Part shown: positions 1-35,597 of the stretch, piece by piece
Numbering within the stretch: the first letter of the stretch is position 1
Layout of the letters: each line of letters opens with the position of its first letter
Virus record (IMG/VR): IMGVR_UViG_3300044641_001258
Location: 1-35,597 of that record
From: a virus
Length of the DNA stretch: 35,597 bases
Reading direction: 5' to 3' (one strand)
Program-made: the position numbers and the translations under genes
Notes under the pieces: generated by a model
What the model saw: the letters and a program-made list of their open reading frames with translations, nothing else
What the model was told of the DNA's origin: nothing
The model's database searches: none

Positions 1-127
1 AAAATCCCTGGTGGAGATAAGACTACTACTACAGAGGTTTTATTAAGATATACATATGCTGGGCCAGAAGATGATCGTAATAGACCATTCTGTGCTAGGA
101 TGTTAAAACTTGCTAAAACAAAGCTTT
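1..127. repeat. Terminal direct repeat, left copy (circular overlap)
   Basis: Bases 1-127 match bases 35471-35597 exactly. The portal reading frame continues without interruption across the junction, so the two copies represent the same DNA seen twice. A length of exactly 127 equals a common maximum k-mer in de Bruijn assemblers, so this is best read as an assembly overlap of a circular or circularly permuted genome and not as a biological terminal repeat. Confidence 0.93.
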
Positions 128-276
128 GGAGCAGAGCAGATATTGAGAATATCAGTGAGAGATTAGGCTACTCTGTATGGGATCGTAGAGGTGGATGGTT
201 TACTGAGCCAGATGGTACTCACAGACCTTACTGCCGCCATAGATGGGATGTAAAAATAGTAACAAGAAAAAAGTAA
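1..276 (+). CDS. Portal protein, C-terminal part (continues from right end)
   Basis: This is the last part of the portal gene that begins at 33758; joined across the circle the protein is about 662 residues and stops with TAA at 274-276. This portion carries a conserved-looking module: a phenylalanine-cysteine-arginine-like start (PFCARML), a 'SRADI..IS..LGY' helix, 'RRGGW' and a terminal Cys-Arg-His...Trp motif. I have seen similar tails on portals or minor head proteins of Bacteroidetes phages, where Cys/His placement suggests metal binding or a MuF-like role, but this is inference. The next gene starts four bases after the stop. Confidence 0.85.
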   Translation, partial: KIPGGDKTTTTEVLLRYTYAGPEDDRNRPFCARMLKLAKTKLWSRADIENISERLGYSVWDRRGGWFTEPDGTHRPYCRHRWDVKIVTRKK

Positions 277-280
277 TAAA

Positions 281-850
281 ATGAGCTTAAACATAAACTT
301 TATAAACGAAGAGTTTATAAAAAGTAGAACTGCGGTTAGCGTAGGCATAGATGGTAAGCAATTAAAGCCAGTAATTAAATTGGCCCAGGATAAGTACATC
401 TTACCAGCGCTAGGATCTAATCTTTATAATAGATTGCAAGCTGGTGTAGAGAATGATGATCTAAATCTAAAAGAGATAGATTTGATGAATAACTACATAG
501 CAGATGCATTATTATGGTTTACTATGGGTGAACTTGTAACCATGACTAGCTTCCAGTTTTTCAGTAAGGGTGTATTTCAAAAGACTAGTGAGGAGAGCAA
601 TGCGCCATCAAAAGGCCAGCTTGAATTATTAGAGCGTAGATATATCAGCAATGGTGAATTTTACAAGCAAAGATTAATAGACTTTTTAAGAGCAAATGAG
701 GCAGACTACCCACAATATTTAAGCGGTGTAGCTGAGCTAGATACGATTGCTCCTCAAATGCAAGCTTATACATCTCCTATATTTTTAGGCCGTAAAGGTA
801 AACGAATAGTATCCAATTATGATTACCCATGTGAAATCAAGAAGTTATAA
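281..850 (+). CDS. DUF6712-like head-tail connector candidate
   Basis: A 189-residue, mostly helical protein directly after the portal gene. The N-terminal pattern 'FINEEFIKSRTAVS....KQLKPVIKLAQDKYILPALGSNLYNRL' and the paired helices that follow match what I know of the DUF6712 family from Bacteroidetes phages, thought to be a head-tail adaptor analogous to HK97 gp6. Its place between portal and a tail-terminator-like gene fits a connector ring. The ATG follows an A-rich leader with no Shine-Dalgarno sequence. The family match is by eye; the connector role is inferred from position. Confidence 0.7.
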   Translation: MSLNINFINEEFIKSRTAVSVGIDGKQLKPVIKLAQDKYILPALGSNLYNRLQAGVENDDLNLKEIDLMNNYIADALLWFTMGELVTMTSFQFFSKGVFQKTSEESNAPSKGQLELLERRYISNGEFYKQRLIDFLRANEADYPQYLSGVAELDTIAPQMQAYTSPIFLGRKGKRIVSNYDYPCEIKKL

Positions 851-885
851 AAGAGAATTCTTAGACAAAGTAAAACAGAAATTTT

Positions 886-1320
886 ATGACTTACAATCAA
901 GTAATAAAGGAGCTAAGGACATTGCTGGAATCGCATGCAATGATCAAAAGCGTAAAAAATGCGACACCCAGGGAGTGGCTATTCGTAGATGAGCAGCCAG
1001 TGTACCCAGTGTCATGCTTTGCGATTAATAGTGGATCATTAAATGTAGGCAGAGAGCAAGTGTATAGCGTGAGCTTATGGTTTTTAGATAAGGCTGGAAT
1101 GGAGGCAGAGTTTGAGGCAGATGTGGCTAGTGATAGATTACAAGTATGCGCTGACATTATAAGCAAATTAAGAAACGGAGCGAATCCCTGGACTATTGAT
1201 GATAACATCACATATAACATCATATTAGATAAATTTGAGGACTATTTAAGTGGTGTAGAGGTTACCTTTCAAATGACCACATATTCTGATTTTGATGCAT
1301 GCGACATGCCTACTAACTAA
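886..1320 (+). CDS. Putative tail terminator / tail completion protein
   Basis: A 144-residue protein with a pattern that recurs in Bacteroidetes phages: an N-terminal helix ending in 'LLESHAMIKSV', a 'YPV' strand, an acidic stretch followed by 'ASDRLQVCADIISKL', and a C-terminal strand 'SGVEVTFQMTT...CDMP'. Such alpha/beta proteins next to connectors commonly close the tail tube at the neck. It follows the DUF6712-like gene by 35 bases and precedes a baseplate-like gene. The terminator role rests on architecture and context; no catalytic residues are expected. Confidence 0.5.
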   Translation: MTYNQVIKELRTLLESHAMIKSVKNATPREWLFVDEQPVYPVSCFAINSGSLNVGREQVYSVSLWFLDKAGMEAEFEADVASDRLQVCADIISKLRNGANPWTIDDNITYNIILDKFEDYLSGVEVTFQMTTYSDFDACDMPTN

Positions 1321-1338
1321 AAAATTATATATATTACT

Positions 1339-1710
1339 ATGAGCTGCAATACAAGTACAAGCGCTGATTTAAGACCAGCGCAATATAACATAAAGATCTG
1401 GCGCAATGATAGCTGGGCGCAAACATTTGCACTATTAGCAGATGAGACACCTATAGATTTAACTGGTTGTACTATAGTGGTACAAGTAAGGACTAGCGCA
1501 GATGCGCCTACTGCTGCTTTGACACTAAGCACTACAGAGGGAACTATCAGCATAGGTGGAGTAAGCACTAATCAGATCACATTAAATAAAGTAGTTAATA
1601 TAGCTGCTGGATCTTATGTGTATGATATGAATGTGCATTTCCCTAGCGGAGAAGTTAAGACATATATTTGGGGTACATTTTTTGTTCAAGAAGATATAAC
1701 TAAGCCATAA
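1339..1710 (+). CDS. BppU-like baseplate / fibre-attachment protein
   Basis: A 123-residue beta-rich protein. It shows the hallmarks of the BppU N-terminal domain (upper baseplate protein family): an opening strand with 'RNDSWAQTFAL', then 'PIDLTGCTIVVQVR', a middle 'ITL' strand, and 'AAGSYVYDMNVHFPSGEVKTYIWGTFFVQEDIT' near the end. In lactococcal phages this domain anchors receptor-binding proteins to the baseplate. Here it sits immediately before the long tail fibre gene, whose ATG overlaps its stop codon by one base, so the two are probably translationally coupled and physically associated. Confidence 0.65.
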   Translation: MSCNTSTSADLRPAQYNIKIWRNDSWAQTFALLADETPIDLTGCTIVVQVRTSADAPTAALTLSTTEGTISIGGVSTNQITLNKVVNIAAGSYVYDMNVHFPSGEVKTYIWGTFFVQEDITKP

Positions 1711-4700
1711 TGGAGATAGTAAATGTTACAGATCAGATAATAGAGGTAAATGTCACTAATGATATAGTTAATATCCAGGTACAAACTGGTGCTTATCCTT
1801 TGCCTAATAATGTGTACTCAGTATTTGGTAGAGTAGGCAATGTAGTAGCTACAGAGGGAGATTATACATTAAATCAATTAAGCGGAGTAACTATCGCTAG
1901 TCCAGTGAGTGGACAAGTGTTAAAATATAACGGATCAGCGTGGGTGAATACATCTGAGGATAATCCAGTGACTAGCGTATTTGGTAGAACTGGTGTAGTA
2001 ACTGCGCAGACTGGTGACTATAATACTGATCAAGTAGGTGAGGGATTGATTAATCAATACTACACCAATGCTAGAGCAAGAGCAGCTATTAGCGAGAATA
2101 TAACTGGTATGGAGTATTCTAGTGCTAGTGGTATTTTTAGTTTGGCTAGTGGATATGTTATCCCTACTCAAGCTATGCTAGATGCTAAAGTGCCTTATAC
2201 TGGCGCTACTGGGAATGTTAATTTAGGAGAATATCAGTTATCTGCTGGGCAAGTTACATTTGATCAGACACCTACTGGCACTGCTGGTGTGGGTGTGATG
2301 AGATGGAATGATACAGATGGTACATTAGATGTAGGCTTAAAGGGTGGTAATGTTACCTTACAAGTAGGCCAGGAGATGGTGGCTAGAGTAGTGAATAAGA
2401 CTGGCGCTGATTTATTAGAGGCTAATTATCAAGCGGTGAGAATATCATCTGCCCAGGGCCAAAGATTAGCAGTGCAACTAGCCCAGGGAAATAATGATTT
2501 AAATAGCGTAGATACTATTGGTATAGTTACTGAGACTATCACAAATAATCAAGAAGGTTTTATCACTATATTAGGACAAGTAAAAGAAATTAATACAACT
2601 GGATCTATCCAGGGTGAAACATGGGTAGATGGAGATGTATTATATTTAAGTCCTAGCGTAGCTGGTGGTATTACAAATGTAAAGCCATCCGCTCCTAATC
2701 ATATGTTAGTGATAGGATATGTAGAGTACGCACATGCTCAGCATGGTAAAATTTATGTTAAGGTACAAAATGGATATGAGCTTGAGGAGCTTCATGATGT
2801 AGCACCTTTGCCATATATTAATAATGGAGTATTATATAGAGATACTACTACTAATTTATGGAAATCTGCTACTATTGGTACTTTATTAGGATATACACCA
2901 GTAACAAGTGCTAGAACAATTAGCACTACTGCACCTTTGACTGGTGGTGGTGATTTATCTGCTAATAGAACATTAGCAATTACTCAAGCTGGTGCTAGCG
3001 CAGATGGATACTTATCTAGCACAGATTGGAATACATTTAATAATAAAGAGAATGCAGTAACTGCTGGTACAAGCGCACAATATTATAGAGGTGATAAGAC
3101 TTTCCAAACATTAGATACATCTGTAGTACCAGAGAATACAAATCTATATTATACAGATACAAGAGCAAGAGCCGCAATTAGTGGTACTGCTCCTATTAGT
3201 GTAGTGTCTGGTGTGGTAAGCATTAGCCAGGTTAGTGGATCATCTAATGGCTATTTGAGTAGTACTGATTGGAATACATTTAATAATAAGCAAGCTGCTT
3301 TAAATGGCACTGGCTTTGTTAAGATCAGTGGTACTACAATTAGCTATGATAATAGTACATATTTAACTACAATCAGTGGAATCTCTGCTGGCGGTGAATT
3401 AAGTGGTACTTATCCTAATCCTACATTAGTAACTAGTGCAGTAACTGGTAAGGCTTTGACTGGTTTAAATTTAACTGGTGGTGGCACAATCGCAGATACT
3501 GATACTATTTTAGGTGCATTTGGTAAGGTGCAAAATCAGATCAGTGCTTTAGTAGGTGGAGTAATGTACCAGGGTACATGGAATGCAAGCACAAATAGTC
3601 CTAGCATTACATCTAGCGTAGGTACAAAAGGTCACTATTATATCGTGTCTGTAGCTGGTAGCACTAACATTAATGGTATTACAGATTGGAAAGTGGGTGA
3701 CTGGATCATCTTTAATGGTACTACATGGGATAAGGTAGATAATACAGATGCAGTAAGTTCCGTAAATGGATATACTGGTGCAGTGAGTTTGGTTACAAGT
3801 GATGTAGCAGAGAGTGGATCTTTATATTTTACAAACGCTAGAGCAATAGGATCTACATTAACTGGCTATACTAGTGGAGCTGGTACGATCAGTTCAAGCG
3901 ATAGCATCTTAACTGCAATACAAAAATTAAATGGTAATATAGGATCTTTAGTAACTGGTGTAAGTAGCGTATTTGGCCGTACTGGTGCAGTAACTGCGCA
4001 AAGTGGTGACTATACTACTACTCAAGTAACTGAGGGTACAAATTTATATTATACACAAAGTAGATTTGATACTGCCTTTAGTGGTAAGACTACTACTAAT
4101 TTAACAGAGGGTATAAACTTATATTATACAGAGGGCAGAGTAAGTGCGAATACAGATGTGGCTGCTAATACTGCTGCTAGGCATGCTGCCGTAACATTAG
4201 GCACTGCTAATGGTTTAAGTTTAAGTACTCAGCAATTATCTTTAGGATTGGCATCATCTACTACAAATGGTGCTTTATCTAGCACAGATTGGAGTACATT
4301 TAATGCTAAGCAGTCTGCTTTGACATTTGGCAATTTAACAGAGAGTACAAGCTCAGTACTTACTATCACTGGTGGATCTGGATCTGTTATCGGATCTGGG
4401 ACTACTATCCAGGTAAAGCAAGCATCTGGATCACAGAGTGGATTTTTATCTAGCACTGATTGGAGTACATTTAATAGTAAGCAAAATGCATTAACTAATC
4501 CAGTAACTGGAACTGGTACAACAAACTACCTACCTAAGTTTACAGGTACAAGTACTTTAGGTAATAGTATAATTAGTGAAAGCGGAAGTGCAATTAGTAT
4601 AGCTGGTAGTGTAAAATCAGATGGGACATCTTCTGAAGGTAAATTCATTATTGAAAGAGATTCAGTAGCTACTAATACAATTATTGGCTCATTGGACTTT

Positions 4701-5765
4701 ACAAATAATAATGCTGCTACTACATACGGAAAAGTATTTGGTGGAAGAAATAGTGCTGGTGATGGATATGTTGCATTAGGAACTGGAGTTTCAAATAATT
4801 TATACGCTTTAGAAACTGGTAATGTAGGAATTGGTACAAATTCACCAAATGCTAAATTGGATGTATTAGTAGCATCAAATAATAAAATACAAATTGGTAC
4901 TGGTATTGTTGGTAGTAATGGTGAATATGTAGGTGGATTTTATTATACTTCTAATAAATTATTAATAGAATCCTTTTTAGTTGGAACTGGATATCAGCCA
5001 GTTTTAATTGCACCTAATGGTGGAAATGTTGGAATAAGTACAAGTAGTCCACAAAGGTTATTAGATGTAAGAGGACCAGTTAATTTATCAAATACTACAC
5101 CAACAATAGGTAGTACATCTGGTGCATATGCAGATGTACATTTAAGAACTTTTAGCGGTTATCCATCTGCTCAAGCAAAAATTGTGGTAGTAGATTATTG
5201 GATGGATTTTTATTCAACTTATACAGATGGGTTTAGATGGTTTAATTATAATTCTGCTGGTACTTCACCAGTTGAGAGAATGAGAATTTCATCAAATGGC
5301 AGTGTTTGTATAAACAATACTGATACAGATGAGGTAGCATTGCATGTGCATGGTAACAATACAACATCTGGAACTGCTCAATTTAGAAATCCAAGTAAAG
5401 GAGGTAATGCATCACATTTACATTATGGCACATATGGAGATTGGTATATCAGACCAGCTAATAATTCTGGTTCTGTGTATGTTAAAAACTATGTAGCTGA
5501 ATCAGATGCAAGATTAAAAGATAATATTGAAAATATATCTTATGGATTAAATGAGATATTAAATTTAAAACCTCGTAAATTTAACTGGAAAGAATCAACT
5601 AATGAGGTAAATGGATTTATTGCTCAAGAAGTAGAGGAAATCATACCAGCTTTAGTCAATGAAGGGCAATGGAAGTCTGTAGATTACCAGGGTATAACTG
5701 CAATAGTAGTTAAAGCAATCCAGGAATTATCAGCAAAATTAACTGCATTAGAAAATAAAGCATAA
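1710..5765 (+). CDS. Long modular tail fibre with S74 intramolecular chaperone
   Basis: At 1351 residues this is the largest protein of the phage. The body is a chain of short beta-rich modules: 'VFGR.G.V.A..GDY...QV' (three clear copies), 'YYT..RARAAIS'-type linkers, and 'YLSSTDWNTFNNKQ' (four copies). The C-terminal about 90 residues form a Peptidase_S74 chaperone: 'ESDARLKDNIENI' begins at residue 1264, with the predicted self-cleavage serine at S1265 and the following lysine K1270, and ends in 'NGFIAQEVEEIIPALV'. Such domains trimerise the fibre and then cut themselves off. It is almost certainly the host-recognition fibre. Codon use becomes visibly more A/T-rich after about 4560, suggesting a swapped distal module. 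Confidence 0.88.
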   Translation: MEIVNVTDQIIEVNVTNDIVNIQVQTGAYPLPNNVYSVFGRVGNVVATEGDYTLNQLSGVTIASPVSGQVLKYNGSAWVNTSEDNPVTSVFGRTGVVTAQTGDYNTDQVGEGLINQYYTNARARAAISENITGMEYSSASGIFSLASGYVIPTQAMLDAKVPYTGATGNVNLGEYQLSAGQVTFDQTPTGTAGVGVMRWNDTDGTLDVGLKGGNVTLQVGQEMVARVVNKTGADLLEANYQAVRISSAQGQRLAVQLAQGNNDLNSVDTIGIVTETITNNQEGFITILGQVKEINTTGSIQGETWVDGDVLYLSPSVAGGITNVKPSAPNHMLVIGYVEYAHAQHGKIYVKVQNGYELEELHDVAPLPYINNGVLYRDTTTNLWKSATIGTLLGYTPVTSARTISTTAPLTGGGDLSANRTLAITQAGASADGYLSSTDWNTFNNKENAVTAGTSAQYYRGDKTFQTLDTSVVPENTNLYYTDTRARAAISGTAPISVVSGVVSISQVSGSSNGYLSSTDWNTFNNKQAALNGTGFVKISGTTISYDNSTYLTTISGISAGGELSGTYPNPTLVTSAVTGKALTGLNLTGGGTIADTDTILGAFGKVQNQISALVGGVMYQGTWNASTNSPSITSSVGTKGHYYIVSVAGSTNINGITDWKVGDWIIFNGTTWDKVDNTDAVSSVNGYTGAVSLVTSDVAESGSLYFTNARAIGSTLTGYTSGAGTISSSDSILTAIQKLNGNIGSLVTGVSSVFGRTGAVTAQSGDYTTTQVTEGTNLYYTQSRFDTAFSGKTTTNLTEGINLYYTEGRVSANTDVAANTAARHAAVTLGTANGLSLSTQQLSLGLASSTTNGALSSTDWSTFNAKQSALTFGNLTESTSSVLTITGGSGSVIGSGTTIQVKQASGSQSGFLSSTDWSTFNSKQNALTNPVTGTGTTNYLPKFTGTSTLGNSIISESGSAISIAGSVKSDGTSSEGKFIIERDSVATNTIIGSLDFTNNNAATTYGKVFGGRNSAGDGYVALGTGVSNNLYALETGNVGIGTNSPNAKLDVLVASNNKIQIGTGIVGSNGEYVGGFYYTSNKLLIESFLVGTGYQPVLIAPNGGNVGISTSSPQRLLDVRGPVNLSNTTPTIGSTSGAYADVHLRTFSGYPSAQAKIVVVDYWMDFYSTYTDGFRWFNYNSAGTSPVERMRISSNGSVCINNTDTDEVALHVHGNNTTSGTAQFRNPSKGGNASHLHYGTYGDWYIRPANNSGSVYVKNYVAESDARLKDNIENISYGLNEILNLKPRKFNWKESTNEVNGFIAQEVEEIIPALVNEGQWKSVDYQGITAIVVKAIQELSAKLTALENKA
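1819..4486 (+). repeat. Diverged repeats inside the tail fibre gene
   Basis: DNA-level repeats are visible: 'gattggaatacatttaataa' and close variants at about 3010-3050, 3250-3291, 4270-4313 and 4443-4484, and the 'gtatttggtagaactggt' type at about 1819-1880, 1976-2040 and 3967-4031. They encode the DWNTFNNK and VFGRTG protein modules. Copies differ at many third positions, so they are old duplications rather than fresh ones. Confidence 0.8.
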
Positions 5766-5770
5766 ATTTG
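5763..5770 (+). promoter_or_regulatory. Possible -7 promoter box before lysis region
   Basis: The octamer TAAATTTG fits the Bacteroidetes TAnnTTTG -7 consensus and lies 15 bases before the ATG at 5786. No TTTG -33 element is visible at the usual distance, and the box overlaps the stop codon of the fibre gene, so it may be chance. Confidence 0.2.
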
Positions 5771-5785
5771 TAGAAATTATAAATT

Positions 5786-6166
5786 ATGAAATTTAAAGAA
5801 ATTAACATCTTAGCTGCTAATATTCAAGCAGTTATAGGTAATCAAGAAACTAAAGTTCAAAAAAAGCTTGCTAAAATCTATGAAAAATTAGATAAATATG
5901 GCAAGATGTATGATGAAAAACTAGCTGATCTTAGATTAGATTATGCTGCTACAGATGACAAAGGAGTGCTACTTTTAAATGAGAAAGGTGGATACACTTT
6001 TAAAAAAGAGGATCTAAAAAAATTAAATGAGAAGGTAAGAGCATTGAATGAAGAGGAGTTTGTATTAGATCCTATCAATATAGTGAATCCAGAAGGATTG
6101 CAAGAGTTTACATTCTTAAAAGAATGGACTAAAGGTATTGAATTTATTAACGAAGAAGAACTATAA
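5786..6166 (+). CDS. Hypothetical protein between fibre and lysis genes
   Basis: A 126-residue charged, largely helical protein that I cannot assign. It opens with 'MKFKEINILAANIQAVIGNQETKVQKKLAKIYEKLDKYGKMYDEKLADLR', a likely helical or coiled-coil segment rich in Lys and Glu. The middle, 'DDKGVLLLNEKGGYTFKKEDLKKLNEKVRAL', looks like a short beta hairpin followed by a helix. No signal peptide or membrane segment is visible. It starts 20 bases after the fibre stop and ends two bases before the first holin-like gene, so it belongs to the fibre-lysis transcript. Similar small proteins next to fibres can be assembly helpers, but nothing here proves that. Confidence 0.65.
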   Translation: MKFKEINILAANIQAVIGNQETKVQKKLAKIYEKLDKYGKMYDEKLADLRLDYAATDDKGVLLLNEKGGYTFKKEDLKKLNEKVRALNEEEFVLDPINIVNPEGLQEFTFLKEWTKGIEFINEEEL

Positions 6167-6168
6167 CC

Positions 6169-6363
6169 ATGACACACAATAGCAGCCAGGCAGATTTTGG
6201 AGCTGGATTAAGCGTATTAAGTGCAATAGTATCTATTACCACTATCCAGCCTATAGTAACTTTACTAGCTGGACTGGTTGCTATTGTATCTGGAATTATG
6301 GCAATCCGCTACTATTACAATGCCACAAAAAAAGTACAAAAAGATGATGAAATTCCTAAATAG
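6169..6363 (+). CDS. Small membrane protein, holin candidate 1
   Basis: A 64-residue protein with a continuous hydrophobic stretch from about residue 12 to 48 (GLSVLSAIVSITTI, a proline, then a second segment ending in IRYYY) and a short charged C-terminus. This suggests two membrane segments in a hairpin, as in small holins or antiholins. It lies upstream of a second membrane protein, a spanin-like lipoprotein and an M15 endolysin, so a role in timing lysis is likely. The next gene starts inside its 3' end, 20 bases before the stop, which indicates coupling. Confidence 0.6.
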   Translation: MTHNSSQADFGAGLSVLSAIVSITTIQPIVTLLAGLVAIVSGIMAIRYYYNATKKVQKDDEIPK

Positions 6364-6541
6364 CATGTGGGGTAGCTGGCTAAAAATAGCCATCTCTGCC
6401 ATTATCACTATGATCATCTCTAAAGGGAATATCTTTGAGATCACCTTAGAAGAGTGTATCAGCGCAGCAGTTATCTCATTACTGCCCATTATCATTAACT
6501 ACTTGAATCCTCATGATCCTAGATATGGCAATAAAGGTTAA
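6344..6541 (+). CDS. Small membrane protein, holin candidate 2
   Basis: A 65-residue protein starting at one of two consecutive ATG codons (6344 or 6347), out of frame with and overlapping the end of the previous gene. Two hydrophobic segments are visible: WLKIAISAIITMIIS and CISAAVISLLPIIINYL, followed by 'NPHDPRYG', a C-terminal motif I associate with small membrane proteins in lysis regions of Bacteroidetes phages. Size, topology and position fit a holin. An upstream extension of this frame to 6278 lies wholly inside the previous gene and is unlikely to be used. Confidence 0.6.
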   Translation: MMKFLNSMWGSWLKIAISAIITMIISKGNIFEITLEECISAAVISLLPIIINYLNPHDPRYGNKG

Positions 6542-6983
6542 AATTTTATTCTTACTTTTATTACTTGCCTCATGCAATCCTCTAAGAAAGGCAGAGCGTA
6601 GAGTATTAGCATCTCCAGAAGCATCTGAGCGTGTGTTCAGAGAACTTGAAAAGACTAGGCCATGCGCTAATGATACTAGCTTTATTACTTTTCTAGATAC
6701 TTTAGTAACTACAGATACTATCACAGACTATAAAAGAGATACTATAAACAATGTTATAACATTGACTGAGAAAGGTAAAACTATCTATAAGACTAAGAAA
6801 GTAGTAGAGATAAAAACTGGATACATAGTAGATACTAGGAGACTAGGCATCCTGGCTGATTCTGTTAGGTTTTACAAGACATCTCTAGATATTGCTAGTA
6901 AGACATCATACGAGTATAAAAAGTGGCTTATTTTGCTTGTAATAGCTATTTTAGCATATATCATTATAAAGCTTAAATTATGA
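6525..6983 (+). CDS. Candidate unimolecular spanin (u-spanin)
   Basis: From the ATG at 6525 the product is 152 residues. It begins with a lipoprotein signal peptide, 'MAIKVKILFLLLLLASC', with a lipobox cysteine at about residue 17, continues with a charged periplasmic stretch of about 110 residues, and ends with one transmembrane helix (WLILLVIAILAYIIIKLKL). A lipid anchor at the N-terminus and a membrane helix at the C-terminus is the defining layout of u-spanins such as T1 gp11, which bridge outer and inner membrane and fuse them in the last step of lysis. It overlaps holin candidate 2 and the endolysin start (ATGA). An alternative ATG at 6513 would add four residues. Confidence 0.75.
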   Translation: MAIKVKILFLLLLLASCNPLRKAERRVLASPEASERVFRELEKTRPCANDTSFITFLDTLVTTDTITDYKRDTINNVITLTEKGKTIYKTKKVVEIKTGYIVDTRRLGILADSVRFYKTSLDIASKTSYEYKKWLILLVIAILAYIIIKLKL

Positions 6984-7441
6984 TCATATCTGAGCATTTA
7001 ACACTAGGTGAGCTTATACGCTCTGAATCAGCTAAGCGAGCTGGCCTATCTAACATGCCTAATGCTGAGCAAATAGAGAATTTAAAGGCATTAGCAGAGC
7101 ATATCTTTGAGCCAATCCGTAATCATTTTAGAGCGCCTATTTATATCTCTAGTGGCTTTAGATCACCAGAGGTTTGTGATTTGATCAAAGGAGCTGCTAA
7201 AAATAGCCAGCATTCTAAAGGTGAGGCTATAGACATTGATATGGATGGGCATAGCCATAATATAACCAATGCAGATATATTTAATTTTATTAAGCAAAGA
7301 TTACAATTTGATCAGCTTATCTGGGAGCATGGCACAGATCAAAATCCAGCGTGGGTGCATGTCTCTTATACAACAAAAAAGCCTCTAAGAAATCAAATCT
7401 TAAAGGCTTTAGATGGGGGGAAGTATATTACTTTTTCTTAG
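6980..7441 (+). CDS. M15-family peptidase endolysin
   Basis: A 153-residue enzyme of the M15 zinc peptidase family (D-Ala-D-Ala carboxypeptidase-like; Peptidase_M15_3 type). The zinc-site motif S-x-H-x-x-G-x-A-x-D is present at about residues 76-85 (H78, D85), followed by E116 in 'LIWEHG' and the third ligand H127 in 'WVHVSY'. These cut peptide cross-links in peptidoglycan. No signal peptide is seen, so release depends on the holin. The ATG overlaps the spanin stop. Its last 14 bases overlap the end of the convergent minus-strand gene. Confidence 0.88.
   Translation: MIISEHLTLGELIRSESAKRAGLSNMPNAEQIENLKALAEHIFEPIRNHFRAPIYISSGFRSPEVCDLIKGAAKNSQHSKGEAIDIDMDGHSHNITNADIFNFIKQRLQFDQLIWEHGTDQNPAWVHVSYTTKKPLRNQILKALDGGKYITFS
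7375..7410 (-). terminator. Intrinsic terminator of the minus-strand block
   Basis: Arms 7378-7390 and 7398-7410 pair over 13 positions with one mismatch around a 7-base loop. Read on the minus strand the hairpin is followed by six T residues. It lies just past the stop of the last minus-strand gene (7428) and inside the coding sequence of the endolysin. On the plus strand only three T residues follow, so it should work mainly on the minus strand. Confidence 0.7.
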
Positions 7442-7817
7442 ATTCATGCAATGCATGCAATATGCTAGCATGACAAAATCCTAAATATCTACCCAGCTCA
7501 CTGGCAGAGTAGCCTTCTTTATAGGCAGATGTTACAAATCTATTCCTATTTATTACTATCTCAGTTTTCCTGGATCTATCACAAAGCATTTTATAGCTAG
7601 TGTTATTTGCTGCACAATATTGCTCAGTAAAATCAGCAAGAGTTAAATTTGGATCTATTCCCTTCCTAGAGAATTTCTCCACATATCTTACCTCTACTAT
7701 TTTATCTGGAACTGCTTTGATCTTCTCTTGCAGCATTACATCAATTCTTTTTAATGCGTGATCATTGCATCCAGTGTAAAGCTGGATATATTTAAGTACA
7801 TCTTTAAATCTGCTCAT
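7428..7817 (-). CDS. Small protein resembling the DnaA C-terminal DNA-binding domain
   Basis: A 129-residue protein. Its last about 45 residues, 'INRNRFVTSAYKEGYSASELGRYLGFCHASILHALHES', line up in pattern with domain IV of DnaA ('R..AMYL.R....S..EIGR.FG.RDHTTVLHA'), the helix-turn-helix and signature that bind DnaA boxes. The 'HASILHA' segment replaces 'HTTVLHA'. No AAA+ ATPase motifs are present, so it cannot be a full DnaA. It may bind the phage origin, compete with host DnaA, or act as a regulator. It is the last gene of the minus-strand block and overlaps the previous one by 14 bases. Confidence 0.6.
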   Translation of the reverse strand: MSRFKDVLKYIQLYTGCNDHALKRIDVMLQEKIKAVPDKIVEVRYVEKFSRKGIDPNLTLADFTEQYCAANNTSYKMLCDRSRKTEIVINRNRFVTSAYKEGYSASELGRYLGFCHASILHALHESKKK

Positions 7818-7989
7818 CTGTGTTATTTATTACTACATCACTAAAAATTCCATCATCCTCTGCTTTGCTGATCATATCCAGCATCTCTAAGTAATAAGGG
7901 TATTGATTCTGTAAAAGGTGTGTGATCTTACCTACTAATGCTATTTTGTGTACTATAGGTAAATCCATCCATGCTTTATGATTTGCCAT
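7804..7989 (-). CDS. Hypothetical small protein
   Basis: A 61-residue soluble-looking protein with an amphipathic N-terminal half (WMDLPIVHKIALVGKITHLLQNQYPYYLEMLDMI) and an acidic C-terminus. I do not recognise a family. Its ATG overlaps the end of the 38-residue membrane protein gene at 7976 by 14 bases and its end overlaps the start of the DnaA-like gene by 14 bases, so it is held in a tightly coupled string of tiny genes. Confidence 0.6.
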   Translation of the reverse strand: MANHKAWMDLPIVHKIALVGKITHLLQNQYPYYLEMLDMISKAEDDGIFSDVVINNTDEQI

Positions 7990-8092
7990 ATTCTTTCATT
8001 TTTGCGATTAAAAATAATGTTACATATAAGAAGCATGCCAGTGGCACTGCTAATAAAAAAAACTTTATAAAGGTTAAGATAGTCTTTATCAT
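7976..8092 (-). CDS. Tiny single-pass membrane protein (38 aa)
   Basis: An ORF of 38 codons from ATG at 8092 to TAA at 7976-7978. The product is mostly one hydrophobic helix (TFIKFFLLAVPLACFLYVTLFLIA) with a basic, charged C-terminus (KMKEYGKS). Its ATG overlaps the TGA of the preceding 42-codon gene (ATGA arrangement) and its end overlaps the next gene, which supports translation. Function unknown; small phage membrane proteins of this sort may act in superinfection exclusion or host takeover, but there is no direct evidence. Confidence 0.55.
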   Translation of the reverse strand: MIKTILTFIKFFLLAVPLACFLYVTLFLIAKMKEYGKS

Positions 8093-8217
8093 AGATTTTC
8101 AATTATAGCAGTTAAGATAAAAGCTACTGCCAGGATGATGCCAGCATATAGCGGATTAATACTCTCTGAGCGGTAGCGCTCATTTGCTTTTTGTTGTGGT
8201 GTTTTCAGCGTGTTCAT
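8089..8217 (-). CDS. Tiny membrane protein (42 aa)
   Basis: An ORF of 42 codons from ATG at 8217 to TGA at 8089. The first half is polar and basic (MNTLKTPQQKANERYRSESIN), the second half is a single membrane helix (PLYAGIILAVAFILTAII). The start is preceded by a TTTTTAATT leader, the same kind seen before the SSB-like gene at 13110. ATGA coupling with the 38-residue gene suggests the two small membrane proteins are made together. No known family. Confidence 0.55.
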   Translation of the reverse strand: MNTLKTPQQKANERYRSESINPLYAGIILAVAFILTAIIENL

Positions 8218-8239
8218 AATTAAAAATTAAAATTAAAAA

Positions 8240-8270
8240 GTATGTAGCTTGTTCCATTGGCGATAGCTAC
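8240..8270 (-). other. Weak hairpin in leader of the small membrane genes
   Basis: GTAGCT at 8244-8249 and AGCTAC at 8265-8270 form a perfect 6-bp stem with a 15-base loop. On the minus strand a run of five T follows a few bases later. It sits between the gene ending at 8287 and the ATG at 8217, and could be a weak terminator or a leader structure. The short stem makes this uncertain. Confidence 0.25.
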
Positions 8271-8286
8271 CCAAACGCAAAGAATA

Positions 8287-8478
8287 TTAATGTCTATAAT
8301 AACTAGATGCAAATGCACCTATTTTTCTATTTTTAATAACTTTATTATAAGCATCATTTTTTGCATCCTCATCTGAGGATCCAGTATTTTTTAAAAAATC
8401 AAAATAAATCTTAAAGTTTCTCCATTCATTTTCAGTAAGATTTTTCATGTTTACATCTGTACTCATTGGCTTTTTCAT
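8287..8478 (-). CDS. Hypothetical small protein with own promoter
   Basis: From the ATG at 8478 the product is 63 residues (MKKPMSTDVNMKNLTENEWRNFKIYFDFLKNTGSSDEDAKNDAYNKVI...), a polar, helical protein of unknown function. A longer frame to 8505 exists, but the TAnnTTTG box at 8503-8510 overlaps that start, so the transcript should begin after it and the 8478 ATG is preferred. A middle acidic linker (GSSDEDAKND) separates two predicted helices. It lies just after the helicase gene on the same strand. Confidence 0.55.
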   Translation of the reverse strand: MKKPMSTDVNMKNLTENEWRNFKIYFDFLKNTGSSDEDAKNDAYNKVIKNRKIGAFASSYYRH

Positions 8479-8502
8479 ATACTTTGTTTTTGATTGATAA
8501 AT

Positions 8503-8542
8503 CAAAGCTAAGTATTTCCATTTAATAAAAAAAAATTTTTTT
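8503..8542 (-). promoter_or_regulatory. Internal minus-strand promoter with A/T tract
   Basis: On the minus strand a -7 box TAGCTTTG (8510-8503) is preceded by 9 bases, then ATTAAAT, nine T and seven A. The same elements with the same 9-base spacing occur before the SSB-like gene at 13145-13185. No TTG -33 box is visible. It lies directly after the helicase stop and would start a transcript for the small genes 8478 to 7428. Confidence 0.6.
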
Positions 8543-9767
8543 AAATATATTTTTTAAAATGGCTTAAAGTGTAATCTTTTTTATTCTGGACCATGCCAAA
8601 AATACGCTCCTCTATGCCTCCCTGGGTGAATATCCAGTACACATTAGATGCCTCTGTGCGATCCTTTGTCTGCATCCTGGCCCTGGACTGCCAGTAGCTA
8701 ACTGCCGAAAAATCAATATTATACATCACTAAAGCATCTGCTGAGCTTAAATTAATGCCCTCTCTGCCAGATTGGATCTGGGATATAAAGACTGCATCAC
8801 CAGATGCCTCATTAAAGGCCATAGGATCCTCTATAATGCGCCCAGCAAAGGTTACCCTAAGCTGCATACCTTCTGCTATGTACTTGTAAAATATGGCTAT
8901 CTTTTGGCCCTTAAAGCGCTCTTTGATAAAGTTAGCCTTAGTATCATCAAATATCACTGCATTGCCATCCTCAGTCTTGACTGATCCAGAGCATATCTGG
9001 TGGATCTTCTGCATCTCTTTTACTGCCGTATCTGCCAGGATTACCTGGCCATCTTTAGTCCTAAATAACTTATCCTTTCTAATCCTATCTATGGCCCATT
9101 TAACCTTATCAGACATAGGTACATATAAGATCACCTCATGCACCAGGCTCTCAAAGCCAGCCTCTTCTTGAGTATAGGTGAGCATAAGATGTGATATTTC
9201 GCTACTGATCCTCTCTTGCTTTACTTTGCTATAATCTGCAAGCTCCCTATTAAATACATACTTTTTAGCTGGGATGCCATACTCTTTATGCCACTTGTAA
9301 AAGTTAGCATATCCATTAAATGGACTATAACTACTGATCCAAAACTGGTGGTACATCTGCGCATAAGATTCTGGACTAGGTGTGCCAGATAAATAAATAA
9401 TTGGCTTGCCTTCGCATATAACTTTTAAAGCTTTTGTGCGCTCAGATGGTATAGGGTACTGCCCTAAAGAGTGTGCCTCATCTACTATGATCACATCATA
9501 GCTTTGTATTACTTTATGTACTTGCTCAAAGTTAATTATATCAATATCATATATGCATAAGCTTTGATCATAATCATCCTGGATGCTGCTAATAGCTTTT
9601 TTCTTAGTAACAAATAATACCTTTTTTGCATTCATTAAGCTAGCAATATGCAAGCTGGTAATAGTCTTACCAGTGCGCACTTGCATGGCTAAATAGACCA
9701 GGCCAAATTCTTTAAGTATAGCTATAGCTTGATCAGCAATATCTACTTGATAATCTCTTAATTGCAT
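8541..9767 (-). CDS. SNF2-like superfamily 2 helicase
   Basis: A 408-residue SF2 DNA-dependent ATPase of the compact SNF2-like type found in phages. Visible motifs: Q-like N-terminus 'LRDYQ', Walker A 'QVRTGKT' at residues 29-35 (arginine where glycine is common, as is frequent in this group), DEAH box at 96-99, motif III 'SGTP' at 127-130, then a C-terminal RecA domain with 'SGREGINLSSADALVMYN' and motif VI 'YWQSRARMQT'. It probably remodels replication or recombination intermediates together with the nucleases of the same block. The minus-strand transcript may be attenuated by the inverted repeat just upstream (9784-9848). Confidence 0.85.
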   Translation of the reverse strand: MQLRDYQVDIADQAIAILKEFGLVYLAMQVRTGKTITSLHIASLMNAKKVLFVTKKKAISSIQDDYDQSLCIYDIDIINFEQVHKVIQSYDVIIVDEAHSLGQYPIPSERTKALKVICEGKPIIYLSGTPSPESYAQMYHQFWISSYSPFNGYANFYKWHKEYGIPAKKYVFNRELADYSKVKQERISSEISHLMLTYTQEEAGFESLVHEVILYVPMSDKVKWAIDRIRKDKLFRTKDGQVILADTAVKEMQKIHQICSGSVKTEDGNAVIFDDTKANFIKERFKGQKIAIFYKYIAEGMQLRVTFAGRIIEDPMAFNEASGDAVFISQIQSGREGINLSSADALVMYNIDFSAVSYWQSRARMQTKDRTEASNVYWIFTQGGIEERIFGMVQNKKDYTLSHFKKYI

Positions 9768-9783
9768 TGGTAAAATTTAATGT

Positions 9784-9848
9784 AAAAAATGGGAGGGATC
9801 GTTTAAACATAACCAAACACCCCTATTTGATAATTTATTCCCTCCCAT
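9784..9848 (-). terminator. Long-loop inverted repeat, terminator or attenuator
   Basis: ATGGGAGGGA at 9789-9798 pairs perfectly with TCCCTCCCAT at 9839-9848, a G/C-rich 10-bp stem that stands out in this A/T-rich genome, with a 40-base loop. On the minus strand the stem is followed by a run of T, as in an intrinsic terminator. It lies between the HExxH protein gene and the helicase gene. The loop also holds a GTTTAAAC palindrome. A protein-binding or RNA-stability role is equally possible. Confidence 0.5.
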
Positions 9849-9886
9849 GACCTCATCATATTAAACTGGTCAGAGGTAATCCAGTA

Positions 9887-10159
9887 TTATATTTGACCAT
9901 CTTGTAATGGCTCATCTTCTTTCTGATCTATTCTTCTATAGCCTTCTTTCCAGAGTATCCTGGTTAATGTCACAGAATTACGCACTATAGTCTCTTCTGA
10001 GTTTCTGGGATATAATAAATGTAATACCTCATGGATCAGAATCTCTAGATGCTTCTTTCCTTTTAGGCGCTCATCAAGCTCCACTATGCCATCACTAGAT
10101 GCCATGCCATGGGCCTTCTCTCTGCCCAGCTTCCGATATATAATCTTAATTTTAAGCAT
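9887..10159 (-). CDS. Small HExxH metallopeptidase-like protein
   Basis: A 90-residue protein with a clear zinc-binding motif HEVLH at residues 43-47, within 'EILIHEVLHLLYPRNSEETIVRNSVTLTRILWKEGYRR'. The downstream glutamates in 'NSEET' could supply the third ligand. Proteins of this size and pattern are frequent in Bacteroidetes phages and are usually left as putative metallopeptidases; the fold may be like SprT or ImmA/IrrE cores. Substrate unknown. The N-terminus overlaps the preceding gene by eight bases. Confidence 0.65.
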   Translation of the reverse strand: MLKIKIIYRKLGREKAHGMASSDGIVELDERLKGKKHLEILIHEVLHLLYPRNSEETIVRNSVTLTRILWKEGYRRIDQKEDEPLQDGQI

Positions 10160-10349
10160 CTTTTAACATAGCCTCATCTGGTCTATCAATATTATCTGGA
10201 AAAAATATAGCTTGCCCACCTCTCACCATTGCCAAAAGTTTTTTTATATGCTGCTCTAGATTCACTACCTCTGCATACTTTTTAACTAACCATGCCTCTT
10301 GCTCTGTTGCCTTCATCTTGTTAAAGTTTTTTGGGATCTTCATACTCAA
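10152..10349 (-). CDS. Hypothetical protein
   Basis: A 65-residue protein starting inside the end of the DUF3310 gene (29-base overlap) and overlapping the next gene by eight bases. It contains a helical 'MKATEQEAWLVKKYAEVVNLEQHIKKLLAMVRGG' segment and an acidic C-terminus with 'PDNIDRPDEA'. No family recognised. Overlaps on both sides argue that it is translated as part of the minus-strand DNA-metabolism transcript. An alternative start two codons in (MKIP) is possible. Confidence 0.6.
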   Translation of the reverse strand: MSMKIPKNFNKMKATEQEAWLVKKYAEVVNLEQHIKKLLAMVRGGQAIFFPDNIDRPDEAMLKDA

Positions 10350-10737
10350 ATTTTATTAGTAAATCTATATAATGTTTAGCCTTCTTTAAATCTTCTATTC
10401 CATTTTTATCCTTATGTCTTACTACATACTTAATGATATTGCCTTCTATAAATGATAAGTTATTAGCATGGATAAATTCTGTAGGTTGGATCTTTAATTT
10501 TTTATAATGGCTACCTCCTATTTGATCATTGGTAGGTGATTCTTCTTTTACATAAGGTAATTCTTCTTTTATATATTCTTGAAAAGCATGAATAAACCAT
10601 CCATCGTAAATAGTTCCTATAGGATAATAACTATTTTCAATTACTACCTTTCCTTTAAAAAAATCTTTATCCTTTATTTCTAAGCATTCTAATATTACAC
10701 CAGTGCCTAAGGATTTATATAATTTACCTACCTCCAT
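10321..10737 (-). CDS. DUF3310 protein
   Basis: A 138-residue protein. The C-terminal 70 residues are a typical DUF3310 domain: 'DQIGGSHYKKLKIQPTEFIHANNLSFIEGNIIKYVVRHKDKNGIEDLKKAKHYIDLLI', with the signature GGxHYK, IQP and NIIKYVxRHKxKNGxEDLxKAxHY. Function is not established; it is often annotated as a nucleotide-kinase-like protein. The first 65 residues form a separate beta-rich domain ('KLYKSLGTGVILECLEIKDKDFFKGKVVI...'), probably a small SH3-like fold, fused to it. One-base overlap with the exonuclease gene upstream. Confidence 0.8.
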   Translation of the reverse strand: MEVGKLYKSLGTGVILECLEIKDKDFFKGKVVIENSYYPIGTIYDGWFIHAFQEYIKEELPYVKEESPTNDQIGGSHYKKLKIQPTEFIHANNLSFIEGNIIKYVVRHKDKNGIEDLKKAKHYIDLLIKFEYEDPKKL

Positions 10738-11468
10738 TATTTATCAGTTTTAGTAGTATAATGATTACAAGTCTTGCACTTATAAACTATTCTTTTAGTT
10801 CCAGATGCTAATACTCTATTAGAATGCTTGATCAAATCATCTGATCCACAATTAGCGCATGTACCTCTATCCTCACCAAACACCACACCATAGTGTGTTT
10901 TAGCTGGTATGTGTGTACTCAAATGCTCATGCACTTTTTGTAATAAAACTACATCCATCTTGCAATACTTAACCATTTTATCTAGCGCCTTCATGTCATT
11001 CTTTAAAGCTATATCTTTCCAGAGATCAAAATCTGTTTTGATTTTCTGACCAATGCCTAAAAAGTCTGCTATATAATTTAGCCTATTGCTATTAAATTTA
11101 AATTTTGATCTAGCTACTTTTAAAGTATCTATGGTAGTGTAGTTAGGAAACATTTGAATCCCATGAAATAAACATCTAGTGCGAATCCATGCAAGATCAA
11201 ATTTATCTCCATTATGCCCTACCAGCTCATCTGCGCTATCTACTATCTTAATAAAATCTTGCAGCATCTTTTTATCACTTTGCTTTTTATCCCAGGTCAA
11301 TGCTTGCACATCCTTCTCACCTTCCCACTTATAGCAAATGCAAATGATCGCTCTTTCTTTTAAGATGTTTTGATAGCCAATATTTAATTTATACCCAGAC
11401 TGCCAAAAGAATCCGATATTTGGACTTGTCTCTATGTCAAAGTATAATCGTTTTCTTTTGGTAGCCAT
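10737..11468 (-). CDS. DnaQ-like 3'-5' exonuclease with C-terminal zinc ribbon
   Basis: A 243-residue RNase H-fold exonuclease. ExoI is 'FDIETSP' at residues 10-16 (D11, E13), ExoII is 'GHNGDKFD' at 84-91, and ExoIII is 'YCKMDV' at 168-173 (D172), giving the four acidic metal ligands. The last about 40 residues contain two CxxC knuckles (C204/C207 and C231/C234), a zinc ribbon likely to bind DNA. There is no polymerase domain in the protein or elsewhere in the genome, so it is more likely a recombination or end-processing nuclease than a proofreading subunit. It lies 13 bases after the PD-(D/E)XK nuclease gene. Confidence 0.85.
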   Translation of the reverse strand: MATKRKRLYFDIETSPNIGFFWQSGYKLNIGYQNILKERAIICICYKWEGEKDVQALTWDKKQSDKKMLQDFIKIVDSADELVGHNGDKFDLAWIRTRCLFHGIQMFPNYTTIDTLKVARSKFKFNSNRLNYIADFLGIGQKIKTDFDLWKDIALKNDMKALDKMVKYCKMDVVLLQKVHEHLSTHIPAKTHYGVVFGEDRGTCANCGSDDLIKHSNRVLASGTKRIVYKCKTCNHYTTKTDK

Positions 11469-11481
11469 GGGGTAAAGTTAA

Positions 11482-12246
11482 TTACTTTTTATGAGATAAT
11501 TGATAAGAAAATTCTCTAGGCTTATCATCTTCATGCTCAGCTTGCCATAACTTTTGCACAGATTGGAATAAATCCCAGTCTTTAGACCTATCATCTTTGA
11601 TCACCATCTGCCATCCTGGCCCTTGGATTGCTCCATTTTTGCCATAGGTCCTAGTCTTAGCATTAAGCCATAAGATAGCCACACCATCAATAGTAGCTGG
11701 TAAATTTAATTTTTGAGCTGCATCTAAGCTAGGAAATGCATTAAGATATAACATCTCATATGCTGCTAATTGCAGCCAGTAGCTATTATAGATGCCATTG
11801 CTGGTCTTGATGTCAAGCACATAGCTTTTGCCATCTATTTTACAAATGCGATCCAAAGTACCAGCAAAGCCTAATGATCCATTAACAAAGGTTTGCTCTA
11901 TTAATAAATGCTCTGGCTTATACATCTTGCTAAAATCCACATAGCGCTCAAACATATTCCATTCCTCAAGAGAGTATCTAGGCTTACCATTATCATCTAA
12001 TAGATTACATTGTAACCCATTATCATAATCCTCAGTAAGCTGGTGAACATTTGATCCTCTTCTACCAGCAGCATCTCTGATCTCATCTGCTTTACTGCCT
12101 ACCTCTTTCATCCATTGCATTAACTGGTAAGGCTTAGGATAAGCCTCTAAAATTGTGGTAGCACTAGGATAGTGCTGGCCATTGTCATCTGTGTAGAATC
12201 TGCCATCTACAAAGGTTAATTGATTAGGGTGTGTTTTTACTAACAT
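11482..12246 (-). CDS. PD-(D/E)XK nuclease, Cas4/RecB-like
   Basis: A 254-residue nuclease of the PD-(D/E)XK superfamily (PDDEXK_1/RecB nuclease type). Visible catalytic pattern: H68 in 'RGSNVHQL', E117 in 'LLIEQTF', D132 in 'FAGTLDRI', and 'LDIKTS' with D145 and K147, followed by 'SYWLQLAAYEMLY', the conserved QxxxY helix. No iron-sulphur cysteine cluster is evident, unlike true Cas4, and no cas genes are nearby. It probably works with the SSB-like protein and exonuclease in phage recombination or host DNA degradation. Confidence 0.82.
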   Translation of the reverse strand: MLVKTHPNQLTFVDGRFYTDDNGQHYPSATTILEAYPKPYQLMQWMKEVGSKADEIRDAAGRRGSNVHQLTEDYDNGLQCNLLDDNGKPRYSLEEWNMFERYVDFSKMYKPEHLLIEQTFVNGSLGFAGTLDRICKIDGKSYVLDIKTSNGIYNSYWLQLAAYEMLYLNAFPSLDAAQKLNLPATIDGVAILWLNAKTRTYGKNGAIQGPGWQMVIKDDRSKDWDLFQSVQKLWQAEHEDDKPREFSYQLSHKK

Positions 12247-12252
12247 AGTTTT

Positions 12253-12444
12253 TTATTTAGTATATTCTTTAATAGTTTCTTTGACATGTAGGCTACCATC
12301 ATTAAGCCATACAAGATGAGCAATGCGCTCTATATCTTCTAATGTATCAGATCCAGTGATGAATCTATCATCTACATACAAAAAGTATCGTACATAATCA
12401 TCTGCTAGATTTGTATCTCTTTCTATTCTATAATTATTTGGCAT
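12253..12444 (-). CDS. Hypothetical protein
   Basis: A 63-residue protein, 'MPNNYRIERDTNLADDYVRYFLYVDDRFITGSDTLEDIERIAHLVWLND...'. It looks like a small beta-hairpin plus helix fold; no motif identifies a function. It is the first gene after the SSB-like gene and its terminator-like region, and ends six bases before the start of the nuclease gene. Confidence 0.6.
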   Translation of the reverse strand: MPNNYRIERDTNLADDYVRYFLYVDDRFITGSDTLEDIERIAHLVWLNDGSLHVKETIKEYTK

Positions 12445-12463
12445 GTTAAATATTTTATGGTGT

Positions 12464-12528
12464 AAAAAAGCGCCTTTTTGTCCAGAAGGCTAACTGGTGC
12501 TTCATTTACCACCAAACTAAAAAGGTGC
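12464..12528 (-). terminator. Terminator or attenuator after the SSB-like gene
   Basis: On the minus strand, GCCTT (12490-12486) pairs with AAGGC (12476-12472), followed by GC and six T: a short intrinsic terminator. A competing, larger pairing joins 12519-12528 with 12470-12479 (ten positions, one G-U) and starts in the last codons of the SSB-like gene. The two structures share the same right arm and exclude each other, a layout typical of attenuators. Confidence 0.5.
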
Positions 12529-13110
12529 AGTATCATCTTCATCATCTTCTAATTCCATAGCGGTTAAAGATGTGAAAATGTTTAAAGCCATATTTTCTAG
12601 GAATGCCATCATATCTGAATCATCCCACTGCTCCTTACCTTTGACCTTAATCTTTTGCATTTGAGGTAATCCATTAGGATCTTCTTTAGTGTAATAAGGT
12701 GCGATCTTATTGCCATCCTGGTACAATGTTACACCAGTGATAGTTTTAGTAGGATCATTTTTATCCTTCATGGCCCATGGCATGAATCTTACTGGCTTAG
12801 ATAAATTAAGATTTGGCAAAGCCTTTAAGAAAGATGCAGCGTATCTACTGCTATAGCCTAAGCTAATAACATATGTAGAATCTCCATCCTCAAAAGTGAT
12901 CTGCCATTGTTTACCATAATCATTCTCTCTTGTAGAGATGCTTTTAATGGTAGCAGTTAGATCCTTAAAAAATTCCTCATTCACCACTTTGCCAGTCTTT
13001 GTGATCCTTTGTGTGGTGTACTGGTTTGCTTCTTTGTGCTGGCGGACTAGGTTGCCATCTGCAACGGATAGGTAAATAGTGTTAGTACCTACTGATTTTG
13101 TTAGAGCCAT
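12517..13110 (-). CDS. Putative single-stranded DNA-binding protein
   Basis: A 197-residue protein, first gene of the minus-strand block. It has a beta-rich core ('DYGKQWQITFEDGDSTYVISLGYSSRYAASFLKAL...VRFMPWAM') compatible with an OB-like fold, and ends in a strongly acidic tail closing with phenylalanine ('ELEDDEDDTAPF'), the hallmark of SSB proteins that recruit partners through their C-terminus. Its promoter-proximal place ahead of nucleases and a helicase fits a highly expressed DNA-binding protein. The core does not match canonical bacterial SSB by eye, so the call rests on tail, size and context. Confidence 0.55.
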   Translation of the reverse strand: MALTKSVGTNTIYLSVADGNLVRQHKEANQYTTQRITKTGKVVNEEFFKDLTATIKSISTRENDYGKQWQITFEDGDSTYVISLGYSSRYAASFLKALPNLNLSKPVRFMPWAMKDKNDPTKTITGVTLYQDGNKIAPYYTKEDPNGLPQMQKIKVKGKEQWDDSDMMAFLENMALNIFTSLTAMELEDDEDDTAPF

Positions 13111-13144
13111 AATTAAAAATGTAGTTTGTTTTATACTACGAGAA

Positions 13145-13185
13145 CAAATGTAAGATTATTTATTTAATAAAAAAAAATTTTTTTT
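13145..13185 (-). promoter_or_regulatory. Main minus-strand promoter
   Basis: On the minus strand: an A8/T9 tract, ATTAAAT (13168-13162), nine bases, then TACATTTG (13152-13145), a good TAnnTTTG -7 box. The ATG of the SSB-like gene is at 13110, giving a leader of roughly 25-30 bases. The architecture matches the internal promoter at 8503-8542. No TTG -33 box is visible. Confidence 0.7.
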
Positions 13186-13208
13186 AAAGTTTTTATAAAT
13201 TATATTTG
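13178..13208 (+). promoter_or_regulatory. Divergent plus-strand promoter
   Basis: TATATTTG at 13201-13208 is a perfect TAnnTTTG box, 18 bases before the ATG at 13226. Upstream lies the same A9/T8 tract used by the minus-strand promoter, so one A/T tract seems to serve two back-to-back promoters. This would start the early plus-strand genes. Confidence 0.6.
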
Positions 13209-13225
13209 TAGCAAATAGAAAATAT

Positions 13226-13459
13226 ATGAAAACTGCAATAGAAGAAGCACTAGATAGTCTTTCAAAACTTGAAATAAAAACTCCAGATGAAATGGAGCTT
13301 TTAGGTAGAGTAGCTAGTATATTATTTTTAAAACTTGAAAAAGAAAAAAGACAAATAAGCTTAGCTTATGGTTATGGGTATCAAGATTGTAAAAACAATA
13401 TAAAAATAGATAATGCAGATCAATATTATAATAATAAATTTAAAAAACAAAACACATGA
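13226..13459 (+). CDS. Hypothetical early protein
   Basis: A 77-residue, mostly helical, charged protein (MKTAIEEALDSLSKLEIKTPDEMELLGRVASILFLKLEKEKRQISLAYGYGYQDC...). No family recognised. It is the first gene downstream of the divergent plus-strand promoter, so it is probably made early. Its TGA overlaps the ATG of the next small gene (ATGA), indicating coupled translation. A/T-rich codon use resembles other small genes here. Confidence 0.65.
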   Translation: MKTAIEEALDSLSKLEIKTPDEMELLGRVASILFLKLEKEKRQISLAYGYGYQDCKNNIKIDNADQYYNNKFKKQNT

Positions 13460-13596
13460 AAAAAGAAACCAGAGGCAGAAAGCCACTACCAGACAAAGAA
13501 AAGAAAAAGCCTATCTTTATTATGATTAAAGGTAAGTTTGTAAAAGAAGTGAAACCAAAACTTAAAGAAATTGAGAGAGAGTATAATACAAAGTAA
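13456..13596 (+). CDS. Small basic protein with AT-hook-like motif (46 aa)
   Basis: An ORF of 46 codons from ATG at 13456 to TAA at 13594-13596. The product is very basic and begins 'MKKETRGRKPLPDKEKKKP'; the core RGRKP is like an AT-hook, which binds the minor groove of A/T-rich DNA. The rest (IFIMIKGKFVKEVKPKLKEIEREYNTK) could be a strand followed by a helix. Small GRKP-containing proteins of this type are familiar from Bacteroidetes phages. It overlaps both neighbours, so translation is well supported. Confidence 0.6.
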   Translation: MKKETRGRKPLPDKEKKKPIFIMIKGKFVKEVKPKLKEIEREYNTK

Positions 13597-13822
13597 AGCC
13601 ATTAAGCATTTTGAATTGAAAGGCTATCTTGTAGTCAAGATCATACAATGTAATAAAAATGGTATGCCAGACCTTATGCTCTTAAAAGATGGTAAAACAT
13701 TCTTTATAGAGTGTAAGACTGAGAAGGGCAGACTATCTGAACTGCAAAAGTATAGACACGAACAATTACAAGAGCATGGATTTGAAGTGCGCACAATTTA
13801 TAAAATACAAGATATATGCTAA
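13571..13822 (+). CDS. VRR-NUC domain nuclease
   Basis: An 83-residue PD-(D/E)XK nuclease of the VRR-NUC family. Residues E3 and Q7 ('RESIIQSKAIKHF'), D34 in 'GMPDLMLL', and E47/K49 in 'FFIECK' form the expected catalytic pattern. VRR-NUC proteins of phage size resolve or cut branched DNA, similar to Holliday-junction resolvases. The start is assigned to TTG at 13571 because the family begins a few residues before the conserved E and Q and no ATG is available there. It overlaps the AT-hook gene by 26 bases and the primase-helicase start by seven. Confidence 0.82.
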   Translation: MRESIIQSKAIKHFELKGYLVVKIIQCNKNGMPDLMLLKDGKTFFIECKTEKGRLSELQKYRHEQLQEHGFEVRTIYKIQDIC

Positions 13823-16311
13823 AAGCTGCTAAATTTTACACCAACAAAAATTTCTCTGTAATACCAATAGGAGATAATAAAAGGGCCATTTTTCCCTGGA
13901 CTGAGTATCAAAGTAAGATCATGGATGATGCCACACTAAAGCACCAGTTCACAAATGAGCGCTGCAAGAATATAGCCATCATAGGTGGCGCAGTATCTGG
14001 TGGATTGGAGATAATAGATGTGGATCTAAAATACGATATTAGCGGATATTTATGGATAAAGCTACAAGAGGCTCTTGCTGATCTATTGCCTTTGCTTTAT
14101 ATTGTACGCACTAAGTCTGGTGGCTACCATCTGTACTATAGATGCGAAGTGGTAGAAGGTAATCAAAAGCTAGCCATGCGCCATGCTACCAAAGAGGAGC
14201 TGAAAGAGACACCACATGCAAAAGAAATCGTACTCATTGAGACCAGAGGTGAGGGAGGCTATGTGCTAGCGCCTCCTAGTGATGGGTACACTAAAGAGAA
14301 AGAGTTTGAGATCAATGTTATTACCATAGAGCAAAGAGAATCTATCCTATCTATTTGCAGATCATTTAATGAAGTGATCAAAGAAGTGCGTACTACTCAA
14401 GTAGTGAATGATAGTGATACATTTAATCTCACACCCTGGGATGATTATAATGCTAAATGTGATGTGATTAAGCTTTTAGAGAATCATGGCTGGACCTGGA
14501 TAGAGACAAGAGGTGAGCGTGATTTCTTAAAGAGACCAGGTAAGACTGATAGCCACATCTCAGCAGACTACCACAGAGGCCTGGGCCTATTTAAAGTATT
14601 TAGTACCTCTACAGAATTTGAGACTAATAAAGGCTATAAGCCATTTGCCATCTATGCTTTACTTGAGCATAATAATAACTTTAGCGAAGCTGCAAAGCAA
14701 TTAATTAAGGATGGCTATGGAGAGCAGCGTACTAGAGTGTCAGCGAATATAAAGCGTGACTACATAAAAAAAAAGGATGAAGGCTTAGATGCCAGGAATA
14801 TAGCGGTGCATATTGCATCTAGGCATAATATAGATATTGATAAAGCTGAGGAGATAGTAAATGAATTAGAGAATGATAAGTCTGAGAAGATCCTAGCATT
14901 TTGGAATGTGAATGATAAAGGCATTATCACCATAGAGCGAAATAAGTTCCTATCGTTCCTATCAGATTATGGTGGCTTTTATATCTACTACTATGATAAT
15001 AAGCTCAACTATAAGCTAGTGAAGATAGAGGATGGATTTGTCTCTGAGACTAACACAGAGCAAATTAAAAAGTTTATTAATAATTACATTGATGGACTGC
15101 CTAGCCAGTTTGATGGCATCACACCAGGTAGGCTTAGAGAGATCATATACAAAGGCGCAGATGCTTATTTTAATAAGTCTCTGTTTGAATTTATGCCTAA
15201 CATCAAATTAAATCTTTTAAAGCATACTAAGCAAGCTGCCTACTACCCATTTAAAAATGGTGTGGTAAAGATCACTAAAAATAAAAAGGAGCTTTTAAAG
15301 TATGGAGAGATCGGAGCGCATGTCTGGAAAGATCAAGTGATAGACTTTAATATAGACATTGAGAATGATATAGATTTTAATTATGTCCAGTACACTAAGT
15401 TTATTGAGAAGGTATCTAATGATGATCCAGATCGTGTGGCTTATTGCATTGCTTTAATAGGCTATCTGCTGCACACCTATAAAGATCCTACAAAGTCTTA
15501 TGCAGTGATTCTGGCAGAAGAGACTGAGAATGAAGCAGAGGGTGGTGGAGCTGGTAAGGGTATATTCTTTAAGGCTATTGGTAAGATGATTAACCTGGTG
15601 TCTATAGATGGTAAAAACTTTAAGCTAGATAAGTCTTTTGCTTTCCAGCGTGTGGAGTTATCTACTCAGCTTATAGTGATTGAGGATTGCCGTAAAAATG
15701 TAGATTTTGAGGGATTCTATTCTAAGATCACAGAAGGTGTCACCATTGAAAAAAAGAATAAGGATGAGATATATATTAACTATAATGATGCGCCTAAGTT
15801 TGGATTTACTACTAACTACACTATTAATTATAGCGGTGGGCATGGTAAGAGAAGAGTACGCATTATAGAATTTAGCTCATTCTTTAATCATAAGAATACA
15901 CCTCTGGACTATTTCGGTAATGCTTTATTTAATGACTGGGATCGTGATGAGTGGAATCGTTTTTACAATTTCATGGTAGAATGCGTGCAAATTTATCTTG
16001 AGAATGGTATTCCACAACTTGAGAATACATTTACTATTAATCGTAAGAATATAAAGCTTAACTTTGGAGAGGATTTCTTAGCTTACTATGATGATCTGGT
16101 GAGAGATCAGTGGAGAGAGTTTGGAGCAGAGTACACCAGCTTTCTTAATATCAATGATCTTGATAAAAAGGATTATAGTCAAGTAAGGTTTAAGAAGGGC
16201 CTATCTGTAGCAGCAGATGTATTAGGAGACAAAATGGAAACAAGAAGAAACAGACAAAATAATAACAAACATGAGTTTAAAATCTTATCTAGATCCGATG
16301 GCAGCTTTTGA
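13816..16311 (+). CDS. Prim-pol primase / SF3-type helicase
   Basis: An 831-residue replication protein. The first about 170 residues are a bifunctional primase-polymerase domain: 'AKFYTNKNFSVIPIG', 'GLEIIDVDLK' (acidic metal ligands near 68-70) and 'SGGYHLYYR'. The C-terminal third is a D5/SF3-like helicase with Walker A 'GGGAGKG' at about 576-582, an acidic 'LIVIEDCRKN' Walker B-like strand, and 'FGFTTNYTI', a sensor-like motif. Glycine replaces the usual Ser/Thr after the Walker lysine; relatives I recall share this, so the enzyme is probably active. No separate DNA polymerase gene is seen, so the phage likely uses the host replicase. Confidence 0.88.
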   Translation: MLKAAKFYTNKNFSVIPIGDNKRAIFPWTEYQSKIMDDATLKHQFTNERCKNIAIIGGAVSGGLEIIDVDLKYDISGYLWIKLQEALADLLPLLYIVRTKSGGYHLYYRCEVVEGNQKLAMRHATKEELKETPHAKEIVLIETRGEGGYVLAPPSDGYTKEKEFEINVITIEQRESILSICRSFNEVIKEVRTTQVVNDSDTFNLTPWDDYNAKCDVIKLLENHGWTWIETRGERDFLKRPGKTDSHISADYHRGLGLFKVFSTSTEFETNKGYKPFAIYALLEHNNNFSEAAKQLIKDGYGEQRTRVSANIKRDYIKKKDEGLDARNIAVHIASRHNIDIDKAEEIVNELENDKSEKILAFWNVNDKGIITIERNKFLSFLSDYGGFYIYYYDNKLNYKLVKIEDGFVSETNTEQIKKFINNYIDGLPSQFDGITPGRLREIIYKGADAYFNKSLFEFMPNIKLNLLKHTKQAAYYPFKNGVVKITKNKKELLKYGEIGAHVWKDQVIDFNIDIENDIDFNYVQYTKFIEKVSNDDPDRVAYCIALIGYLLHTYKDPTKSYAVILAEETENEAEGGGAGKGIFFKAIGKMINLVSIDGKNFKLDKSFAFQRVELSTQLIVIEDCRKNVDFEGFYSKITEGVTIEKKNKDEIYINYNDAPKFGFTTNYTINYSGGHGKRRVRIIEFSSFFNHKNTPLDYFGNALFNDWDRDEWNRFYNFMVECVQIYLENGIPQLENTFTINRKNIKLNFGEDFLAYYDDLVRDQWREFGAEYTSFLNINDLDKKDYSQVRFKKGLSVAADVLGDKMETRRNRQNNNKHEFKILSRSDGSF

Positions 16312-16396
16312 GAAGTGGCTAAGTAAAAATCCAAACGGAGGGATTTTTGAGTACTTTGGCCAAAAATTCATTATTAAGCCTAAAATTAGTACTTAA
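16271..16396 (+). CDS. Small protein overlapping the primase-helicase end (41 aa)
   Basis: A frame of 41 codons from ATG at 16271 to TAA at 16394-16396, starting 41 bases before the end of the primase-helicase gene in a different frame. The product, 'MSLKSYLDPMAAFEKWLSKN' followed by a glycine-rich turn and 'IFEYFGQKFIIKPKIST', looks like a folded mini-protein with aromatic residues and not random translation. It ends inside the first GTAC palindrome. Unknown function; may be a replication accessory. Confidence 0.45.
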   Translation: MSLKSYLDPMAAFEKWLSKNPNGGIFEYFGQKFIIKPKIST

Positions 16397-16450
16397 TTAA
16401 TTAAGTACATAAAAGTACTTAATGCGTACATGATATATATAATTAAGTAC
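16389..16450 (+). repeat. GTAC-type palindromes upstream of the GIY-YIG gene
   Basis: GTACTTAATTAATTAAGTAC at 16389-16408 is a perfect 20-bp palindrome. A second inverted pair, GTACTTAAT at 16415-16423 and ATTAAGTAC at 16442-16450, has an 18-base A/T-rich spacer. So the half-site TTAAGTAC occurs four times in 62 bases, alternating in direction, just before the ATG at 16465. This looks like an operator array or part of an origin. Confidence 0.75.
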
Positions 16451-16464
16451 AAAAGCACTCAATT

Positions 16465-17091
16465 ATGAAAAAAGAATATGTTTATTTCTTTAAGCACAAT
16501 ACCATTAGTGCTATTAAAATTGGTAAAACATCTGGTGAAAGTGTACTAGATAGGTTTAAATCTTTTAAAACTTATTCCCCATTTGGATCTGAGATAGTAG
16601 GATTCTTTGAGACAGATGATGGGCATAGAGATGAAAGAGAATTACATGCTAGGTTTGAAAATCTTAGATTGCATGGAGAATTTTTTGATATTTCAAAAGA
16701 TATAGTAAAAGGCATTTTACATGAAAAGAATGCAGACTATAATAAATCATTAAAAATATTTAATGAATGGATAGCAGATAATAATAATAATAGTGATAAA
16801 TTATTATCATTAATGAAAGAAGCTGGACAAAATTATAACATTAAAAAATCTAAGATAATATCTGATAAAGTATTAGATTATATTAATGCTGGTAATTTTG
16901 GATATAATGTTATTTACGAATTTGGTAAAGAGTATAATAAATTGTTATCACATATACATCCAGAAAAATGTTCAGTAATGGCATTTAAAAGATCATTATT
17001 ATATGCTGCTAGACAAAATGGACTAATGTTAGAAAGTAAAAGAAATAGGAAAAACCATGGCAGACATGAATTTTGTTTTAAAAATAAATAA
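16465..17091 (+). CDS. GIY-YIG superfamily protein (T5orf172-like)
   Basis: A 208-residue protein. The first about 85 residues fit the T5orf172/MUG113 branch of the GIY-YIG nuclease superfamily: 'YVYFFKHNTISAIKIGKTS', 'DRFKSFKTYSPFGSEIVGFFETDD', 'ERELHARFENLRLHGEFFDI'. The rest is helical and asparagine/lysine-rich, ending in a basic 'SKRNRKNHGRHEFCFKNK' tail, probably DNA-binding. The gene is visibly more A/T-rich than the primase gene before it and has GTAC repeats on both sides, so it may be a later insertion or homing-type element. Nuclease activity is plausible but not proven. Confidence 0.72.
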   Translation: MKKEYVYFFKHNTISAIKIGKTSGESVLDRFKSFKTYSPFGSEIVGFFETDDGHRDERELHARFENLRLHGEFFDISKDIVKGILHEKNADYNKSLKIFNEWIADNNNNSDKLLSLMKEAGQNYNIKKSKIISDKVLDYINAGNFGYNVIYEFGKEYNKLLSHIHPEKCSVMAFKRSLLYAARQNGLMLESKRNRKNHGRHEFCFKNK

Positions 17092-17101
17092 TTTTAGTGC
17101 A

Positions 17102-17170
17102 ACCGAGTACAAACCGAGTACACACAATTATTTATAAATCAATTACTTATAAATCTTGTACTCGGTGTAC
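17102..17170 (+). repeat. ACCGAGTAC repeat cluster before the sigma-like gene
   Basis: ACCGAGTAC occurs at 17102-17110 and 17113-17121 as an 11-base-step tandem, inverted as GTACTCGGT at 17158-17166 (10-bp arms with 17113), and again at 17313-17321 inside the next gene. TTATAAATC is repeated at 17132 and 17147 within the A/T-rich loop. Further AGTAC words lie at 17253 and 17261. No gene occupies 17092-17289. It may be an operator set or replication origin. Confidence 0.75.
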
Positions 17171-17289
17171 TTACTAAAGATAGATTTTTTGTTGGTCCTC
17201 ATTTTTTTAAGAGATAAAGTTTTTATTAGTTCAATTTTTTTAGGGTTAAGTGAGTACATTAGTACAAAATATAGGTTAAATGATTGATA

Positions 17290-17844
17290 ATGAATAAGAT
17301 AGAAAAAAATAAACCGAGTACATGCAATGATATGATAGAATTTATCTATAATCACCCAGAAATCTGTAGGCTGATTAAGTCTGTGCATCCTTTGGATCTT
17401 CAAGATGATCTAAAGCAAGAGATGGCATTAGCGCTACTTAACATGGATTGTGATAAGATTAAGACTATTTATGATTCTAATGGCTTGATTGGTTTTTCTA
17501 TTAAGATTATTACTAATATGGCATTTAGTTCTACCAGCAGATTCTATAAAAAATTTAGGCAGTCTGATTATGATAAAGCCATAGAATATTTAAGATGCCA
17601 AACTAAATTACCAGAATTAAATCCTAAATTTGCTACCATAGCAAGCCAGAGATTATATGATAAGCATGCAGAGGATGAGATGCATGCACATGAGGCTATA
17701 TTATTTACTAAGTATGTGGAGGTAAGATCATGCAAGAAAGTAGCTGAGTTTTATAATATACCAGAGAAGCATGTTAAAGATATTATCAGAAAGACTAGAG
17801 CAGAATTAAAACATATTTGTATAACCAAAACAAATAACCTATGA
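17290..17844 (+). CDS. Sigma-70-like transcription factor
   Basis: From ATG at 17290 the product is 184 residues. It has the shape of the small sigma-like factors seen in Bacteroidetes phages: a region-2-like helical core 'DDLKQEMALALLNMDCDKIKTIYDSNGLIGFSIKIITNMAFSSTSRFYKKFR' and a C-terminal helix-turn-helix like region 4 ('VEVRSCKKVAEFYNIPEKHVKDIIRKTRAELKH'). It likely directs host RNA polymerase to phage promoters, probably for the downstream virion genes. The ACCGAGTAC repeats upstream and one inside codons 9-11 suggest that its own synthesis is controlled. An in-frame TTG at 17284 is a weaker start. Confidence 0.72.
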   Translation: MNKIEKNKPSTCNDMIEFIYNHPEICRLIKSVHPLDLQDDLKQEMALALLNMDCDKIKTIYDSNGLIGFSIKIITNMAFSSTSRFYKKFRQSDYDKAIEYLRCQTKLPELNPKFATIASQRLYDKHAEDEMHAHEAILFTKYVEVRSCKKVAEFYNIPEKHVKDIIRKTRAELKHICITKTNNL

Positions 17845-18191
17845 AACAATTTGTAGATGAAAACAATTATCCATTATTTGATGGTTTAGTTGGTTTAAAA
17901 CAAAATCCTATGAAAACAGCAATGCAAAAATTATTAGAAATATTAGAAAGTAAAATATTACCATGTGATGATGACAATAGTTATGTGTATGGTATGAATG
18001 TAGCACACACTAATATAATATATAATATTAAGAATGGATTCCTTGAAAAAGAAAAAGAGCAGATAATAGATGCTTATAGAATTGCATCTATTAATAATGC
18101 ACGAAATGAAGATATGAAAAATATCAAACCAGAATATTGGCAATTAAATGCTGAAATGTGGTATGATAAACATTATAACCAAAATAAATAA
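17841..18191 (+). CDS. Hypothetical protein
   Basis: A 116-residue soluble protein starting four bases before the end of the sigma-like gene (ATGA overlap). It has a helical 'PMKTAMQKLLEILESKIL' segment, then 'SYVYGMNVAHTNIIYNIKNGFLEKEKEQIIDAYRIA', and a Trp/Tyr-rich C-terminus. The 'EKEKEQIIDAY' segment recurs in small proteins of unknown role in Bacteroidetes phages. A/T-rich codon use. No function can be assigned. Confidence 0.6.
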   Translation: MKQFVDENNYPLFDGLVGLKQNPMKTAMQKLLEILESKILPCDDDNSYVYGMNVAHTNIIYNIKNGFLEKEKEQIIDAYRIASINNARNEDMKNIKPEYWQLNAEMWYDKHYNQNK

Positions 18192-18194
18192 CCT

Positions 18195-18434
18195 ATGATA
18201 ACAATAGCATTAGCTGGATTCTTTTTTGCTTATTACTTTGTGAATGTGGCCAAAATAATTTACTTTATAAAAAAGGTATGGCACATCCCATTTGAGCAAA
18301 GGATCAAGCCATTTGATTGTGTGACATGCTTAAGCGTGTGGATGTCTGTGGTGTTTTATTTTCTGCCATTTGAGGTGAGCCAGTTTGTGGCTATCATATT
18401 TGGAGCTGGATTTTTAGGACAAAAAATTAAATAA
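18195..18434 (+). CDS. Small membrane protein with CxxC motif
   Basis: A 79-residue protein with two or three hydrophobic segments: residues 2-25 (ITIALAGFFFAYYFVNVAKIIYF), about 47-58 (SVWMSVVFYFLPF) and 60-75 (VSQFVAIIFGAGFLG). Between the first two lies 'KPFDCVTCLSVW', a CxxC-x-x-x-W motif resembling that of small DUF1360-like membrane proteins in phages and bacteria. Function unknown. It starts three bases after the preceding stop, with a leader (AAATAACCTATGA) nearly identical to that of the gene at 17841. Confidence 0.6.
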   Translation: MITIALAGFFFAYYFVNVAKIIYFIKKVWHIPFEQRIKPFDCVTCLSVWMSVVFYFLPFEVSQFVAIIFGAGFLGQKIK

Positions 18435-18438
18435 ATAT

Positions 18439-18564
18439 ATGGCAAAGGCAAAAGGCAATGATTCAAAAAAGCAAACATTTGGAAAGCGCAAATGTGGATC
18501 ACCAAAAAAGAGTTATAATAAACATACACCAAAACCGAAAGCATATCGTGGCCAGGGAAAATAA
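18439..18564 (+). CDS. Small basic protein (41 aa)
   Basis: A frame of 41 codons from ATG at 18439 to TAA at 18562-18564. The product is rich in Lys, Arg and Gly (MAKAKGNDSKKQTFGKRK, then a Cys and 'SPKKSYNKHTPKPKAYRGQGK'). I recognise this general pattern from small genes near the packaging region of Bacteroidetes phages, and a nucleic-acid-binding role is likely. The alternative is that the glycosyltransferase frame extends through this region, but that N-terminal extension does not look like glycosyltransferase sequence. Confidence 0.55.
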   Translation: MAKAKGNDSKKQTFGKRKCGSPKKSYNKHTPKPKAYRGQGK

Positions 18565-19573
18565 CACAATACAAGTACTGGGCATTACTCAGAAGGTTAG
18601 CGGATGTGGATGGCATAGAGTGCTATTGCCATTAGCATTTTTACCAGATTCATATAATCATGTATGTAATGTACCTACAGAAGAGATCCTACAAGAAAGG
18701 CAATTTGATATACTATTGTATAACAGATTCTCTCCATTTGATCAAAACTGGGATGAGACAAAGAAGCACTTTAAAATAGTGATGGATATGGATGATGACT
18801 GGGATCTACCCTATAATCACCCATTACATAAATTCTACGCACCTCAAAGAGAGCGAGTGATCAATAACATTAACTATGCTGATCTGGTGACATGCACTAA
18901 TGAAAGGCTGGCGCAAAAGCTTAGGCAGTATCATGATAAGGTGGTAATACTACCTAACTGCATACCATTGGGCCAGCATCAATACACAGAGGATAAGAAG
19001 CCTAGTGATAAGGTGAGACTATTCTGGGCTGGTGGATCTACGCACATGGATGACATCAAACTATTGAAAGGTCCAGTAAAGAGGCTGCATCACTTTGATA
19101 ATATAGAGATGGTGCTAGGTGGATATACTGATAGTGATCCAGTGAGTAAGCAGTACTGGGATCAGCTATGGAGTTTATTTACAGATGGTGGCAGACTACC
19201 AAATAAAAAGCTAGCAAGCACTTTGCCAAATGCATACATGAGCCATTTTGAAGAGGCAGATATTATGCTCATACCTTTGCAAGAGAGTGATTGGCATGCA
19301 TGCAAGAGTAATCTAAAGATATTAGAGGCAGCAAGTAAGAGAGTGCCATGCATAGTGAGTAAGGTGCAGCCATATAGCATGGATGCAGATGCACCAGTGC
19401 TATGGGTAGAGAGCCAAAAAGATTGGTACAAACATTTAACATATTTAATTAACAATCCAGAGGAAAGGATCAAGATGGGTAATGATCTTTATAACTGGGC
19501 CAAAACAAAATACAATTATGAGCATATCAGTAAACTTAGGAGAGAAGCATATGCAGACCTTATTAAAGCATAA
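18548..19573 (+). CDS. GT-B glycosyltransferase
   Basis: From the GTG at 18548 the product is about 341 residues ('VARENNTIQVLGITQKVSGCGWHRVLLPL...'). It has the two-domain layout of GT-B enzymes with a Glycos_transf_1-type C-terminus: 'VVILPNCIPLGQH', 'KVRLFWAGGSTHMDDIKLL', 'ADIMLIPLQESDWHACKSNLKILEAASKRVPCIVSKVQPY' (sugar-nucleotide site with a conserved Glu), and 'NPEERIKMGNDLYNWAKTKYNYEH'. It probably transfers a sugar to a phage or host component. The frame is open back to 18458 but that part overlaps the small basic gene, so the GTG is preferred. First gene of a three-enzyme glycan cassette. Confidence 0.78.
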   Translation: MARENNTIQVLGITQKVSGCGWHRVLLPLAFLPDSYNHVCNVPTEEILQERQFDILLYNRFSPFDQNWDETKKHFKIVMDMDDDWDLPYNHPLHKFYAPQRERVINNINYADLVTCTNERLAQKLRQYHDKVVILPNCIPLGQHQYTEDKKPSDKVRLFWAGGSTHMDDIKLLKGPVKRLHHFDNIEMVLGGYTDSDPVSKQYWDQLWSLFTDGGRLPNKKLASTLPNAYMSHFEEADIMLIPLQESDWHACKSNLKILEAASKRVPCIVSKVQPYSMDADAPVLWVESQKDWYKHLTYLINNPEERIKMGNDLYNWAKTKYNYEHISKLRREAYADLIKA

Positions 19574-19760
19574 GCATTTTTATGATCTATTTATTAAGAG
19601 CGGTGAGCTGGTAGGATTTACGCATGAGATCCAGAATGAGCTACTAGAAATTTATAAGCTGGTAGATCCGATCTACACTTATAATAACAGATGTGGCGCA
19701 TGCGTTGGTACATTCTTAGTGAATGTCTATAAAACATTTAAAGATCAAATAGCACTATGA
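19551..19760 (+). CDS. Hypothetical protein with CxxC
   Basis: From ATG at 19551 the product is 69 residues ('MQTLLKHKHFYDLFIKSGELVGFTHEIQNELLEIYKLVDPIYTYNNRCGACVGTFLVNVYKTFKDQIAL'-type pattern, not quoted in full run). It is helical with one CGAC motif. I recall short proteins of similar build near terminase genes of Bacteroidetes phages, always of unknown role. It overlaps the glycosyltransferase end by 23 bases and the acyltransferase start by four. Confidence 0.55.
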   Translation: MQTLLKHKHFYDLFIKSGELVGFTHEIQNELLEIYKLVDPIYTYNNRCGACVGTFLVNVYKTFKDQIAL

Positions 19761-20245
19761 ATTATATACATCCGACTGCGATTGTTTACGACAATGTTAA
19801 ATTGATTGGAGATAATATCTACATTGGTCCATATTGCATTATAGGTGGTATGGCTGAGCATAAGGCTTACTGGGATAAGACACCTGGTGGAGTGATTATA
19901 AATGAAGGATGCGTAATTACTGGGCATGTGACTATAGATGCTGGCACAGAGAAAAATACATATATCTCAAATGATGTCTGGATCTTAAAGCATGCGCATG
20001 TGGGCCATGATTGCTTTATAGGATCTAATTGCGTGATATCATGTGGAGCAAAAATCGGAGGGCATACTACATTGCATCATACATGTAATATAGGACTAAA
20101 TGCAGTGATCCATCAAAAGCAAGAGATAGCGCCAGGCTGCATGATCGGTATGGGTGCAGTGGTAACTAAAAAATTAATAACTAAGCCTTACCAGAAATAT
20201 GCTGGCAATCCAGCAAAGTGGCTAGGCCCAAATGAGGTAAAATGA
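19757..20245 (+). CDS. Left-handed beta-helix (LpxA-like) acyl/acetyltransferase
   Basis: A 162-residue protein made almost wholly of hexapeptide repeats: 'IHPTAIVYDNVKLIGDNIYIGPYCIIGG', 'GCVITGHVTIDAGTEKNTYISNDVWILKHAHVGHDCFIGSNCVISCGAKIGGHTTLHHTCNIGLNAVI', ending in 'GAVVTKKLITKPYQKYAGNPAKWLG', the usual close of sugar acetyltransferases. The H-x-x-x-G-H residues near 'KHAHVGHD' correspond to the catalytic histidine in LpxA-type enzymes. It likely acylates a sugar nucleotide or glycan, cooperating with the flanking glycosyltransferases. Four-base overlaps on both sides mark it as part of one operon. Confidence 0.82.
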   Translation: MNYIHPTAIVYDNVKLIGDNIYIGPYCIIGGMAEHKAYWDKTPGGVIINEGCVITGHVTIDAGTEKNTYISNDVWILKHAHVGHDCFIGSNCVISCGAKIGGHTTLHHTCNIGLNAVIHQKQEIAPGCMIGMGAVVTKKLITKPYQKYAGNPAKWLGPNEVK

Positions 20246-20853
20246 AAGTACTAATAGCATGTCTGGTATATGGCAGTAGGCCGCTAGATATATTAGAGCA
20301 TAATATTAAGAGCGCTGGTTATGTGGCAGACTATGTACTGATCAATAGAGAAGGCATAGCTAATGCATTAAACGAAGCCATAGACATAGCTGGTGCAGAT
20401 GGGTATGATGCGATAGCCTATCTAGCGAATGACATCAAAGAGCCAGAGAACTGGCTAGCTAAAAAGGTTGAGGCATTAAAAAGCTACCCATTTGCTGGGA
20501 TCGTAGCAAGCAGCTTAGACAATGTGAGATATACTGCACAGAGCGAGCATATTATATCAAACTGGCTACTATCTATGAAGGTCGTAGATAAGATTGGCAT
20601 ATTCAATGAGCAGATGTTCCCATATGGTCCAATAGACCTGGATTATTGTGAGCGTGCTAACCTAGCTGGATTTTATACATACTATGTGATAGACTGCATG
20701 GCAGAGCATATCGGATCACATGCAACTGGTAATGAGTATGGCTGGGATAAAGGTGAGCTGGTGAATAAGTACTGGCAGATGCATGTGGATGATATTACTG
20801 CTTATAGAAACGGATCAAAAAATTTAAAGATATGGAAGCAAGAGAACATGTAA
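20242..20853 (+). CDS. GT-A (family 2-like) glycosyltransferase
   Basis: A 203-residue protein with a GT-A pattern: 'MKVLIACLVYGSRP', a short acidic loop 'YLANDIKEPENWL' in the place of the metal-binding DxD region, 'ASSLDNVRYT', and 'PYGPIDLDYCERANLAGFYTYYV', which corresponds to the (E/D)DxDxxxR acceptor-side motif of family 2 enzymes, followed by 'AEHIGSHATGNEYGW'. At this length it is a minimal catalytic domain without membrane segments. It ends 22 bases inside the small terminase gene. Confidence 0.72.
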   Translation: MKVLIACLVYGSRPLDILEHNIKSAGYVADYVLINREGIANALNEAIDIAGADGYDAIAYLANDIKEPENWLAKKVEALKSYPFAGIVASSLDNVRYTAQSEHIISNWLLSMKVVDKIGIFNEQMFPYGPIDLDYCERANLAGFYTYYVIDCMAEHIGSHATGNEYGWDKGELVNKYWQMHVDDITAYRNGSKNLKIWKQENM

Positions 20854-21266
20854 CAAGAAAATTTAAGGATATAGATGAAGAGAAGCTAATGGATCTAGCC
20901 TATGCATATTGTGATGATTGCATGAGTGGTACTAAAGAAGTGGCTACTGGATCTGGTAAGATCGTATCTATTAGAGATAGGTTTGTGCCTACTATAGATT
21001 ATTTCTTACATCACTGGCTAAGAAAGCATGAGTTTGAGTTCTACACAAAGATGGGCCTTTGGAAAGTGAGACAAGATCCTACACATCCTTATCATGACAT
21101 CTGCAATAAGATCGTAGATATGTTTAAGGCATTGGCTACAGATATAGTAGCGAATGAAGGTAAGGCTATCTTCTATGCAAAGAATGCTTTAGGAATGACT
21201 GATAGAGCAGTAACTGAGAATACAAACATAGATACTATCACAATCAAGTATGAATCTCCAGATTAA
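20832..21266 (+). CDS. Small terminase subunit (TerS-like)
   Basis: A 144-residue helical protein directly upstream of the large terminase gene, which starts 17 bases before its stop. The sequence 'FVPTIDYFLHHWLRKHEFEFY', 'FKALATDIVANEGKAIFYAKNALGMTDRAV' matches the small terminase type common in Bacteroidetes phages. It should bind the packaging site and load the motor. The start overlaps the end of the glycosyltransferase gene. Confidence 0.75.
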   Translation: MEAREHVTRKFKDIDEEKLMDLAYAYCDDCMSGTKEVATGSGKIVSIRDRFVPTIDYFLHHWLRKHEFEFYTKMGLWKVRQDPTHPYHDICNKIVDMFKALATDIVANEGKAIFYAKNALGMTDRAVTENTNIDTITIKYESPD

Positions 21267-22416
21267 GTTACCTAAGCCACACCAGGCACAAAAGGCAGTG
21301 CTAGATAGTGATGCTAGATTTAGAGTGATGATGTGTGGTAGAAGATTTGGGAAATCACTAATTAGCCAGAATGTATCAATAGAGTGCGCACTGCATAGGC
21401 AGAGCATTGCATATATTACTCCTACTTACCAGCTAGGTAAGACATTCTTTAAAGAGATATGCAAACTACTACCAGAGAAGATATACAAAAAGAATGAGAC
21501 TGATCTAATGATCAATTTTGTTACTGGTGGATCTATTAGATTCTTTACTGGTGAAAGATTAGATGCGCTGAGAGGTTTGAAGTTCCACCTGGTGATCATA
21601 GATGAGGCCAGCTTTATCTCTAATCTTGAGGAAGGCTGGAATAATAGTATTAGACCTACGCTAACAGACTACAAAGGAAAGGCTATCTTTTTAAGCACAC
21701 CTAGAGGCAAAAATTACTTTTATAGCCTATTTATGCGTGGTGGTGAGCCAGACTGGGAATCGTTTAAATTTAGCACCTATGATAATCCTTTCATTGATCC
21801 GAGCGAGATTGATGCTGCGAAAGCTCAGCTCCCTAGTGTGGTATTTAAGCAAGAGTACATGGCAGATCCTATGGAGAATGCCTCTAATCCGTTTGGATCT
21901 GAATTTATCCAGGCTTGCACCAGATCATCATCTGGGGTGGCTGCTTATTACGGAATTGACCTGGCTAAGTCTGTGGACTGGTCTGTCATCATAGGACTAG
22001 ATAAGAATGGCAATGTAGTGCATTTTGATAGATTCCAAAAAGATTGGATGCAAACAAAAGAGACTATTTTAAGGCTGCCTAAGAATGTGCCTATCGTAAT
22101 TGATAGCACTGGTGTGGGTGATGCCATAGTAGAGGACCTACAAAAGAAGTTTAACCAGATGCATGGCTTTAAGTTCACCAGCGTGAGCAAGCAGCAGCTT
22201 TTAGAAGGATTGGCTAGTGCCATCCATACAAAGCAGATAAGCTTTCCAGAAGGGCCTATAAAGGGTGAGCTTGAGGTATTTGAGTACACCTTCACACCTA
22301 CTGGGGTTAGGTACTCAGCTCCCCAGGGATTCCATGATGACTGCGTAATAGCTTTGGCATTGGCAAATAAATGTAGAAATGATCATAAGCTGGTAGGTAA
22401 ATACCATGTTATATAA
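21250..22416 (+). CDS. terL: Large terminase subunit (TerL)
   Basis: A 388-residue packaging motor. The ATPase domain has Walker A 'GRRFGKS' at residues 30-36, Walker B 'LVIIDEA' near 114-120, and coupling motif 'FLSTPRG' around 151. The C-terminal RNase H-like nuclease has 'YYGIDLAKSVDWSVIIG' (first metal aspartate), 'PIVIDSTGVGDAI' (second) and 'FHDDCVIALALA' (third). Length is at the short end for tailed phages. It drives DNA into the prohead and cuts the concatemer. Confidence 0.93.
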   Translation: MNLQIKLPKPHQAQKAVLDSDARFRVMMCGRRFGKSLISQNVSIECALHRQSIAYITPTYQLGKTFFKEICKLLPEKIYKKNETDLMINFVTGGSIRFFTGERLDALRGLKFHLVIIDEASFISNLEEGWNNSIRPTLTDYKGKAIFLSTPRGKNYFYSLFMRGGEPDWESFKFSTYDNPFIDPSEIDAAKAQLPSVVFKQEYMADPMENASNPFGSEFIQACTRSSSGVAAYYGIDLAKSVDWSVIIGLDKNGNVVHFDRFQKDWMQTKETILRLPKNVPIVIDSTGVGDAIVEDLQKKFNQMHGFKFTSVSKQQLLEGLASAIHTKQISFPEGPIKGELEVFEYTFTPTGVRYSAPQGFHDDCVIALALANKCRNDHKLVGKYHVI

Positions 22417-22435
22417 AAAATATATTTAATAGAGT

Positions 22436-23074
22436 ATGAAATTAACTATTGACAAATTCCAGAGGCTTAATGCCATAGCTAGTCTTGAAGAGGATGAGCT
22501 AGAGAAAGCAGCTAAGATGGTGCAAATATTGCTAGATAAATCTAGTGAGGAAATAGATAAGATGCCATTAAAGAAGTTTGCTAAGCTTTGTGATAAGCTA
22601 CAAAAGGCATTTGATCTAAAGGTGCAAGTAGAGACAATGAAAGCACCTAAAAGCCTAATAGTGGCAAATGGTAATGTATATAGTCTGAACTTTGAGATTA
22701 AGAAGCCATTTAATACTGGTAGATATATTGAGGTATTGACATTTAGCAAATCTGATCCTATCAATGATATGCATAATATCCTGGCTAGTATCTGCACACC
22801 TATGAAGTGGAGCTGGTTGAAAATGACCTATGTGCCTATGCCATTTGATGTAGATAAGCATGAGCAGTATGCAGATGATATGAGACAAGCTGAATTTAGA
22901 CATGGCTACAATGCAATGGTTTTTTTTTGCATACTCTTAGCGGATTTAACGAACAATACAGAGGCTTATTCGGACTTGCTGATGAAAATGATGAGGCAGA
23001 ACAAGAAACGACTAAAAATGCTGAGAGTGTATTCACAGAAAATTTCGGATGGATATACTCAGCAAAGCAAGTAG
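22436..23074 (+). CDS. Tail assembly chaperone, 0-frame product
   Basis: A 212-residue product if translated without shifting. The first 164 residues (MKLTIDKFQRLNAIASLEEDELEKAAKMVQIL..., 'GNVYSLNFEIKKPFNTGRYIEVLTF', 'MRQAEFRHGYNAMVFF') fit the Bacteroidetes-phage tail chaperone family by pattern. The last 48 residues, after a nine-T run, do not resemble the family and have less usual codons. The family's C-terminal part is found in the -1 frame instead (22927-23214). This matches gpG/gpGT-like tail chaperones that use programmed frameshifting, although an assembly error in the T run would look the same. Confidence 0.7.
   Translation: MKLTIDKFQRLNAIASLEEDELEKAAKMVQILLDKSSEEIDKMPLKKFAKLCDKLQKAFDLKVQVETMKAPKSLIVANGNVYSLNFEIKKPFNTGRYIEVLTFSKSDPINDMHNILASICTPMKWSWLKMTYVPMPFDVDKHEQYADDMRQAEFRHGYNAMVFFCILLADLTNNTEAYSDLLMKMMRQNKKRLKMLRVYSQKISDGYTQQSK
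22920..22928 (+). promoter_or_regulatory. Candidate -1 ribosomal frameshift site
   Basis: Nine consecutive T residues. In the 0 frame the heptamer T TTT TTT (22921-22927) fits the X XXY YYZ slippery rule, and slipping back one base opens the -1 frame, which continues for 95 codons to 23214. No strong downstream hairpin is evident by eye. Confidence 0.6.
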
Positions 23075-23214
23075 CTGAGATGGAGGGCATTCCTTTAGAT
23101 GCAGTTTATGATCTATCGGTGATTCAGTTCCTAAATGATTTGGCATATTTAAAACAAAAAAGATTAGTAGATGAGTATCAATATCAACAGAGCGCAAAGA
23201 GAAGCTTTAGCTAG
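22927..23214 (+). CDS. Tail assembly chaperone, -1 frame extension
   Basis: Read after a -1 slip, this frame adds 95 residues and gives a fusion of about 259 residues (join 22436-22927 and 22927-23214). The sequence 'FNEQYRGLFGLADENDEAEQ' followed by 'VFTENFGWIYSAKQVAEMEGIPLDAVYDLSVIQFLNDLAYLKQKR' is the type of C-terminus I know from Bacteroidetes-phage tail chaperones (F..xGW....VAE...L..V..FLN.LAY.K). No good independent start lies at its beginning. It overlaps the next gene by 44 bases. Confidence 0.65.
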   Translation: MHTLSGFNEQYRGLFGLADENDEAEQETTKNAESVFTENFGWIYSAKQVAEMEGIPLDAVYDLSVIQFLNDLAYLKQKRLVDEYQYQQSAKRSFS

Positions 23215-23827
23215 TGGAGCTGATTTTGGCGGTGAAGATATAGCCGAATTTGGAGTAGTGAATGGAGTTATAGAGCAATATGGCGCTACTCTATTGACTA
23301 ATATAGATAAATTCGCTAAGGCAAAATCATTAACTGCATCTGGTGAATTATTGAGCAATATGATCCCAGAGATAGTTAATGAGAATGGCATTACTATCTT
23401 TAGATTAAGGATGCTGGATTATTATGATTACCCAAATGAAGGGGTAAAGGGTGTTAATTCCAGTGCGAATGCTCCTAATTCACCATATAAGTATAAAAAT
23501 TATGGCATGCCAGAATCTGGCAGAGCATCACTAAAAAGATATATATTAAGTGGAAAGGCTAAGGTGAGTAGTGTGATGAATGACAAAGCATTAGGAATAG
23601 GTGGTGAGAGAAAGGGTGTGAGATTTGCAGAAAAAAAGACATTAATAGATAGGCAAGTAGATACGCTAGCTTACCTTATTAAGCGTTTTGGTATTAAGAC
23701 TACTAACTATTTCACAGATGCCTTTAATGAGACATTTAGAGATTTTGAGGTTAAAATGGCGGAAGCCTTAGAGACTGATATAGTAATAACATTTGAAAGA
23801 ATAAATAAGAGAAATGGCAATAAGTAA
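23171..23827 (+). CDS. Neck / tail completion protein candidate
   Basis: A 218-residue protein. Features such as 'TASGELLSNMIPEIVNENGITIFRLRMLDYYDYPNEGVKGVNSS', then 'APNSPYKYKNYGMP' and 'TLAYLIKRFGIKTTNYFTDAFNETFRDFEVKMAEALETDIVI' recall HK97 gp10-like neck proteins: a two-strand sheet around 'LDY...G(V/R)', followed by 'AFxI...GI.ptnFf..af'. It likely helps join head and tail. It overlaps the chaperone extension by 44 bases and the next gene by 14. Confidence 0.6.
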   Translation: MSININRAQREALASGADFGGEDIAEFGVVNGVIEQYGATLLTNIDKFAKAKSLTASGELLSNMIPEIVNENGITIFRLRMLDYYDYPNEGVKGVNSSANAPNSPYKYKNYGMPESGRASLKRYILSGKAKVSSVMNDKALGIGGERKGVRFAEKKTLIDRQVDTLAYLIKRFGIKTTNYFTDAFNETFRDFEVKMAEALETDIVITFERINKRNGNK

Positions 23828-24947
23828 TTTAGCATATCCATCTGGTACACCAACTTGTCAAGATGCCTTATGGCATGTATTTAATACCAGCGTGACTGGT
23901 GTAACAGATTTTAGATATGTATTTGATGTATTTGTAGGAGGTGTGCAGCAATCTAGGGTGAAGATTTACCCAGAGCCATCTAATAATAAGGGGTACTTTG
24001 ATGCTGGGCCTATTGTGCGTAATACCATGACTTTTGATTGGTTTGAGCCTACAGATAATATCTTGACATCTGAGCCTAATGTAAGTGGCCAGGCAGCTCA
24101 GACCTACCAATATAGAATCGGTGAAGAATATAGCGGTGTAACATATTTAAACTTAGTAAGTGGTAATGTGACTGCATATAATTGGAGCGCACCTTTACTA
24201 AAAAGAAGAGTATCTGATATTACTGCATATAGCAATAAGGCAATGACTACCAGACCAGCTAAGATAAATGCAAGCATAGGTGATAATATATTCATTGGCG
24301 CTAAGGATGTATCTGGTTTGACTATTGTAACATATAACCAGAATAATACACAGATCACTAGCACTACATTTAACCTAGGTGGTGTTAAGCCATTTGCTGA
24401 GCTTAATATAGGATCACCAGCATTAAATAAATCTACTACCATCATAGATAGCAGCGTTAAATATTATACTGCTACTATTGGTACATCTGTATTCACTATT
24501 TACTTAGACTGCAATCCAAAGTACACTAGCTATAATCTACATTTTATGAATAGATTAGGCATGTTTGATACTGCTAAATTTGGTTTGGCTAGCAGATTGA
24601 ATCTTAATGTAGATAGGAAAGAATTTGAGAAGAGAGACTATACATTAGGATCTAATAGTGTGACATATTATAACACAAACAATAAGTATAATGCTGGTAA
24701 AGTTAATTACTTGAATCAGCGTGATTATGTGTGGAGATTGACCATGGATGCGCCTACAGATGCAGAGTATGAATGGTTAGAAGAGTTAATCTACTCACCT
24801 CAGATTTTTATGGAGATAGAGGGATATTATTACCCAGTAACTATTGCATTAAATAATTTTGAGATTAGCAAGTATGTAAATAATAGATTAAGAGTATTAG
24901 AGTTAGATGTAAAGATGAATACTAAAAGATATAGCCAATTAAGATAA
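23814..24947 (+). CDS. Tail / baseplate structural protein
   Basis: A 377-residue beta-rich protein. The segment 'LDCNPKYTSYNLHFMNRLGMFDTAKFGLASRLNLNVDRKEFEK' and the later 'LEELIYSPQIFMEIEGYYYPVTIALNNFEISKYVNNRLRVLELDVKMN' are of a kind that recurs in Bacteroidetes phages directly upstream of a large baseplate protein; I infer a distal-tail-like or baseplate component. No catalytic motif. Ends one base before the next gene. Confidence 0.55.
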   Translation: MAISNLAYPSGTPTCQDALWHVFNTSVTGVTDFRYVFDVFVGGVQQSRVKIYPEPSNNKGYFDAGPIVRNTMTFDWFEPTDNILTSEPNVSGQAAQTYQYRIGEEYSGVTYLNLVSGNVTAYNWSAPLLKRRVSDITAYSNKAMTTRPAKINASIGDNIFIGAKDVSGLTIVTYNQNNTQITSTTFNLGGVKPFAELNIGSPALNKSTTIIDSSVKYYTATIGTSVFTIYLDCNPKYTSYNLHFMNRLGMFDTAKFGLASRLNLNVDRKEFEKRDYTLGSNSVTYYNTNNKYNAGKVNYLNQRDYVWRLTMDAPTDAEYEWLEELIYSPQIFMEIEGYYYPVTIALNNFEISKYVNNRLRVLELDVKMNTKRYSQLR

Positions 24948-24948
24948 T

Positions 24949-27900
24949 ATGACTAGAATATTTATAGAGGGATATGAGCTTGATTTAACAGAAGGTCTTA
25001 GTAACCAGATTACTTATGCTATTGATGATCTACAAAATCTAGATAGCAAGAGTACATCATTTACTAAGACTATCGTACTTCCTGGCACTACTAATAATAA
25101 CAAATTATTAGGTAACATTTTTGAGTTTAATAGCTCAAACTTTTATAATCCAGCTAGTGATAATGTTTTATATAATTTTAATGCTGCCGTTAATGCAAAT
25201 GCCAGAATAGAATTAAATGGCTTGCAGATCATGAAAGGTGTACTAAGATTAATAGAGATTATACAAAATGGAGATGCAGTAGAGTATGAATGTGCGATCT
25301 TTGGTGAGCTAGGTGGATTTGTTACTGCATTAGGTAATAAGAGACTAGAGGATCTAGATTTTAGTGCATATGATCATACCTATAATGTATCTAGCATTGT
25401 TGGTAGCTGGACTAATACACCAGGATCTGGGTACTGCTATCCATTGATAGATTATGGTAATGTAAGTACTGGTGCATATGGTACTGCAAAAAAAGACTTT
25501 CAATTCAATACATTTAAGCCAGCCTTATATGTAAAAGAATATCTAGATAAGATTTTTGCTGGATCTGGATATACATATGATTGCCCATTTTTTAGCGAGG
25601 CTAAATTCAAGAGATTAATTATACCAAATAACCAGGCTATTCTACAAAAGAATAGTAATGTGCAATTAGAAGCCACACCAGAGCTAAAGGCTTATACTGG
25701 ATCTGGCTCTGCGTTTAATTTGAGCTTTGTATCTACCACATTAGGTAGCTTTACTTTGACTAGCTCAAATACTTTATTTACTTATACTGGTACATCTAAA
25801 GCAATGAACTTAACCTTTAGATTAAATGGTATTTGGGTGCTAGGTAATGCTGCTAATGTAAGATTAAAAAAGAATGGCACTACTATAGCTAGCTATTTTA
25901 TTGGCACTGGCTTTAGTTCAAATTACTTTAATTTAACATTATCATCAAGTAATAATACTATTAACAATGGTGATACATTGCAAGTATCTGTAGAATGGAC
26001 TGGATCAGTAAGCTATCAGATGCAAGTGCTAGATGGTGCTTTTGATATTAGCACTACTACAAGTAGTCTAGTGCCTATTAACTATAATGAATCATTACAG
26101 ATTAATAATACTATTCCTAAGGGTATATTTCAAAAAGATTTCTTTATCTCTATATTGAAGATGTTTAATCTTTTAGTGACTGAGGATAAGTATAAAACTA
26201 ATCATTTGATTATATCACCTTATGTGGATTTCTGGGATGGTAGCCAGGTAGATTGGAGTAATAAGCTTGATAGAGAGAAGGTGATCAAGCAAAAGCCAAT
26301 GAGTGAGATAAATGCTAGATATTACAATTTAAAATATAAACAAGATAACGACTACTACAATGAAGAATATCGTAAAAAATATAGTGAGGGATATGGTGAT
26401 AGGATCTACGATAATGGTCTTGAATTTGTTAAGGATACTGAACAAGTAGAGGTTATCTTTAGTGCATCTGTATTATATGGTGCAACTGGTCAAGATAAAG
26501 TATTTCCAGCTATTTATAAAAAGTCTAATGAAAATACTAAAGAGGATCCAATGGATCACAATTTGCGTATTATGCAGACATCATATCAAACTGGTGTTAC
26601 ATCATGGACTATTTATAACGGAGCTACAAGCTTAACATCTAGAACAGATTATCTTTATGCTGGGCATTTAGATGATCCAGATGCTCCTACTCAAGATATT
26701 AACTTTGGTGCGCCTCAGCAGCTTTATTTTACATTGGCTACTGGTGATCTAAGTAATAACTTATTTAATACATACTACTCTACTTATTTAGCTGAGATCA
26801 CAGATAAAGATAGTAGATTATTAACTGGATATTTTAAGCTTACAGATCAAGATATTTTCGATCTTGACTTTGGTAGATATGTGCATATAGATGGAGGCTT
26901 GTATAGATTAAGCAAAGTGGTAGATTTTACACCAGAGGCTAATGATCTTACAAAGGTTGAGCTATTAAGAGTAATAGAGAAAAATATAGCTACTTATGAT
27001 AGTACTCCTATATTTGCATCTCAAAACTATAATACTTGTGTATCTTGTAATACTTACATAGTTTATAGAGATGTGAATCCTTACTCTGCTACTTTTAATG
27101 AGTATAGAGTTAATGGGGTAAATGTGGGCCTTACACCTCCTACAAACGGAGCTTGTAATACTGCTGCACAATGGACCAGCCAAAGTTATTATAGCTGTTA
27201 TAATTGTGTGGATTCTTTAGTGTATAGAGATACGAATGTATGCTCTCCTACCTATAATAATTACAGAGTAAACGGAGTGAATGTAGGTAATACTGCACCA
27301 TTAGAAAGCACTTGTAATTTTGTACCTAACTGGGTAAGCCAGGGGTATAATACATGCTCAAATTGTAATACTTACTTAGTTTATAGAGATACTAATCCAT
27401 GCTCTCCCAGCTATAATAATTATAGAGTAAATGGAGTGAATGTAGGAAATACTGCGCCATCAAATGGTGCGTGTGTAACTACTGCACAATGGACTAGCCA
27501 GGGGTATAATACATGCTCTGGGTGTGTGACTTATTTAGTGTATAGAGATACTAATCCATGCTCTGCTACTTATAATAATTACAGAGTAAATAATATTAAT
27601 GTAGGTAATACTGCTCCTAGCAATGGTGCGTGTAATTATACTGCAAACTTAACAAGCCAGGGTTATTATACTTGCTATGCATGTCAAAACTACTTAGTAT
27701 ATAGAGATACTAATCCATGCTCTGCTACTTATAATAATTATTTTAGAGGTGGTGTAAATGTGGGTAATACTGCTCCACCTAGTGGGGATTGTAATGGATC
27801 ACCTATCTTAACTAGCCAGGGTTATACGACATGCTGGGGATGTACTGAGTATATCGTTTATAGAAATACTAATCCATGCTCTCTTACTTACTTGCATTAC

Positions 27901-28542
27901 TATGTAGGTGGTGAGGACCAGGGTACAACTGCACCAGTAGATGATTCTTGTAATTATAGTGCTAACTGGGTTAATCAAAACTTTACTACTTGTATAGGAT
28001 GTACGAATTATATAGTATATAGAGATTTGAATATATGCTCAGCTACTTACTTAAATTACCAAGTAAATGGTACTAATGTAGGCAATACTGCGCCATCAAG
28101 TGTACCATGTAATACTGCGCCTAACTATGTTAATGATGGATCAAATACTATATGTATGGGATATGATCTACATCAAAGAACTATAGATAATAATCCATGC
28201 TCTTCTACTTATGGATTCACTGGTGTAGGCGCATTGATCCAGGCTAATTCTCCATCATGTGGATACACTACTGCTACTTTTAGTGGTAGAGCATCACTTA
28301 TAGGATCAGCAGAGGTTTGCGCTGGTGGTGAGTATGGTAGTATATCTATCCAGGTAGTAGGTACTAATATGTGCGATTGTACTCAAGTAATTAGCTTACC
28401 TAGTGCAGTTTGGGCAGATATGCTTACAGATGATGAATTCTGGTTACAACAAAGAATAGGTGGTGTATTTAAATATAGAAAGTTTAGGAGAAACGGATCA
28501 GCAAATAGTGCAGTACCTATAGAAGCGTGCGGAGATTGTTAA
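24949..28542 (+). CDS. Large baseplate protein with cysteine-rich tandem repeats
   Basis: A 1197-residue protein. Residues 1 to about 685 form the structural part: it opens 'MTRIFIEGYELDLTEGLSNQITYAIDDLQNLDSKSTSFTKTIVLPGTTNNNKLLG', typical of Bacteroidetes-phage baseplate hub or tail-associated proteins, and includes a 'GIFQKDFFISILKMFNLLVTEDKYKTNHLIISPYVDF' hub-like core. Residues 686-1106 are about eight cysteine-rich 53-residue repeats. The last about 90 residues form a distinct Cys-containing cap (ATFSGRASLIGSAEVC...PIEACGDC). No signal peptide is present. The repeats probably project from the tail tip and may bind the host surface. The cysteines imply disulphides formed after release, or metal binding. 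Confidence 0.72.
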   Translation: MTRIFIEGYELDLTEGLSNQITYAIDDLQNLDSKSTSFTKTIVLPGTTNNNKLLGNIFEFNSSNFYNPASDNVLYNFNAAVNANARIELNGLQIMKGVLRLIEIIQNGDAVEYECAIFGELGGFVTALGNKRLEDLDFSAYDHTYNVSSIVGSWTNTPGSGYCYPLIDYGNVSTGAYGTAKKDFQFNTFKPALYVKEYLDKIFAGSGYTYDCPFFSEAKFKRLIIPNNQAILQKNSNVQLEATPELKAYTGSGSAFNLSFVSTTLGSFTLTSSNTLFTYTGTSKAMNLTFRLNGIWVLGNAANVRLKKNGTTIASYFIGTGFSSNYFNLTLSSSNNTINNGDTLQVSVEWTGSVSYQMQVLDGAFDISTTTSSLVPINYNESLQINNTIPKGIFQKDFFISILKMFNLLVTEDKYKTNHLIISPYVDFWDGSQVDWSNKLDREKVIKQKPMSEINARYYNLKYKQDNDYYNEEYRKKYSEGYGDRIYDNGLEFVKDTEQVEVIFSASVLYGATGQDKVFPAIYKKSNENTKEDPMDHNLRIMQTSYQTGVTSWTIYNGATSLTSRTDYLYAGHLDDPDAPTQDINFGAPQQLYFTLATGDLSNNLFNTYYSTYLAEITDKDSRLLTGYFKLTDQDIFDLDFGRYVHIDGGLYRLSKVVDFTPEANDLTKVELLRVIEKNIATYDSTPIFASQNYNTCVSCNTYIVYRDVNPYSATFNEYRVNGVNVGLTPPTNGACNTAAQWTSQSYYSCYNCVDSLVYRDTNVCSPTYNNYRVNGVNVGNTAPLESTCNFVPNWVSQGYNTCSNCNTYLVYRDTNPCSPSYNNYRVNGVNVGNTAPSNGACVTTAQWTSQGYNTCSGCVTYLVYRDTNPCSATYNNYRVNNINVGNTAPSNGACNYTANLTSQGYYTCYACQNYLVYRDTNPCSATYNNYFRGGVNVGNTAPPSGDCNGSPILTSQGYTTCWGCTEYIVYRNTNPCSLTYLHYYVGGEDQGTTAPVDDSCNYSANWVNQNFTTCIGCTNYIVYRDLNICSATYLNYQVNGTNVGNTAPSSVPCNTAPNYVNDGSNTICMGYDLHQRTIDNNPCSSTYGFTGVGALIQANSPSCGYTTATFSGRASLIGSAEVCAGGEYGSISIQVVGTNMCDCTQVISLPSAVWADMLTDDEFWLQQRIGGVFKYRKFRRNGSANSAVPIEACGDC
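27004..28266 (+). repeat. Cys-rich 159-bp tandem repeats, about 8 copies
   Basis: Seven full units and one degenerate unit of about 53 codons. Consensus by eye: 'W.SQGYNTC..C.TYLVYRD' then 'TNPCS.TYNNYRVNGVNVGNTAP..G.CN'. Four cysteines per unit: a CxxC pair, one in NPCS and one closing each unit. Unit 1 has tyrosine instead of the third cysteine; unit 8 loses most of the pattern. Units 3 to 5 are closest at the DNA level. Confidence 0.88.
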
Positions 28543-28561
28543 AAAGATAATTAAATAATAA

Positions 28562-30175
28562 ATGGCAACTAAAAAGACAACAATAGCAGCAGAGATACAG
28601 ATCAAGCCTGGTGATTCTGCTAAAACAATAGGAGATTTAAGGAATGAATTGAATGAGATCCCAAAGGCAGCCAGTAAAGCTGCTGAGGGATCTATAGCTC
28701 AATTAAAAGAATTAAAGAAGCAGTTAAAAAATACTGCTGCTGGATCTGAGGAATTTAAGAATTTATTTAATCAAATTGATGATTTAGAGGATAAGTTAAA
28801 AGGATCTAAAAAGGCATCTGCTGACTGGATAGATACTTTAGAAAGCGCTGGTGGTCCTATTGGTGCTTTAGGTGGTGCATTAAATAAAGCTAAGGTAGCT
28901 ACTACATCTTTTGGAGCTGCTTTAAAAGCTACTGGTATAGGTTTAATAGTTTCTTTAGTAGCTGGACTAGCTGCCGCATTTGCTAAAAATGAGGATGCTA
29001 TGAAAAAGCTAGAGCCAGTATTTACGCAATTTGGTAGGATCTTAAATGGTGTATTAGGAGCTATGAAGCCTTTAATAGATGGCTTTATAAACTTAGCTAC
29101 TAAAGCTTTGCCATATGTAAGCAAAGCATTTGAGGTAGCCTATAGCTCATTATCTGCATTCTTACAAAGTTTAGGTAAAGTAGGTGAGGCAGTAGGCAAA
29201 ATATTAAAAGGTGATTTTAAGGGTGCGTGGGAAAGTGCTAAAAGCTCAGTAACAGATTTTAGTAAAAATTATAATGAATCTCAAAAAGGATTTATATCTG
29301 GTACTCAAGAATTAACAAACAAAGAGAAAGAGGAGGCAGAAAAAAGAAGATTACTAAGAGAGGCTGAATTAGAAAAACAAAAAAAGCTTAATGATGAAAA
29401 ACTGGCAGAAGAGCAAAGATTACAAGATGAGCTATTAAAACAAGAAATAGCTGAATATGAAAAAAGACAAAAGCAGCGTAAAAAATTAAGCACAGAAACT
29501 ATAGGTCTAGATGGTTTAACTGATACAGAAAGAAAGGAAAAAGAAAAAATGGATGCTGATAGAAAGGCATTCGTTGAAAAGAAAAAACTAGAATTAACAG
29601 AGGATCTAAATAAAAAACTTGAAAATGGCACTATAAAGCTTAACCAGTCCACTTTAATAAGTGACATGGAGACCACTAATGCTAAAATAAAACTAGCAGA
29701 AGAGGAGAGGCAATATAGAGTAGGAGCAGCATTAGACATCTCAAGTGCTATGCAATCTTTGGGATCTATTGTAGGAGAGCAGACTGCTGCTGGTAAGGCA
29801 TTAGGTGTAGCATCTGCTTTGATTAATACCTATATTGGAGCATCTGAGGTAATTAGAGCAAAATCTGTAATCCCAGAGCCATTTGGTACTATTTCTAAGA
29901 TTGCCAATGTAGCAGCTATTGTAGCTACTGGTTTAAAGGCAGTTAAGTCTATCACATCTGTGCAAGTGCCAGGATCATCTGGTGGCGGTGGAGGTCAAAA
30001 TATTAATAGCAATTTTGCAGCTCCATTATCACCTCAAGCATCTGTAACTACTTTAAATCAAGCTCAAGTTAATCAGATTGGTAATATTGCAGCTAAAGCA
30101 TATGTGGTAGAGAGTGATGTAACTGGTAACCAGGAGAGAATCAGAAGATTAAATAGAGCAGCTAGAATAAGCTAA
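28562..30175 (+). CDS. Tail tape measure protein
   Basis: A 537-residue protein with tape-measure features: an N-terminal coiled-coil ('DLRNELNEIPKAASKAAEGSIAQLKELKKQLKNTAAGSEEFKNLFNQIDDLEDKLK'), a hydrophobic glycine/alanine segment ('FGAALKATGIGLIVSLVAGLAAAFAKN') around residues 115-145, a Glu/Lys/Arg coiled coil at about 250-370, and a C-terminal hydrophobic 'AAGKALGVASALINTYIGASEVIRAK...ISKIANVAAIVATGLKAVKSI' block. At roughly 0.15 nm per residue this predicts a tail near 80 nm. It lies after the baseplate protein and before the head protease, an unusual placement. Confidence 0.82.
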   Translation: MATKKTTIAAEIQIKPGDSAKTIGDLRNELNEIPKAASKAAEGSIAQLKELKKQLKNTAAGSEEFKNLFNQIDDLEDKLKGSKKASADWIDTLESAGGPIGALGGALNKAKVATTSFGAALKATGIGLIVSLVAGLAAAFAKNEDAMKKLEPVFTQFGRILNGVLGAMKPLIDGFINLATKALPYVSKAFEVAYSSLSAFLQSLGKVGEAVGKILKGDFKGAWESAKSSVTDFSKNYNESQKGFISGTQELTNKEKEEAEKRRLLREAELEKQKKLNDEKLAEEQRLQDELLKQEIAEYEKRQKQRKKLSTETIGLDGLTDTERKEKEKMDADRKAFVEKKKLELTEDLNKKLENGTIKLNQSTLISDMETTNAKIKLAEEERQYRVGAALDISSAMQSLGSIVGEQTAAGKALGVASALINTYIGASEVIRAKSVIPEPFGTISKIANVAAIVATGLKAVKSITSVQVPGSSGGGGGQNINSNFAAPLSPQASVTTLNQAQVNQIGNIAAKAYVVESDVTGNQERIRRLNRAARIS

Positions 30176-30209
30176 AAGTACACATACCTCAAAAATTATA
30201 TTTAATATT

Positions 30210-31124
30210 ATGGATTTACCTATTTACGAATTAAAAATACAAGAGGATCTAGGTGATAGCGCTGAGGTATCATACATTGCATTGGTGGATAAGCCAGCTA
30301 TTCAAAAGGATTTTGTAGTATTTAATCAAGATTTTGCTGAGGATAGCTATACAGACTATCCAGAATCTGCAAAGAATGCTGCTGAGCGTGGGATCAGATT
30401 AAATGATGAGCTTAATAATAAATGCGCTACTCAAGTAGGCAAAGTAAGAGCGCAGCAGATCATGAATGGAGAGCCTTTATCTAAAGAGACTATCAAGAGA
30501 ACATACTCATTTTTAAGTAGAGCAAAGGCATACTATAAGCCAGATGATAAAGAAGCATGTGGCACTATTAGCTACTTATTATGGGGTGGTGATTCTATGC
30601 TAAGATGGTGTGAAAGTAAAATGAATAATGAGGATTTTGCAAGCCTTAACATGAGCTTTGCAATCCAGGATGAAGATAAACATATTATATCTGGACCTTT
30701 GATGTTAGCAGATGAGCCTATCTACAGAAATAATAGCAAATTTGGTGAGCATTATGTGATCTTCAAGCCAGAGACAATTAAGGATATATCTATCAAATTT
30801 GCAAAGAAAGGCTATCAGCAAAATGTAAACTTGATGCATGATAGTGACATGAGATTAGATGGTCTGGTAATGTTTGAAAGTTTTATAGTAGATCGCTCTA
30901 GAGGTGTATTACCTATGGAGGGATTTGAAGATGCAAAGGATGGTAGCTGGTTTGGATCATTCTATGTAGAGAATCCTCAAGCATGGAAATTAATTAAAGA
31001 AGGTAAAGTAAAAGGATTCAGCGTGGAGGGATTTTTTGATTATGCTTTACCAGATAACAGAGAGAAAACATACGCAGAGCAGAAGCTAGCAGAGTTAGCA
31101 GAATTATTAAAAGTACCTTATTAA
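30210..31124 (+). CDS. XkdF-like head maturation serine protease with inserted domain
   Basis: A 304-residue protein. The C-terminal part fits the XkdF-type phage serine protease: 'QQNVNLMHDSDMRLDGLVMFESFIVDRSRG' with likely catalytic His in 'LMHD' and Ser in 'FESFI', then 'DGSWFGSFYVENPQAWKLIKEGKVKGFSVEGFFDY'. Between an N-terminal 'SYIALVDKPAIQKDFVVF' strand and the protease core lies an inserted helical domain (about residues 48-135: 'YPESAKNAAERGI', 'ATQVGKVRAQQIMNGEPLSKETIKRTYSFLSRA', 'CGTISYLLWGGDSMLRW'). It should cleave scaffold and possibly capsid during head assembly. Followed by scaffold and major capsid genes. Confidence 0.82.
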   Translation: MDLPIYELKIQEDLGDSAEVSYIALVDKPAIQKDFVVFNQDFAEDSYTDYPESAKNAAERGIRLNDELNNKCATQVGKVRAQQIMNGEPLSKETIKRTYSFLSRAKAYYKPDDKEACGTISYLLWGGDSMLRWCESKMNNEDFASLNMSFAIQDEDKHIISGPLMLADEPIYRNNSKFGEHYVIFKPETIKDISIKFAKKGYQQNVNLMHDSDMRLDGLVMFESFIVDRSRGVLPMEGFEDAKDGSWFGSFYVENPQAWKLIKEGKVKGFSVEGFFDYALPDNREKTYAEQKLAELAELLKVPY

Positions 31125-31145
31125 ACAATTTAATATATAATCAAT

Positions 31146-31754
31146 ATGAAAGATGCACAAACAATTTTAAGCCAAGTACAACAATTCTTTGCAGAATTAG
31201 TTAAAGGCGAAGAGAACTTTGCTGATACCATGCCACCAGTTTCTGGTACACCAGAAGCAGCTCCAGTAAAAATGATGGAGGCTAAATTAAAGGATGGTAC
31301 AATGGTAGAAGTTACAGAGATGGCAGTAGGTGGTGTAGTAACTATCGCTGGCGCTCCAGCTCCAGTAGGAGAACATATGCTAGAAGATGGCACTATGATT
31401 GTTTTAGGTGATAATGGTGTGATCATGGAGATCAAGCCAGCAGAATCTGAGGCAAAAGTAGAAGTAGAAGTAGAAGCTTCTAAAGTAGAAGATGAAATGA
31501 GCGCAAAATTTGCTGCTTTTGAATCTGCTACAAACGAGAAGTTTCAAGCATATGAAGAGAAGTTTGCACAATATGAAGGCAAGCTTACTCAAGCTAATAA
31601 AGTTATTGAAGGCTTGATGCAGATTAGTAAGATGCTTGTAGAAGCACCTCAAGCTGCACCAGATGCAAGTGTAAAGACAAGTAATGCTTTTGCTACAGAT
31701 AAAAAAGATGTAAGAGCAGAATTTGCTGAATTTTCAAAATCAATTTGTTCATAA
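31146..31754 (+). CDS. Capsid scaffolding protein
   Basis: A 202-residue, acidic, highly helical protein between the protease and the major capsid gene, the standard place for a scaffold. The C-terminal half has a heptad-rich coiled coil ('SKVEDEMSAKFAAFESATNEKFQAYEEKFAQYEGKLTQANKVIEGLMQI'). The N-terminal half has a small beta-rich segment ('KLKDGTMVEVTEMAVGGVVTIAGAPAPVGEHMLEDGTMIVLGDNGVIMEI') with two related 'DGTM' strands, like a biotinyl/lipoyl-type barrel. That extra domain is common in scaffolds of Bacteroidetes phages as I recall. Expected to be degraded by the upstream protease. Confidence 0.75.
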   Translation: MKDAQTILSQVQQFFAELVKGEENFADTMPPVSGTPEAAPVKMMEAKLKDGTMVEVTEMAVGGVVTIAGAPAPVGEHMLEDGTMIVLGDNGVIMEIKPAESEAKVEVEVEASKVEDEMSAKFAAFESATNEKFQAYEEKFAQYEGKLTQANKVIEGLMQISKMLVEAPQAAPDASVKTSNAFATDKKDVRAEFAEFSKSICS

Positions 31755-31770
31755 TTAAAAATTAAATAAA

Positions 31771-32730
31771 ATGGCATTATCATTTAGCGGAATAAGCGCA
31801 TATACCAAACAAGACATTGCGCCTTTATTAACCGAAGCAGTATTTGCTGCAAAAACACAATCTTTGATCAAGTCTGGTGGTATCTTATTACCTAAGACAA
31901 AATCAAGCGTAGCAGTTCCAAAATTAGCTACTTTAGCAAACTTTCAAGCTGATGCTTGTGGTTGGAATGCATCTGGTACTACTACTATCTCTCAAGCTAC
32001 TATCAATGTAGGTAAGATTAAAGTAGAAGAGGCAATCTGTACTAAAGATTTTGAAGCTTACTTTACTCAAGAAGCTTTGAAAGCTGGATCTACTTATGAA
32101 GATTTCGGATGGGCAGAATTTTCTACAAAGTTCACAGAGCAAAAAAATAAGATGATCGCTAAGCAATTAGAGATTGGTTTATGGCAAGGTGATACAGATT
32201 CTACAAGTGAGAATTTAAAGCGTTTTGATGGTTTAATCAAGATCATTGATGCTGGATCTCCAGTAAATGCGAATGTATCTGGTTATGTATCTGGTGGCCC
32301 TATCGCTACTATTACTGGTGCAAATGTTGTAAGTGTATTGAATGCAGTTTACAAAGCTATCCCAGTAGAGATCGTAGATCAAGATGATTTAAAAGTATTT
32401 GTAGGTAATGATGTTTACAGATTAGCAGTATTAGCTTATCAAGCATTAAACTTATATAACTATAAGGTAGATGCAGAAGCTAGCCAAACTTTCATCATCC
32501 CAGGTACTAATGTAGAATTAGTAGCAGTAAACGGATTGAATGGTACTGGTGATGTATATGCTACAACTTTATCAAATATCGCTATGGCATTTGATTTAGA
32601 AGCAGAAGAAGAGAACTATAAGATTTGGTACTCTCAAGATTTTAACGAAGTTAGATACAGAGTAGCATTCAAATTAGGTGTTGGTGTAGCTTACACATCA
32701 TTATGTGTGAAGTTTAAATCAGCGATCTAA
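31771..32730 (+). CDS. Major capsid protein
   Basis: A 319-residue protein following the scaffold gene and followed by a strong terminator. It has the size and pattern expected of an HK97-fold capsid: an N-terminal arm region 'FSGISAYTKQDIAPLLTEAVFAAKTQSLI', a P-domain-like 'VEEAICTKDFEAYFTQEALKAG..YEDFGWAEFSTKFTEQKNKMIAKQLEIGLWQGD', an A-domain 'DDLKVFVGNDVYRLAVLAYQALNLYNY' and terminal 'WYSQDFNEVRYRVAFKLGVGVAYTSLCVKFKSAI'. The leader (TAAAAATTAAATAAAATG) is typical of strongly translated Bacteroidetes genes. Codon use is biased to preferred codons, consistent with high expression. Confidence 0.87.
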   Translation: MALSFSGISAYTKQDIAPLLTEAVFAAKTQSLIKSGGILLPKTKSSVAVPKLATLANFQADACGWNASGTTTISQATINVGKIKVEEAICTKDFEAYFTQEALKAGSTYEDFGWAEFSTKFTEQKNKMIAKQLEIGLWQGDTDSTSENLKRFDGLIKIIDAGSPVNANVSGYVSGGPIATITGANVVSVLNAVYKAIPVEIVDQDDLKVFVGNDVYRLAVLAYQALNLYNYKVDAEASQTFIIPGTNVELVAVNGLNGTGDVYATTLSNIAMAFDLEAEEENYKIWYSQDFNEVRYRVAFKLGVGVAYTSLCVKFKSAI

Positions 32731-32751
32731 TTATAATATTAATCAAGAAAG

Positions 32752-32780
32752 GGTGGTGAAAAAAACACCACCTTTTTTTT
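32752..32780 (+). terminator. Strong intrinsic terminator after the capsid gene
   Basis: GGTGGTG (32752-32758), seven-A loop, CACCACC (32766-32772), then eight T. A perfect 7-bp G/C-rich stem and long T run, 22 bases after the capsid stop. It should lower expression of the genes downstream relative to the capsid. Confidence 0.9.
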
Positions 32781-32794
32781 AAAATTTTTTTAAC

Positions 32795-33313
32795 ATGGCA
32801 TGTGCAATTACAAGCGGTTATTCTATTGATTGCCGCGAAAATATCGGTGGTGTTTCTGCCGTATATATTGCTGAATTTGGCAATATTTCTAGCATTGCTG
32901 AGGTGAGCGGTTTGGTTACTGGTATCACTAAAGCTGCTGGTAAAAGATTCTACAAGTTTGAAGTGCCTAGAGCGACTGCAAATACATCTTCTAATGCTAC
33001 TGCATCTGAGGAGAATGGATCTGTATTCTATACTCATCAAGTGGTACTACCTCTTAACAAGAGAGATAGCACTACTGCAAATGTAGTAAGAACATTAGCT
33101 AAGAATAAGTTAATGGTAGTAACTTTAGATATGGATGGCAATTATAGAATGTACGGAGCTGATCATGGCTTGTACTTAGCATCTACTGAAAGTGGATCTG
33201 GTACTGCTGCTGGTGATCGTAACGGATACAATATTACTTTGACTGGTGTAGAGCCAGATGATTTCTTACAAGTTAGCGCTAGTGTAGGTGCAGCGCTAGA
33301 GACTGCTGGTTAA
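32795..33313 (+). CDS. Virion structural protein, tail tube candidate
   Basis: A 172-residue beta-rich protein between two terminators. The pattern 'ACAITSGYSIDCRENIGGVSAVYIAEFGNI', 'GKRFYKFEVPRATANTSS', 'ENGSVFYTHQVVLPLNKRDSTTANVVRTLAKNKLMVVTLDMDGNYRMYGADHGLYL' and 'GDRNGYNITLTGVEPDDFLQV' recurs as a conserved structural protein in Bacteroidetes phages. Size and fold expectations suit a tail tube subunit, and isolation between terminators suggests that it is made at a separately tuned, probably high, level. A head decoration protein is the alternative. Confidence 0.6.
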   Translation: MACAITSGYSIDCRENIGGVSAVYIAEFGNISSIAEVSGLVTGITKAAGKRFYKFEVPRATANTSSNATASEENGSVFYTHQVVLPLNKRDSTTANVVRTLAKNKLMVVTLDMDGNYRMYGADHGLYLASTESGSGTAAGDRNGYNITLTGVEPDDFLQVSASVGAALETAG

Positions 33314-33350
33314 TCTTAGGGTACATCCTGGATAGCAGTTATTTATTATG

Positions 33351-33380
33351 CCCTACCTACTAGATGTGGGTAGGGTTTTT
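33351..33380 (+). terminator. Intrinsic terminator after the tail tube candidate
   Basis: CCCTACCTAC (33351-33360), loop TAGAT, GTGGGTAGGG (33366-33375), then five T. Ten pairs with one G-U. It lies about 40 bases after the stop at 33313 and 13 bases before the next ATG. Confidence 0.85.
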
Positions 33381-33393
33381 AAATTTATAGAAG

Positions 33394-33768
33394 ATGATAC
33401 ATATAACAAAGGGAGCAGATCAAAATATAATTTTCACTGGCCTAGAATTGGCTACTTTATCTAATCCAAAATATTTATTCATTTTCACCAGTGCTAATGA
33501 GAAAATAGTTAAATTTGTAGGAACGAATATAAGCACAGATAATAGATTTCAAGAGGTAGTGGTAGCAAAGGCAAAGTTTAATAGAAGTGAGCCTGGCACA
33601 TGGAGATATAAGATAAGAGAGCAAGCAAGTGCCACAAATGTAGATGAGGCCCTAAGTGGGGGAATAGTAGAGGAAGGCTTTATGTATTTGCATGAAGCTT
33701 GCACAGAGACACCAGTAGAGTATGCTGGAAATTGTAACGAATTTAAATCATATAATTGTGAGCAGTAA
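33394..33768 (+). CDS. Conserved small structural protein candidate
   Basis: A 124-residue beta-rich protein: 'MIHITKGADQNIIFTGLELATLSNPKYLFIFTSANEKIVKFVGTNISTDNRFQEVVVAKAKFNRSEPGTWRYKIREQASATNVDE...GGIVEEGFMYL'. This pattern (NPKYLFIFT..., W.Y.IREQ.S..NVD, VEEG) recurs in many Bacteroidetes phages as an uncharacterised virion-region protein. The build is similar to the BppU N-terminal domain, so it may be an accessory of tail or neck. Its end overlaps the portal GTG start by 11 bases. Confidence 0.6.
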   Translation: MIHITKGADQNIIFTGLELATLSNPKYLFIFTSANEKIVKFVGTNISTDNRFQEVVVAKAKFNRSEPGTWRYKIREQASATNVDEALSGGIVEEGFMYLHEACTETPVEYAGNCNEFKSYNCEQ

Positions 33769-35597
33769 ATATCAATTTGTAAGAGTAGAATTTGACCAGG
33801 CAGAACAGCCAGTTTTTGAAGAGAAAAAAGGCCGCAACTATATAGAGTTTGGGAAAAATAATGACTACTCTAATTATCTTATTAGCTTGTATGGTGAATC
33901 ACCAAAGCATGGCGCTATCATTAAAGGAAAGCTTAACTATATCTATGGTAAAGGTTTTGATGATGTGCCTAAGCCAGCTAATACTAAAGGTGAAAGCTGG
34001 AATCAGATCATGAAGAGATCAATACTTGATGATGAGCTACATGGTGGCTATTATCTTCAAGTGATCTGGAATGCATTAGGCAAGATCGCAGATGTATATC
34101 ATATTGAGTTCCAGAAAGTTAGAGTAAGCAAAGATCAGACTTGCTTCTATGTTAAAGATGATTGGAGCAAATCAGACTTTAAAGAAAAGCCTAGAGAATA
34201 TCCAGCATTTGATCCTAGCAATCCTAAAGGAGCGCAAATTTTATTTGTAAAGCAATACAATCCAAAGAGTGATGTATATCCTTTACCTAGCTATTTCCAG
34301 GGTTTAAACTACATTGAGAGTGATATTCAAGTAAGCCGCCATATCTTAGGTAATGCTAAGAAAAACTTTGTAGCTACTAAGCTTATCAATTTTAACAATG
34401 GCTTACCTCAAGAAGAGGAGCAAGCAGAGGTAGAGATGGATCTCAAGCGTAAATTTGCTAATCATGATGGAGATCGTGTAGTAATTGCATTTAATCCTTC
34501 AAAAGAGAATGCAGTAGATATAGTGGATCTAGGTGAGACAAACTTAACAAAAGAAGATTTTACTAATATTAATAATTTGATTCAGCAAGAGATCTTTGCT
34601 TGTCACCAGGTTACCTCTCCTACCTTATTTGGTATCAAAACCGAGGGCCAATTAGGTGCAAGAAATGAGATCAGAGATGCATATCAAATATTCCAGAATA
34701 CATATGTGAATGAGCGCCAGCAAGAGCATGAGAAAACTTTTAATAAGTTAATGAATATGGCTGGTATTGCTGGTGAGTGGAAAATAGTACCAGTAGAGCC
34801 TTTAAGCTTTGAATTTAGCGAGGCTATTATGTCTGCTAACATGACTAGAGATGAGATCAGAGAGAAGCTAGGATTGCAGCCAGAGAATGCTGGTGTACCA
34901 GTTAGCGGTGTGCCTCAAGCTACACCAATGGCAGAGGCTAATGATTCTATTAAGAATTTGACTGGCAGACAATATCAGAATGTAATGCGTATAGTGCGCC
35001 AGTTTGGATCTGGTAAAATCAATAAGCAGCAAGCTAGCCTAATGCTAAAGAGTGGCTTTGGATTCAGTGATAATGATGTGAATACATTTTTAGGCATTGA
35101 TGAAGATCCACAGACTGAGTTTGCAGCATTTGCAGCAGAGCAAGATGAGATCCTATTGAATGAGTTTGGAGCGTGTGGTGATAATGTAGAAGATTTTGAG
35201 GTAGTGAGTACTCATGAGGCAAAAGATTTTCATTTTTTCGCTGATGCTGAGCTGGATAAGTTAAAGGCAAATATATTAGACTTAATAAGTAAAGATAAAA
35301 GGATCACACCAGAGGTACTGGCAAAAGTTTTGAATAGAGATGTAGAAGTGATAAATACTACTATATCTGCTTTACAAGCTGAGGGATATTTAAAAGTATT
35401 AGGCACAGAGTTAAGCATACTAAGTCCTAAATACAAGCCTTTGGTAAGTGAATTAACAAAACCTTTGAGAAAAATCCCTGGTGGAGATAAGACTACTACT
35501 ACAGAGGTTTTATTAAGATATACATATGCTGGGCCAGAAGATGATCGTAATAGACCATTCTGTGCTAGGATGTTAAAACTTGCTAAAACAAAGCTTT
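33758..35597 (+). CDS. Portal protein, N-terminal and central part
   Basis: Begins at GTG 33758 inside the end of the previous gene ('VSSKYQFVRVEFDQAEQ') and runs off the right edge; it continues at 1-276 (about 662 residues in all). The first about 470 residues are a portal: 'FGKNNDYSNYLISLYGESPKHGAIIKGKLNYIYGKGF', 'LDDELHGGYYLQVIWNALGKIADVYHIEFQKVRV', 'LGNAKKNFVATKLINF', and 'ACHQVTSPTLFGIKTEGQLGARNEIRDAYQIFQNTYV'. After that comes an acidic stretch, a winged-helix-like 'ITPEVLAKVLNRDVEVINTTISALQAEGYLKVLG', and the Cys/His tail described at 1-276. It forms the DNA entry ring. Start by GTG is inferred because no ATG lies nearby. Confidence 0.85.
   Translation, partial: MSSKYQFVRVEFDQAEQPVFEEKKGRNYIEFGKNNDYSNYLISLYGESPKHGAIIKGKLNYIYGKGFDDVPKPANTKGESWNQIMKRSILDDELHGGYYLQVIWNALGKIADVYHIEFQKVRVSKDQTCFYVKDDWSKSDFKEKPREYPAFDPSNPKGAQILFVKQYNPKSDVYPLPSYFQGLNYIESDIQVSRHILGNAKKNFVATKLINFNNGLPQEEEQAEVEMDLKRKFANHDGDRVVIAFNPSKENAVDIVDLGETNLTKEDFTNINNLIQQEIFACHQVTSPTLFGIKTEGQLGARNEIRDAYQIFQNTYVNERQQEHEKTFNKLMNMAGIAGEWKIVPVEPLSFEFSEAIMSANMTRDEIREKLGLQPENAGVPVSGVPQATPMAEANDSIKNLTGRQYQNVMRIVRQFGSGKINKQQASLMLKSGFGFSDNDVNTFLGIDEDPQTEFAAFAAEQDEILLNEFGACGDNVEDFEVVSTHEAKDFHFFADAELDKLKANILDLISKDKRITPEVLAKVLNRDVEVINTTISALQAEGYLKVLGTELSILSPKYKPLVSELTKPLRKIPGGDKTTTTEVLLRYTYAGPEDDRNRPFCARMLKLAKTKL
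35471..35597. repeat. Terminal direct repeat, right copy (circular overlap)
   Basis: Identical to bases 1-127; see the left copy. The portal frame (codon start at 35471, which corresponds to base 1) is preserved across the junction. Confidence 0.93.

Follow-up and report, generated by a model that had tools for sequence, protein, structure and literature searches.

We analysed the whole of IMG/VR record IMGVR_UViG_3300044641_001258 (positions 1 to 35,597), a stretch of 35,597 nt of virus DNA referred to here as the window. ORF 24949–28542 (+ strand) encodes a protein of 1197 residues, for which no significant match was found in Pfam, PHROGs, NCBIfam or the PDB sequences. Direct repeats with a period of 159 nt and 60–100% identity lie within this ORF, confirming the repeat array described in the original prediction. 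In the C-terminal part of the protein, seven 53-residue units are followed by a 46-residue variant unit and a 92-residue terminal domain (residues 1106–1197), the last being a feature beyond the repeats described earlier (Table 1). The seven units, each of exactly 53 residues, span residues 689–1059 (nt 27013–28125) and score 93–100 bits each by HMM. The eighth unit (residues 1060–1105, nt 28126–28263) scores 75 bits with a variant-unit HMM, in whose construction it was itself included, and 2.8 bits with the 53-residue model. Protein identity between the units of the window is 45–81%, far beyond chance. The array had been described as eight 53-residue repeats with four cysteines each; the length holds for the first seven units and the cysteine count for units 2–7, whereas units 1 and 8 have three cysteines each, C24 being absent from the former and C12 from the latter.

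Table 1 The arm-bearing protein of the window and its neighbouring tail genes.
Feature	Position	Strand	Remarks
Tail protein of 377 aa, upstream of the arm gene, possibly distal-tail like	23814..24947	+	Gene order only
Body	24949..26982	+	Residues 1–678; conserved, probable tail-tip/baseplate protein; whole protein in most relatives
Long-strand β block, probable C1q/TNF-like jelly roll	25645..26076	+	About residues 233–376, position inferred from strand pattern; AF2 pLDDT about 75–92; Foldseek
Junction	26983..27012	+	Residues 679–688; other phages end or carry poly-Thr linkers here
Unit 1	27013..27171	+	C9, C12, C48; Tyr in place of C24 (NPY)
Unit 2	27172..27330	+	Four Cys
Unit 3	27331..27489	+	Four Cys; in AF2 model
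Unit 4	27490..27648	+	Four Cys; in AF2 model
Unit 5	27649..27807	+	Four Cys; in AF2 model
Unit 6	27808..27966	+	Four Cys
Unit 7	27967..28125	+	Four Cys
Unit 8	28126..28263	+	Shorter variant type, without C12; HMM
Terminal domain, candidate tip	28264..28539	+	Residues 1106–1197; five Cys; CGDC end
Tape-measure protein gene	28562..30175	+	phrog_3336, E 8.7e-6

The region preceding the array, which we call the body, is flanked by tail genes. The tape-measure gene lies directly downstream of the arm gene, and the 377-residue protein encoded upstream had no PHROG or Pfam match. Elizabethkingia phage TCUEAP1 has a diverged homologue (23% identity, E 3e-6) and an identical gene order from the terminase to the tape measure, which suggests that the host of the window phage is a member of the Bacteroidota, probably of the Flavobacteriia. 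The full-length AF2 model is of moderate quality (pLDDT 67) and is best around residues 190–390. Foldseek matched part of the body in this model to the knob and petal domains of the central spike of Staphylococcus phage phi812 (PDB 9eul, E 4.5e-5, prob 1.00), with the repeat arm lying outside the fold match and no match at the sequence level. TNF/C1q jelly rolls score like 9eul (E range 2e-5 to 4.5e-5 for the two together), and the fold match alone is not specific to baseplates. Taken with the tape-measure neighbour and the gene order of TCUEAP1, it indicates that the body is probably a tail-tip or baseplate protein, in agreement with the baseplate assignment made previously, which would place the arm at the tail tip.

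We used AF2 to model three successive units (units 3–5, 26 aligned rows). The prediction is all β and free of disorder (pLDDT 95.6, pTM 0.69), in line with the ordered repeats expected from the original prediction, and has strands at positions 2–10, 13–19, 31–33 and 36–39 of each unit, such that each unit is predicted to form a small two-hairpin β-domain. No fold match to the repeats was found in the PDB (Foldseek best E 0.6). The best viral fold match was gp58 of Cellulophaga phage phi12:1 (E 0.2, prob 0.66), which may be a distant single unit and is taken as a lead only. This gp58 (L114:32584–35289; numbers with L denote our viral loci) is a structural protein adjoining the tape measure and carries a D.N..S.TYGQT motif between two cysteines.

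Cysteines were classified unit by unit throughout a non-redundant collection of arrays, in which 53 units have all four. C24 alone is missing from nine units, every one of them the first in its array (9/9), and is replaced by Y, N or S. C12 alone is missing from eight units, which lie at array ends save for one in L083 with an extra cysteine beside C48. By visual reading, all four cysteines are present in units 3 and 4 of L083 and in units 2 and 3 of L101. The solitary unit of L103 retains only C9 and C48, and in some short variant units C9 and C24 are the only ones of the four, so that C9 is available as a donor. Counting one array per lineage, C24 is missing in 7/7 first units and present in 49/49 others; a p-value that takes no account of common descent was set aside. 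The presence and absence of cysteines along the arrays thus predicts a C9–C48 disulphide within each unit and a bond from C12 of one unit to C24 of the next, with C9 as the donor where C48 is missing. The chain would begin with a unit lacking the acceptor (C24) and end with one lacking the donor (C12), which suggests that each domain is disulphide-linked to the following one. All 30 cysteines of the window array can be paired under this scheme, so that no unpaired cysteine speaks against the disulphide-rich repeats first proposed; the terminal domain has an odd number. A single loss of C24, passed on by descent, could also account for its absence from first units, although the residue in its place varies among three. 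From sequence, the rule predicts where adjacent domains of phage appendages are covalently joined, and would be the part of this work that a specialist finds surprising.

Comparison with arrays containing DUF5977 (PF19404) extends the rule beyond the units themselves. DUF5977 comprises small, cysteine-containing tandem domains of bacterial adhesins and phages, and has been classed among the stalk domains of bacterial fibrillar adhesins (PMC8286594). It belongs to another sequence family, and at the gathering-score criterion no DUF5977 was found in the window protein (Pfam) or in the window (profile search). Such domains occur in the same protein as our units in L103 (56.8 bits, alongside the solitary unit), in the gut phage csAssE-Sib and in L115, where the two kinds of domain appear to exchange donor and acceptor cysteines. 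A search for arrays combining the two returned none with a single sequence and L115 and L116 with an alignment. In csAssE-Sib, a 1503-residue protein with carbohydrate-binding and BACON annotation contains a string of DUF5977-like domains, identified by sequence pattern, that is broken by variant-type units (for the unit at 990–1030, i-E 4e-9 with the variant model and a search space of 1000). Three cysteines, with a CxxC or similar, are present in each of the three DUF5977-like domains that immediately precede a unit, whereas the other nine have two. Donor and acceptor occur together at four junctions and are both absent at 11, with no mismatch (Fisher p 7e-4). L115 has four paired and 12 empty junctions, again without mismatch (p 5e-4), two of its acceptors lying in DUF5977-like domains; for these domains the acceptor was defined after seeing L115, which is related to csAssE-Sib. 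One L115 domain has an extra cysteine outside the scheme. Together, the two proteins support, rather than prove, the staple rule.

The CxxC spacing of the units also accords with a metal-binding Cys4 knuckle (CxxC...C...C, zinc) that folds in the reducing cytoplasm and makes no disulphides, as do weak, non-significant Pfam matches to rubredoxin/zinc-ribbon-like families (E 0.07–0.15). However, a four-ligand site within the unit does not predict first units without C24, last units without C12 or a solitary unit with C9 and C48, and the donor–acceptor rule reaches the DUF5977 neighbours; we regard the knuckle as highly improbable. Whether the disulphide-stapled units constitute a new family of appendage repeats, built as a chain with start and end units, sharing its grammar with DUF5977 and drawn from a common pool of domains that can be shuffled into arms with every cysteine still paired, we judge to be evenly balanced.

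Our scan of viral contigs yielded 272 relatives; we retained 77 distinct loci, with matches mainly to residues 1–678. The protein stops near residue 675, with no arm, in about 57 of the 77 loci; a threonine-rich linker and other small domains in varying order follow the junction in 15, and the repeat arm is present in five, one of them cut off by the contig end. The C-termini of L011–L021, L023, L027, L029 and L040 have mucin-like Thr tracts (TTTTSTTTTTTT) joining small cysteine-containing domains, the order of which varies. One Thr-linked domain recurs (45% identity, E 2e-21) in the 67-kb phage contig L099, in a protein that has no body in common with the window. In a quick tree of the bodies the arm types are clustered, and the repeat arm requires at least four changes, forced by well-supported branches: L088, with repeats, is sister to L019, with poly-Thr (support 100), and L086, also with repeats, lies inside the poly-Thr clade. 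Thus, at a single junction, arm types have either replaced one another or been acquired and lost more than once, and on these comparisons the repeat arm is a swappable module, much as the original prediction had imagined a modular arm. Units also occur in unrelated phages, including the gut phage in which they alternate with DUF5977 domains, and the hitherto unannotated repeat family is found in small (~35 kb) phage contigs and in larger phages, as well as in a gut phage. A separate scan for the terminal domain found it in seven loci, and in L096 and L097 it is 82–85% identical to that of the window, although the bodies are only 49–51% identical. The junction is thus a hot spot on the probable tail-tip protein for swaps of whole arms, and it probably helps to decide what these uncultured phages adhere to.

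The earlier proposal of an adjustable copy number holds between lineages and fails within the window's own clade. Arrays contain five units in L096, eight in L097, ten in both L083 and L086 and seven in L088. L096 and L097 have bodies that are 93.5% identical and orthologous units 1–4, and L096 lacks units 5–7. Among close relatives of the window (96–97% identical), arm length is equal, the units correspond one to one and all complete members have eight in register; ongoing copy-number change in this clade was rejected. Amino acid identity between the window and L097 rises from 51% in the body to 69% in the repeats and 81% in unit 8 plus the terminal part. Four-fold sites are saturated alike in all three (34% in the body, 41% in the repeats and 47% in the terminal part), and we therefore rejected the idea that the arm had recently moved horizontally between the two. 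With synonymous sites equally saturated, constraint accounts for the arm's higher protein identity, and by this comparison the arm is more constrained than the body, unlike fast-evolving receptor-binding tips. Just downstream of the arm gene, the sequences point to strong mosaicism: across 28562–31124, L001, L002 and L003 have tape measures of 53–79% and proteases of 66–87% identity to those of the window, whereas their upstream genes and arm are 94–99% identical.

We propose that the repeats form an exchangeable, rigid, stapled arm of the tail-tip protein that projects the terminal domain and most likely attaches to the surface of the host or to glycans there, a reading that we hold to be somewhat probable. 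The disulphides would arise once the cell has lysed or when the protein is in the extracellular medium, the stapled chain would hold the terminal domain away from the tail tip, and that domain would be the part most likely to adhere. Modularity, exchange with Thr-rich arms, copy number, the cysteine rule and sharing among phages are read from sequences and the fold from prediction, while we infer disulphide formation, tail-tip position and adhesion.

The regular units and the staple chain would equally suit an arm with no binding of its own that acts only as a rigid spacer or stabilises the tail tip by hardening it. Many relatives live without an arm, and in Agrobacterium phage Milano a disulphide-rich virion is made robust by such bonds, reduction weakening the particle (PMC10491603). 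Yet unrelated multi-domain arms are swapped in at the same junction, and no part is better conserved between the window and L097 than the terminal domain, which suggests a ligand; a spacer alone seems unlikely. The resemblance to Milano lies in cysteine-rich virion proteins stabilised by disulphides, which are predicted in our case. In Milano the bonds join subunits of the capsid, neck, collar and sheath, whereas the bonds predicted for the arm connect consecutive domains within a single chain.

Modular adhesins that contain BACON and Ig-like domains are carried by Bacteroidota phages (PMC13370021). As proposed for those adhesins, the arm might stick to environmental or mucus-like glycans and not to a host receptor. 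The BACON-annotated and DUF5977 domains alongside units in csAssE-Sib fit this idea, as do the modular adhesins themselves, but the arm is carried by a tail-tip protein and not by the capsid, and we consider this quite unlikely. Like the Ig-like/BACON adhesins of gut Bacteroidota phages (PMC13370021) and the tentaclins (PMC10743442), the stapled arm would be a modular multi-domain adhesive appendage near structural genes. It differs in that its repeats are cysteine-rich, two-hairpin and fused to a tail-tip body, no BACON or Ig-like domain was found in the window protein by Pfam or NCBIfam, and no reverse transcriptase gene was seen among the window ORFs.

The original prediction had also linked the repeats to secreted proteins of Bacteroidetes. 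This was not borne out: two scans of bacterial genome contigs with narrow patterns gave 23 and 62 pattern matches, none confirmed by tblastn (in the second scan, two of the three seed rows were units joined end to end), and a plasmid search for the repeats returned nothing. The link to Bacteroidota adhesins is thus indirect and would run through the DUF5977 and BACON neighbours in other phages.

The window also encodes a separate tail fibre with an S74 chaperone (1710–5765), and receptor binding may in fact fall to this fibre. The stretch 18458–20853, upstream of the packaging genes, contains a weakly glycosyltransferase-like gene, a hexapeptide acyltransferase-like gene and a further putative transferase gene, with a possible role in surface modification. 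ARAGORN reported a tRNA-Ile(aat) at 10759–10856 (−), inside ORF 10737–11468, which is probably spurious. Finally, the open frame at position 1 (1–276) starts with about 42 residues that recur at the end of the frame closing at 35596, and from this overlap the record appears to be terminally redundant or circular.
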